Positions 1 to 64,000 of a stretch of 64,000 nt of DNA are shown here, piece after piece; the first letter of the stretch is position 1; every line of letters starts with the position of its first letter. Location: the NCBI GenBank assembly GCA_903813345.2, contig CAIIXF020000001.1, positions 3,348,001 through 3,412,000 on the forward strand, given 5' to 3'. A model generated the notes under the pieces. The model saw only the letters and a list, made by a program, of their open reading frames with translations. It did not search any database and was not told the DNA's origin. The DNA is from Owenia fusiformis (Eukaryota; Annelida; Polychaeta; Sabellida; Oweniidae). A program made the translations under genes and the position numbers.

Positions 1-283
1 TGGAAATCAAAAGATAACAATTATTTGAAGTTACATGGGGGGTGGGTAAAAATCATTTCACTACTCTAAATCTGAAATTATCATACACATGCATATGCAT
101 GTATTTTCAAGATTGATCATTCATATTTATCCATTACTCAATTTCAATACATGTACATGTGTATAGATGCACTTTGTTAATGTAAGTGGAATCATGCCAT
201 TGCCTTCATAATGTCACAATGTACTCAATGAGGTTTTATTATATGTTAAAATATTGAAAAGAAAATCTACATGCTATTTAATA

Positions 284-1145
284 TACAATAGAACCTGTGT
301 AAGTGGAACACCCTCCGTTCTGCCAAAAAGCGTTCCACTTAGGAGGTGTTCCACTTACGGAGGTTTTGGGTTTGCGGGGATTTAACGAACATACAAGATT
401 AAATATAGAGTTGATATGTATCACTGAAAATAAGATTCTCCGATCATTGCAAGGCAGCTATATAGCATTAATTATCCATTTGTTTTACTCAAAAAGGTAT
501 CTGACATTCTAAATCCTCCTCATTCTGCCAAAAATGTTTTCTGACATTCTCAATCCTCCTCATTCTGCCAGTCTCAGACACTAAGATAAGGCAATTAAGT
601 TTTAAAGACTCGTTCCTAATGCTAATAATTCTTTTGTTTTTTAACTGACATTCTTAAGCTTACTTATTAAGTATGAAACAAACAGCAAGAGGTAAGAGGC
701 AAGAGCACCACATGTCCATCTCTTAATCCAATTTGCTGAATGATAATCTTATGAAATTCTAATTTGCTAATTATCAAATTAATTAGTGGTAGCATCACAT
801 GTTGATCTCTACAGGAGGTTAATCCAATTGACTATATGGTAATCCATTAAAATCCTAATTTGCCAATTATCACGTTATTACCTGTTTTTATACCCAGGTA
901 TCACTGTTGGAGGTTAATTTTGTTTACATAAGTATCACTATTGAAATTTATGGAAAATTGACTGTTCCACTTAGCAGGTTAATTTGTCAATATGGGGTGT
1001 TCACTGTTCAAGTTTGGAGGTGTTCCACTTACAGAGGTTCAATTAACATTAAGTCAATGGGTTTTTAAAACGGGACTTTGAAAAAGGGTTCCACTTGCGA
1101 GGTGTTCCACTTACGGAGATGTTCCACTTAGCAGGTTCTACTGTA
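284..1145. mobile_element. Inverted-repeat element of the TACAGTAGAACCTG family
   Basis: The left end tacaatagaacctgtgtaag and the right end cttagcaggttctactgta form imperfect terminal inverted repeats. Many internal copies of gttccactta-ggaggt are present. TA at the ends fits a pogo/Tc1-mariner relative. The right end lies only about 10 bp from the donor of PFK exon 4. No transposase was seen. Confidence 0.65.
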
Positions 1146-1155
1146 CTATGATTAC

Positions 1156-4100
1156 CTTCTTTCACAAGGTCAGCAAGCAGACCAGACCACTCCTGGCGAA
1201 ACATGTTAGCTCCTGTGAGACTTCCATCTCCACCAATCACAACAAGGTTTGTAATGTTCTTCTGGATGAGATTATACGCTGCCTTCTTGCGACCTTCACG
1301 TTCGCGAAATTCCTTACAACGAGCACTACCAATGATTGTGCCTCCCTGGAATCATGATAATATTTTGTTTTATATGAGGAAATATGAGGAAGTTTTAGTT
1401 TTCAGGATTAGAAATTTCTAATTTAGAGGGAACATTTCCCTAGCTCTATACCTCAATGCACAAAGCAGTATGCTGTTTATATATTTAAATGAAATGCTCT
1501 ACAATTACTAGCTTATGACAGCTTGGGCTTACCCTTTGAATAATATCCGAGACACTTTTCCAATGAGCTTCAACAATATTGTCTCCTCCATCAACCATGC
1601 CTTGGTAGCCCTACAATATCATTAAGATTAAGTACATCATGATGTATAAGAATTCATACAGGAACAGTCTACCATTTATCAAGTCTCTTTGAATGGGATC
1701 ATGAACACATACATGTATTATTTAATTTATTTACAGAATTAACTTTATACAGAAAGAAATCTAATTATGGTTAAAGAGGTAAAATTGATACAATTAGTAT
1801 AATAAGAACTTCATATAAAAGTTTTAACAGTAGATAGTCTTGCATAAAGCCTTTGTTATACCCCCCCCCGCCCCCCTACATATTTTGAGGTGGCAGGTAA
1901 ATGGGGTGGTACAAAGACTTGATGCAAGGGTAATCTTTACAATTACCAAATTAGCAAAATATCACAATATTCAATTTTTAGGATTTGTAATTAGTGATTT
2001 ACTAGACTTAGATTTACTAGACTACATGTGACTACTATAGAAAACAGAACATAAAGAACAATGTGCCATGCATTCACACTACTGATTAGTATAAATAAAT
2101 AAATTACCTATTTTATATATCTAAAACATGCAAGAGCTAGAGGAGAAGAAGTTTTAATTAAGTAAAATCAAAATTCAAAAAATTATATAACAAAACAGTA
2201 AGACAGATTAACAAAAAAAAAAAAAAATTATGATTAACAGATTAACTTATACAGTTGTACTGGCCAGCACACTGGTTTGAATTAAAGAAATACAAGGTTC
2301 TTAATTTGCCTAAAATGGATAGAAGAGGTACATGTACTGCATTACTAAAGCAGGCAAATGATTAATAATGGCAAAAGATTAATAATGAAGAATCAAAATA
2401 GGGTGTTGATAAATGATAAATGCAGAATCAAATCATACATAACTCATCTTAAGGGTTTATCCCCACAATAAAATCATTATGATTTCTTGGTAATAAAATA
2501 TCCAAACGAGACCATTCATTAACCTACATGTTCCTGACATGTTTCGATATCACTTCAAATACTGCAAATTATTTTGACATCATTTATGATGGGTACATAT
2601 CCAGAATTGCTTATGAGAACTATGATTATCAATATGATAATTAAAGATGCATTGTCCCATTCAAGAAAATAATGCATACAGAACAAACAGAAGATTGAAT
2701 ATGTCTATTGGCTTCCTGGTCATCTCAACCCCAAGTCAACTCAACCCAGTAAAACTCAACCCCAAGTCAACTCAACCCCAAGTCAAGTCAACCCCAGTAA
2801 AACTCAACCCCAAGTCAACTCAACCCTGTAAAACTCAACCCCAGTAAAACTCAACCCCTATATTTCTATATATTGATAAACTTACAAGAAAGTTTATTTC
2901 ATAAAAATAATTTTGATTATTCAGTTTGTGATTTTCATTATTAGACCACTGCCTTTTTAGATTATAGTTAATAATGAGTTTATCTCCAAAATCTCAACAT
3001 GGTACTAATAGGATTAAAATATGGGTCATTTTATTAATCTTGCTAATACATTTGTTTTGTTGTAATCCCTATGAGGTTGACACTCGTGATTATTTGGAAA
3101 ACTGGAACATGACCATTGCTTTCCAGGGGCATAGCCAGCTTTCAGTCAGGAGGGATGCGATCGCCCAAAAAATCAGGTTTTCAGTCAGAGGGTGCCGATC
3201 GTGGCATAAGCCAGCCAAAAAATATGTTTTGACAAAAAATGATGCAACTTCCTTCAAAATTGGGAGAGGGTGTGTGCACACCCCTCCTGGCTACGCCTAT
3301 ATGCTTTCAGGCTATTAATTAGTAAATGTTAATGGTTTTGTTAATGCATGTTCATATAAATGAAAAGTTATATTACATTGTTAATTATTTCTAAATTATC
3401 TGAAATTTGATTTCAAAAGATGTCTTAAATTAAATAATCGTGACAACTTGATGAATTATCCTTGAGCTTAACCGTTTTTTGGAATACTTTTACAACTTTC
3501 TATTCAAATTATCATGCAAAATGCTAGATTTTCAGAAATGAATGACTTAAATTATTCATCATAAAAAATTAAATTAGACATTGCACAAATGAATAGGGTT
3601 GAGTTTTACTGGGGTTGAGTTTTACAGGGTTGAGTTGACTTGGGGTTGAGTTTTACTGGGGTTGACTTGACTTGGGGTCGAGTTGACTTGGGGTTGAGTT
3701 GGACTGGGTTGAGATGACTTGGGGTTGAGATGACCTGTCACCGTCTATTGTGTCTATATACAGGGTAAGTCAAAAAACACTCATGTATTTGTTTTTGAAA
3801 AGCAATCAACTGAGTTCATAAAAACATTTCCACTGAAAAATAAACATCAATTTGAATTTTTCCAAAATAGCAAAAATATGTCCTCAGGTATTTTCAATGG
3901 AAATGGTTGAAATAAACTAGGGGTTCTTTTTGTCCCACCCTGTATATGTAACAATTTTGGTAAATATATTTATGGGACTTTCTATTCTCAACGCTTCTCC
4001 ACTAGTTTTGATAAAGAAATGTGAATGGCTATATCAGATATTTTTTGACAGCCAGATTCAGCCCTAAAAAATTATGTCAACATAATAGACTGATCTGAAC

Positions 4101-7100
4101 TGGCACTGTCAAAAACACGACAGAAACATGTAGTTATAACAATTAAGTTGATTGGATATCATATCACTAAAATAGCATTGATGTGTGCTCCACAAAAATG
4201 CAAGCACCCTATTAGCCCCTAAAGCAATATTTCCATCACCATACCTCTTTGATGAAGTAAGCCTTACAGCCTAAATACACTGCCATTCTTACAGCAGCTC
4301 GCACAGCTCCATTCATGCCTAGAATATACATGAAAGGGCTGGGGATGAGTGAAGCATACAGTATAGTGCAAGGTAAAGACAGGTTGTGCCACAAGACATT
4401 AATGATCATGTGTATGTGTAATCTACCACCACCCACTGGGAATTTAACAGGCTTATATATACAAGTGAAAGGAGGACAGGTCCAGAGCCCATGGTCAAAG
4501 CTCCTTTCAAAATCATGGAGATTTTCACCATTTTGAGCACTTTTCAATTGATTTCAAGCCACTGTCATATGAGAACCCCCCTCGGAGTATTTCCTTATCC
4601 TGATGATGTTTTTTCTAATATATTTACATTCTCCATCTCCCATTTGCTTGTCACCATGTCTATGTGAGGCTGATGAATATTTCTAAGTGATAATCCCATG
4701 ATACAGTGAAGGATGTATGGATTTTTGATGTTCATTCCATAAATATTGCTCACTAACAACATCTAACATTTGCAATACATCTTATGCTGGTATTACAGTA
4801 CAATACAATACAGTACAGTACAGTACAGTACAGTACAGTACAGTACAGTACAGTACAGTACAGTACAGTACCGTACAGCAAAGTACAGTATACCATGTCA
4901 TAGAATGCAAATATCTAAGTCAAATAACAAGGATTAAAGTTTGTAATACAAAGCAGCTAGTTCTCCCTACCTCCTTTACTAGAAAGACCTTGTACTTATT
5001 GAAAATTGCCATTCTGACCACAGATCGTATTGCAGAGTTCATGCCTTGTGGCGAAAAGATGAAGAAAGAAAATTAAATTAAAATGCATATACAGTTTCAC
5101 AGTACCTGTTATAAGGAAAGGTTTAGCAATATTATAGACTATATAGTATGGTGTAAAATCTCAATAAGCAATCCAATAACATTTGTTAATTTAGTTACTT
5201 TGTAATTTTCATGTGTATCTTATTGTAATTTTGGGGCAAAAATATGAAACACTAAGTTGATTTCTTGAATCTTGTTATATCTTCATCCTCAAAGGAAATT
5301 TCGATAAAAATGTACCTGACATTTGTAAGTCAAAGATACTGTAACTTCTTAACTAACAAATGTTATTGCAAATAGCGGTATACACAGTGTAATATATATT
5401 TGCACTTTAGTTCATACTGCACATATCAATAAGAGATGTACATATATGTGTGTATGTAAACACCAAGCAGCTGTACCAGATCCAAAAGAATCTACACGAA
5501 GGGGTTGTATCAGAATATCAAATACATGCACGATGAATAATGACTGGATCTAAATACCAATATTTGAAAGGTTAACAACATATCAATTTATTTAATATAC
5601 AACTTCCAAAGTTTCCATATATGGTACATGTATACTGCTAGAGGAGGAATGTATACATGTATTTGATATTTTGACAAGACTGTTTCCCTCATCCTTGACA
5701 CTTGACTAGCAAATATGAAATAACCATATCCTGAAAAATACCTCTCTTATAAGGAAGGCTTTTGCACCAACATAAATAGCAAATCGTACAACAGCACGAA
5801 CTGCAGGGTTCATACCTGAAAACCAAAAAGTGATTTAAGAACATGACTTTGCAGTGTCAGTGTGTCACTACCTGCCATTTGTTACAGGTACAGACTGTCA
5901 AAACCATTTGTAACAGACACTGAACATCAACTGTCAAACACCATCGACAAAAGTTGGAGATTTGAAAATATTTAAAACATGGCTCTCAAACTTTTACCAA
6001 AAATTTTGCCATAAAAATGGGTCATATTTAGATGATTTTGAAAAAATAAAACAACGCGATTTAGCTTTGGTGTTTGTAACAGTGTAGTTAAAATATGTGT
6101 GTACCTGTGACATGGCACAATCAAATTGTACCTCAAGGCATCAGTTGCTCTCTGGCATCATTTGACAAGTGTAGACACACTCCTCAGAAATCTCAGAAGG
6201 AATCTCCAGGAAGTAAAGTCATTGTAGCATTACAGCAAATTATTTTTTGAGTGTAATGATCTTTGTATCTTTACACAGTGCTTTTTGCATATTAGCTAAT
6301 TCAGATGAATTAAGAAAATAAAGCGATAATAAATCTCTGATGTCAGATGACTACACTTCTGGTAAAAAATTGTGAAACCGCACCCCTCTCTGGGAAAGGT
6401 ATCTGACAGTCCTGGTAGTCAACAAAAATAATATATTTTCTTCTACCCTAGACAGAAAATGAAGACATTAAACAATCTTTTCTATATTCTTTCTACTAAG
6501 CTACTAGGTAGGGTATTTGATAGGGATGTCATGATATCCTGATATTGTCCCGTATCTCAAAACTTTGGTCTCGGGATGGGATGGGACAACCCCAATGTAC
6601 CCAAGATTTTGGTCAATGTTCAGGATATACTAATTATCCTTCACATATTGACCATAAAACTTCCGAATTACACGATGAATTATGATATAGACCAATATTT
6701 TTCTTTCCTATCTCATCTATGCCATCTAGTGGCAATTACTAAAAGTGATTATATTAAACGAAAATTTAGGAAAGAACATGTAGAGTAGTGGATAAAGGTT
6801 TATCGATAATAGAGTTTCCCTTTGAAATATGCATTAATTTAACCAGCGAGAAAAGTAGCAACTTAAAATTAATCTCAGATAACAATTTTTGTGCAACATG
6901 CACAGCCCTCTTGTAACATTCAAAAGATCCAAATGTAAGCTTACATGAGTATAACCAGAAGTAGACAAAAAATGTAAGTTGTTAAAGGTTCAATAAAGAC
7001 CATACATGTAGAAGAAATTTGGGAATCATTTTACCTTTCCCAAGCTATTAGTGCAACGTTTGGCCTAATGTCTTATTTGCCATACCTATTTTCTTAAAAT

Positions 7101-10100
7101 GTATGCACTTATCGACGAATACCACCAATCAGACTTGCAAATAGACTTCTAAATAAGCAATGGAAAGGATGGACGTCCCACATTTTGTTTTTTGAAACAT
7201 TTCTGAATCTCCGCCATTTAAGATTCTTATTGCAGCTGTGATTAGGTAAGACGGCGTGTCAGTATGTTTACAGTATAACCGCAGTTGTCTGATATAACTG
7301 TATGCATGGTACACGATATGACCGCCATTGACGGTCTATTACCGGTGACTCTTGCAGTTAGACTGGTCCACTGACGAAGAAGAATCAAAATAAATTGAAG
7401 ACTAAAACACCTCAAATCTACCCATATTCAAGGTTTTCTTGACACACGCATGGTATAAAGGAAGCAGAATGTTGGATAGAACGTTAGGTGAAAACGGGGC
7501 TGGAATCCAATGACAATATCACTGGGAAATCATTTAAAGGTACATGTACGTGAGCATTTTTTCTGTTGATGTCGGGAGAAGATTCCCGAGGATTTAGGAT
7601 GCCAGTTATTGTGAATATCGGCAGAAATTATGTACGTTCGAGGGTTTTCTTTGTAGCTAATGAAAATAGATGTTAGCCTTGATGAACTATCCAAACTTCG
7701 ATATATTTTGACACCAGGTCCATGATCGTTGGATACATGTACATCTCTGCATTCAACCTTTAACTGTTATGCTATTAACTATTTTATTGGTTATGTCATA
7801 TCCCATCCTGAATGTCCTGCCCGAAATGCCTAATTCCCATCCCCTCCCGAAATATTTTTGTCCCATGACGTCCCTGGTATTGGAATTGATCGATCCAGGG
7901 TACTACACCAAGTTCAACAGTGTCAAGATATAGGGACAGAAAATATTGACATTTTAAAAGTACCGTTTTTTTCGTTTTGTTATTATGGAAAGTCAAACAT
8001 GACTATAGATGATGTTTTATGTAGGCATTTATGTATGATACTTAACCATACTCTACGAAGAATGGATGATTTTTGTAGGCATTTATGTAGGCATTCTTAA
8101 AACACGTTACTTTGCCTTAAAAACGTTACTTTATTGGACTTTAACTTTTCTCCTCGAAGAATGGATGATTTTATATTAGCATTTTCAAAACACAGTACTT
8201 TGCCAATAAAACGTTACTTTATTGGACTTTAACTTTTCCCCACAAAGAATGTATGATTTTTTATGTAGGCATTCTTAAAACACGTTACTTTGCCTTAAAA
8301 ACGTTACTTTATAGTCGAACTTTTCTCCTCGAAGAATGGATGATTTTTAGGTAAGCATTTTCAAAACACAGTACTTTGCCAATAAAACGTTACTTTATCG
8401 GACTTTAACTTCTCCCCACAAAGAATGTATGATTTTTTATGTAGGCATTCTTAAAACACGTTACTTTGCCTTAAAAACGTTACTTTATTGGACTTTAACT
8501 TTTCTCCTCGAAGAATGGATGATTTTTAGGTAGGCATTTTCAAAACACAGTACTTTGCCGATAAAACGTTACTTTCGTGGACTCTAACTTTTCTCCTCTA
8601 AGAATGGATGATTTTTTAGGTAGGCATTTTCAAAACACAGTACTTTGCCGATAAAACGTTACTTTCGTTGACTCGCGTGGACTCTAACTGTTTCCATGCC
8701 AAGTTGTTAAAACACGTTACTTGGCCAGTTTATTCCTTCAAGTGTCGAACATTTTAGCCTTGCATTTTTAAAAAGCGTAACTTTGGCCGATTTCCGTAAC
8801 TTTCTTGTACTCTTAAGTTTTCCTCCATCGAGCGTTGGTAAATTTTAGGTAGGCATTTTCAAAAAGCGTTACTTTGGCCCTTTTCCGTTAGGCCGCGCCT
8901 GGAGAGCCTTAAAATTTAAGGCTCTCTAGCCAAAATGCTAAAGAGCCTTAAATTTTAAGGTTCTTTAGCATTTGGGGTAAAGAGCCTTAAAATTTAAGGC
9001 TCTTTAGCATTTTGATAGCCAATTCTGCTAGAGAGCCTTAAAGGAATTCCAGGCGACAGAAATGACGAAATATTGCTTCTGGGACAAGATCAAACGACTT
9101 TGACATATTCTATACCCAACCTATTTTGTAATTTAACAATCAGCACAAATATACATACCATATTAGCAGATATCGGACAAATTCAAAAAGAAATTTTTTT
9201 GCTCGATAAAATCACTGATTATTAAACCGGAAGTGACTTCTCTGAGGTCCGCGAAGATGAAGAAGAACATATAAAGATTTCAGTCATTTCAACTATTAAA
9301 CTTTGCCGTCGATTTGAATGGTTTTAAATGATCTTCTAATGCTTACTATGACTTCTATTAGTACTGTTTTGACTTCCCCACTTCATAAAAAAACATTATC
9401 ACTTTTTGCTCGACTCATAAATTTACTTCCGGTCTACCGAGAGAAATAAAAGAACCTTTTCAATCCCCAGTCTAAATTTGGCTTTTTAAAGGTTCAAACA
9501 TCTATTTTGAAAAGTTAATGTTTGTTAATTGTTTGATATTCATGCATATATATCCAAAATATATGTCTCTGGTTCACCAGAGAAGGTGTAAGACCAGGCA
9601 ATCACGTATAGCCAGAAAAATGTTATTTTTACCATTTTATCCACTATAAATCGCAACGTCCGTTTCGTAAAGATTTTGATGTACTATAGAGTCATTTATT
9701 GATGGATTGGAGGCTAGGATAAAAATGTTGTTGTTGTGTTGCATAAGCCGCTGTTTCCTCGACATTTCACCTCTTTTGTACTGTAAATTTTCTTTGTGCT
9801 GTCTCATGTGCTTAAATTCTGAGGAAGATGTAAAAATATCTTGATCGTCAAGTGAAAAATTCTAAAATCAGCATTGAAATCTAATGGGCAATAGATTTGG
9901 AAGTGTATTCTGTGATGTCCCTGCATTCACGATAAACTGCGTCAAGATGTGCTGATCTAGAAGAAACAAGATCCTTTCATCCCCAGGTCTTCATCATACT
10001 TTTTGCCATCTTAAAATGGGATTCCCTTAATTCTCGTGACTATAGCAAAGCCGATACAAGTGATTAATTTCATTAAACATTGATGATTGAGCGATGGAGC

Positions 10101-13100
10101 AAGCCCAAGAATTCTAGAAAAAATTGTGTACATAATTTCCGGACATCAGAGAACCGGGCGGACAACAAACTTCCGGCTTGTTATTCAAAATAAAAAGTGC
10201 TCCGTCGGGGAATCGAACCCACGCCGCAGAAGTGGAAAGCGAGTACCCTAACAACTATACCAGAGTGTTTTTCCATGGTGGGGCTAAATTTTTTACAACT
10301 CTATAGTGATATACATGTGTGAAATTTTTAAGTGGCATTCTTGGTTGAAAAACTTTCGAGAGTGTTGTTTTATTGTTTAGATGACGAAAACTTCAATAAA
10401 AAACAATATAAACACGGATTATAAACACAAAGGCTCTCTAGCCAAAACACTATGTTCACAGCTAAATAGCCTTAAATTTTAAGGCTCTTTAGCATTTTGG
10501 CTAAAGAGCCTTAAATTTTAAGGTACTCCAGACATTTCGTTTCCGTTACTTTCTTGGACTTAAACTTTTTTCGATGTGTAACTTGAAAATCTTGTCAGTG
10601 AGTGGTATTACTAATTATTGTAAAATATAAGATGGACCATAGTGTAAAGAGAGGCTAGTAGTGTTTTTCCATCTATTAATTCACTTATTCCACCTTGAAA
10701 ATCTTAAATTCTTGCAGAAACTTTTGTACAATGCCTAACTTTTGTTTTGGTTTGTTTTGTAGTTCGATGATCTTCCATGTTATTTTCGAAATAATAACAT
10801 GGATGAAACTCCCTAAATAGGTACAGCTTTACTGCACGTTATACCTAACTATCTGTAATATACAATAGTTACGTCTTGTACGTATGTTTATATTTTTTTC
10901 ATTTTCTGTTGCAATATGTTGGTTGCTTATTTAACGTTCAATGTACTCAATTAGGCGGTTAAAAGACCAAAGTGGATCCTTTTTCATGAATGTACGTTAA
11001 TTTATAGATTAGTTTAGCCGATAACAGTGTTGAATGACTTCAGAGTTGCAATTTTAGCGATTCATACGATAAAAGATCGATTCATCCCAAACACCCACTT
11101 TACCGGAAGGCGCTCTCTGACGTCCGCGCCATTTAGGTCACTTATAACATGGCATTATTTTTCACTTCCCTTTATTAGTACGTTTGAATGCAACCATCTT
11201 AGACATTGATGCAGCAATTTTGATCATGATCATGAAATGAAATGATCATGAACGAATAACAGATTGACAGATTGATATGTGAAAATTTGGAAGGTGTATT
11301 TTCTGATACTGAGCGACATCTTTATAAAACACAGTTTTCAATCCGACTATAAGTATGAGTAATTCATAAAGATGTCGTTCGCTTCAACTACATCTCATAA
11401 ACGTCGAACTAAATCACTAGTTTTCAAGAATTATATACACATTGTATTATTCAAAACACGAGCTAACAAACAATACAATCGTTTGCATCAGAATATCAAT
11501 GTATTTTTCCATTTAATATTGCACTGTTGTCTTTTGATTGCTTTTTATCGACTGACGGAGACAAAACTGAAGTTCGTCAAAATGCGATTCAAAATCATCT
11601 ATTGAGTACTTTGAATTTCAAAAATAAGCAATCAAATGACCATATTGCAACAATATTTGGAGAAATAGAAACCTCTGTACAAGGCCTAACTTTAGTATTT
11701 CAGATAGTTACAGCAAACGTTTGGCATTCAGTAATTTATTGAGTTTCATCCATGTTAATTTTTCGTGTCGAAAATGTCATGGCAGAGAAGCATCGAAATA
11801 TAAGAGGCCACACATATGATAGCTAACTACAAAACAAACCAAAATATACAAAAGTTAGGCCTCGTACAATTGTTTCTACTTTTACAAAATACTGTTCAAT
11901 ATCGTCCTTTGATTCCTTATTTTTTACATTCAAAATACTCAATCGGGCAAAAAAGTTTAAGTCCAAGAAAGTAACGGAAAAGGGCCAAAGTAACGCTTTT
12001 TGAAAATGCCTACCTAAATTTCACCAACGCTCGATGGAGGAAAACTAAGAGTACAAGAAAGTTACGGAAATCGGCCAAAGTAACGCTTTTTAAAAACACC
12101 AGGCTAAAATGTTCGACACTTGAAGGAATAAAGTTAAAAGTAACGTTTTACTTGCAAAGTACTGTGTTTTTAGAATGCCTACATAAAAAATCACCCATTA
12201 TTCGAGGAGAAAAGTTAAATCCACGAAAGTAACGTTTTATCGGCAAAGTACTGTGTTTTGAAAATGCCTACCTAAAAAGCATCCATTCTTCGAGGAGAAA
12301 AGTTAAAATCCAATAAAGTAACGTTTTTAAGGCAAAGTACTGTGTTTTGAAAGTGCGTGCATAAAAATCATCCATTCTTCGTGGAGATCAGTTAAAGTAC
12401 AATAAAGTAACGTTTTAAGGCAAAGTAACGTGTTTTGAAAATACCTGCATAAAAAATTATTCATTCTTCGTGGAGATCAGTTAAAGTCCAATAAAGTAAC
12501 GATTTTAAGGCAAAGTAACGTGTTTTAAAAAGGCCCTACATAAAAAACCATCCATTCTTCGTGGAGTATGGTTAAAGTCGAATAAAGTAACGTTTTACTG
12601 ACAAAGTACTGTGTTTTGAAAATGCCTAATATAAAATCATCCATTCTTCGTGGAGATCAGTTAAAGTCCAATAAAGTAACGTTTTTAAGGCAAAGTAACG
12701 TGTTTTAAGAAGGCCCTACATAAAAAACCATCCATTCTTGGTGGAGTATGGTTAAAGTCGAATAAAGTAACGTTTTACTGACAAAGTACTGTGTTTTGAA
12801 AATGCCTAATATAAAATCATCCATTCTTCGTGTAGATCAGTTAAAGTCCAATAAAGTAACGTTTTTAAGGCAAAGTAACGTGTTTTGAAAAGACTACACA
12901 AAAATTCATCCATTCTTCGTGGAGAAAAGTTAAAGTCTAATAAAGTAACGTTTTTAAGGCAAAGTACTGTGTTTTGAAAATGCCTAATATAAAATCATCC
13001 ATTCTTCGTGGAGATCAGTTAAAGTCCAATAAAGTAACGTTTTTAAGGCAAAGTAACGTGTTTTGAACAGACTACACAAAAATTCATCCATTCTTCGTGG

Positions 13101-14112
13101 AGAAAAGTTAAAGTCTAATAAAGTAACGTTTTTAAGGCAAAGTACTGTGTTTTGAAAATGCCTGCATAAAAAGCCATCAGTTCTTCGTGGAGTATGGTTA
13201 AAATCGAATAAAGTAACGTTTTACTGTCAAAATACTGTGTTTTGAAATTGCCTACATATAAAAATCATCCATTCTTCGTGGAGATAAGTTAAAGTCCAAT
13301 AAAGTAACGTTTTTAAGGCAAAGCACCGTGTTTTGAAAATGCTTACATAAAATCATCCATTCTTCGTGGAGTATTGTTAAAGTCGAATAAAGTAACGTTT
13401 TACTGACAAAGTACTTTGTTTTGAAAATGGCCTACATAAAAAATCATCCATTCGTAGAGATCAGTTAAAGTCCACTAAAGTAACGTTTTTAAGGCAAAGT
13501 AACGTGTTTTAAGAATGCGTACATAAAAAGCATCCACTCTTATTAGAGAAAACTTAAAGTCTATTAAGGTAACGTTATAAAGGCAAAGTAACGTGTTTTA
13601 GAAATGGCTACATAAAAAATCATCCATTGACAATGAACGAACGTTTTAAAGGCAAAGTAACGTGTTTTAAAATGCCTGCATAAAACATAATCTATTCTTC
13701 GTAAAGATAATGATTATATCACCAGGTTTCAACAGCCAAGGTAGCCAACGTTCCTTAATTACTTTTCATAATAACAAAACGAAAAAAACGGTACTTTTAA
13801 AATGTCAATATTTTTTGTCCCTATAGATCTATCGTGACATGTATAACCAAGTTGGAGTCCAACTTTAGACTGATTCATAAAACACATAACAATGCGATCC
13901 ATAATGGATCTAAATGACATACCCTGTGCATCACCACCACTTGTGAAGACTGCAATTGATTTGCCAGCATAGGAATTTTTTTCAACTTTGTGACCCTCTC
14001 TCCCAGCAGCAGCAATTATTGACATCCCTTTACTCAGATGCCTCCTCCTTTCTTGAGTTGCACAAACCCCGTCTGTGACAGTAGCGTCAGAAAATGACAC
14101 CGAAGCATCCAT
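1156..14112 (-). CDS. PFK: ATP-dependent 6-phosphofructokinase, 5' part (continues beyond the left edge)
   Basis: Phosphofructokinase phosphorylates fructose-6-phosphate with ATP in cytosolic glycolysis. Exons in transcription order: exon 1 13923-14112 (ATG at 14112, good Kozak context, A at -3 and G at +4); one of three alternative exons 2 (5742-5815, 4971-5044 or 4245-4318); exon 3 1533-1610; exon 4 1156-1345. The remaining exons lie outside the window. Exon 1 encodes the motif [13 protein letters not shown] of the nucleotide-binding loop. Exon 3 encodes [17 protein letters not shown]. Exon 4 encodes [17 protein letters not shown] and the [13 protein letters not shown] active-site strand. 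Phases join exactly: 190 + 74 + 78 nt reach a codon boundary, then 190 nt end in phase 1. Splice sites are all GT-AG. The roughly 8.1 kb intron 1 is filled with mobile elements. The gene is divergent from RPL19, with 430 bp between the two start codons. The family assignment is secure; the completeness of the 3' part cannot be judged here. Confidence 0.95.
2711..3742. mobile_element. Fold-back element with CTCAACCCC repeat arms, in a PFK intron
   Basis: An array of ctcaacccc(a/c)agt units at 2718-2860 is mirrored by its reverse complement at 3597-3735, around a roughly 740 bp centre. The 8 bp GTCTATTG occurs at 2703-2710 and 3743-3750 and is a likely target duplication. The centre holds a further small element (3125-3299) with GGC(G/A)TAGCCAG ends. 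No transposase. Confidence 0.75.
3125..3299. mobile_element. Short element with GGCATAGCCAG / CTGGCTACGCC ends
   Basis: It starts with ggggcatagccagc and ends with cctggctacgcc, imperfect inverted repeats. The same family occurs at 53251-53428. It lies within the fold-back element centre. Confidence 0.5.
3761..3942. mobile_element. Mariner-like MITE
   Basis: 182 bp element beginning CAGGGTAAGTCAAAAAA and ending with TTTTTGTCCCACCCTG, flanked by TA on each side. CAGGGTG-type ends and TA duplication are typical of Tc1/mariner derivatives. It lies in a PFK intron. Confidence 0.75.
4245..4318 (-). CDS. PFK: PFK alternative exon 2, copy a (last in transcription order)
   Basis: 74 bp exon encoding [20 protein letters not shown] then YFIKE. 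Acceptor attctag, donor GAG|GTATGG. Same boundaries and phase as copies b and c, again keeping both arginines. A CAGTA microsatellite lies in the intron between this copy and copy b. Confidence 0.92.
4796..4890 (+). repeat. CAGTA pentanucleotide microsatellite
   Basis: About 18 near-perfect copies of acagt lie between PFK alternative exons 2a and 2b. The array is likely to vary in length between individuals. Confidence 0.95.
4971..5044 (-). CDS. PFK: PFK alternative exon 2, copy b
   Basis: 74 bp exon encoding [20 protein letters not shown] then FLVKE. Acceptor acaag, donor GAG|GTAGGG. It is the most divergent of the three copies in its second half: NKYKVFLV replaces the VGAKAFLI or LGCKAYFI of the others. 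Both effector-site arginines are kept. The open frame, matched phases and conserved helix pattern argue that it is functional and not a decayed duplicate. It is separated from copy c by 697 nt and from copy a by 652 nt. Confidence 0.9.
5742..5815 (-). CDS. PFK: PFK alternative exon 2, copy c (first in transcription order)
   Basis: 74 bp exon encoding [20 protein letters not shown] then FLIRE, with the first G shared with exon 1. Acceptor ttttcag, donor GAG|GTATTT. It joins exon 1 (phase 1) to exon 3 (phase 0). This segment follows the GGDAQ loop. By homology it carries the two arginines matching Arg21 and Arg25 of the bacterial effector site (AVRAVVR here). Length and both phases are identical to copies b and a, so using two copies together would break the frame. 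Confidence 0.92.
6521..7876. mobile_element. hAT-like non-autonomous element
   Basis: Ends TAGGGATGTCATG and CATGACGTCCCTG are inverted repeats of the CAGGG type. The flanks gtatttga (6513-6520) and gtattgga (7877-7884) agree at 7 of 8 bases, fitting the 8 bp hAT target duplication. No transposase frame is visible in its 1356 bp. Confidence 0.65.
8891..10539. mobile_element. 1.65 kb element nested in the fold-back element
   Basis: Ends share ctggag(a/t)(g/a)ccttaaaatttaagg as inverted repeats. The 9 bp TTTCCGTTA stands on both sides (8882-8890 and 10540-10548). The other arm of the outer element keeps the uninterrupted sequence (complement at about 11975), which confirms the insertion. The ends contain palindromic gagccttaaaatttaaggctc blocks. 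It carries a tRNA-like sequence (10198-10267) and no visible transposase. Confidence 0.8.
10198..10267 (-). other. tRNA-like sequence (degenerate, SINE head or pseudogene)
   Basis: On the minus strand it has a D-arm-like A box (ggtatagttgttagggta), a perfect B box (GGTTCGATTCC) and a following TTTTT. The anticodon stem pairs poorly, so I do not call a functional tRNA. Gly(UCC) or Trp(CCA) could be read, but neither folds well. Confidence 0.45.
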
Positions 14113-14258
14113 GGTGTTAGGAGGATACTTCGTCTTCTCTAATTTTCAAATAATTTAGCAGATATTACAAGCTAAATTATATATTTTGAAAAAATGACCT
14201 TCAACAGCAGACAAGGTGATTAGTTCTTATTCCAATCACCAGGTTTAACTAAATTTGT

Positions 14259-14271
14259 CCACTAGGTGGCG
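14259..14271 (+). promoter_or_regulatory. CTCF-like motif
   Basis: CCACTAGGTGGCG fits the bilaterian CTCF core CCASYAGRKGGC at every position. It sits between two divergent promoters, a typical place for CTCF. A single motif can occur by chance, so binding is a hypothesis. Confidence 0.45.
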
Positions 14272-14508
14272 TCCATAATTATTGAACCCCGAATGAGGGG
14301 CCCTCTCGGTAAGAATAGCACTATTTTGATATAGATATTAATACGCACCGATAAACTTTGATTGTGATATATCATTATTGGAAAAAATATTGATTGTGTA
14401 ATATAATAATCAAGGTATGATATGTAAATATAACATATTTTCAAGAATTTTGCCATTTTTGTTCGAACTATTTTTTACTGCCCATTTACTCAACAGGTGC
14501 GCTTAGGT

Positions 14509-14520
14509 CTCCCTCTTTCA
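14509..14520 (+). promoter_or_regulatory. RPL19: Terminal oligopyrimidine-like tract of RPL19
   Basis: tctccctctttc directly precedes the short first exon. Ribosomal protein mRNAs commonly start at a C within such a tract, and it couples their translation to growth signals. The exact transcription start cannot be read from the sequence. Confidence 0.6.
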
Positions 14521-14542
14521 CATCGTGGTAAAATTCGCTACC

Positions 14543-17230
14543 ATGAGGTAAAATTCTCCCATTACTTTCCCTTTTACAGATATATTCAAATTGATATCAA
14601 TTTTTATTTTGGTTCACTTTCAACATGAATGTTTCAACCTACCATTGAGATATATTTGAAATAATTGTGCTGCTCACACACTATAGAATCTTGAAATGTA
14701 AAATGGGTGATAATTTTGAAGTTGAAAAAAATGGCTGCCATGTTTTAATTTTGTATAAATAAGTCTAAGGAAAACTACATCTATAGTACTTGCAATTACA
14801 TTGTAAACTCACTACAAAGGTTATATCTCTCTCTAATGTATGTGTATTATTTCAGTACACTGCGTCTGCAGAAGCGTCTGGCATCTGCTGTGCTCAAATG
14901 CGGCAAAAATAAAGTTTGGTTGGACCCCAACGAAACAAATGAAATAGCAAATGCTAACTCACGTAAGTACATTTTGAATTAGTTCTGACTAAAGTGTTTA
15001 TTAACATAATCATAAACCTCATCTGATGATAATCACCAGATCATTGTCGAAATGGCAGCATTATATGCCTGATGGCTGATACGTATCATCTCTTCTCTGC
15101 TTTTGCAAATTATGTAACAAAGTCATTTCACTTAAATCTGATCTGCAGTAGAATTTCTGGATTTTGGAACATAAATGAATTGTCCTCGCATGTATCTGAC
15201 AGAACTCAGTCACTTGAACAGAATAGAATTGACCGAAATGAAAATCAACACACTCTGCTCATATTATTTGTCCCTGTCCTTGTCCCTTTAGAAGTTGTGT
15301 TTATTGCGATTCCAAAAAATCAGGGGTTATTTGCAAAATCCCAAATCTCATTCCAAACAATGCAAAAAGCAAGAAATTTTAAATTAAACTGGAGTTGATG
15401 CATAGTTCACCACCTTCTCGAATGCTGTTCACTCCAGAGAGATATCGGAGATCCATTTATATTTGTTTCGGTAAAATTTAGCGTGATTCCTCCAAGTATT
15501 GGTAGGTATTTTCGTAAGAAATAGATAAAAATATTGTATACAGATGACTGATTGGGGTGTTCTGCGGAACCATCGATTCCAAGTTGAATTTATTATTATT
15601 GTTTCGATTTGCAAGTGATCCGCTATCTGCTATCTGTTCCATTGGCTGTGAGACGAGATGTGTGTTCAAATACACTGTTTAGTTCATAGATTATCTTAGC
15701 AAGTATAAATGTTGCATTGTAAATATAAATATCTAATTTGTACTGTTGTATTTTTCTCAGGTCAGAATATCAGGAAACTGATTAAAGATGGTCTGATCAT
15801 CAGAAAACCTGTAGCAGTTCACTCCAGGGCTCGTGTGCGCAAAAATGCCATTGCACGAAGGAAGGGTCGTCACTCTGGCACTGGAAAGAGAAAGGGTACA
15901 GCCAATGCTCGTATGCCACAAAAAATTATCTGGATGAGGAGAATGCGTGTGCTTAGGAGACTTCTGAAAAAATACAGAGAAGCCAAAAAGATTGACAGAC
16001 ACATGTTAGTATACTTGGTTCTTTAGGAGTACCCATTTTAGTCTTTATAAGGACTTGCAACACATGACTGCATACATGCATCTTTTCATCATTTCAAAAT
16101 TACTCAGTTTTTTCATTGTAGACATCAAGTATCAAATTAGCCTCCCATAAGTAAATTGTTTAGAGCATAGGTTTTCCTTTTTGGGTAATCATGTAATGGT
16201 GTCTTCTCATATCAATACCATTATTTAACACTGACTGAATCTTAGTCCTTCTGAAATCATATTGATCTTGAGGCATCAACGCCTCTAAGTTAAGCTGAAG
16301 AAAATGAGCTTCCTGGCAAATTTAAAACAAAAGAAATAAATTCGAGGTTAAGTATTGATGTCTTTCAAATAATGTAGTATTCTTTGGTGTCTCAAACGGA
16401 CAGGCCAGTCAGCCAAATTAATGAATTAAACTAAAAATATGATTTAGTATTTACTTTATGTATAATTGCATTGTATTCCACAAAAATCAGGAAATTCCTG
16501 TATGTGTTTCAACAAAGATAAAGTATTCTTCTTTCTGATTTCCAGGTACCATCAGTTATACTTGCAATGCAAGGGTAACACATTTAAAAACAAGAGAGTC
16601 CTCATGGAACACATTCACAAAGAAAAGGCTAAGAAACTCCGAAGCAAACAGCTCAGGTTGGTTGATAGAAAACAATTGGTTATTGCAACCTTATTGCGAC
16701 AGCTCACATCACAGTTACTAGAATTACGTGTTTACTCAGACATTTAATTTCGCATAATTTTGCATTTCTGGAAATGCCACATAATTCATTCACCACTCGG
16801 AGCATAATTGTTTGTATAATTTACATTTTTCTGAAAGAATGTAGTCGAATTTATCTTACTGCAATACTTAACATTTTCACTAAACCAAAGCAAGTCAAAT
16901 TCCTATATGAAATGATCATTTCATTTAGGGCCAATGCTCTGGGACATAAACGAGAATGAACCAGTGAGCTGTAAATGTATCATATTTGCTGTCAATGAGT
17001 TCTACCTCGACATTTCAACTCTACCAAAATTCTCTTGATTACCATTTTGATCAGTTACAATAAATATATCACCTGTCACCTAAATTGTTCTCTTTTCTTC
17101 CAGTGACCAAGCTGAAGCCCGCAGGACGAAGACTCGTGAAGCTCGCAAGAGACGTGAGGACCGTATCGCACTCAAAAAGCAGGAGCTTCTCAAAACTTAT
17201 GCCAAGGAAGATGAGGCCGCCAAGAAATAG
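14543..17230 (+). CDS. RPL19: 60S ribosomal protein L19 (eL19)
   Basis: Structural protein of the large cytosolic ribosomal subunit. Five coding exons: 14543-14547 (only ATGAG, then GTAAAA), 14856-14962, 15761-16004, 16546-16656 and 17104-17230 with TAG. Coding length is 594 nt, giving 197 aa, one more than the human protein. Recognisable stretches are [80 protein letters not shown] and the basic C-terminal helix ending in KEDEAAKK. The five-base first exon matches the vertebrate RPL19 arrangement. A pyrimidine tract, tctccctctttc, lies about 23 nt before the ATG and resembles the 5' TOP start of ribosomal protein mRNAs. ATTAAA at about 17255 is a possible poly(A) signal. No disruption was seen. 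Confidence 0.97.
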
Positions 17231-20200
17231 ACTGATTCAATTTGTACATTGTAAATTAAAAGATCTAATTAAAGGCGATAAGTGGAAACAAGAATTACAT
17301 ATTTGTTGTTGATTGATAGATATCACTGACAAGGAATGTCATGCAGCTGAAGTAATTATATGGCCATTGAGAAGTGGCGACATATTGTCCAGAAATGGGC
17401 GTGACATGGATTGAGAAGCAAAAACTTACTATTTATCTCCCCTTAGGCTTTTTTATCGCTCCCTTGGGTGCTATATTCTGATCAGTTTTGCAGGAACGTT
17501 TGTCACTTACTTTTGTCTACTCATTTACAGGTCAACTTTTCAGGGGTGTTTCATTGTATGATAATCTCAGTTGATCAATTTTTGGGGGTTTTATGTCACC
17601 ACCAAAAAGTGGTGTCATATTGTCGTGGTCTCTGTTTTTTGTGACAGCGGTTGGCATTCGGCAGTTTGTGTCTGTAAATTCTTATGCAATAACTTTTTTT
17701 TCAAAATCATCCATAAGTTCTCAGAAATTCAAATCTGACGAATGGTTTTAGATCCGACCTTCAATGACCTTCTCGGGGGAAAAGACATGCTATAAATTGA
17801 CCAAATCTTTGTTCAAATGTGACTTTAGACTGAGATTTGACCTTCTCAATGTCTTTTTTCAACTTGCTTCAAATTGACCAAATTTTTTTCAAAATCTACA
17901 ATTTCTCGAGATTTAACCTTTTTCAACTTGCTTTAAATTGATCTTCTTTTTTTAAATCATCAAGTTCTCAGAAATTCAAATCTGATGATTTTTAGATTTA
18001 AGACTTGAGCTTCAATGACCTTCTTAGGTAGGTATTTTTTCAACTTGCCTCAAATTGAACACGTTTTCAGGAAAATGATGTGAGCATCTAGGTGGTGACA
18101 TTTTGTCATGTAATGCCTTGTTTTCATATTTATGTTGTTATAAAGTTCATCATATTTCTGATTCTCTATTAGTATTAGAACTATAAAAATGACGTTTTTC
18201 CTCATCATTCTGGTATAAGGCATCTACTTAATTTACCACAAAACCTATACACTCTACTATACCTAACCCCTAGAAATGCATAAGATACTCTGGTTGCCTA
18301 ATTGTATTGTTTAGTATATTTTAAGTACCTTATTAACATCTAACAGTCATCTGATAAGCCATAATAAGGAACAGACAAATAAAAACAAATAACGCAATCA
18401 TTACAAATGGGTTGCTCATGAACACCAAATGCAAGGTATGGTAGAGTGATAGTGAACCCACCAATTACTTAATACAGAGCTTAAAGAGAGAATCAGATAT
18501 AGCGAGAAGGCTAAACAAAAAATTGTTTCAATTTTAGAATACTTTTGGCTCATGTCATTCCTTGTCATGTCTATTTTCTAAAAATCACAAAAGTGCATAC
18601 TTTATTCCAGGAAAACTAAAGATTTTTACAATAATGTATTATTTTTCTATAAGAATGGTTACCATTCTTATTATTTGGGAGAATTTAAACATTTTTCACC
18701 CATTTTTGCACTTTGAATCATTAATAACTTCACCAATTTATAACATATTGTGAATCTTTTGGGAGATATTGTATTTGATATTGTAAGGAATAGATTGGTA
18801 GGTCAATTATACATGTTGCTTGTAATTTTGTCACCCCCTATAGATCAGATTCTTCCTTTAATACATCCAAAGATTTAGCGACAATAAAATCCCATGAAAT
18901 TAGGACAGAGTGATAAGAGTTGGATTGATGGTTACAGTATGTCCGCCATTTGTGACCAAGGTGTGAGTACTAAAGTGAACCTACTGACTGACTGTAGATT
19001 AAGGTTTACTATTGACCATAACCTGAAGTGAATCTTATACAGTTAAATATATCGGAAGGTTCATTTAGATCATTCAAGTAAATGAAACCTGAGACCTAAT
19101 AAGTTGCACACAAAGCAGACCTGTCAATACTAGTAGCAAGGTATTATAAGGTAGCCCCTGGAAGGTAGCTACCAGGATCACAATCAGGTTGCCTATTCGG
19201 TCCAGATCAGTGGATCTACTTTCATATGAACGTTTAGTGAATTAGATGACTAAAAGATACAGATGTACTGTAAACAAAATTATCTGCTTGGTATCTCAGG
19301 ATCTATCTAACCTCGAAATCAAATCCAGGAAAAAAGTCATGTCGCTGATAAACAAATTCAAAACTTCATTTTTAAATTTAGATTTCAAATATAATACACT
19401 TTGACTATTTTGAATATTAAAAAATCAAGATTACTATAGTCTTTGGAGAAGAGGAGGGAAAGCCCCATAGTTTTAGACGTGACAGACATAATTACATCTC
19501 TTGCTTACCACCTTTGTTTTTCACTGGCTAGTTTACGAATACAACACGTCAGTTTGATGCTTTAAGTAATATTTCCATATTCCTTACATCTTTTTTTATC
19601 TTGGTGTTATTGTTTATAAAATATTAATCACCGTGCCAGCGGGGGTGCCAGAAATTAACATAATACTATTGGAAGCCTGTTTAGAAATTTTGAAACTGCC
19701 ATTGAATGATGTCATTTGCCTTTCGATTAGACCAATCAGTGACGATGTCTCCTCAATACAGATTTACATTATACATGTATCTCATACTTGAGAATGAGTG
19801 GGTTTGGGGTAGATATCACCCGGGAATATATATCATATCTGAGGAGCGGGCAGGATATATTATATATGTCCCGCTCCAGGGCAAATGTGGGCAGATATAA
19901 TATATCCATCCCGCTCCCGGGAATTTTTTAAAAGTTTTAACAATTTTTTAAAAATTAACATTTGAAAGTTTAAAATTTGTTAAAAAGTTTAAATGTTACA
20001 ATTTCATTGTACATGTATTGAACTAAAGGAATATTACGAAAATGTTAAATCCAAATTCTGCTTTACAGTATAGGCCTATCTTGTCATTTGAAAAGGTTGG
20101 AACCCCATACCCACTTAAGTATGAGATACACCAGTTATGTACGATCGGTTTTGGATATAGGGTATATCCCTCTGGAAATATTTATATCTCCCCTTGGTCC

Positions 20201-20640
20201 CTTCTTCCTCGGGATGATAAAAATATATTCCTCAGGATATAACCTATATCCAAAACCTCCCAGTACATAACCCTTATATGTCTTCTCTGAACCCTGGAGT
20301 TATTCCCCTCTTTCTTTAGAGGTAGCAAATAGTGAAACTCATCTCTCCTAATCATAAACCACTGCTGCCACCTTTATATCGGCCTAAAACTTCTGGAACA
20401 TTTATAAATCTCTCAGGCGCTGGTCATTTATAGATGTCAGACTTGTATGATTTTTAGGGGTCGTATCAAGAAAGTTTCCTCAAATTTTAAGTTATGTTTA
20501 CTGATTATTTGGACTATATTGCTGTAAAGATCATTAGTCGATGTCAGTAATCTGTAATGTAAAATGTATTTTACGTGTTCAAACACGACAGCGCTGAAAT
20601 GTACTGCAGATAAATGCCAAACAATAAAAACCAATAATCG
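17231..20640. other. Intergenic region between RPL19 and AGO
   Basis: No convincing exon on either strand. It holds the RPL19 poly(A) area, a dispersed repeat (17591-18122), and a stretch at 19800-20270 with repeated palindromic gatataatatatcc and cccgctccc blocks. The small open frames lack homology or codon structure. Confidence 0.6.
17591..18122 (+). repeat. Dispersed repeat of the GTCACCACCAAAAGTGGTG family
   Basis: It begins ttatgtcaccaccaaaaagt and ends gacattttgtcatgtaatgc-cttgtt. A short version with the same ends occurs at 36136-36280. The start is itself a small palindrome. Confidence 0.65.
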
Positions 20641-20666
20641 TTGTTTATACGATCCCCTTCAACTGT

Positions 20667-20679
20667 GGCCGCCATTTTG
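20667..20679 (+). promoter_or_regulatory. YY1-like motif at the probable AGO promoter
   Basis: GGCCGCCATTTTG matches the YY1 core found just downstream of many animal transcription starts. It lies 90 nt before the proposed AGO start codon. Its placement supports, but does not prove, a promoter here. Confidence 0.45.
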
Positions 20680-20730
20680 ATTCATAATCTCAACATCATT
20701 CCAGTGAAATCTATCGGTGCTCTAAAAACG

Positions 20731-20769
20731 ATGTTTTCTCTTCTCATTGAAGACAAAAGTATGATATAA
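20731..20769 (+). promoter_or_regulatory. Upstream ORF whose stop overlaps the AGO start codon
   Basis: A 12-codon reading frame (MFSLLIEDKSMI) ends in TAA whose last A is the first base of the proposed AGO start (TAATG, 20767-20771). If the 5' UTR includes 20731, AGO translation would depend on reinitiation or leaky scanning. The 5' end of the transcript is not known. Confidence 0.45.
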
Positions 20770-23700
20770 TGCTTCCAATTAACCCTATAGGACCTGGTAA
20801 GTCTTTATATCTAGTTTCTATTTAGGTTCTAACTAGCAGGACGGAGAAAAGGCTGTTACAAATTGAATATTTGAGAAATTTATGAATCACTCAAATCAGA
20901 ATGAGGAGATCAGAAAATTGAAAAATGTGGAATATATTCTAAACATTAGATGTATTTAAGATATTTTGAGTTTTTTTATTTTGCCAATAGTCCACGACTC
21001 TCAAATGAGATGGTTTTGATATATATTTTCGCCTCTGCTTCTCTAACAAGCATATATTGTCTGGCATGTTTCACAAACAAAGGCTGAACAAAAAGTGAGA
21101 AACACAAAACATCAATGTGTTACACTGAACCAGTGTAGACATTATTCAGAGGTCGCATGAAGTGCTTTAATGGAATAGCCTTTAGAATGTTCATGCTTTA
21201 TCTGGAATTTGATTTTAGAGGCACGGGGGGTTGTTTGCTGAAATTTTTTATGCTCTGTATCGAAATATGGTGTTAAAAACTTGTTGTCCAAAAATTAAGA
21301 ACCTTAGGAACATGTCGGGTAAATGGTCTTCTTATTTTCGTACAATCATCCTTTGTAGAGACTCATCTTTACAACTATGATTGAACATTTGATTTTAAAT
21401 AATGAAGAAAACATTTCTTTACAAAATGTTAGCAAAACAATAGAGAAATTCATAAAACATTTTCCCCTGATAATTAGGACAGTCTTTGCTTTGAGCATTT
21501 TTATTATCAAAGTCTCTTCGATGTTGTCTTTCAACTTTTGATATTTGATGATTTTAACTATAAGTTTACATCTAAAGAAAACTGTCCTCTCAGATTTTAT
21601 TAAAAAATGTTCATGTCCCTTTGGTAAAATGAAAGACATTTTCACATCAATATCAAAAGTCTGCCAGTGCCATCAATTTCTTTTATCAAGTTTAATTGTA
21701 TCATTAATAGATTATGTAAATCTAATATTCAGTTCAATTTGTCATAATACCCTTTGTCCTGAGTTGATTTAGAGTTCACCTGTATGAACAGTTTTGGTAT
21801 GATGTTCTCACAAGTTATCTATTCTCTAAAAAGCCAATTTAGCCTTATCCGCACTGGAGTGTTCAGGTGAATTTAAAAATCTAAGAAGTTATAGAAATTC
21901 AAAAATTCAAAGAACTTTCAACTTATTATAAGATGACCTTTTACAGTTAAAATAACCCATAATATATAAAATTTTCCTCATGTTAACAAGAAATACAAAC
22001 TTTCAAGACAATCAAGGATTCTAATTTATTTCTTACTTATTTCGTACACAGCGAATGGTTTTATACCAAGCTTGTCACCACCAGACTTTAACCAAAACAA
22101 CAAGGACTCTTTACGTACAATGCTGCCAGGTAAATATAACACTAAGCAGCAACGTTACCTCTAAATTGAACAGAATACAAAATATATATTCAGAAGTACA
22201 ATAGTAGGGGATATTCAACCCTGCGCTGTCTGTAATATAACGTTATTCATTGCATGCAATGTTAGAGGCAACAAACTGTACCATGTACAGGGGCAATGAA
22301 ATGCAGATCAGTCAAGCCCCCAAGGACGTAACATATGGGTATACTGTAATTAAAGCTTTTACCCATATACTGGGGTGATAAAAATGATTTCAGTACCCCT
22401 GATAATTTACCTATCATTTTACATGTTTGTAGTCACCTGTCTATAGATTACTTTTAAACTCAGTCTGTCTACCTATATGTATCTAGAATAAAATCTATAG
22501 TTAGTTTCTTTAGACATTCATCTTCATAGTGTGTAACTATCCATACTTTGTATAGGTAGGATTCTATTCCATCCAAGAACAGTATAAACTCTTCACTTAA
22601 TTGATACTAATTTCTCATATATTATTACCTGGAAATGATTTTTTATTTGGCTATATCCATGTCTGGAAAACAGTTCTAAAGAAGGCCACGGGTCATTTGT
22701 TATTTAGGGAATACTCATGAATATTAAGTATCGAAACCTGCTTCTTATATCACTTCAAATGGTCTCCAACCTTTTTTATGACATTTGGCAGACGGGTTGG
22801 TGTATGGCATCTATAATAGTTTGCAATAACTTACAAAGTTGTGACATGTTGTGTTAATGCCTTGTTTATAATATAAAATTATCAAGATGTCTTGAGTTGA
22901 TATCAGTGCAATTCTTTTATCAAAAATTGTTTTGATTCTTGAATATAGGCCTACCCTGTGAACTTCATGACTTTCTTCCTGGTTATTAGTTTTTTTCAAT
23001 GATCCGTGTCTAATTTAATTCATTTTTCTTTCAATTGCTATCCTATCTTGTTACTTTTTCAAATAAAGAATAAGTGAAAGTTGCATTATATTGCAGGGGC
23101 AAATCAGGAAGTTATCAAAGGGGATCCGAAAATGCATTTTGAAAATATTTTGTTGGAGACACATTTGAAAATTTTGCCCCATTTTTCAAATAAAATTACC
23201 TTATTTTCCAAAAAACAAATTAGGCATTATTTGAAAACGAGGCCCAAATTATATAGTCTCATCCATATGACAATTGGCCCATGTTCTTTTTATATCCTTT
23301 TGTTTTGTTGGTGTTTATTATAATTTGGGGAATCCCCATATGACTAATTTGAAACTAAGTCACAAGATTTGTAGTGGTACTGACATATATTTCTGTACAC
23401 ACTTCCTTACCTATCTTCCTCCACCCCTAGCCCCACCCATGCATAGCAGATGAATTCCTAAATTCCTTACTTGGGAAGTATTCTTTCATGTTTCCCCAGC
23501 TAATCACTCAGTACTCAACTACCTACTGAACCCCTGATGTACTGTCTTGTTTAGTTGTGAAAAAAGAAAAAATTTTTGTGAAATACCATGTAATATCATC
23601 ATGGGAAGATCTTAAGTAATATCACAATGGGTTACAATTTACTCTTAACAGTGAATTGATATTGGTATTTCTTGGGCCAACTAGTCCAAGCCATGATGAC

Positions 23701-26700
23701 ATATTAAAATTTGAAAGCGTTTTCCTTACTTTCCTGGTGCGTCGTAAGCTTTGACCCAGAGGCTCGATGCCAGTTGAATGATTTGGGCCTGCTAATTTTT
23801 TCATCTGATAATGTTTTGATTTGGCCCCTACATCCCAAATCCTTATGACGCATCCTACTTCCTCTTTTCCTAGTTTAATCAACTTTGTACGTGTCATTAA
23901 TACAATGCACTGTGTGTAATTACATCACAATAGAAGTGAAGTTAGATTAAATTCACAATTTGCAAAATATTTTATCTTTCTTACTAGTACTTTGGAAAAT
24001 TGCCTGATGAATTGGAGTTTAAACAAAATGATAATCAGTTGTTTATTTTTGAAATATTATTTGCAGTCTGTTTTGCACAAAAACAAAATTATTATGTTCC
24101 TCCACCGATATTATCAAAAATAGCTTGCATTTATCAGCATGTTAAACATTGAGAAAGCACCAATCTATCAGGCACATTTTATAGTCTGGTGGTCGATGGT
24201 ATTACCCATTTTATTTCACAATCACAATTACACATCCATTTTATGTTAATTGTAATTTTATGTGTAATGGCTTGTAATTGTGAATAAACTACTGTCCAGG
24301 GCTAAAGCTGAAATGAGTTAGAATTGGTTGCTGGTTTGCATCAATATTTTTAGGTGAAAGGGTACTTTTACATTTTGAAATTTTGTATTTGTTTTACTGC
24401 ATAAATGTCTGGCTCATATGCCAAAATGATCTTTTCAGCATGTTTCTCCAAAACAAATGTTTTATCATCTTTGATATTCTTCAGTATCAATGGATGTTTA
24501 TATGAGACACATTCTACCAGCATTATTAATATTTATTTCATTAATAATTAGTTGGTCTTAATAAGTCATTAAAATTATGAAAAAATGTTATTTTATTTTA
24601 GGTCAACCTGGCCTAGGGGGACAGCAGGTTGGTCCCCCAAGAGGAATGCCCCCAGTTGGGATGCCACCGGGCCCACCTGGGGGACTCCCCCCAGTAGGTA
24701 TGCCACCGGGAGCTATGCCTCCAGTAGGTATGCCCCCTGTTGGAATGCCCCCTGCCCAACCGCCTCAAGTGCCCCAACAACAAGGAATAGAAGGAGGAAG
24801 ATCGGAGGGCAGTCCCATCTCAGGCTTCCAATGTCCAGCAAGACCTAACCATGGTGTTGATGGTAGACCCATCATGCTGCGTGCCAACCATTTCCAAGTG
24901 CGTATGCCACAGGGCTTCATACATCACTACGATATTCAAATCACACCAGATAAATGTCCAAGAAGAGTTAACCGGTAAGTACAATATTAATGCATTTGAA
25001 AGATCTAAGTAATTATTATATCACTGTCATATTCCCCACTCTCTTATTGGTCTATACCATACACTTGACTAAAAATAAGAAGGCTTATTCATCGCCCAAG
25101 CACTGAAATTAAAAGAATGAAAGATGCACAAGTATTCACCTCCATAGTATGAAATATTTTTGGATTATCATCCCTTTTGCTGGTATGCTCTGGCTCTGGC
25201 TTTTAAATTCTTCATATATCTTGAAAAATGTTATTCTCTGGCACTTTACGAAAATAAGATGTTCCCCTTCTGTGTATAACATGAGTGTATTTGTTGAAAA
25301 CAGGAAACATATTTTTCCCAACAGGTGCTTATATTTGCCATCTGCTGTTTTCTAATAAAAGAGCTGATTATATGATCTTGACAGTTGACAAGCACCTTCA
25401 TCATTAATATTGGGTTGCTTAATGATTTCTATTTATTTATTTTCTTCCTCGAATGTTATTCATCATTCTTACTAGCCTATATCTTGTTTTGTAATGCATG
25501 TGAAATTATTGATGGTGCAGTAGAATAAACTATGAGTTAACATTTTGACAGTCAACTTCCACCCCTTCCTTGCCAGGTTCACAAAACTGCAAATTTTATT
25601 CTATTATGTTATCTAATGTCCCCTTGTGCCTGCTTTTTAATTAAATAATTTAGTCATTATTTATTTTTATTTTAGTGAAATCATAGAAACAATGGTGCAA
25701 GCCTACAGAAACCAAATATTCAATGGCCAGAAACCAGTATTCGATGGAAGGAAAAATCTGTACAGTCGAGATCCTCTACCAATAGGGCGAGATAAGGCAA
25801 GTGAAATATGTAACCTAGAAACTTTAAGCCATAAAGTCTATATGTCAGTACCCTGCGTGCAGAGTCTAGTTAAACTACACTCTGCCTAGGAGAGACTATA
25901 TTGCAGTTTAGTAGCCCCGCCCCCACGACGGGTACCGGTGACAGTTTGGGTAATAAATCACTTTTGACCTACGCGCTGACCTTTCTTCCACCAATCAGCG
26001 AGCTTGAAAAAACATACGCCAAATGCGTTCTTATTAAATATGCGCATGTCATTGGTCAATTCCGGGCTCAACAATGACGTCAGAAGGAATGACCATATAT
26101 AGAACGTCGGTCAAATTTGGCCGACGAACACTGATTGGCGCGGTGAGTTCACAGGTTTATTTTAGTTTGAAAGAGTGAAGACGAAGCTCTCTTTTAAGAA
26201 GTGAAGTCAAACGAATGCAAAGGGTAATATGTCAGAATTAGAAAATGTTCATACATTCACAAATTGTGTCAACTTTTACTTTGTTTCATAAGTAGTGTAC
26301 TACTGTAAGACATGTGCATATTGAATGCCTATGGAGCTACAAAAACTAGGGAAGTGTCCACTACAGAATTGTTTTCAGTTGAAACATGTGTTCAGTAAAA
26401 TGGAGTGTAGCATGTTTTACTGCACAATACTTCCTATATGTCTGGCTTCAACGTAAATAATATGAATTGAAACCAAACAAACACTTTTATTTTAGATTGA
26501 AGTTGAGGTAACTTTGCCTGGAGAGGGTAAAGATCGTGTATTTAAAGTTGCAATCCGCTGGGTCGCCCAAGTCAACCTATATGCTTTGGAAGAGGCACTT
26601 GAAGGACGAAGCCATGCAATGCCATTTGAAGCAATCCAGGCACTGGATGTCGTCATGAGGCATTTGCCCAGTATGACGTAAGTCTTAATTATAACGAAAT

Positions 26701-29700
26701 AATTATAAGAATATATAATTAAGTGTATATACAGAATATGATTCGGTATGAAACGCTGAATTGGAGATTCTTAAACTAAATAAAATATTCGCTTTCAGGG
26801 TGAATGTTCAGCTTCAGTATTCAGGTTTTTAGGCAAATTGTTTTGTATTAATGTCAAATAATACACAGAAATTCTCATTTAATCTCCAGTGTGACTATTG
26901 GGATTGATTACATTGCTGAGATCAATTTTCTGCTGCCAGTCATGAAGGAAATAATGTTCTAGGCATGATTATGACGCACATGCACCAACATCCTGTAATA
27001 ATTATCCCATCGAATGAAGTTGGGAGGATATAGAGAACGCCTCTGTCCGTCTGTCTGGGCAATAGTTGGAATTCCATTGACCCAATGGCCAATATTGTTT
27101 ATATTTTATAACATATGACATATGCCCTATATGAGTAAAGTTGATTTTGGAAATGGCCACCAGTTTTAAAATAGCCACCATTTTAGTGTCAATTTTACAG
27201 TATTTTAGTTACAATATGTAATTCTGCATTACTTAAAGTAAAAACATGGCAGCCATGTTGAGTGATTTTTTGTTGAAATTTTACGCATGAATACTTGAAG
27301 CATATTACACTAATGACAGTGTAGTGGAGCGATTTTGGTGATATTTTTTATGTGAATTCTTATTAAAACTTTAAAGGCATGTATTACCTAATGACACTTT
27401 GGAAAATATTGGGAGCCATTTCCAGGAAATTATGGCCATTTTTGTTTGTGTTATTCTACATTTTTGCTATAATTGGAAAAGAAATAGAGCAATTTTGTTG
27501 ACACTGTTAAATTATATATCTGCTTTATATGGGCTTATTAGCCTATTGCAGATTATTGACATAGACATATCTTTTAGCAATACATCTATGGTTGCCATTT
27601 TGTGACATGATTTCTAGCAGTGTTGTCTGACACTCAATAGATGTTTGATAGGATCTTTCTCTTTGGCGTTGCTGTTATCTAGTTAGATATCCATTTTCAG
27701 GTCGTTATAGAGAAACCAAGCCTGGTGATTTTCATTACTTGAGTTTTCAATTTTGTGACATTCCTTTTCAGGTCCCTGGAGAGCAGATCAGATTTTCCAT
27801 TGATCTGTGAATAAATGTGCATCATATTAACTGCTTTGATTACTTACTAGGTATACCCCAGTAGGGCGTAGTTTTTTCTCACCCCCAGAGGGTAATTATG
27901 ACCACCCATTAGGCGGTGGGAGAGAAGTTTGGTTTGGGTTCCACCAGAGTGTACGTCCATCTTTGTGGAAGATGATGTTGAACATTGATGGTAAGACTGA
28001 ACTGTGTATATTTCCATGTATTGTTCTATGGTATGTGGCGGACCTGGCTAGCTGGCTTTTTCAATACAGGTGTAGGATGTGGCTACTTTGCATTTTTGAT
28101 AGCATGCATGGATGATCTGTTGTGCTGGTGTTTCTTTCATTATTACCCAAAGCATTCACATCAAGAATTTCTTGTGAAATACAATTCTTTCTGGCTTAAA
28201 CAACAACAATATCAACAATATGTTCACAATTTTTATATATAGTATATTCACATATTTATTTCACAAGATTCACACAGATTGATCTCTCATATTAATCTTG
28301 TGACATCATATATTGGGATGTTCAAAGTCAAATTGTATTTCACTAAGAAGGGAAATCTTGGTTCATACATGTTTGCTTGGTGTGTTTGTCTGCCTGCTTA
28401 TATATATTGGGATTCCATCCCCCAAGTGCACCTAATAAAAGAACTTTAAGGTACACCTTAGGGATGTTCCCTGGAGGTTTAAAAATAGTATTTTTGGTAC
28501 TTTTGTCATTCATAGTTTTCTGAGGTTCTAATTGGCAACAAAAGATATAAAACTTAAAAAATTATATTCTGTTAGTGTGCTTTTTTCCAAGAAATATTTG
28601 ACAAAATTGGGCGTGGCACTACCTCATTGAATCCCATGTAAACAATCAGATTTCACCCGAAACACAATTTGAAGTATTTAACTTTTCTTAAACTCACAGG
28701 AACACTTAGTTATGATATGTACATTACATTTGGAAGAAAGAAAATTTACCAATTAATGTTCATAATTTTCAACTTTGTCCAGGGTACATCCTTAATGGAT
28801 TTAAAAAACAGTGAATTCAAAACATTACAGGCTGGCATCTTGATAGAAATTGAGTTGTATGAATCCATGTTTTTTGGAGCTTGGTGATAGCTTAAGCTTG
28901 GGGATGGCTTTCTTAGTTATAATATAAGCAGGCAGATGCGTCATGTCACCGTTTTTGGTGTACTTTGTTTTAACTTCAATATTATGGTTACCTACAGCTT
29001 TAAAGAAACAATCAATTGAGTAGCCTAATTTGAAGTTTAGCAAAGTGCATATTCAATGACTGCCCCAGGTTCCCATGGTTTTTGTTGCTTGCTTTGAGTT
29101 TTCACCTTTACGTAGTCATGTGTTTAATTGCACAGATATACCCCAGTCGGCCGGTCTTTTTTCTCACAACCGGAAGGCTACAATCACCCCTTAGGTGGAG
29201 GCAGGGAGGTTTGGTTTGGATTCCACCAAAGTATCAGACCAACTCTATGGAAAATGATGCTTAACATAGACGGTAAACAAACGCAATGATATATTATTGT
29301 AATGGCCTTGTTAGTATAAATGCTTTCTTGGATTGGTGCTAGAATCTTAGACATTGTATTAAGTTGTTTTTATGTGTTACTTGGTCCGATGCATGTATAT
29401 AGTAAGATAAACTATTAAGAGGAAAATATTTAAATAATATGTGTTTTTTCGCTGCATATTTACTCTAGTATTCACATATTTCTTTGTTAGTTATGTTGAT
29501 TAATAAAAATACCTAGAGATATGCCTGCCAGTAAAAGAGCAAGATCTCTAGTAATAAAAATTAAAGTGATCAAATTTACTTTGTTTATGCTTATTTGAGG
29601 AAAGCCAGAAGGATGAGGCTGGTAGCATCTAATTTCACAATCTATTTTATTTAGTTTCTGCCACTGCCTTCTATCAGGCACAACCTGTGATAGAGTTCAT

Positions 29701-32700
29701 GTGTAAAGTCCTTGAAATGAGAGATGCCAGTGAACAACGTCGCCCACTTACTGATTCGCAACGAGTTAAATTCACCAGGGAAATCAGAGGTAAATGCTAC
29801 ATTCTGCTTTATTATTTTATTCAGTGTCCGCAACTGCGTTCTATAAAGCTCAGCCTGTCATCGAGTTCATGTGTGAGGTCCTTGACATGCGAGACGCCAG
29901 TGAACAACGACGTCCACTAACTGATTCTCAGAGAGTTAAATTCACCAAGGAGATCAGAGGTAAACAAATAAACAATATCTGTGAGTTGTGAAGCAAACAA
30001 ACAATGTTGTTGCGTGTTGGTGTTTGTAAACGTAGTACTCATAAGTCTTGTATCAAGCCATTGTGTACCCCCCCCCCCCACCTCAGCATTAAATGCTTTA
30101 TGAACCAGTGTAAGACCGATTTGGCAAATTAGAGCGCAGTAGTAGAGACAAGAGAGCAACCCCTTTGCTTTCAATAAAAATATACCACCAGTTATTATAT
30201 GCAGTTCATCTATCCATGTGTAATGCATTCATTTAGGCAATAAAGACGCTAACACCTGACACCTGGCTATTGCCTCATGAATAATTGGTTACACCCAAAG
30301 TACTTACAAATAATCCTCTATGAAAAGAGATATGATAATGGGGGAAATAACCTTGATGCAAGACTATAAACGCATGAAAGTTGATGTAAATATTATCTTT
30401 AATAAAGCTGGAAACTTGCTTGTAAATTTTACAGGTCTGAAAGTGGAGATCACACATTGCGGCACCATGAAACGAAAATACAGAGTTTGCAATGTTACAC
30501 GTCGTCCAGCGCAGACACAATCGTAAGTTAATTTATCAGTTTATCTTGTGGCTGTATTTTTGATGAGTGACTGGATTTGTTATCAAATAACTTGCGTGGT
30601 TAGCCATTTCCCACACTTGTAAGAGTATAGGCAACTTGGATTTAGTGAGTGAATCCATAAATTGGTACATGTACAATTATAACCTGTGAAGTGAACACCT
30701 CCATAACTGGAACACTTTTAAAGGTCACTTACCCATTAGCTTCATGTAAAATGAACTTCTGTACGTGGAATGCCTTCTAAGAGGACCATTTACTATTTAA
30801 AGGTACCAAATGTGTTCTACTTACACAGGTTTTACTGTATATCATAAAATCTACATGTGAAATATGTTTTTTCAGCTTCCCACTCCAGCTTGAATCTGGA
30901 CAAACCGTGGAGTGCACAGTGGCCAAATACTTCTTTGAACGATACAAAATGAAACTTCAGTAAGTATAAATGCAAATTTTTATTGGAACTGGTAGTGTTG
31001 GAATCCCCATGTTGTTGATTATACAGGGTCTTGATAGTTCATCCATGTTCCTCTACATTGAGAAAACGATACCTTCATCAAACTTACTTTGATGTTACTA
31101 TAACAAAATAAGAATAAACATTTAAACTTGTTCAGCATTTTCTTGTCAATGTCAAATGTTTTGATACGATAACATAAAAAAGTGATTTGATTTGTGAATC
31201 CATGTTAAAATTCTTATGTATATTACAGTGAGATGTTTCCTGTTATTTCAGATTTCCTCACCTGCCATGTTTACAAGTAGGTCAGGAACAGAAGCATACC
31301 TACCTTCCCTTAGAGGTATGGAGTTACCTTATCACGAATTAAACCTTATTTAAGAGGCAAATTAATCATTTATATACATACATATAAAATATGAGCTGAA
31401 TAACTTCAACGTCTATGATGAAAAAAAATTAAAAATTACCACGGTGTGTTTTGCTATTATTTGATTCATTGTCAAATGATTATGTGCTTATCTCAGTTCA
31501 CCTTATGATCACCTCAGTTATTCTATAGCTATCAATTCATTTTTCCATGACTATCACTTTATTGTACCACATCTTTCACCTTATTTATTCTGCAAATGTA
31601 CTCCAAATATTATGTTCCACTCAATAGTTTCCTTCCTGAAAAAATATTAGCCTGACTCATTAAAACTCACTCTTAAATTGTGGCCTCGGAGTTAATTTTA
31701 CTCCTAACCTATACTATGTGTATTACATCATGTGCATTATTACATCATGTGCATTATTACATCATGTGAATTAGGTGTGCAGGGTCATTGCTGGGCAGAG
31801 ATGTTTGAAGAAGTTGACTGACAACCAGACCTCCACTATGATCAAGGTAGTTATATTTTTACATGTTTATCTTGTAGGTTTGTGTTATAGTGGCTGGACA
31901 ACGCTGTATGAAGAAACTCACTGACATGCAAACATCAACCATGATCAGGGTATTCTTTTCATTCACATATTATACATGTGTTATATACCTGTTATTAGTA
32001 GCAAGCATGGTAAAGTTTGAACCTATGGACCATACATGCGTCATCGTGTGCTACTCTTAAAAGTGTCATAAATGGATACGTGGTGATTAGATTGCTGTTG
32101 TTAAACTCTGAAATGAGTCATACAGCAAAAGTAAATTTTCTGTATTCACATACAGATTTTTTTGTACATGGTGATGTATTCTTAGCCGCACTTTATTAGC
32201 TGAGAAATCTAATAGTTTAGCCTATTGTATGTAATTATCAAAGAGGTAATTACAAGTACCTATATGTAACCTGAAAAAAGTACAGGTTAAATGAATATGT
32301 TACTGTATGAATTTGTTCCTTCCGAAATTTCGGTTTTCTGAAAATTATGACATTGATATCTGGTAAAAGTTCAAAATCAATTCATGGAAGTGACCCGGGA
32401 ATATGTTGATAAAATGCAATCAACATCTTCATTGCAACCATGTATATCAAACTTCTACCATGCACTATTAGATAAAGTGTAATGTAGCATGCATGAGTAC
32501 ACATTCATCCCTTCTTATCCGCTATTGAAAATTGTGCAATGATACAACTTTTTTATTTAAATAGTGCAATGTTTAGGCAAGCAGAAATTTATTTTAGAAA
32601 GGCCTGCTTTAGTTCAGTTCATTGTTCTACGGAAGTTGTAGAATTTATGTATACTCATGTATTTCTATTAGTCATACTCAAGTAGATAATCGAAATGTGA

Positions 32701-35700
32701 TTATTAAATTTTTGTCTAACTAAGTTCTCTAATTTTTTTATTAAATGTATGAACTCGTATTTCATCAATGAAAATTTGGTCTAGAATCTAGACTGCATGT
32801 TGATTAGATGATTATTCCTATTTGCATGATTTGTTGTCTTTCTTTGAGAATATATCTTCAGAATATGATAAAGGATTCCTTTTCAATATGTAATTCAGAT
32901 TGAAAGTTCTATATACATGTTCATGTGTCAGGTGAGTTGATCTGGATGAATAATAAATATACACATGGATGTCTGGGATATGACAGACCATTGAATCCTC
33001 AAAGCACTAAATCCTTTAGTAGGATTATGAGCCATTTAGGTAGGCATCGGTATAGATTTTGGACATGGTACACATGTAAAAGGCCCAACAGCCAGTTTAA
33101 TCACTGTACACTGCCTACCTAAGTCTTTGTGACTCCTATTTGTGAAGAGTTATTTTATGTCTGACAATTAACATATATTGTATTGTTATATTGTAGGCAA
33201 CTGCCAGATCTGCACCAGATAGAGAGAAAGAGATCAATAGCTTGGTAAGTCAGCATTCCCCATTAAAGTAATTATTACCACTAGGAATACATTCAAGCTT
33301 AAGCAGTCTAAAGGCTCATTGAATTTCCCTGTCTTAATGTTAAATAAATGATATATAAAATGTTATCATATGGACTATCATTGTTGGTAAATGCTTAGAA
33401 GTGAATATACATTGTTCAACACATCAGTGACTGGTGCTTACAAATTGATTGCTTTATACATTAGATACATATCACTTTGTTTTCTCATATACATTTATTA
33501 TACATGTATGTGAAATTGATTATATGCTGGAGATAAAACATGGTAAGATACTCAGATACGCAGCTGTAATTTTGCCAAGCTAGAAATTTTTTGTCCAAAA
33601 TTAAGGTCGAGGATAAATATAAGTTAAATGATCAAACTAGCCTTTCCTTTAACCCTTATCCTCCCAAGACTAGATTGTTTCATGATTCTATACTTCTGCC
33701 ACCAGAAGTTGTGTCGATGCCAAAATTATTTCTCCCAACTTCTTTGTGACCAAAATATTGTTTAAAAATCAATGATACCAGAAACTTATTTGTAAGGTAA
33801 ATAAAGAAAATGTTGGAACATACATATCAGTACATTTTTAAGCATTATGAAATTCCTGACATTTTATTACTTGTCACTGGGAGATAAGGGTTACATAGGA
33901 ATGTTAGTTTTGCCTAAATGTTTAATTTCTTCATTGTACAGTATGCCAGAAGGAGGAATTTTTGTAAGAGTTTACTTGGTTATAATATAAAGCCAACAAG
34001 TTTGACCATTTCCATGTATTTCTATATTCATGTGTTTTTGTGATACACTTTTCGAAACACTCAAAGTTTTAGTTTTTAGAGAATTTTGTCTTTTGCCCAT
34101 TTTTATATCACTTTCTTTTCTTAAATCTTTATATCTAAAAAAAGAGATGATGAATTTTTTTGTCCATTTTTTATCAGTTTCTTTTCTTATAAATTAATAT
34201 CTAAAAAAGAGAAATTAACTTCCAATCTCCTTTCAGTCTACTTCTGTTGCCCTTGTATTACAAAAGTCATCCCCAAGTATCATTCTGCTGTGTTTCTCCT
34301 TTTGATTAAATCTCCTGTCATTAGAATTGTGTTGAAATGATTAGCATTATGTTGTATAACTCAAACAAGCTTAAAATTATATAGAGTGAGCTTGAAAATA
34401 TTTGCACTCCATTCAAATATGTCGGAGAAGTTGACCAGAGTTGACGGGAGGACAGTAATTGCACCCATTGATCTTATTTCTTGCCATGTGCCTAGGTACG
34501 CAAAGCTGACTTCAACAATGACCACTACCTACAAACATTTGGCATCAGCGTGGCGAACGCTATGACCGAAGTTCAGGGTCGTATCTTGCCCCCGCCTAAA
34601 CTACTCTATGGTGGAAGGGTAGGCATACATTATACAACCCCCGATCAAAGACCACAATAATACAGTCATACAGCATAATGAATCAAATTATTTAATTCGC
34701 ACAATAAAATTAATTCTCATCAATGAAGTCAGTTTATTATGCTCCATTCATGTATAGTTTGGGATTTTTCATATAAAGAAATGGTTGCATTTCTTTCAAA
34801 CCATATTATGCTGTGTGTTTAGAAATTATTGTGTCCTTTGATGTTTATTTTTCAGTCTGACTGGCAATAATAGGCTGAGAAACAATGCATATGACATTTC
34901 TGTCAATCCCAGCAGTTGATATGCATATATGGCCTAATATTGCATGTGATATGGTGAGAGGTGTGCAATGGCTGGTCACTCACACTTAACCAATCGGGTG
35001 CCTCTGTCTGTCTACTTATAAGCCGCCATTTCACACCTCATCACCATTGCTGTCTCAGTGAGAGGCATGTTTGTGATATGAAAGGTCCCGTCACTTCTGA
35101 GTGTTCGGAGTGCCCTCTGGTGATGTATGTTTGTGATATCGTGTTTTGCGACCCATTCTGTTGCCATTAGGTTCGTAAAGCTGATTTCAACTCGGATCCC
35201 CATCTACAACTGTTCGGAGTGAGTGTGTCCAACAGAATGGTAGAAGTCCAAGGCAGAGTTATCCCACCCCCCAAACTACTGTACGGAGGAAGGGTATGTT
35301 AAGAAGGACCACGCCTGTGATGCATGCGTTGTTTCAAAATACAGACAAGCTGAATGTTCTGAGCTGCCAATCATCATCTATCCCATAATGCACCTGGTGC
35401 TGTCTGCTCTTTCACTTCCAGATAATTCCCCATTCAAAAACTGTCAATTTTTGGTCTAAGAAGTATTGGAGAAAAAAAATGAAAAACAAGAAATAAAATC
35501 TGTTACATTTTGGGGAAATGTCTTGCAGATGAGAGAGTGGCAGGCATATTGTTATATGTATGTCTTGAGGAAGTGTAGATGTTTTATTCGAAAACCTACG
35601 TGTTTTGTCGAGATTTTCTCTTTGTTTAGTTTGTCTAATACTCTAACATCACTTCATAACCTCTGTACAAGTAATCATCAATCCAAGCACTGTTTTAGAC

Positions 35701-38700
35701 ATCAAACATGGTTTTTGAGAAACCGAAAACTTAAAGAAACTGGAAAATGATTATTACTTGTTTTGTTAGATCTAGTAGCTCAGATAATTTCAGTTTTGTT
35801 GTCTTTATAGTTTTAGTTTATTTTCTATTTTGGTTTCAGTATTTAGCCATAATATCCCAAAATTATCTTTTTAAAATATTTTTAATGCATGTTCATTATT
35901 ATTTAATTTTTGTATGCAAATTCTGAAATCACTTGTTTACACTGGACATGTATTATAGTGCAAATTATCCATTGCAATGTTGTTCCTTTAAATTAGTGCA
36001 GGTAGGTAGGTATTCACCATATTCACCTCATATATTGTTATCCCATATGTGCTTTTAGAATTCATTCCCAAGTGGCTGAACAGATTCTCATTCATATATT
36101 TAGTCCTAGATCATTTCCCAATTTTTTGTTTTGTTTTTATGTCACCACCAAAAGTGGTGACATATTATTAAAGTCTCCAACTCTTTGTGGACTGTGTTCA
36201 GCAGTTGATGTTCGGTGGTTGGTGTTCAGCATCTGTAATAAATGGCAGGTAGTGACATTTTGCATGCTGATGCCTTGTTAATAATTGAAATGAAATTGTT
36301 TAGTTTTGAATTATTATGATTTCATAGTAATTTTATTTTGACTTGAATGTAACCTATTCAATCATGATTAACCAAACGTGTGATGTGCTCGAGTGAAAGT
36401 GTGTGTGTTTGGATCAGTGTGATAAGAAAGAAAATAAAAAGTAATATCTGGAGTACATTTCATCAAGAAAGGTTTTAAACTCAATGATGTACAGGTGTGT
36501 AGATTTGAGTAAGCTTTGTATTTGGTAAATGCTCCAGATGTAACACTCCCATGTGATCGATGTATGAATGTGGCTTTATTCCCAACTGGCTTACATCTTG
36601 ATGAGAACATCTTTCATTTACATGTGCTTATGTAAAGCTCACATGTTCTTCACATGAAAACACATATTTTGCAATTATAAACAGAAGCACTATGAGATAC
36701 AAATTCGAACATTTTCTCATCACCAAATTTTGCACTTTGTCATTTCATCTTAGAAATCAGTATAAAATTTTTATGTTGAAAATATATTTACTATTAGTTT
36801 TATTATATCCATCACACTATTTGCAACTCAAGACAACACTAATAAAGTTTTTAAAGAATTACCAACTGAACATAAAATCTTGTTACCATGACAACGAGAA
36901 ATCAGATTTATACAAACATTGATTTTACTTGTAGACGAAAGCCCAGGCTATTCCCAACCAGGGAGTATGGGACATGAGAGGTAAACAGTTTTACAGTGGA
37001 ATAGAGATCAGAGTCTGGGCAATTGCATGTTTTGCACCTCAGCGTACAGTCAGAGAAGATGCTCTAAGGTAAAAACAATATAGCCCCCAAGAGTGCTTTA
37101 AATAATAATTATTCAATAATTGTATATATGAAATTATAAACAGTTTGTTGAGGGGAGAAGTACTCATGAAAATATAGAACAAATGAAGTAAGAATGATCC
37201 ATCCCCTGGACAAAGATCACATGACTGAGGTCAAGGTCACGAGGTAACTGAGACTTCAAACTGTTAGAATCGAAGAGTTTTACTTCTGAAATGCTAAGCA
37301 AATAAAGATAAATTCAACAAATAGTAAACTTAACTCAAGGGTACACAAGAACAAGTTAACTTGTGTTGCTTTGGGCACTTTAGAGAAACAATCATTTTCG
37401 ATAAATAGTAAATAAAAAATTTTCCAGTTTTATGATGAGAAAAAAGCCTTGCTATTTAATATTTATGAATTATTTTTCAGAAACTTCACATCCCAGTTAC
37501 AACGTATATCTAACGATGCAGGAATGCCTGTAGGGGGTCAACCATGTTTCTGTAAGTACGCCACAGGCCCTGACCAGGTAGAGCCCATGTTTAGATACCT
37601 GAAGAACACATACCAGGGCCTACAGCTCATCGTCGTTGTGCTTCCTGGAAAAACACCCGTATATGGTAAGTGTTGAAATTTTATTACAGTAAAGACATTT
37701 CAATTGAACAACTCTCTACAAAGAAGTTAGTCCCATTTACATGTAATATAAATGAACCCCCACTATCTATGAGGAACTATTTGGCCAATACTGAATGTGT
37801 TCTGTTGACACAGGTTTTATAATATGAAGTAAAACCTGTTTCTTTGAATACCAAAAGGGTTCCCTGGGGTTTGAAAAACAAAAATCCCTGGCCTGGAAAA
37901 GTTCATGAATTTCAGAATTTCCTTTAAAATGTCTAAAATTGATTTTATGCTGGTAGCATGTCTGTGATGTTCTTTTTTGTGTAATGCCAAGAATAACAGT
38001 TCCCTTTACTACATGGAAGTTTCTATGTATTTTAGCTGAGGTTAAGCGAGTGGGTGATATTCTATTTGGTTTGGCCACTCAGTGTGTTCAGGCAAAGAAC
38101 GTCATTAAAACATCCCCACAGACCCTCTCTAACCTATGCCTTAAGATCAACGTCAAACTAGGTGGCATCAACAGTATACTCATGCCTAGTGTTAGGTAAG
38201 TCATACATTTCTGCTATAGGTTCATTGTAAACAAAATTATATACTGTATTCTCTGTATTGGCTTGGGAGTTTATGAAATTCGAAATACATCCTTCAGACC
38301 ATTCAAATAAGCGCCCATAAATGAACGTTAAAAATCCCTGGTAGTTTCATATGTGGCAATTTTCTTGCCAAGAATGGCTTATTCTCATTTGAATTTATAT
38401 CTTAAATTTTTAATTGAATGACAGATCATCATTTTCAAGTTCACAGCCCTGAAGTGCGCAGAAGCTTTCTTGGTTACATGTTGAAACATTGTTCTTAAAC
38501 TTGAACATTTCCTTCATTCATATATCAGGCCAGCAATATTCCGAGAGCCTCTCATCTTCATTGGTGCCGACGTAACTCACCCGCCAGCAGGTGACGTGAC
38601 AAAACCCTCAATAGCAGCCGTTGTGGGCTCACAGGATGCCCATCCCAGTCGATACGCCAGCACTGTCAGAGTCCAGTCTCACCGGCAAGAAATTATCACC

Positions 38701-41700
38701 GATCTAGCCGCCATGGTCAAAGAACTGCTCGTCCATTTTTACAAGTCCACCAAGTTTAAGCCCACCAGAATCATCATGTACAGGGATGGTGTCAGTGAGG
38801 GCCAGTTCGCTGAGGTTAGTAGCTTGCTTGATTACTCATTGAAATCAAGAATCGCAACATTTTTAAATGTTATATTCAATATTGAATATAACATTTTTGT
38901 TAACTGACATTCAGTATCTTTAACAAATGGTACTTTTGTGACTGCAGTCATGTGATGACATTTTTTAAAGTTAAAATGGTGCTTTGTTGCTGTTGAAATG
39001 AGAAGAATATATACTATTAAGAGAATACTTTTACACTTGCTTGTGTTCTTCATTGAATTCAGGATTACTTTGTGCTTCCATCTGTTCTTTTTTCAATTAA
39101 ATTCAAATTGCTTCTGGTTTATAAGTAAAACATGATTGTTGAAAATCTAATTAGCCATGAAATGTATATGCCCCTGGCCTTTTTCTTTTTCGTGTATTGT
39201 ATGAAACATTGTTTGATTGACTTTTAATTTAATAAATTGAATTGAACTGAATTGAATTGAATTGAACTGAACTGAATAACAATTAGAGTAAAACCTGTAG
39301 AAATGAACACCTTTGGTACCTCAAATTTAGAAGGTGTTCCACTTGCAGAAGTTCATTTAGCAATATTCAGTTATTCAGTAATAGTTGAAAAGTGTTCCAT
39401 TTATGGGAGTGCTTCTCTTACAGAGGTCTTCCCCTTCACAGGTTTTACTTTAGATAACTTCAGTTGTTCTTGAAGTAAGTAGTATGTTAATGATTTTATA
39501 AAAAATTCTTGTTAGGTTTTGGTGCGTGAGCTACGTGCCTTACGTGAGGCCTGCATGAAGCTGGAAGTTGGTTATCAACCAGGAATCACATTCATTGTGG
39601 TCCAGAAGAGACATCACACAAGACTCTTCTGTGCAGACAGGAAGGACCAGGTAATATAATACAGAGTTTCATGTCATCATTGAAAAGTTAAGCTACATGT
39701 TTTTTAAGAAAACGTGTACATGAGTGTCTAATATTATGACCCCAGGGATTACAGAAAGGACCAGGTAATATAATACAGAGTTTCATGTCATCATTGGAAA
39801 GTTAAGCTACATGTTTTTTAAGAAAACGTGTACATGAGCGTCTAATATTATGACCCCAGGGATTACAGGAAGGACCAGGTAATATAATACATGATTCATG
39901 TCATCATTGGAAAGTTAAGCTACACGTTTTTTAAGAAAACGTGTACATGAGTGTCTAATATTATGACCCCAGGGATTACAGAAAGGACCAGGTAATATAA
40001 TACAGAGTTTGATGTCATCATTGGAAAGCTGAGTGTGTGATGTGTAATATTATGACCCCAGGGATAACCATCCTCATCTCACATGACTCTTCCAGGGACC
40101 TAATTACTACTATTTCCCTTATGCCTTTATTCTCAGTAAATACAATGAAAAGAAGAATTTATGTTAACTGAAAATGTCTAACTTCTGAAGTTTGTCCTGA
40201 TTGGTTAACAAATGGCTACATATTTTTGGGCATTGACCTAATTTCTACTCAGCTATAAACTGAACATAGACATAAGCTATTGTAGAATGAATCATCACCT
40301 TCTCTAGATTCTAAATTGATTTGTGTAAGAGTGCTAACATTTCTCATGTTTGTTGTTAGATTGGGCGCAGTGGTAACATTCCAGCAGGTACAACAGTGGA
40401 TGTAGGTATCACCCACCCCACAGAGTTTGATTTCTACCTATGCAGCCATGCTGGGATCCAAGGCACAAGTAGGCCTTCTCATTATCACGTCCTGTGGGAT
40501 GATAACCGATTCACAGCTGATGAGCTGCAGATGTTGACATATCAGCTGTGCCACACCTATGTACGTTGTACCAGAAGTGTCTCGATTCCTGCACCTGCTT
40601 ACTATGCACATCTTGTGGCATTCAGAGCCAGATATCACCTTGTAGAGAAAGATCATGATAGGTAAAGTAGCATATACCTATTTTATGTCTAGTCCTGTTT
40701 TACTAAGTACTTATTATTGTGAGTTCATTTTTATGTCCCCATCATATGTGATGGAGAGATTACTTTTTAACAACTGTCAGTCTCTCGGTCTATTACTAAA
40801 ATCTAGAAGTTTAGGGTATCAAATGAATTAGGGAAATTTTTTAGTCCTTAACATTCATTTTTACATTCACAGTAAATGAGCATTTCAAACTTTTTTGCAA
40901 AATCTATACACTTAATGATGACTGCATCAGGCTGACGTGTTTAACCATGTGTAAAGTAAAATTTTGATTCAATCACACAAGTAAATTCATAGAGGTAATA
41001 AGCAGTATAAGGGTTCACTGGGTAATACATGGTGCCCTTAAAAGAACTTTCTAAAGATTTTTTATCTCTCTTAACTCTAACTTCATTCTATGTATACTAT
41101 AGCCTGTCTAATCTGAACGCAATTTAGATCTGCCAAAAGTTTTCTGATCACCAGGTATTCTCCTTTTGAGGTCTTAAGATCAGAGCATATGAAATAATGG
41201 ACTAAAAAAGATTCACATTGAGAGGTGTTCAATCATATAATAGGTGTTTGGATATACATGTTTTACTGTAGTTTAACATGGGGACATTCTACACTCTTGT
41301 GCTTTATTATTTCAGCAGAAACAAAGCAAATATTACCCAACAGAAAATGTCATTAAAAGAAAATGCCTATTCCAATCCATAGTTCACTTGTTATAATTTT
41401 TATTTATTTACATTAATTTACATATTGTTTTGATATTAAGTACATTGAACCCCCTTTACATTGTATACTGGCTTTCCTCTCTCTGGGGGGTGGTAGTTTG
41501 CCTATAAACCCGTCTGTTAAGTTTGTGAAAGAAGTTTATAACTTTGCAGTCTGCATGATACTGCAACAAGAAAGATGTTCAACATGACATAAAACATTAA
41601 GTTCTCAACAAACTCCAGTACTACAGTAGTATTGGAGAATATGTAACAGTGTATCTTTGGTTCATAAACTTCTTACTCTAGTTCCATTTTATATAAATGA

Positions 41701-43743
41701 TTCAGTCATGTTGGTCATGCTTCTGTGCATTTGCTTTATGCATGTGTGTCTAATGCCCTTTAGTTCAATTACTAGTGTATTCGTCACTATGGTGATGCTC
41801 TTGAAATATTTAATGAAAGCCAAAGTTTCATCAGTTCCAGTTATAAAAATGGATGCTAAAAGGAATAACTGATACACATGACTAATAAAAACATGCATGT
41901 CCTCAGAGTTGATACTAAAGTTTCACTATGCTGCCAATGGGGTTTCTATTCAGGATATCTTAATCACACTTGCTAGTTTTCTGTGTTCCAAGGTGCAAAT
42001 TTCTGCAAATAAAAATAGCAAATCTGTAAAGATTCTGCATTTATTGCAGCTGTTTTTTGGGGTTTAATTTGAAGTGTAGAAAATGTGTGATTCAATGAAG
42101 TAATTTTCTTTAATGAACATATGACAATTTAATACATGTCGATGTATTATATTTCATTGCTTCTGTTGTGCACATATTGATCAACATTGTAGGAAATGTC
42201 TAGAAATATAAGGTTTATGTATCCTAGATGAGCCGTTTCTGTTTTGTTAATTTGCAGTATTGAAAAATTCTGTAAATGAAAATAGCATTTTTCTGTTGTG
42301 TGTAGAAAATGGAAAACTGTAAGTGTGATTAATAAATGACAATTATTGAAATACATGCATCATGTTTTTAATGTATATCAGAATTCACAAACTTAACCAG
42401 TCAGATTGATGGCAATTTTTCCCACCTTAATCTTGATTCATTTTTGAAACAAGTGCTTTAGATTTAACATTTAAAAGAGCAATTAAACGATTCATAAATT
42501 CTGATATTACAGTATACTTAGTGGTAGCGGGATGCCAGTCATCTAACACGAATTATAAGCTTGTGTTGTGCATATGTTTCTTTTATTTTATTCTGCACAG
42601 TGCTGACAATGGAAGTTCAGGGAATGGTCACAGTTTCCATGCTTACGGGTCAACATCTGTATACAGGTACAAAATATAAAACATTTATTTCATTTTTAAC
42701 TTTTTGTTGTTTTCTGTTATTGCTTGCATATAGGAAATAACATAAGACCCTGCCCAAGAGGCTTTGTACTCCCAGAGTTTTTCTTGATTTGTTTTTAAAA
42801 ATCTGAGTTAACTGTGAATTTCAAGGGCATCATTGTGTATTGTTAATATGTTGGTGTGCTGTGGCTGCTGTGTGTGTTGTGTGGCTATTAACCACTGCTA
42901 GCTTATAGTCTACTCTGTAACCTGCATTCACTTATACCTCCTGTCAATATGCAACAACCATATTATCAATCCAATACCACTTTTTATGTTGAGACACCTA
43001 ATCACTGTGTCCAATTTTAATTATATATTTTTGGGAAATATTGTCCTGTTTCTACTCACTACTAAGCGGGTAGCAAAAATTTCAACACAAAGGAGTGACA
43101 CCAGTAGGTTCCTGCCAAAATGATACATTATTGCTTGGAAATTTTGAATGTGCTTGTTTATAAACATAAAAACACAAAACCATGTCTCTTCTATCAAAGC
43201 AATCCAACATATATTATCAGATATTCAATAGACATAGATACAATTTTTGCTTTTTGAGAGACATTATAATTCAAGAAAAAAGATGGCAGTGTGGGTGGTC
43301 TTAAGGAAAGCATGGTGACCAGAAACAAGAATTACTTTTGCTTGGCCTAATTTATCTTCTGTGAAATTAGCTTTCATTATGCTTAACTGCAGTTTGTGCT
43401 TTTTATTTTTACAATTTACACATAATTTCCATGTATGCTTATTAGCATGATAACAGAATGCCCCTTTATAAAATTGGAATAAACCATTTAGATCAGTCAA
43501 AAGTCCTCTTACCTTACCTAAAAAATAGAAGGATTGGACTACCACTAGGGCTAACCCAAACTCTGATTCCTTCACATTTACCTTTATTTGAAGTAGACGT
43601 GTAATTAATTAATGATGTTGTTTGCTTTCAGTGGGGAGGGCAGCCAGTTGTCTGGAGATCCATCGACTGACCACAACCCCCAGGCTCTGGCGAGGGCCGT
43701 CTCAGTGCATCCTGATACATTCAAAGTCATGTATTTTGCCTAG
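20769..43743 (+). CDS. AGO: Argonaute, AGO1/2 clade, slicer-type, with four duplicated alternative exon pairs
   Basis: Guide-RNA-binding protein of RNA silencing. Exons: 20769-20796, 22052-22129, 24602-24974, 25676-25796, 26496-26677, pair E (27851-27990 or 29136-29272), pair F (29655-29789 or 29825-29959), 30435-30522, 30876-30959, 31252-31315, pair J (31775-31846 or 31878-31949), 33197-33244, pair L (34496-34618 or 35171-35293), 36935-37068, 37481-37665, 38036-38195, 38529-38814, 39516-39650, 40360-40661, optional 42601-42666, and 43632-43743 with TAG. With E1 and the optional exon this gives 2916 nt, 971 aa. Domains: Pro/Gly/Met-rich N-terminus (about 36-75), N, L1, PAZ, L2, MID and PIWI. 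The tetrad is complete at D686 (GADVTHPP), E726 (RQEII), D758 (YRDGVSEG) and H896 (YYAHLVAF), so it should cleave targets. Ends in MYFA. The first two exons are assigned by phase and are less certain. Confidence 0.95.
25797..25802 (+). other. Non-canonical GC donor (GC-AG intron) in AGO
   Basis: The exon ending PLPIGRDK stops at GATAAG and continues with GCAAGT. No GT gives the correct phase 0 junction to the next exon (ATTGAAGTTGAG). The exon end AAG|GCAAGT is the strong consensus typical of real GC donors, which compensate for the mismatch by pairing well elsewhere with U1 RNA. Confidence 0.75.
25914..26142 (+). promoter_or_regulatory. Promoter-like island inside the AGO gene with a possible alternative first exon
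   Basis: Within the intron between 25796 and 26496 there is a short stretch richer in GC and CpG than its surroundings. It holds a GC box (ccccgccccc, near 25914), CCAAT or inverted CCAAT boxes (about 25991, 26051 and 26133), a perfect CRE (TGACGTCA, 26075-26082) and a TATA-like element (catatatag, 26094-26102). About 40 nt after the TATA, a good donor (GCG|GTGAGT, 26143) could end a non-coding first exon that splices to 26496. This could make an Argonaute lacking its N domain. A solo LTR or an inserted promoter is the alternative explanation. Confidence 0.5.
27851..27990 (+). CDS. AGO: AGO alternative exon E1 (L1 region)
   Basis: 140 bp. Encodes [20 protein letters not shown] followed by [20 protein letters not shown] and MMLNID. 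Entry in phase 2, exit in phase 1, GT-AG. It corresponds to the L1 linker before PAZ. Compared with E2 it has one extra residue (GNYDHP against GYNHP) and P/Q, V/I and S/T changes. Length is 2 mod 3, so inclusion of both E1 and E2, or of neither, shifts the frame. Confidence 0.93.
29136..29272 (+). CDS. AGO: AGO alternative exon E2 (L1 region)
   Basis: 137 bp. Encodes [20 protein letters not shown], then [20 protein letters not shown] and MLNID. Acceptor gcacag, donor GAC G|GTAAAC. Same entry and exit phase as E1, 1145 nt downstream. Many third-position differences against few amino acid changes indicate an old duplication under purifying selection. Confidence 0.93.
29655..29789 (+). CDS. AGO: AGO alternative exon F1 (start of PAZ)
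   Basis: 135 bp. Encodes [20 protein letters not shown] and continues to RVKFTREIR. It differs from F2 at 4 of 45 residues (Q/K, K/E, E/D, R/K) but at about 17 synonymous codons, so both copies are constrained. The donor AGAG|GTAAAT is followed 35 nt later by the F2 exon, too close for splicing F1 to F2. Confidence 0.94.
29825..29959 (+). CDS. AGO: AGO alternative exon F2 (start of PAZ)
   Basis: 135 bp. Encodes [20 protein letters not shown] and continues to RVKFTKEIR. It is closer to vertebrate AGO than F1 in having YKAQ and CEVLD. Its polypyrimidine tract and acceptor (ttattttattcag) lie within the 35 nt gap after F1. Joined to the next exon by G|GT giving GLKVEITHC. Confidence 0.94.
30677..30840. 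mobile_element. MITE of the TACAGTAAAACCTG family in an AGO intron
   Basis: It runs from ataacctgtgaagtgaacac to ttacacaggttttactgta. Similar elements occur at 39289-39455 and, more diverged, at 37684-37815, and the family resembles 284-1145. Confidence 0.6.
31775..31846 (+). CDS. AGO: AGO alternative exon J1 (end of PAZ, start of L2)
   Basis: 72 bp, phase 0 to 0. Encodes [20 protein letters not shown] then TMIK. By alignment with human AGO2 the TMI residues fall at the beginning of helix-7, whose isoleucine (Ile365 in human) kinks the guide between nucleotides 6 and 7. Donor ATCAAG|GTAGTT. The J2 copy begins 31 nt later. Confidence 0.93.
31878..31949 (+). CDS. AGO: AGO alternative exon J2 (end of PAZ, start of L2)
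   Basis: 72 bp, phase 0 to 0. Encodes [20 protein letters not shown] then TMIR. It differs from J1 at 6 of 24 residues: R/V, V/I, I/V, L/M, N/M and K/R. Acceptor tatcttgtag, donor ATCAGG|GTATTC. Only 31 nt separate it from J1, below any usual animal intron length. Confidence 0.93.
34496..34618 (+). CDS. AGO: AGO alternative exon L1 (late L2 linker)
   Basis: 123 bp, phase 0 to 0. Encodes [20 protein letters not shown], then [20 protein letters not shown] and R. Acceptor tgcctag, donor GGAAGG|GTAGGC. It lies between the exon ending DREKEINSL and the exon starting [15 protein letters not shown], the usual order in Argonaute. Confidence 0.93.
34951..35047 (+). repeat. Inverted repeat in the intron between AGO exons L1 and L2
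   Basis: atggtgagaggtgtg (34951-34965) is the reverse complement of cacacctcatcaccat (35032-35047) apart from one extra base. The arms are 66 nt apart, so the pre-mRNA can form a stem of about 15 bp 120 nt before exon L2. Confidence 0.65.
35171..35293 (+). CDS. AGO: AGO alternative exon L2 (late L2 linker)
   Basis: 123 bp, phase 0 to 0. Encodes [20 protein letters not shown], then [20 protein letters not shown] and R. It differs from L1 at 10 of 41 residues, the most divergent pair, with changes clustered in the first two thirds. The intron from L1 is 552 nt, and both exons are multiples of three, so neither frame nor distance forbids double inclusion. Confidence 0.93.
36136..36280 (+). repeat. 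Short copy of the GTCACCACCAAAAGTGGTG repeat in an AGO intron
   Basis: Begins ttttatgtcaccaccaaaag and ends tgctgatgccttgtt, the same ends as the 17591-18122 copy but with most of the middle missing. Confidence 0.6.
39289..39455. mobile_element. MITE of the TACAGTAAAACCTG family in an AGO intron
   Basis: From gagtaaaacctgtagaaatg to cacaggttttactttag, with internal gtgttccact blocks as in 284-1145. It lies just before the exon at 39516. Confidence 0.6.
39638..40060 (+). repeat. Tandem repeat that copies the end of an AGO exon and its 5' splice site
   Basis: About four units of 113-114 bp begin in the exon ending ADRKDQ. Each contains AAGGACCAG|GTAATATAATAC. Donor positions are 39651 (the true one), 39765, 39879 and 39992. 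Units are nearly identical apart from a shorter last one, so the expansion is recent. Use of a downstream copy would read GTA ATA TAA, a stop before the catalytic histidine exon. Confidence 0.88.
42601..42666 (+). CDS. AGO: AGO optional 66 bp cassette exon near the C-terminus
   Basis: Encodes [20 protein letters not shown] then Y, with split serine codons AG|T at both ends. Acceptor ctgcacag, donor ACAG|GTACAA. Vertebrate AGOs run directly from ...KEHDS to (G/A)EGS. Skipping this exon restores exactly that junction (DHDSGEGS), so I infer that this exon is an optional insertion of 22 residues in the loop before the conserved C-terminal helix. Confidence 0.75.
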
Positions 43744-46700
43744 ACATATCTTAAAGATGTGTGCTGGAGAAGGGTCACAAAATGAAAGCGCAAAGTAGAT
43801 TGGTCTAATCAAAGCTGTATTTATTAACTGAAAATCTCACCAGGAGTGCCGGGTATTTAGTACGCTCATTGGCTGATAGATGGCTGTTGGAAAAGGAGTA
43901 ATTAAAACATTTGAAGACAGGAGTTGTTTCTCCACTTGCACATTGTATGCATGAGTTTATATCTAAGGTTTCAGAATCGCCTATTTAGTAGCGAACGATA
44001 GTGCACATATCCAATCCATCAAATGTATATTTTAGGTATTTTATTACTGGTTTTTATTTTACTGTGGTTTTCATGGTCAGATATGAGCTTCACCAGAACT
44101 TCTCACCAAATGTATTGTCACCATGAGGGAATACCACCAAGTAGGTAACATTGTATATATAGTTAAACAAATCCATGAGGTTTTTAGTTAACTTGGTTTT
44201 TAACTACAGACATTGTCTGCTAAAATACAATGTGCAGCTATTAATTTGCTGTCAAAAGCATTGCAATATCCATGTATCTCAAAAAGACAGACACAAGAGG
44301 GTGTTTGACAGTACTGAATATAGTCTGAAAGATCTCGCATTAACCTGCTTTATTTATAACAATGCCATATCAGTCTTAATAGCATGTAGCGCATTAAAGT
44401 ACTAGTAAAAAAATCTATGTAGCAAAACTTGTTTCATTCTGGACTACGAAATAATTATTACGATTTTCTGTTACAAGAACGTGTGTCGTGTGTTTATTGA
44501 TTAAATGAGTGAACTGCTATCTCAAAAATGACAAATAGCTCAATTTAACAGTGCAAAGTTAAATAACAATATTCAATAAGGACTCGTACCATTTTGCAAT
44601 TGTTAGAGATTATCTATTTTTCACTTGAGATTAACTAGTTTATAAGCCAGTGCCTTGTGAAAGCCAAAGAAATCATAAAATAACTTTTGAAAAAGTCTTG
44701 AAAAGAGAAATGCAATTGTCAAATGATATGAGTTCAATATCTTCCAGTCAAAAGTATTATGAGAGATTGCAATATTGTGTAGCATATCACTGTGATCGGG
44801 CAGTCGTGTTATCTCCCTCAGGAGCAAGGGAGCTTATGCAATTTACTGACACAATTTACTGTTGTCAGTTTTTCCATTCAAAACAACACTGCGTTTTGCA
44901 TGCAATTGCAAATGGAACAAAACCACATGTATTATTATGTAACACCTTTGTAATATTGTCACCCACTAAGCCTAAGACAGCTATGATAAGCTACTTTTTC
45001 AGGTAACACAAAGGTTGTTCTCGATGTCGGATTTAGATCAATATTACTAACTAACATCTTATTGTCCAAAAACTGAGATAATTCCCTGTGGCTTAATGAA
45101 TAACTTTTACTTAATTGTTTCATCCACAGCCAATCTAGCTGAAAGTTGAGTTCAGTTCATCTTGCAATACATGGCCATGGTATTTATACTTAAGCTTGGT
45201 TATGCGGTCGGTTATTCCAATTAAATTATACTGTATCTGGTAGAGTGCAGTCATACACTTCCTTATACCAAGTGCATTATGTGAGTGATCTTGCAATCTA
45301 CCAATCTCACTAGTTCTTCGGTACTGTATCTATTTTGCAATAGGTGGTTTTTGTTAGGTAAGAAAACTGATCTCTTAAAGCCAAGTGTATGTGAACACAT
45401 GGTTGCAGTGGTGCCTCTTTCACTATGTATGCAGAATGCATTTACTCAAAAGACATTTTCACTTAGGTGGAGCTAATGACCAAATACATAAAACAAGTTT
45501 TAATGTGGAGTATTGCCCTTTGAGGGTGTTAAACCATTGAATACAACATGGCCATAGTTTGACATGTGTACCAATAGATTTCAATATTTGACACTGTCTT
45601 TGGGCAAAAACTATATGCAATAGCAATAGTAATATTAGAGTTAATTCTGACATTTAAAACACTATTTTGTAGTCATAAAATGATCAAAGTTTAATATACA
45701 TAAAGTTGCGCTAAAGGATGTTGTCATGTAATGGCTGTGAAATAATGTCATCTCTACTGTATCCATGTATACGGTATCAATTTATAGCCATATATGGTAT
45801 CCATGTGTACAATATCATATGTACTATATCCATGTATATGGTATGGATACTTTAAGTATCAATTAATACAGTATTGATCATTACAATATTTATGGATATA
45901 GTATCAATATATACAGTGTCCATCATACAGTATCAACATTTACAGTATCCATGGATACAGTTGAGATATGGAACCTCTTAAGGGAATATGTCAAGTGGAT
46001 AGATCCAATGCAAAATCATGTTATTATGAATTTTGTGTTGCTTTATTCCATATTTTATATTTTGTAACACATTAATTTCTGGATACCTTAAATAACCATC
46101 CCTATCCGTACCACAACTTGGTATCCAGGAATTAATGCGAAACATTGCCTCAAATATGCAGACTAGGTGATAACTCAACGTTTAATAAATCTAATAAGGT
46201 ATACATGTTAGATATATTATTATATATATATATAATGCATGGTGACTGTTTAAAGAAGTCATTATATGTAAAAGGGCTGCCGGTCTTAGTATGGACCTTT
46301 TGACAAGTGTCAGTTAGGTTGTGTGATCACTAGACTGATGTGATGCTAAAATTGCCTATGCCTTTTAATGTAAATGGTCAATTTTACTATCCAACAATTC
46401 AATTCAAGGGATTCAATTACAATAAAGTTCAGTGTTTTTGTTATAAGCATGTAGCCATAAAGCTTCCAAAGACAAAAGACAATGTATTGAAAAGAATGTT
46501 CAGTTTGCGATTTTGTAAATATAGAAATAATTCCATTTATTCAAACCAAATGAAGCTAATGGCTATTCGAATGATATTTTGTAGTTATTCGTGTATTTTA
46601 GTCCTCTGTAATATACTGGGTGGCCTAAAAGTAGTTTTCCAGTTATTCAACAATCTCTATGTGAACTGTAAACCTACTTTTAGACCACCCTGTTTTGTTT

Positions 46701-48050
46701 GAATGGCCCATTTATTAAAATGGTCATCAAGGTGAAGGGATAGGTAAAGGCTGTGACTAAGACATTATGATGATGATAAGCCTATTGTGTGCCGAATAGA
46801 AGTAATATTTAAAATGCTTGAGGATCTCATTATAAAAATTGGCTGCTCAATACATACATTGGTATGATTAGTTAATATTTCTAAAATTCTTCAATTTATA
46901 TTAAGAAAAGTTGTGATAAATTAAAATATATTTTTAGATTTTTATCTAATCATACCTTGTCTCAGTCAGGTTAATTTCTCGTTTTGGCTTTTTCAACATT
47001 TTCTGCTAAGAATTATGAAGCTGGGAGTGATTGTTTTACATTGTGGACACATAACCCATTTATTTATGTTGTGATTACTTCACACATTACAATGTTATTA
47101 CATATTTATTATGTTCACACCAATATTTTTGACAATTGAAAACTATGTATTATTCAATTAATACAACATTTTCCAGGAAAATACCATTTACATTGCTATT
47201 TAATTCAGTTATAAATAGATTAGCCTTTAGCTATTCTGGAGAGAATTTGGATTTTATACGAGGGTCAATATGATATTGACCCCAGAAAATATTAGATTGA
47301 CACACTAAATCGTATTGTCCCTCGAATAAAATCCATACCCTTCCCTCTTATATTAAGTAGCCTCTATCTCATTGTACCTTTTCATTGAATTAATAGCAGA
47401 AATTTGTTATTAATCTCATTGTAATTCCAAAATCTTTAATGTAAAGTGTTTTTCTCAAACGTGAAAAGTGTATTTTAAATTATTGCTGTTTTATATTGAT
47501 AAGGTATGATAAGGTTTTTAGATTTTGTTTGATTCCATTGAAAATGCAAATCCACATTTGTAATTGTATATATAAACCCAAGCCTGGAATTAAAAATAAG
47601 TCTTGATCATGTTAAGTTTGAAAAAGTAGATATTTTTAAATCAATTGCACTAATTTATGAGATCATCCTTATAATCGTTTTCATCATTGAGTGTGTGTCA
47701 GTTTCTTGTTCACCATAGAAGTGTGGTTTAAAGATGAATAAAATGATTTAGCATTATGTTATTCTATTGACAACATTGCTCCCACCCTTTGAACCACCCA
47801 CCCATTCATATCAACCAACGTACAAACAGAACTGTGAAACAATTAAATGAAATTAGCTAAACAATCCGGGTATCAGAGGTATGTGGTTTCTTATCATTTA
47901 CTACATAAATGAAACTTTCATGATCATGAACAATTTTGTAAAATTCTATGAGCTAATAAATTATGCTGTATATTATATGCCACCTATACAAATATGTGTT
48001 GTTGTTTCCTTTAAAGGGGAATTTATGAAGGCCCCATCTAAAGTTTGAAA
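43744..48050. other. AGO 3' flank, probably including a long 3' UTR
   Basis: No further gene recognised on either strand. Contains a minisatellite of atacagtatccatg-like units (45745-45965), a 77 bp hairpin element (46616-46692) and a palindromic element (47248-47333, arms ggattttatacgaggg and ccctcgaataaaatcc). The AGO poly(A) site could not be fixed because several AATAAA-like sites exist. Confidence 0.55.
46616..46692. mobile_element. 77 bp hairpin MITE
   Basis: ctgggtggcctaaaagtagt pairs with ctacttttagaccaccctg. Short mariner-type ends with a possible TA on the left. Confidence 0.6.
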
Positions 48051-48053
48051 ATA

Positions 48054-48526
48054 CAGGGTGACACAAAAAATGCCACCCACCTTACGTTGCATAACTTGTT
48101 TGTCTATGAACATATAGACTCGTCCTTTAGCACATTTTAAGTGGTTCAAAGTGTGAAGTGGGTCAAATTTTATGAGCATCACAATATATGTTCCATATGA
48201 TGTCCACTCCTTTGCAGGCAAACTTGAATTCTATGGGCAAACTTGTTGATTACCCTTACACATTGAGATATGGCCCTGATTTATCTTGTAATTGCTCTCT
48301 TTAAGTCAGTTGGGGTTTGGGGATTTTTGTCTCACATGGTCCAGTGACCCCAGATGTAAAAGTCTCATCAGGCCCACTCAATCTCAGATCTGAGGTTAAC
48401 GAGGAAGTCTCCAGTGAGAATATATTGTAACACTCATATTTGACCGACTTGAGCTACATATCTGAAATATCTCAAGGTGCTCACTCATTATGTCTACTTA
48501 AAATGTGCCATTTTTGTGTCACCCTG
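48054..48526 (-). mobile_element. Decayed mariner-like element
   Basis: Ends CAGGGTGACACAAAAA and TTTTTGTGTCACCCTG are inverted repeats with TA outside. On the minus strand at about 48290-48400 a frame with stop codons reads DFYIWGH, then DKNPQTPTDLKRAI, which resembles the transposase C-terminus of this superfamily. It is broken and too short to be active. Confidence 0.7.
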
Positions 48527-48969
48527 TATGTTCTTATCATTGTCTCAATTTTTTCAAACTATGCTAAACTTTCAAATTAAACTAATGTAAATTGTCTAAT
48601 AAGGTTGAAAAGAAGAATATATTGTGTTTTATTTAGATATTATTATTTCATTGGATTCTATGAGAACTAAAATTTTGAAATGCATTTTTCTTTGAACCCC
48701 TTTCATACTGATTCATTCATCCATTCTCGCTTATTTATCAACTGATTTTTTCAAATTTTTTCTACAAAAGACACCAGGACAAATGCTATTCATTGGTGTG
48801 AAATATGGCCCATTAAACCATTTGTGAGGTCTAAAATTTAGTATTAAATAAATTCACGATTTTTCTAACAAAGACTTCAAACCCACTTTTCAAAATTAAA
48901 AAACAAATGATGATTCTCTTGTCTTTTGAACTATTTGTTCGCAAATATTTAGATTTTCTTAAACAATTG

Positions 48970-50465
48970 AAATTCACACGTTTGTGATAAGAAATGTGGA
49001 AATTCTGCTTACAATTCGTTAAATAAGTGGAAAAAAAACGTATCTTTGGTTTCGCCATTTTGATACTAAAATAGATGGGTTTCAATAACTAGTTTGAAGA
49101 GTGCAGTACCAGTGTAGAAGAGTTTGAAAATAGAGTATTTTAAACAGGTATAATTAGTGTTTAATATAAAAACAAGAACCACCAAGAAACAATTTTAGTT
49201 TTATGAAACAAAGTTTACCAATGGGAGTTTTTTCCACCACTTAGAAATTGCAATTGCTAGGAACATGTCTTCTCTTATGATAAATCCGAGTCTCTCACAA
49301 GCTTCAGATAACTGGATAAAGAGACTTTGATAAATCAAAATGAGTGAAAATGGGACATGTTAATATGTGTAACCATTATTGAAACAAAACTGGTCTAAAG
49401 GTGAAAGTTATAGAAATATGTAGACAATGGATGATGTCGGATGGTGTGGCCTTCATCCCCTTTTACCTTCTGCATGGAGTACACAAAAGAGATTGGTCTA
49501 TAACATGAATATGAAAGATTTCATGCATATACAATAATATAACACAAGTACTATACATGTACAAAAACTTAACAAACAATAAATATTTATGATACTCATA
49601 TATTATTTATTTATTATTAATAAATATGAAAATTAGTAGGCTAATGCAAAAATTTTGAAAACCTGAACAAATATCAACTCTGTTATCTACATAAAACCTA
49701 AAACCAAATCTGAAATAAATATTACTGAATGTCATCTGATCAAGTTCTGTCCATTTGAGTTAATGTTTTTGCCTTCCAGTAATATAACAAAAGCAGATTA
49801 GATATGACTGTGTATGTGAAAGTCAGTACTGACTCTGACCCTATGTCAGTACCAAGTATCACATTTCACATTTAAGATAAAGTTGAAGTCCTTTTACTAG
49901 TATTGAGATGTTGTTTCAGTTCATGTCCGCTCGGAGGTTCTAAGTTCATTTTTGCTACACAAATGCTATGCAAAAATATTTCCTTGTATTTCATTATTCC
50001 CAAAATAACAATTTTTAAAATTAGATCATAAGTTATATTTTGTGCAGCAGAGTTCCACGATTCTATTCCCGATTCTGGATTTTATCTCCCCCACGCCCCC
50101 TGATAGATCTCAGGGATAGGTTGCTGTGGAATAGTTCCATCTGTCCAAAACTGTTTAATTTCACTGTGTTCAAAACACCATGGAGCAATGAGAATCTGAA
50201 ATAAGATCAAGTATGTATTTTTCATTTTGCCGTTCTTAAACATATAATATACCAATGTTATTTTCCTGTGCTCTCTGTTGGAATGTGTTGCCTTTTGGGG
50301 TCAAACAAATGCAGCAATTTCACTCTAATCTCTTGATCATAACTTCAATATTAGACAATAACGCATCATCTTGTCACATAAGCATCCTTATCAACATCAT
50401 CGATTATGTCTTTCATATGCCTCAGGGATTAAACATAAAGTCAATCATTGTGTTTTCATTAAAGC
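48970..50465 (-). pseudogene. Internally deleted copy of the chitin-binding/LamG gene
   Basis: 48970-50230 matches about 57700-58830: the 3' flank, the last exon and its acceptor. 50251-50465 matches about 63112-63325: the 5' UTR or promoter part of the same gene. The roughly 4.3 kb holding the other nine coding exons is missing. The last exon (50082-50195) is intact: ILIAPWCFEHSEIKQFWTDG to TAA, same 38 codons including the stop, only a few residue changes. Because the intron-exon border is kept, this is a DNA duplication with internal deletion, not a processed copy. It has no signal-peptide exon and is unlikely to be functional. Confidence 0.8.
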
Positions 50466-52113
50466 AGATATGAAATGGTATTTTTAACCTAAAGGAATCA
50501 AAATAATGTTTTGATAGATGTATTTGGACATGTTTTCTCATCAGAAATGTGAAAACTATTTCACTCTAACGATTGTTATAGCTGCTTAATAAGCAATATT
50601 CGAATTGGTTGTGACGTTATTGGCCCCCACGTGATCTCTCACTGGTCCCCACGTGGCCCGTTTTGGTCCATTAGATCATGACGTCATAATGCCAAAATGC
50701 TTTGTTACTTGTTTACACAACAATCCTATGGTTGCCGTGACATTATGATTACTATGGAACCAATAAACCAAAGCTATATTTTGTATATGACGTTACTAAT
50801 CACGTGGGGGCCAATTTGATTTATCAGTTAGTTTTATTTCGTTATCTATGACCGTTAGCAGTTATCTAACATTTATTTTATAATGGCTATCGCAAGAACT
50901 CTACAGTGGGCTTACAATGGAGAAACCCGCATTTTTGTAGCTGCAAGTTGCAGAGCTGTCAAGTGTCCCGCGAATGGCGGGATTATCCCGCGAATTTGAC
51001 CAAAATTTGGCTTATTCGCGTGTCCCGCAATGTCCCGCGAATTCCCGCAAATGACGGCTTTGACCTCCGCGAATTTTCAAAATTGTAACAATCCCCGAGG
51101 CTAAATAATTGTGATTATATTGTGATATAAGAAGCTAAGCTTTTTGCACTTTTGAGGAGTCAAGTTTACCTAATTTGAAAAGTGCTGCCGAACTCCCAGT
51201 GCATCAGATCATCGAAGACTGCATTTGGAAGGAGCATATAGTACACTTATAAAACTATGATTTTGATCCAAATAACACCATAGTTGGCTTCTAGCATGCC
51301 GTTTGGTATCAAAATAAAGAGGAAGAGTGCAAATTTCATTTTAATTACGGAAAAAGGGATGTGTGTCACGATTAGTTCCAACGTTGGCCTTTTTACTACG
51401 CGTGTCACGGCCTTCATCTCAGAACTGAACAAATGTTAGCAAACGCGAGTTCCAATAAATGGACACTGATATCTCGAAAAGAAACCTGACTCCCCATGAT
51501 TTGATGTAGAATAATCGAACCCCTATACGAATAGGTACATTAAGATATATAACACTATGGGGGTAAATGTTTCATAGTTGGTCACGAACGCCATAAGTGC
51601 AAAGTATTCACAAGAATTTTTGAATTTCGTGTCGGATTACGGTACTCACACCTAAAGCGTGGTTTTTGATAGTTTAATAATAGTTCTATGCGTATTGTGT
51701 GGAATTGTGTGGAATTGTGTTGACGTTTACTTAAGTTAAGTGCATTATATTTGATAAATCAGTATCTGAAAGTTTGATTCAAGAGTACTTTATCATTAAA
51801 AATCCCTTGAATGTCCTGCGACATCCCGCAAAAGGTTGATGTCCCGCAAAATCCCGCGAATTTTGTCTTTGTCTAGAAAAATTATCCCTCTCTGAAGTCT
51901 TTGGTGGTTACCCTGTTAATTGTCCCGCAAGTAGCGTGTTTGTCCCTTGAATGGTCCCGCGAAATCCCGCGAATTTGATCAAAATTTGACCTTTTAGCGC
52001 AATCACGCAAATCCCTTAAATGTCCCGCGAAATCCCGCGAATTTAGGTGAATGTCCCGCAAAATCCCGCGAATTTTTGGAACTGGGTCTAAAAATCTGTC
52101 CCGCGAGAAAATC
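50466..52113. other. Repeat-rich region without a recognised gene
   Basis: Contains 17 bp perfect inverted repeats attggcccccacgtgat (50619-50635) and its complement (50799-50815), a likely MITE of about 200 bp. Two clusters of tcccgcgaa-type repeats follow (50965-51075 and 51805-52105). No supported exon. Confidence 0.6.
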
Positions 52114-54216
52114 GGTTATAATGAAAACACGCGCTACGCGCTAACGCGCCACGCGCCAATGCGCTAGTAGAAAATGATCCTTCCCCACGATGTGTGCGCA
52201 TGTTTTAAGCGCATGTTTATGATTGGTCTATACCCTTGGCCCAGGGACATGTATAATTAGGGTTATGACTCCCTGGGAACTTGTCAAAACATTGACACTT
52301 CAAAGACTGTATAAATCACCGCTAACCTGTCAATCAGACTTTGATGTGAACTTTGCGGCCGCAGGAAATAAACAAAGCCTCTCGAAAATTACACTTTTCA
52401 AGTTACGATTTCTCTAAAAATATAAGACCAATTAAGATGTTCTTCACACCGTTAAAAAACAGAATTCAACTTTAATTTAGGAAATAATTCCAAAACTAAA
52501 TGAACGTGTACTTTTCTCTGTATTTGACCTGAAAGGACATGAGTAACTTAGAATTAATAAATATTTACGGCCAATTACTGGACAATGATAAAACACGCTG
52601 GTCAGGTTTACATTACTTTTTAATCGTCTCTTATTTAAAACTTTAATTCCAAATGAAATACAATCCTGTTTTCAACAATATTCCTGGTAAAATAGGTAAT
52701 ACAATTCACTGGGACTGACGTAATTCAAAATTTTTTAAATCTAAAATCAAATTGAGAAAAACGAAAGCAAACATGAAAGGGGGGTTTATAGGGGTCTTGG
52801 AAATCCATATTCACTATTTTTCACTAGCCCCTCAGTCTTATACCATTTACAGCATTTTTCACCCCTTTTACATGTATTTAACATACAGTGTGTGCAATAT
52901 TTTTCACATCTCCCTATAGTAACTATATTTTACAAAAAGCTCGGGTAAATAATATATCTGTACGATAATTTTGAAATTACCGTTGAGAAAAGTTTGGATG
53001 ATATTCAGAAGGAAATAACATAATGCAAGAATCCACGTAGTACCAAATGTATAATCATACGGCAAATAGGCAGTGCACAGGCCTGAAGCCAGGGGGGTTC
53101 GGAGGGTGACTTTGGAATTTTTGAAAAAGTGACCCCCCCTGGGAAATCCTGGTTACTGTCCTGGCATATGGCATATAGAGACTACTATATAGAGATCTGG
53201 ATTACCCCCATAAATGTGGGACTGGTTTTTCAAACCAACCCCCACAACCAGGCCCGTAGCCAGAGGGGGAGCTGGGGGAGCGGAGCTCCCCCTCTGGCCA
53301 GAGATTCTTTCAAAATCATGCAGTTTTTCACCATTCTGAGAATTTTTTGTATGATTATTAGCCAAAAGTGTAAAAAAGCTTCCCCTGGAAAAAAGGCTCC
53401 CCCTCCTGGTAAAAGCTGGCTACGGGCAAGTCCCCACAACTACTTGTGTATTGAAATCCCAAATTTATGGGGATAAGCTGGATCTGCAGTATTCGTTCAA
53501 ACTGCGAGTTTAAATTTCATAATAGGCTTCTTTAATTCTTTTAAAACATATGTTTATTTAACTTATACGATGCCATATACGATAAATGTTACCCCCTCTT
53601 ATGCAGTCATACAATAGATTTTCACCCTCCTCTTATACGATAACCCTATACACCCCCCCCCCATGAAAGCGAAAGAGGTGTAACCGGGCACGAAAAGAAA
53701 AATGGAAAAATATAAATGCGACGCCTGCAAATTATCCCACCGTTTGGTAAGTCTGAGAGATATAACTTCAAATACAAAGAGTAAAGATATATAAAACATC
53801 CATGACTTGATATTAAGAGGTAACATGCGACAAATAAACATTATATTAAGTCATTAGTCAAGTAGTCGGGCCCCCGGCTCAGATTTCGAAACGGGATTTT
53901 TCTCGCCGATGGATGGACCCAAATAATGCAATGAAATAGGGAGCGTATTCGCATATCTGCGACCATTCATCTTGTAAGGTGCTACTTTCTATTTATCTTC
54001 CTTTTCAATCAGATGAAACACACTGACAATCGATAATCTTTGCACAATTAACGATCAAACATTGGGCTTCTTCATACTTCTGCTTTCTGATGCGCCACCT
54101 AATCTCTTCACTCACTCGATTTTTATACATGTTCCTGGGCCTGTGGGAACGATCATTCTGAACAGTGCGTTAGTGCGCTAGCGCGTTAGCGCGTAGCGCG
54201 TGTTTTCATTATAACC
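52114..54216. mobile_element. 2.1 kb inverted-repeat element with 9 bp target duplication
   Basis: The left end ggttataatgaaaacacgcg, followed by ctacgcgctaacgcg, is mirrored at 54180-54216. GAGAAAATC is directly repeated at 52105-52113 and 54217-54225. A 9 bp duplication fits Mutator- or Merlin-like elements. No transposase was recognised, and a smaller element (53251-53428) is nested in it. Confidence 0.8.
53251..53428. mobile_element. Short element with GCCCGTAGCCAG / CTGGCTACGGGC ends
   Basis: Perfect 12 bp inverted terminal repeats, with GGGGGAG-rich subterminal sequence. Related to 3125-3299. Parts of the interior also match 4480-4540. Confidence 0.7.
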
Positions 54217-54453
54217 GAGAAAATCTTTGGGGGTTGACAGTACTGAAGTTGAGAAAAGCTATTTCAGTTGTCCTTTAACCAACTCATTTGGGAGAATGGC
54301 CTGTGGGAAAGTCCATGTAACATCATGAATATAATAATGATTGATAGCCTGGAAAGACAGGTCACTTAAATATTAATATGGGGTTCAGAAAACTGGGCAT
54401 GTAAGACATGGCTTCAATTCTATATATGCAATGTTGATGTGAAAAAGCCAGTC

Positions 54454-54615
54454 AGTCCTATAGCTCAGTGGTAGAGCAATCGCGCGTAAAGCGAGGTGTC
54501 GTGAGTTCAATCCCTACTGTCACTGTTGATGTGGAAAAATCAGTCTGTCCTATAGCCCAGTGGTAGAGCATTCACCCTGAAAGGGAGGGGTCGTATGTTT
54601 GATCTCCATTGGGAG
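54454..54615 (+). other. Two tandem tRNA-like sequences
   Basis: tcctatagctcagtggtaga and tcctatagcccagtggtaga start two units about 90 bp apart, each preceded by gttgatgtg(g)aaaaa. The first has a paired D arm (GCTC/GAGC), an anticodon stem of 4 bp and B box GTTCAATCC. The second has GTTTGATCT. The T stems and acceptor stems pair poorly, so these look like tRNA-derived repeats and not working tRNA genes. Confidence 0.5.
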
Positions 54616-55194
54616 AAAGAGTCGAAGGCATGCAAGGCGAATCCTGGAAACCTGGGTTCAGGAAAAACAAATGCACTCAAAATGTCACTCCATTTTGGGC
54701 ATTACATCATAACATCAAAACATTCGAGAAAAGGATTGAAATTGCTTTTTCACTCCATTTTAGGCATTATACCATAAAAGGGAAAAATTCAGGGCACAAT
54801 CAAATGACATTTACATGATCAGAAAATTGAATGGAGTGGGATGGGGTGGTTTCTTCATTAAATTCAACAGGAAAATTTACTATTGCATTGCAAAATAAAT
54901 AAGCACATGGTATGGTAAATTATATTAGGTTTTCTAGAATCTTTTTTGAATCAAAACGCTTCTAAGATACAAGATCTATTTAAAAAGTCGCCAAGCCACC
55001 AATGTGCACAAGTCAATATTTTTCTATATTTCAAGTAATGGGGGTCTACAAAATCTGTAATAAATATGTTTAAGTGACAATATCTTCACAAAATTAATGT
55101 CATTCCTATAGCTTTTTAAAAAAGGTTTGCATACATTAAATTAAAAAATAATTGAAAATAAACTGAACAGAGGGGGGGATTGTACGGGGGGATT

Positions 55195-57612
55195 CATGTG
55201 TCTATAAGGGTTATCTGTATTTTACAAGTGACCAAGAGACCAGAAAGAAATGTTATCTACCTTAATTTTCAGTAATTTTTTCCTCCAGTCTTTTAGGCAC
55301 CGCCACTGGTACTAACCAGAACAACGGCAACGCCAAAGCGTAGCGAATCCCATCGAACAGAAATGGCTGGCATTTTTACAAACGAATAGCAAATATCATA
55401 AACAACACACCAGAAAGGCCACCATTTTCAAAATGGTTGCTCACTAGCCAAGTTGTCATCAGAAGAAATAATATGCTTTTAAGTAGCCACCTCTAAAATT
55501 CTTGAAAAATCGCACACGTACTTGTAAAATAACACACATAAAATGGTGGCCATTTTTCAAAATGGCCTACTACTCCCCAAAGTTTTATTAGACAATGTGC
55601 CATGCTTAAAGTATTCACATACCAAATATGAACAAAATCGCTCCACTACTTTTCGAGTAAAATATGTTAAAATGGCGGCCATTTTTCAATGCCGCCTTCT
55701 ACCCAAAGTGTCATACGACAGTGTGCCATGATTCTAGTATTCACATACCAAATACGAACAAAATCGCTCCACTACTTTTCGAGTTATAGTAAAATACGTT
55801 TAAATGGCGGCCATTTTTCAAAATGTTTTTCAAAATGGCCGCCTTCTACCAAAAGTGTCATAGGACAGTGTGCCATGCTTCTAGTATTCACATACCAAAT
55901 ATGAACAAAATCACTCCACTATCGAGTTATAGTAAAATACGTTAAAATGGCGGTCTTTTCAAAAAAATTTCCAAAATGGCCGCCTTCTACCAAAAGTGTC
56001 ATAGGACAGTGTGCCATGCTTATAGTATTCACATACCAAATATGAACAAAATCGCTCCACTACTTTTCGAGTTATAGTAAAATACGTTAAAATGGTGGCC
56101 ATTTTTCAATTTTTTTTCAAAATGGCCGCCTTCTACCAAAAGTGTCTTTAGACAATGTGCAATGCTTATAGTATTCACATACCAAATATGAACAAAATCG
56201 CTCCACTATTTTTTGAGTTACAGCAAAAATCGTAAAATGACGAGTAAAGGCCGCCATTTTTCAAGATGGCTGCCATGTGCTTCTTCAATCTACATTTGTA
56301 GCATTATTAACGTCCTTTATAATTTTTTTACATTTAAAACATATTGCTATGACAGTTTTACATATTACACCTAAATTACTGTAAAATCGGCACTAAAATG
56401 GCCGCCATTTTGAAATGAGCGGCCATTTTGAAAATCGGCTTTCGAGCAGAACTTCTACTCTTATAGGGTATATGTGTACAAAATATGAACAAAATCGGGC
56501 CAACGGTATTTGAGTTATTGCCCCGACGGACGGACAGACGGACGGACGGACGGAGGCGTTCCCTATGTCCCTCCGAACTTCGTTCGATGGGATAATAATT
56601 ACTCTTCCCTTGGGCCTATCGGAGTTTCTCGTTAATAGGGCCATGGATGTTATATTTTGAGGACTTCTCAAGTAATTCCAAGTGGGTGAAAACATTCGAG
56701 AAAAGGATTGAAATTGCTTCAAAACAGTGATATAATGTGAGTGGGCGAAAACACTCAGAAAGGGAAAAAACATAAGTAGCAAACAGAACAGCGAACTGGG
56801 GTAAACTAGACATGATGTAGCAAAGATATGACAAAAAGTCACACATTGGATAACGTTCATGCCCATGTTCATGATACTATTGCATGAGTACTGCATATGT
56901 TTTGCCATACTCTGAAAAGTTCTCCACCGAATGGTAAATGCTATCATAATTATAGCAGACATAGGCTGGTGTATGTAGCTTATAGATAAACTTACCGCCA
57001 TTTCAAACTTCCTCAAAGTCGCCATTGTGTCTTAACCGCGTTGCAGCCTCGTTTTAGATAGATATGCTTGGCTGGAACGTGTTATCTCTGTCCATGGTGA
57101 TATTTATTAATCTTAAAGTGGACACATACCCTTCATACTCATGCAATAGTATCATGAATGCAGGAATGAACATTAACCACTTTTTTGCTACATCATGTCA
57201 AGTTAACCCCAATTCGCTGTTCTCTTTGCCACTTTTGTTTTTCCCCTTTTGCAATGTTTTCGCCAACTGATATTACAAAATAACTGTTCTAAAGCAATTT
57301 TAATCCTTTTCTCCAATGTTTTCACCCACTCATGGGCGTTATAAGAGAAGTCCTCAAAATGAATGCCCATGGGCCTTTGTAACAACTTTTTCATACACCC
57401 CTCTTTAAAATAAATGACCTTGGGCCTATCTGAGAGAAACTCCGGTAGACCCAGGGGAGGAGTAATATGAGTATTAGTGGTAGTGCCTAAAAAACTGGAC
57501 TAAAATTATTGAGAATTAAGCTAGAACACATTTCTTTCTGGTCACCCTGTACAAGAGGCCACCTAGGTCTCTTGGTCACTTGTAAAATACTTTTAACTGT
57601 CTATAAGACATG
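55195..57612. mobile_element. Fold-back element with an insertion in its left arm
   Basis: 55195-55312 mirrors 57466-57612 (ttttacaagtgaccaagaga and neighbours), and 56590-56960 mirrors 57100-57465 (gaggacttctc, gtgggtgaaaacatt, gagaaaaggatt). The right arm is continuous. The left arm is interrupted by about 1.28 kb (55313-56590) that holds the satellite repeat. No transposase. Confidence 0.7.
55540..56260 (+). repeat. Tandem repeat of about 135-140 bp with AAATGGCGGCCATTTTT cores
   Basis: Five units starting near 55540, 55670, 55803, 55945 and 56091. Each reads aaaatggcggccatttttca, then aaagtgtcataggacagtgt and accaaatatgaacaaaatcg. It is followed by a GGAC simple repeat (about 56521-56555). 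Confidence 0.85.
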
Positions 57613-58681
57613 ATAAGAGATGTTACTTGAGGTATTATAATTAGTCACTTATTAGTCTTCTGACCTATTTGTTTGTAAAGGTTTAGCTTTTCTTTGACAT
57701 ATGATATTGACACATGTTTGTGATAAAAATGTTGTGGAAATCCTATCTACAACTCAGGAAATAAGGAAAAAAGAAAAATCATAACTTTGTAGTTATCAAT
57801 GTACATTCTTAAGTGATAGTTTATATTCCACCACATGCATTGATTTACTTGGAGAATGCGCTGGCTAGGAACATTTTTTCTCTTATATAAATCAGAGTCT
57901 CTCACTAGCTGGATAAAGAGACTCTGATAAATCAAAAATGGGAAATGCTAAATCAATTAAATATGTAACCAATACAGAAAAAACTGATCCAAAAGTGAAA
58001 GTTGTTGAAATATGTAGAAAATAGATGATCTCAGTTATGATTGGCATTCAGTTTTAACATTTCATCAAAAGTCCAATTACAGTGACATTCCAACCCTTTT
58101 ACCTTCAGTATTGAGCAGACAAAACAGATTGGTCAATAACATGGATATGAAAGATTCTTTATGTATATATAACACAAGTACTATACATGTATAAAAACAA
58201 ACAATAAATATTGGCTATGCTCATATATCATTTATTAATACACATGAAAATTAGTAGGCTATTGAAAAATTTGGAAAAACCTAATACCAAATCTGAAATA
58301 ATTATATTACTGAATGTCATCTGATCAAGTCCTGTCCATTTGAGTTAATGTTTTTGCCTTCCAGTAATATAACAAAAGCAGATTAGATATGATTGTGTAT
58401 GTGAAAGTCAGTACTGACTCTGACCCTATGTCAGTACCAAGTATCACATTTCACATTTAAGATAAAGTTGAAGTCCTTTTACTAGTATTGAGATGTTGTT
58501 TCAGTTCATGTCCGCTCGGAGGTTCTAAGTTCACATTTGCTACACAAATGCTATGCAGAAATATTTCCTTATATATCATTATTCTCAAGATAACACTTTT
58601 GAAAATTAGTTCACAAGTTATATTTTGTGCGTAGTATTTGTTCAGCAAAGAGTTCCATGATTCTATTCCTGATTCTGGTGT

Positions 58682-61600
58682 TTATTTCCCCTGCGCCCCC
58701 TGATAGATCTCAGGGATAGGTTGCTGTGGAATAGTTCCATCTGACCAAAACTGTTTAATTTCACTGTGTTCGAAACACCATGGAGCAATGAGAATCTGAA
58801 ATAAGATCAAGTATGTAATTTTCATTTTGCATTTTCATATAATATGTTTAATGCATCCTAGCTGCCTAGTATATTACATATTGTTACCATGGTGACTAAA
58901 ATTACAACCCTTTTTGAAAACTTCGTCAAAACTGATGGAATCCTTTATATTTTTATAAATAGGCCTATTGTAGTGTTCAATGAAGCAAACAATATAGCAG
59001 TCATATAATATCAACCTAAAGTGTCATCATTTGAAGCATGTTTTATTATGAGAGCCAGGCCTTAAAATGAAGCACAATAAGCAACATTTGAAGAACATGA
59101 ATAGTCTTTGGCTATTCTTAAGTATAATTTACCTCATCCATATCTGCCTCAAATCCCTGTCCTCCAAAGTTCAGACCACTTTTTCCCAACTGAACATCAA
59201 CTAGAAATAGATGAGGAACAATTACAGAGGTTACCATTGTACTGATATGTTGATAAGAAATGTCACAACTGCCACCACCAAACTCTTTTAAATCTTCTTT
59301 TAATTATTCAAAGGATATGGTGATATCAATTTAAATGATTTTTAATATTTCTATCAATCATTTTACTCAGTTGTGCCACAGTGTTTTCAGATAAAAGGTC
59401 TATGGTCCTGCTAATCTGATATGACTTGTGACAGACATTGAAATATTGACATGGTCTCCTCCACTCACCATTGCTAAATGATGTAAAAGATCCAATAATT
59501 CTGTTATTTATGTAGACAGTACGCACGCCATCACACCATGTAACACCATACAGCTTCCATCTTGGACTCCCGCCAGCTAACGTTCGCAACGAGTCATCAT
59601 CGTCTTTCTGAAATTAGATACACGCATATTGAAATGATAGTGCTTTGACTAGAACAATGTTCTTTACATGTATCTTTAATTAATTTTCATAATGTAATTT
59701 TCACTCTCAAAAACCTGAATCACATATCAGGTGAAAATTGATATAGGCTTATACTTACAGTAGCAACAATGCTGCCATCCAAATCTGAAAAATCAAATTC
59801 TTCGTCCTCCTCTCCTCCTCCACCAAGAGCTAGAATATCAAATAACTTCAATTCTAATTTGATACATGATATCGCAATAACTAGAACAATTGAATTACTG
59901 GTCTATAATGGAGTATGTATGACTGCTAAATTTCATGAATGCAAATATTTGGTTTTCTTGGTTTATCATATTAGAATCGTAACAAAGACCTGGATTCTAT
60001 AATTTATGACAAATTTATAACCTCAGATTGGAAAATACCACTATCCTTATGCGATTTATGTTTTAACAATGGACAGAATAAAATGTTGGGTCATTTATTG
60101 CTATAGGATATGAGCAGGGCAGTTTTATATTTGCAGGTATGCACTTACGCTGAATACCACCTAATCCAAGCTGTCTTTTCCTTCTGCTGCCGATTCCTCT
60201 TCGTCTGCCATATAAGGCCCAGTCATCTGACCATACCCAGGGGCCAGAGTCGTAAAATCTCCCGAAGAATATCAAAGTCACCTTTGATCCAAGTGCACCA
60301 TTTACAAAAGCTGGAAGCTGGAGAATATAAGATGATCATCAAATGTTAATAATGCAGGTGGTAATTACCAGTTTTACCACAAGGTGTTTTTTTCAGGTCA
60401 GATAGCATGGCGGGTATAGTAGAAAGTTCCCTTTAATTCAAATCACATTGGTTTTAGTGGTTCAATTTTCATATAACCCTTATGTATCTAATAGTTATGC
60501 AAATTAAAATATGTCCAGTGAAAGAAAATGTTATATGTCCAATACAAGAAGGATATTTCACTTTTTGTGACTTTGTAACATGTGGTTGATGGGGAATCAA
60601 CTCGAACTAGAAAACACATTTTCAAAAGGAATTAAATTTTCAAAGTTGATGAACAATTTTCGAAAGCATATTCCTAGATATACCTTTACATGCAGATTTC
60701 AAATATGACATCACTTTGACTGAATTTTGAATATTTAATGATGTAAACCAAAACTATTTCTACTCACATCTAGTCTATTTGGAGATATCTAGATGTTCAC
60801 TTTACAACTTGGTGCATCCCACCAATAAAGCTCAAATATTCAAATGTATACTCACATCTATTCATACATCTTCACCAGTAAAGCTCACATATTAAATCAT
60901 ATACTCACATGTACTGGTACATCTCCGCAAGTAAAGGTCACATATTAACCATCTTCATAAGTAAAGCTCATATAGTAAATCATATACTCACATGTATTGG
61001 TGCCTCTCCACCAGTAAAGCTCACATATTCAATTGTATACTCACATGTATTGGTGCCTCTCCACCAGTAAAGCTCACATATTCAATTGTATACTCACATG
61101 TATTGGTGCCTCTCCACCAGTAAAGCTCACATATTCAATTGTATACTCACATGTATTGGTGCCTCTCCACCAGTAAAGCTCACATAGTCATCACGTTTTC
61201 CTGTTAGATTATTAAGGGCAGCACTACCTGAGTCTGTATACACGTTCTGATGCACTTCCACAAATCCATTTGAAAATGGCCAGTATAAAGTTGGTAATGT
61301 ACGTGCTGAAAAGAAAAAAAGTACATTTCACAAAAAAGGTTATTCAGATGGAACAATGTGACTGAGCCATTGAATTCAGTTTTACATTCAATCCCCCATA
61401 AAAACAGAAAATAGCTATTGCCATCTAATATATTAGTCAAGATGAACCACTAATATCAAAAGTATTTTTACACAACGGTATCTGACAAGTCATCACACGA
61501 GACTTGAAGTTAAATTAGATATTCCCTTAAGCACTCTCAATTACTAAAACAAAAAAATACTTACGTGCCCCCCATGGATATTCACAATAACAACCATCAA

Positions 61601-62679
61601 GAGTAAAAATTTGACCTGCAGCACATTCTTCAATCGGTTCACCGTCAACTTGATATGTATTGCTACCTATCTTAGTGTAGACAACCAAATTCTGGCAACA
61701 CTCTGTAAACAAATATTTAAGCTTCACACACCTACAGACTTAATATATCAATTTAGTGGGGTAGAACACAGCATAGTCATTATTTTAGGTGAATTTCCAC
61801 ACTCTTTTGACACCGTGTTAGGACAAATGCACTCGCTCACCTTCAATTTTTGCTTTGTATGACATTCTGTCCAACTCATGCTGAATTTCACCACATTGAA
61901 TCAACTATAATTTATTTCTTAAACATTTAATTTTCAACAAGTGTAACTAATTTATGAAGCCTAAATAGTTAGTACAACCCTAACTCTTTTACATTTTTTT
62001 TAACATAAAATACATGTAAATGTAATCCTTACGTTTGGTAGGATCTAAAGAATTAACCAAAGCATCTGGACACGTGGTGTTAATGAATTCTGAAATAAAA
62101 ATACTAAATTATTTTAATACAAGAATCAAAGCACATTTTAAAAATTATTTTTAGTTTTAACTATTCCAGAGCTGTAGAGTGGTAAATAATTATATTTATG
62201 ATCTGAGTTTCACTACGTTAACTTACCACCAGCCGCATAACATGCTGCATCATTTTGACATTCAGGTCTTACATTGTAATCCCAGTCACAAATCAACTCT
62301 TCCTGGTTCCATACAAGAGGTTCTGGACACACTTTTAATGTGGCAATGTTGAGAAATGCATCACAAACATAATACGAACAGCATGTTGGTCCTACTAGGT
62401 AGCCACAAGAATCGCATAGAGCTGTAACATATCATTTTTGTGGTATTTACAATTTACAACAGTATATAAAATATACCAATTTATTATTCTTTCCAATTGA
62501 AAGAACAAATTGAAACATGTTCTATGAGCATGTAGAGCATACTCCTTTTTGAAGAATTAATTGTTTTATCATTTTTTATTATCTTATATTAAAGGTATAC
62601 CTTTCTGTGAAGCATTTAGTTGGATGGTTACGGATGTTCCACCAACTATCAGGGCAGAAGCCACAAAAAGAAACAACAT
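58682..62679 (-). CDS. Secreted chitin-binding and laminin-G-like domain protein
   Basis: Ten coding exons, minus strand: 62601-62679, 62227-62421, 62033-62089, 61565-61702, 61151-61305, 60149-60317, 59759-59829, 59469-59607, 59133-59200 and 58682-58795 (TAA). Total 1185 nt, 394 aa, every phase consistent. The first exon encodes a signal peptide (MLFLFVASALIVGG). Exon 2 is a cysteine-rich chitin-binding type 2 (peritrophin-A-like) module: CDSCGYLVGPTCCSYYVCDA, PLVWNQEELICDW. Exon 4 adds a second Cys cluster (CCQNLVVYTKIG, CAAGQIFTLDGCYC). Exons 5-10 look like a LamG/concanavalin fold (LYWPFSNGF, LPAFVNGALGSKVTL, WKLYGVTWCDGVRTVYINN, VQLGKSGLNFGGQGFEADMD then EILIAPWCF). The LamG part is interrupted by a dibasic furin-type site (SRRKRQ) and an acidic patch (GEEDEEFDFSDLD). 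It is probably an extracellular or shell/cuticle matrix protein. The exact family is not recognised. An in-frame stop in the upstream UTR exon fixes the start. Confidence 0.85.
60763..61190 (-). repeat. 53 bp tandem repeat that copies an exon end and its 5' splice site
   Basis: The end of the exon encoding VSFTGGEAPIH, with its donor CAT|GTGAGTATAC, is repeated downstream in the intron. Donor-type actcac blocks lie at 61145, 61092, 61039 and 60986 (period 53), followed by more diverged units down to about 60763. Use of a downstream copy would meet an in-frame TGA after seven codons. Confidence 0.85.
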
Positions 62680-63090
62680 CACAACCTAGAAAAAATTATA
62701 TAGTAAGCATATAGCTTCCTATACCTGTTGCTGTTAAAAACTGGACTAACAGAGACTGAATAAATGTGACGTCAAAAGATAGATGTCACCAAATTTAGAT
62801 TTTTAATTTTAATCTCTAGCTCTAAATAATATTGACCAGAAATCATTAAGTCAATGAAAGTAAATGAAGAAAATAGTTTTGGATTCACTATAATGGGACA
62901 TTTCACATGAATCCACCTGAAGGTTCCCAGTTTAAAAGAAATATATCTTCTCTACAAACAACCTGCCTCTATTTCTGGCTTGTGTGTTTGTGAAGTAAAC
63001 ATAATCTAAATGTTTTTTTAAATGATAATAATAAAAAATAATTGACACTCCCCATGAAATAAATCGAATTAATTAAAACTGATTACTTAC

Positions 63091-63325
63091 CAAATGTAAG
63101 ATGCGCCAATATCAATGTTGTTTTCTTGTGCTCTCTGTTGGAATGTGTTGCCTTTTGGGGTCAGACAACAAATGCGGCAGTTTCACACTAATCTGTGGAT
63201 TATAACTTAAATATTTGTCAATGATGCGTCATGTTGCCACATCATCATCCCTATCAACACCATCGATTCTGTCTTTCATGTGCCTCAGGGATTGAACATA
63301 AAGTCAATCATTCGTTTACTACTCT
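63091..63325 (-). promoter_or_regulatory. Probable 5' UTR exon and promoter region of the chitin-binding/LamG gene
   Basis: A donor (ATTTG|GTAAGTAATC, minus strand, exon edge 63091) precedes the signal-peptide exon by 405 nt. The sequence upstream to about 63325 is conserved in the truncated gene copy at 50251-50465, which suggests it belongs to the transcription unit. The transcription start is not identified. Confidence 0.4.
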
Positions 63326-64000
63326 TCATTAGATTAACATTTAATACCTTTGTTATTTACTTAAAATATGCATGCAAGCACATACTCGTTACCGCTTAAC
63401 ACCTTAAAATGTAGTTACTATCATTTTAAATAAGACTAAGCTTGATTGAATTCTCTTTAATCATATATTCTTATGTTAAAATAAACTGGATAAAATTTAA
63501 AAATTAAACTTTCTGAAATAGACAAAAATGGAAAATATTATTGTATTGTAGATCAAAGACTTAAAATATGGTTCAATCATGTCATTCCATTTTGGGCATT
63601 ATACAATAGTTAAGGGAGTGGACTCTAGTCTGGGCTATAAAGTGGATAACTTTTCACTCGGAATCTTCATTGAAAATGAGCAATCACTGAAGAAACATTT
63701 GATCATTTCCCAACTTAAACAATTAAATTAATCAAATGACATTTATTGTATTTTCAAAAAGCATTTATAACCTTTTTCATGTTAATCTCAGCTTATACTT
63801 CTGAACATGTTATGTGACTCAAGAAACAAGACAATACAATGTTTAGTATTATACATTGAACTTATTATAACGAGTCTTAACATTTGTTGAGGTATACAGG
63901 TATACAGTATACTATCTTAGTTTTCACATGATGTTCTACAATACAGCATTCTAATTGAGGTGAATTCCTCTCTTCTGAAAGGTGTGGGTGTTTCTGCATA
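63326..64000. other. Region upstream of the LamG gene, nothing recognised
   Basis: AT-rich. A short gtcattccattttgggcatt block (63580) resembles 54680-54705. No supported exon or RNA gene. Confidence 0.5.

Follow-up and report, generated by a model that had tools for sequence, protein, structure and literature searches.

The only AGO gene found in the genome assembly of the annelid Owenia fusiformis carries four exons that appear to have been separately duplicated long ago and retained in pairs of which each transcript uses one member, so that the gene could specify up to 16 proteins; this reading, drawn from the genomic sequence, is assigned a probability of about 0.8. The gene occupies positions 24602-43743 on the forward (+) strand of the window (the whole 64,000-nucleotide stretch of contig CAIIXF020000001.1 that was analysed), to which all coordinates below refer. 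It belongs to the AGO clade, with all six Pfam domains, and 18 coding exon positions (B to S) were found, the first exon, upstream of B, not being among them. Exon B (24602..24974) encodes a Pro/Gly/Met-rich N-terminus and the start of ArgoN, which continues in exon C (25676..25796; its GC donor makes a GC-AG intron) and ends in exon D (26496..26677). Beyond the doubled exons E and F, the single exons G (30435..30522), H (30876..30959) and I (31252..31315) encode PAZ, and the single exon K (33197..33244), located between the doubled exons J and L, encodes part of linker L2 with the last residues of helix-7. Exons M to R (36935..40661), all single, supply the end of linker L2, MID and PIWI with its catalytic motifs (M, N and O at 36935-37068, 37481-37665 and 38036-38195; P, Q and R at 38529-38814, 39516-39650 and 40360-40661), and exon S (43632..43743) encodes the C-terminus, ending in VMYFA and a stop. 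In the tblastn search described below, the low-complexity exon B aligned with its own complementary strand (8e-9), and exon N gave one antisense match at 0.012.

Judged by its sequence, the gene product is of the eukaryotic AGO type and not a PIWI protein. In a Pfam scan of two of the 16 isoforms, ArgoN, L1, PAZ, L2, MID and PIWI were recovered in order and above the cut-off; a stretch of 287 residues aligns with human AGO1 at 1e-159, and all 28 distinct sequences among the PDB matches up to 1e-20 carry the name Argonaute or eIF2C. The slicer motifs, including PAPAYYAH, were found in both isoforms checked and lie in single-copy exons, in agreement with the original prediction of one catalytic Argonaute; the two motifs are those in which we take the slicer tetrad D-E-D-H to reside.

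Exactly four of the 18 positions (E, F, J and L) are doubled in tandem. Exons E1 (27851..27990) and E2 (29136..29272) encode linker L1 (human AGO2 residues 173-218), E1 being one codon longer. Exons F1 (29655..29789) and F2 (29825..29959) encode the end of linker L1 and the start of PAZ (residues 219-263, so that E and F together cover 173-263). The PAZ/L2 junction (residues 343-366, with eight of the 11 helix-7 residues) is encoded by exons J1 (31775..31846) and J2 (31878..31949), and linker L2 (residues 383-423) by exons L1 (34496..34618) and L2 (35171..35293). Searched as peptides against the whole window by tblastn, the second copies were recovered at 2.5e-27 (E), 3.0e-24 (F), 3.8e-10 (J) and 1.1e-19 (L). 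Up to an E-value of 0.05, the whole window holds no third copy of a paired exon and, on the + strand, no second copy of the other 14 positions. The two members of a pair share their entry and exit phases (E 2/1, F 1/1, J 0/0, L 0/0), and in all eight paired exons the coding frame alone, out of three, is free of stops. Moreover, each of the 16 exon combinations stays open as far as one common stop and predicts a different protein. The original prediction had anticipated the four adjacent pairs of equal phase, the single MID and PIWI exons and the ceiling of 16 proteins, and these claims are borne out. Its description of the splice sites as good stands in part: an AG acceptor and a GT donor are present in all eight paired exons, but the alternative donors match just 5-7 of the nine positions of the donor consensus MAG/GTRAGT. 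The 13 other donors match 6-8 of nine, and since these ranges overlap, the weakness of the sites is no more than suggestive. Upstream of the acceptor, AG is absent over 18-81 nt in the eight paired exons and over 14-83 nt in the others, and hence no distant-branch-point signature is particular to the pairs.

The divergence between the copies bears the mark of purifying selection, which by this measure is at work in every pair. Nonsynonymous changes (rounded) account for 8 of 34 differences in E, 4 of 23 in F, 11 of 24 in J and 17 of 41 in L, as against 76-79% expected across the pairs without selection (p of 9e-12, 1e-9, 4e-4 and 3e-6, respectively); pooled, 41 of 122 differences are nonsynonymous, with 78% expected (p 2e-25). 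The pooled pS is 0.78 and the pooled pN 0.11, and synonymous divergence is thus near saturation. At the protein level, E differs at 4 of 46 aligned residues and by the extra codon, F at 4 of 45 (Q/K, K/E, E/D and R/K, all mild), J at 6 of 24 and L at 10 of 41, so that the earlier description of the divergence as mostly synonymous fits E and F and applies more loosely to J and L. Had a copy lain idle after its duplication, nonsynonymous changes would have been free to build up in it; both copies of each pair would presumably occur in mRNA. Homology drops to about chance at the exon borders, as expected of old exon duplications: in 16 flanking stretches of 30 bases compared in register, those of F and J partly running into the neighbouring exon, 1-15 bases are identical, with 12 of the 16 stretches at 8-12. 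The age of the duplications is inferred from the sequence, as would be any linkage between the choices.

The gaps between copies provide a putative basis for exclusion. The F1-F2 gap (29790..29824) measures 35 nt and the J1-J2 gap (31847..31877) 31 nt, each of the form GT...AG, whereas the other 19 of the 21 gaps measure 292-2970 nt. A steric threshold of about 50 nt from 5' splice site to branch point is given in the excerpted text of PMC7969005. The two gaps, being below it, are probably too short to splice, and F1/F2 and J1/J2 should thus exclude each other physically: the spliceosome would be unable to join one copy to the other, leaving one per transcript. For the E pair, the reading frame would act instead, as inclusion of both exons shifts the frame with a stop after 290 of 958 residues, and inclusion of neither shifts it with a stop after 241 of 866; either transcript would probably be destroyed. 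Double inclusion or skipping of F, J or L keeps the frame. For the L pair, no physical or frame safeguard against double inclusion was seen in the sequence, and regulators would be needed for exclusion. Long-range intron pairing did not exceed that of 30 shuffles each in six of eight intron pairs (z -1.5 to 2.4; a blunt comparison of whole-intron duplexes, made without covariation, the two pairs with the intron L2-M lying outside the six). The pairs are predicted to be mutually exclusive in mRNA.

Alignment to human AGO1 (5w6v, expressed here in AGO2 numbering) and Pfam place the pairs where the original prediction had confined them, namely in linker L1, the start of PAZ, the PAZ/L2 junction and linker L2. 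In the excerpted text of PMC7670403, helix-7 comprises residues 359-369 and the hinge lies partly at the base of linker L1; human disease mutations cluster in this L1/helix-7 hinge, and of 12 patient changes affecting one residue that are listed there, seven lie in exon E (F182del, L192P, G201C, G201V and H203Q) or exon J (T357M and M364T). Residues 182, 192, 201, 203, 357 and 364, as well as I365, are identical in both copies, and hence the swap does not act through the disease-mutated residues. The copies differ at 359 and 366 in helix-7 and at 393 in linker L2, where exon L1 encodes Tyr and exon L2 His. EGFR-driven phosphorylation of AGO2 at Y393, with disruption of the AGO2-DICER interaction, is described in the excerpted text of PMC9338400. 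The swaps would alter the L1/PAZ/L2 hinge and with it most of helix-7, leaving MID, PIWI and the catalytic residues untouched. Their proposed effect is thus on the unwinding of the duplex, the presentation of the seed, the movement of PAZ or the contacts with partners and kinases, rather than on slicing, and the L pair would add or remove the residue matching human Tyr393.

Among the alternatives, the merging of two haplotypes or two Argonaute genes into one locus by the assembly, which the original prediction had named as a case that would undo it, was rejected and retains practically no probability. Nothing speaks for it beyond the doubling itself, whereas the copies are interleaved exon by exon (E1 E2 F1 F2 ... 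J1 J2 ... L1 L2, with single-copy exons between), an order which by itself makes merging very unlikely; furthermore, G, H, I, K and every exon of MID and PIWI occur only once, the near-saturated synonymous sites lie far above heterozygosity, the flanks are alike only at about chance level, and a protein search of 525 contigs found one AGO locus. That in some or all pairs one copy is defunct, or hardly ever included by splicing, would account for the weak J1 acceptor region (8 of 16 upstream positions are pyrimidines, and the acceptor adjoins a 17-nt tandem repeat) and for the J2 donor, which matches 5 of nine consensus positions; this is nevertheless unlikely in view of the purifying selection in every pair and the intact frame and canonical splice dinucleotides of every copy.

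Inclusion of both copies as tandem segments is most easily imagined for exons L1 and L2, which are 552 nt apart and join in frame, but it is distinctly improbable, as both E exons together shift the frame and splicing between the F copies or the J copies is unlikely over gaps of 35 and 31 nt. The spacing of Argonaute domains is strict, and a doubled L2 segment would alter it. A weightier alternative, though still a doubtful one, is that all eight exons are used and the isoforms are functionally near-equivalent, purifying selection acting on whichever copy each tissue uses. The few and mild changes in F, the few in E and the identity of the disease residues and I365 agree with such equivalence; the location of four separate pairs in the hinge region, with none in the MID/PIWI half, and the larger differences in J and L, including residues 359, 366 and 393, argue against it.

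Animal Argonaute diversity is usually described gene by gene, and a literature search found no Argonaute of the present design. Neighbouring homologous exons of the same phase, presumably used one per transcript, are likewise present in alpha-tropomyosin, OGDH (exons 4a/4b) and Dscam, but here the host is an Argonaute and four separate pairs occur in one gene. In its excerpted text, PMC7969005, which cites tropomyosin and Dscam, argues that short spacing enforces exclusion in OGDH, the intron of which measures 118-131 nt in birds and mammals as against 31-35 nt for the gaps here; no RNA structure of the Dscam type, with competing intron pairing, was found in the six intron pairs compared. Several Argonautes from one invertebrate gene, with alternative splicing proposed as their source, have been reported as Ago1 A, B and C of the shrimp Marsupenaeus japonicus, where fragments of 9 nt and of 81 nt in PIWI are present or absent (excerpt of PMC3510085), whereas in O. 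fusiformis homologous exons would be swapped in L1, PAZ and L2 with a constant PIWI. The Drosophila ago2 short transcript and the mammalian AGO1x readthrough product also provide more than one form per gene, but these change the protein ends, and the excerpted reports (PMC3002974, PMC6694283) do not mention internal exon pairs. Human AGO1-AGO4, of solved structure, are similarly a set of closely related Argonautes, but are encoded by four genes and not by one with swappable exons.

A broader interpretation, offered tentatively, is that one AGO gene runs miRNA and siRNA silencing in this animal with its hinge as a combinatorial cassette: splicing factors would pick among up to 16 forms according to tissue or stage and so determine how the seed is presented, how the duplex unwinds and how PAZ lets go, the L pair would switch Tyr393-type kinase control of small-RNA loading on or off, and splicing would replace several Argonaute genes. 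If true, nature would have carried out at this locus a mutagenesis of the very region of AGO to which mutations in human patients draw attention, and the locus would allow a test of whether L1/L2 dynamics, apart from catalysis, are adjusted in normal physiology. Small-RNA studies that assume one Argonaute in such animals may then average several.

The count of Argonaute genes in the assembly, proposed earlier as a check, returned the single AGO-like gene and three further, PIWI-like loci with identity of only 34-42% over single exons. Searches of the assembly for marker genes of the animal group gave no match to COX1, whose mitochondrial contig may simply be missing, none to the mollusc haemocyanin domain, which also went unmatched in every control genome, and none to hemerythrin, which was matched in 7 of 14 control genomes but, as a short split gene, may escape exon-by-exon matching; these results do not discriminate between groups. 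No AGO-encoding match was obtained in prokaryote contigs (five pattern stretches, none confirmed) or virus contigs (no match to the pattern), as is expected for those groups. In the search for tandem exon pairs in the PIWI-like loci, pieces L001 and L004 gave no self-matches; the pieces examined may hold incomplete genes, and a tandem exon pair may yet lie there. Pieces L002 and L003 gave many self-matches among the matches listed, apparently from minisatellites within introns that were translated in more than one frame.

The Argonaute gene occupies 24602-43743 of the + strand, where its 18 coding exon positions (B to S) were placed by eye on the window sequence; in this reading of the window by eye, the most upstream exon, which carries the start codon, was not found. 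The joined exons encode a protein of 912-913 residues, in which ArgoN, L1, PAZ, L2, MID and PIWI all exceeded the Pfam cut-offs in both isoforms scanned (two, out of 16), the stretch from linker L1 to the end of linker L2 matched human AGO1 at 1e-159, and the four motifs that hold the slicer residues are present. Intron C-D opens at 25797 with a GC donor (GCAAGT), not GT.

An adjacent second copy is present for exactly 4/18 exon positions, namely E (E1 27851-27990, E2 29136-29272), F (F1 29655-29789, F2 29825-29959), J (J1 31775-31846, J2 31878-31949) and L (L1 34496-34618, L2 35171-35293). Entry and exit phases are equal inside every pair, the splice dinucleotides are canonical, and all 16 exon combinations stay open to a common stop codon, each giving a distinct protein. 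The original prediction of four tandem exon pairs was right in nearly every detail, and we place the probability that the pairs are alternative exons at about 0.8. Leaving aside the extra codon of E1, the two copies share 104/138 (E), 112/135 (F), 48/72 (J) and 82/123 (L) bases and 42/46, 41/45, 18/24 and 31/41 residues, respectively. The 30-base flanks, compared in register, show roughly chance identity except directly upstream of F (15/30), and Tandem Repeats Finder reports F1-F2 as a 170-base unit comprising exon and gap. The acceptor region of J1, poor in pyrimidines, consists mostly of a 17-base tandem repeat (3.1 copies, 31721-31773) that ends just before the exon.

Synonymous differences per site amount to 0.87 (E), 0.64 (F), 0.86 (J) and 0.80 (L), against nonsynonymous values of 0.08, 0.04, 0.19 and 0.19; nonsynonymous changes make up 41 of the 122 differences between copies, versus 78% expected without selection. 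Given this deficit and the high synonymous divergence, both copies appear to have been long maintained as protein, and the exon duplications appear old. No date is attached to them, since E, J and L have reached or passed synonymous saturation, and the F pair, at dS 1.4, could look younger through gene conversion. A merge of two haplotypes or two genes, named in the original prediction as an explanation that would undo it, should double whole blocks, so that G, H, I, K and the introns would be repeated as well, whereas the copies run E1 E2 F1 F2 G H I J1 J2 K L1 L2 with single neighbours; furthermore, merged copies would be unsaturated at synonymous sites. Copy order and saturation make a merge very unlikely.

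The gaps F1-F2 (35 nt) and J1-J2 (31 nt) are short, the remaining 19 of 21 gaps being 292-2970 nt. The available text of a study on OGDH exons 4a/4b quotes a steric limit of ~50 nt between 5' splice site and branch point (PMC7969005). Joining of F1 to F2 and of J1 to J2 should be blocked sterically, because an entire intron of 31-35 nt falls below this limit. Inclusion of both E exons causes a frameshift with a stop after 290 residues of 958, and skipping of both a frameshift with a stop after 241 of 866. Exons L1 and L2 lie 552 nt apart, and their double inclusion or skipping keeps the frame, as does skipping of F or J. From short gaps (F, J) and frameshift (E), inclusion of both copies is probably hindered by the gene's own layout in three of the four pairs, but not in L. 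No long-range intron pairing beyond that of shuffles was seen in the intron pairs computed, 6 of 8.

By alignment to PDB chains, E, F, J and L span AGO2-numbered residues 173-218, 219-263, 343-366 and 383-423; AGO1 entry 5w6v and the AGO2 chains both align to the query over 174-459, and the residues that PMC7670403 names lie at their expected places. According to the available text of that paper, the base of linker L1 and helix-7 (residues 359-369, whose I365 sits between guide bases) belong to a hinge moving on target recognition, and patient mutations are named there. Exons E or J hold 7 of the 12 single-residue patient mutations among those named there, the others being A367P (exon K), G573S, G733R, C751Y and S760R. 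Nevertheless, every disease-mutated residue in E and J is the same in both copies, which counts against a simple reading of this overlap. The copies differ at 184, 188, 189 (with an insertion after 189), 206 and 209 in E, where the gap can be placed elsewhere to leave 4 differences; at 226, 236, 239 and 260 in F; at 345-347, 353, 359 and 366 in J, the last two in helix-7; and at 390, 392, 393, 396, 399, 402, 404, 406, 412 and 413 in L. Position 393 is Tyr in exon L1 and His in exon L2; phosphorylation of Tyr393 in human AGO2, downstream of EGFR, is linked to lost DICER interaction in the available text of PMC9338400, which also gives 387 as a phosphorylation site in AGO2. Position 387, Ser in human AGO1, is Asp in both L exons, as if permanently phospho-mimicking. 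Across the 26 variable columns, human AGO1 agrees with copy 1 at 9, copy 2 at 10 (to which the inserted column was scored) and neither at 7, although all four F columns agree with copy 2; given this near-even agreement, neither copy is simply the ancestral one. A functional tuning role for the swaps is a tentative proposal, to which we give somewhat less than even odds.

In the whole 525-contig assembly, searched at the protein level (24 matches from 26 candidates, all of which were scored), this AGO locus occurred once, which supplies the gene count sought in the original prediction and is to be read as one found, an absent match in this genome being no proof of absence. The few remaining matches sit at three places on contigs C9 and C12 and look PIWI-like: in this search they reached 34-42% identity across single exons, and they carry a motif typical of PIWI. 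At one of them (L002, on C9), a ~4-kb minisatellite with a unit of ~135-150 bases (~512-4644) lies just before a PIWI exon. The available text of a bivalve survey (PMC4793324) lists one AGO and two PIWI proteins each for Mytilus galloprovincialis and Lottia gigantea, and two AGO for Crassostrea gigas and Aplysia californica; a lone AGO gene is therefore not unusual in itself. The letters 'splic' are absent from the available main text of that survey. Splicing in place of several Argonaute gene copies is a reasonable but unproven idea. Among the matches listed from the open full-text literature (titles and abstract starts; subscription journals and gene databases lie outside it), no report of mutually exclusive or tandem-duplicated exons in an Argonaute gene appeared, which speaks weakly for novelty; the closest of them, in its available text, describes an optional 81-nt piece in PIWI of shrimp Ago1 (PMC3510085).

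Apart from the exon pairs, a 114-base minisatellite (3.4 copies, 94%, 39637-40028) begins within the final part of exon Q, so that the exon's last bases and the GTAATA donor recur three further times in the next intron; the copied 5' splice sites thus form a row, with an acceptor-like TTACAG ahead of each copy. Upstream of the gene lie a ribosomal protein L19e coding stretch (within 15709-16023; Pfam PF25476) and ~90-base repeat arrays at 8082-8665 and 12137-13628, whose consensus units look mutually reverse-complementary by eye. A tRNA at 54454-54525 is the sole Rfam hit to exceed the gathering score across the window.
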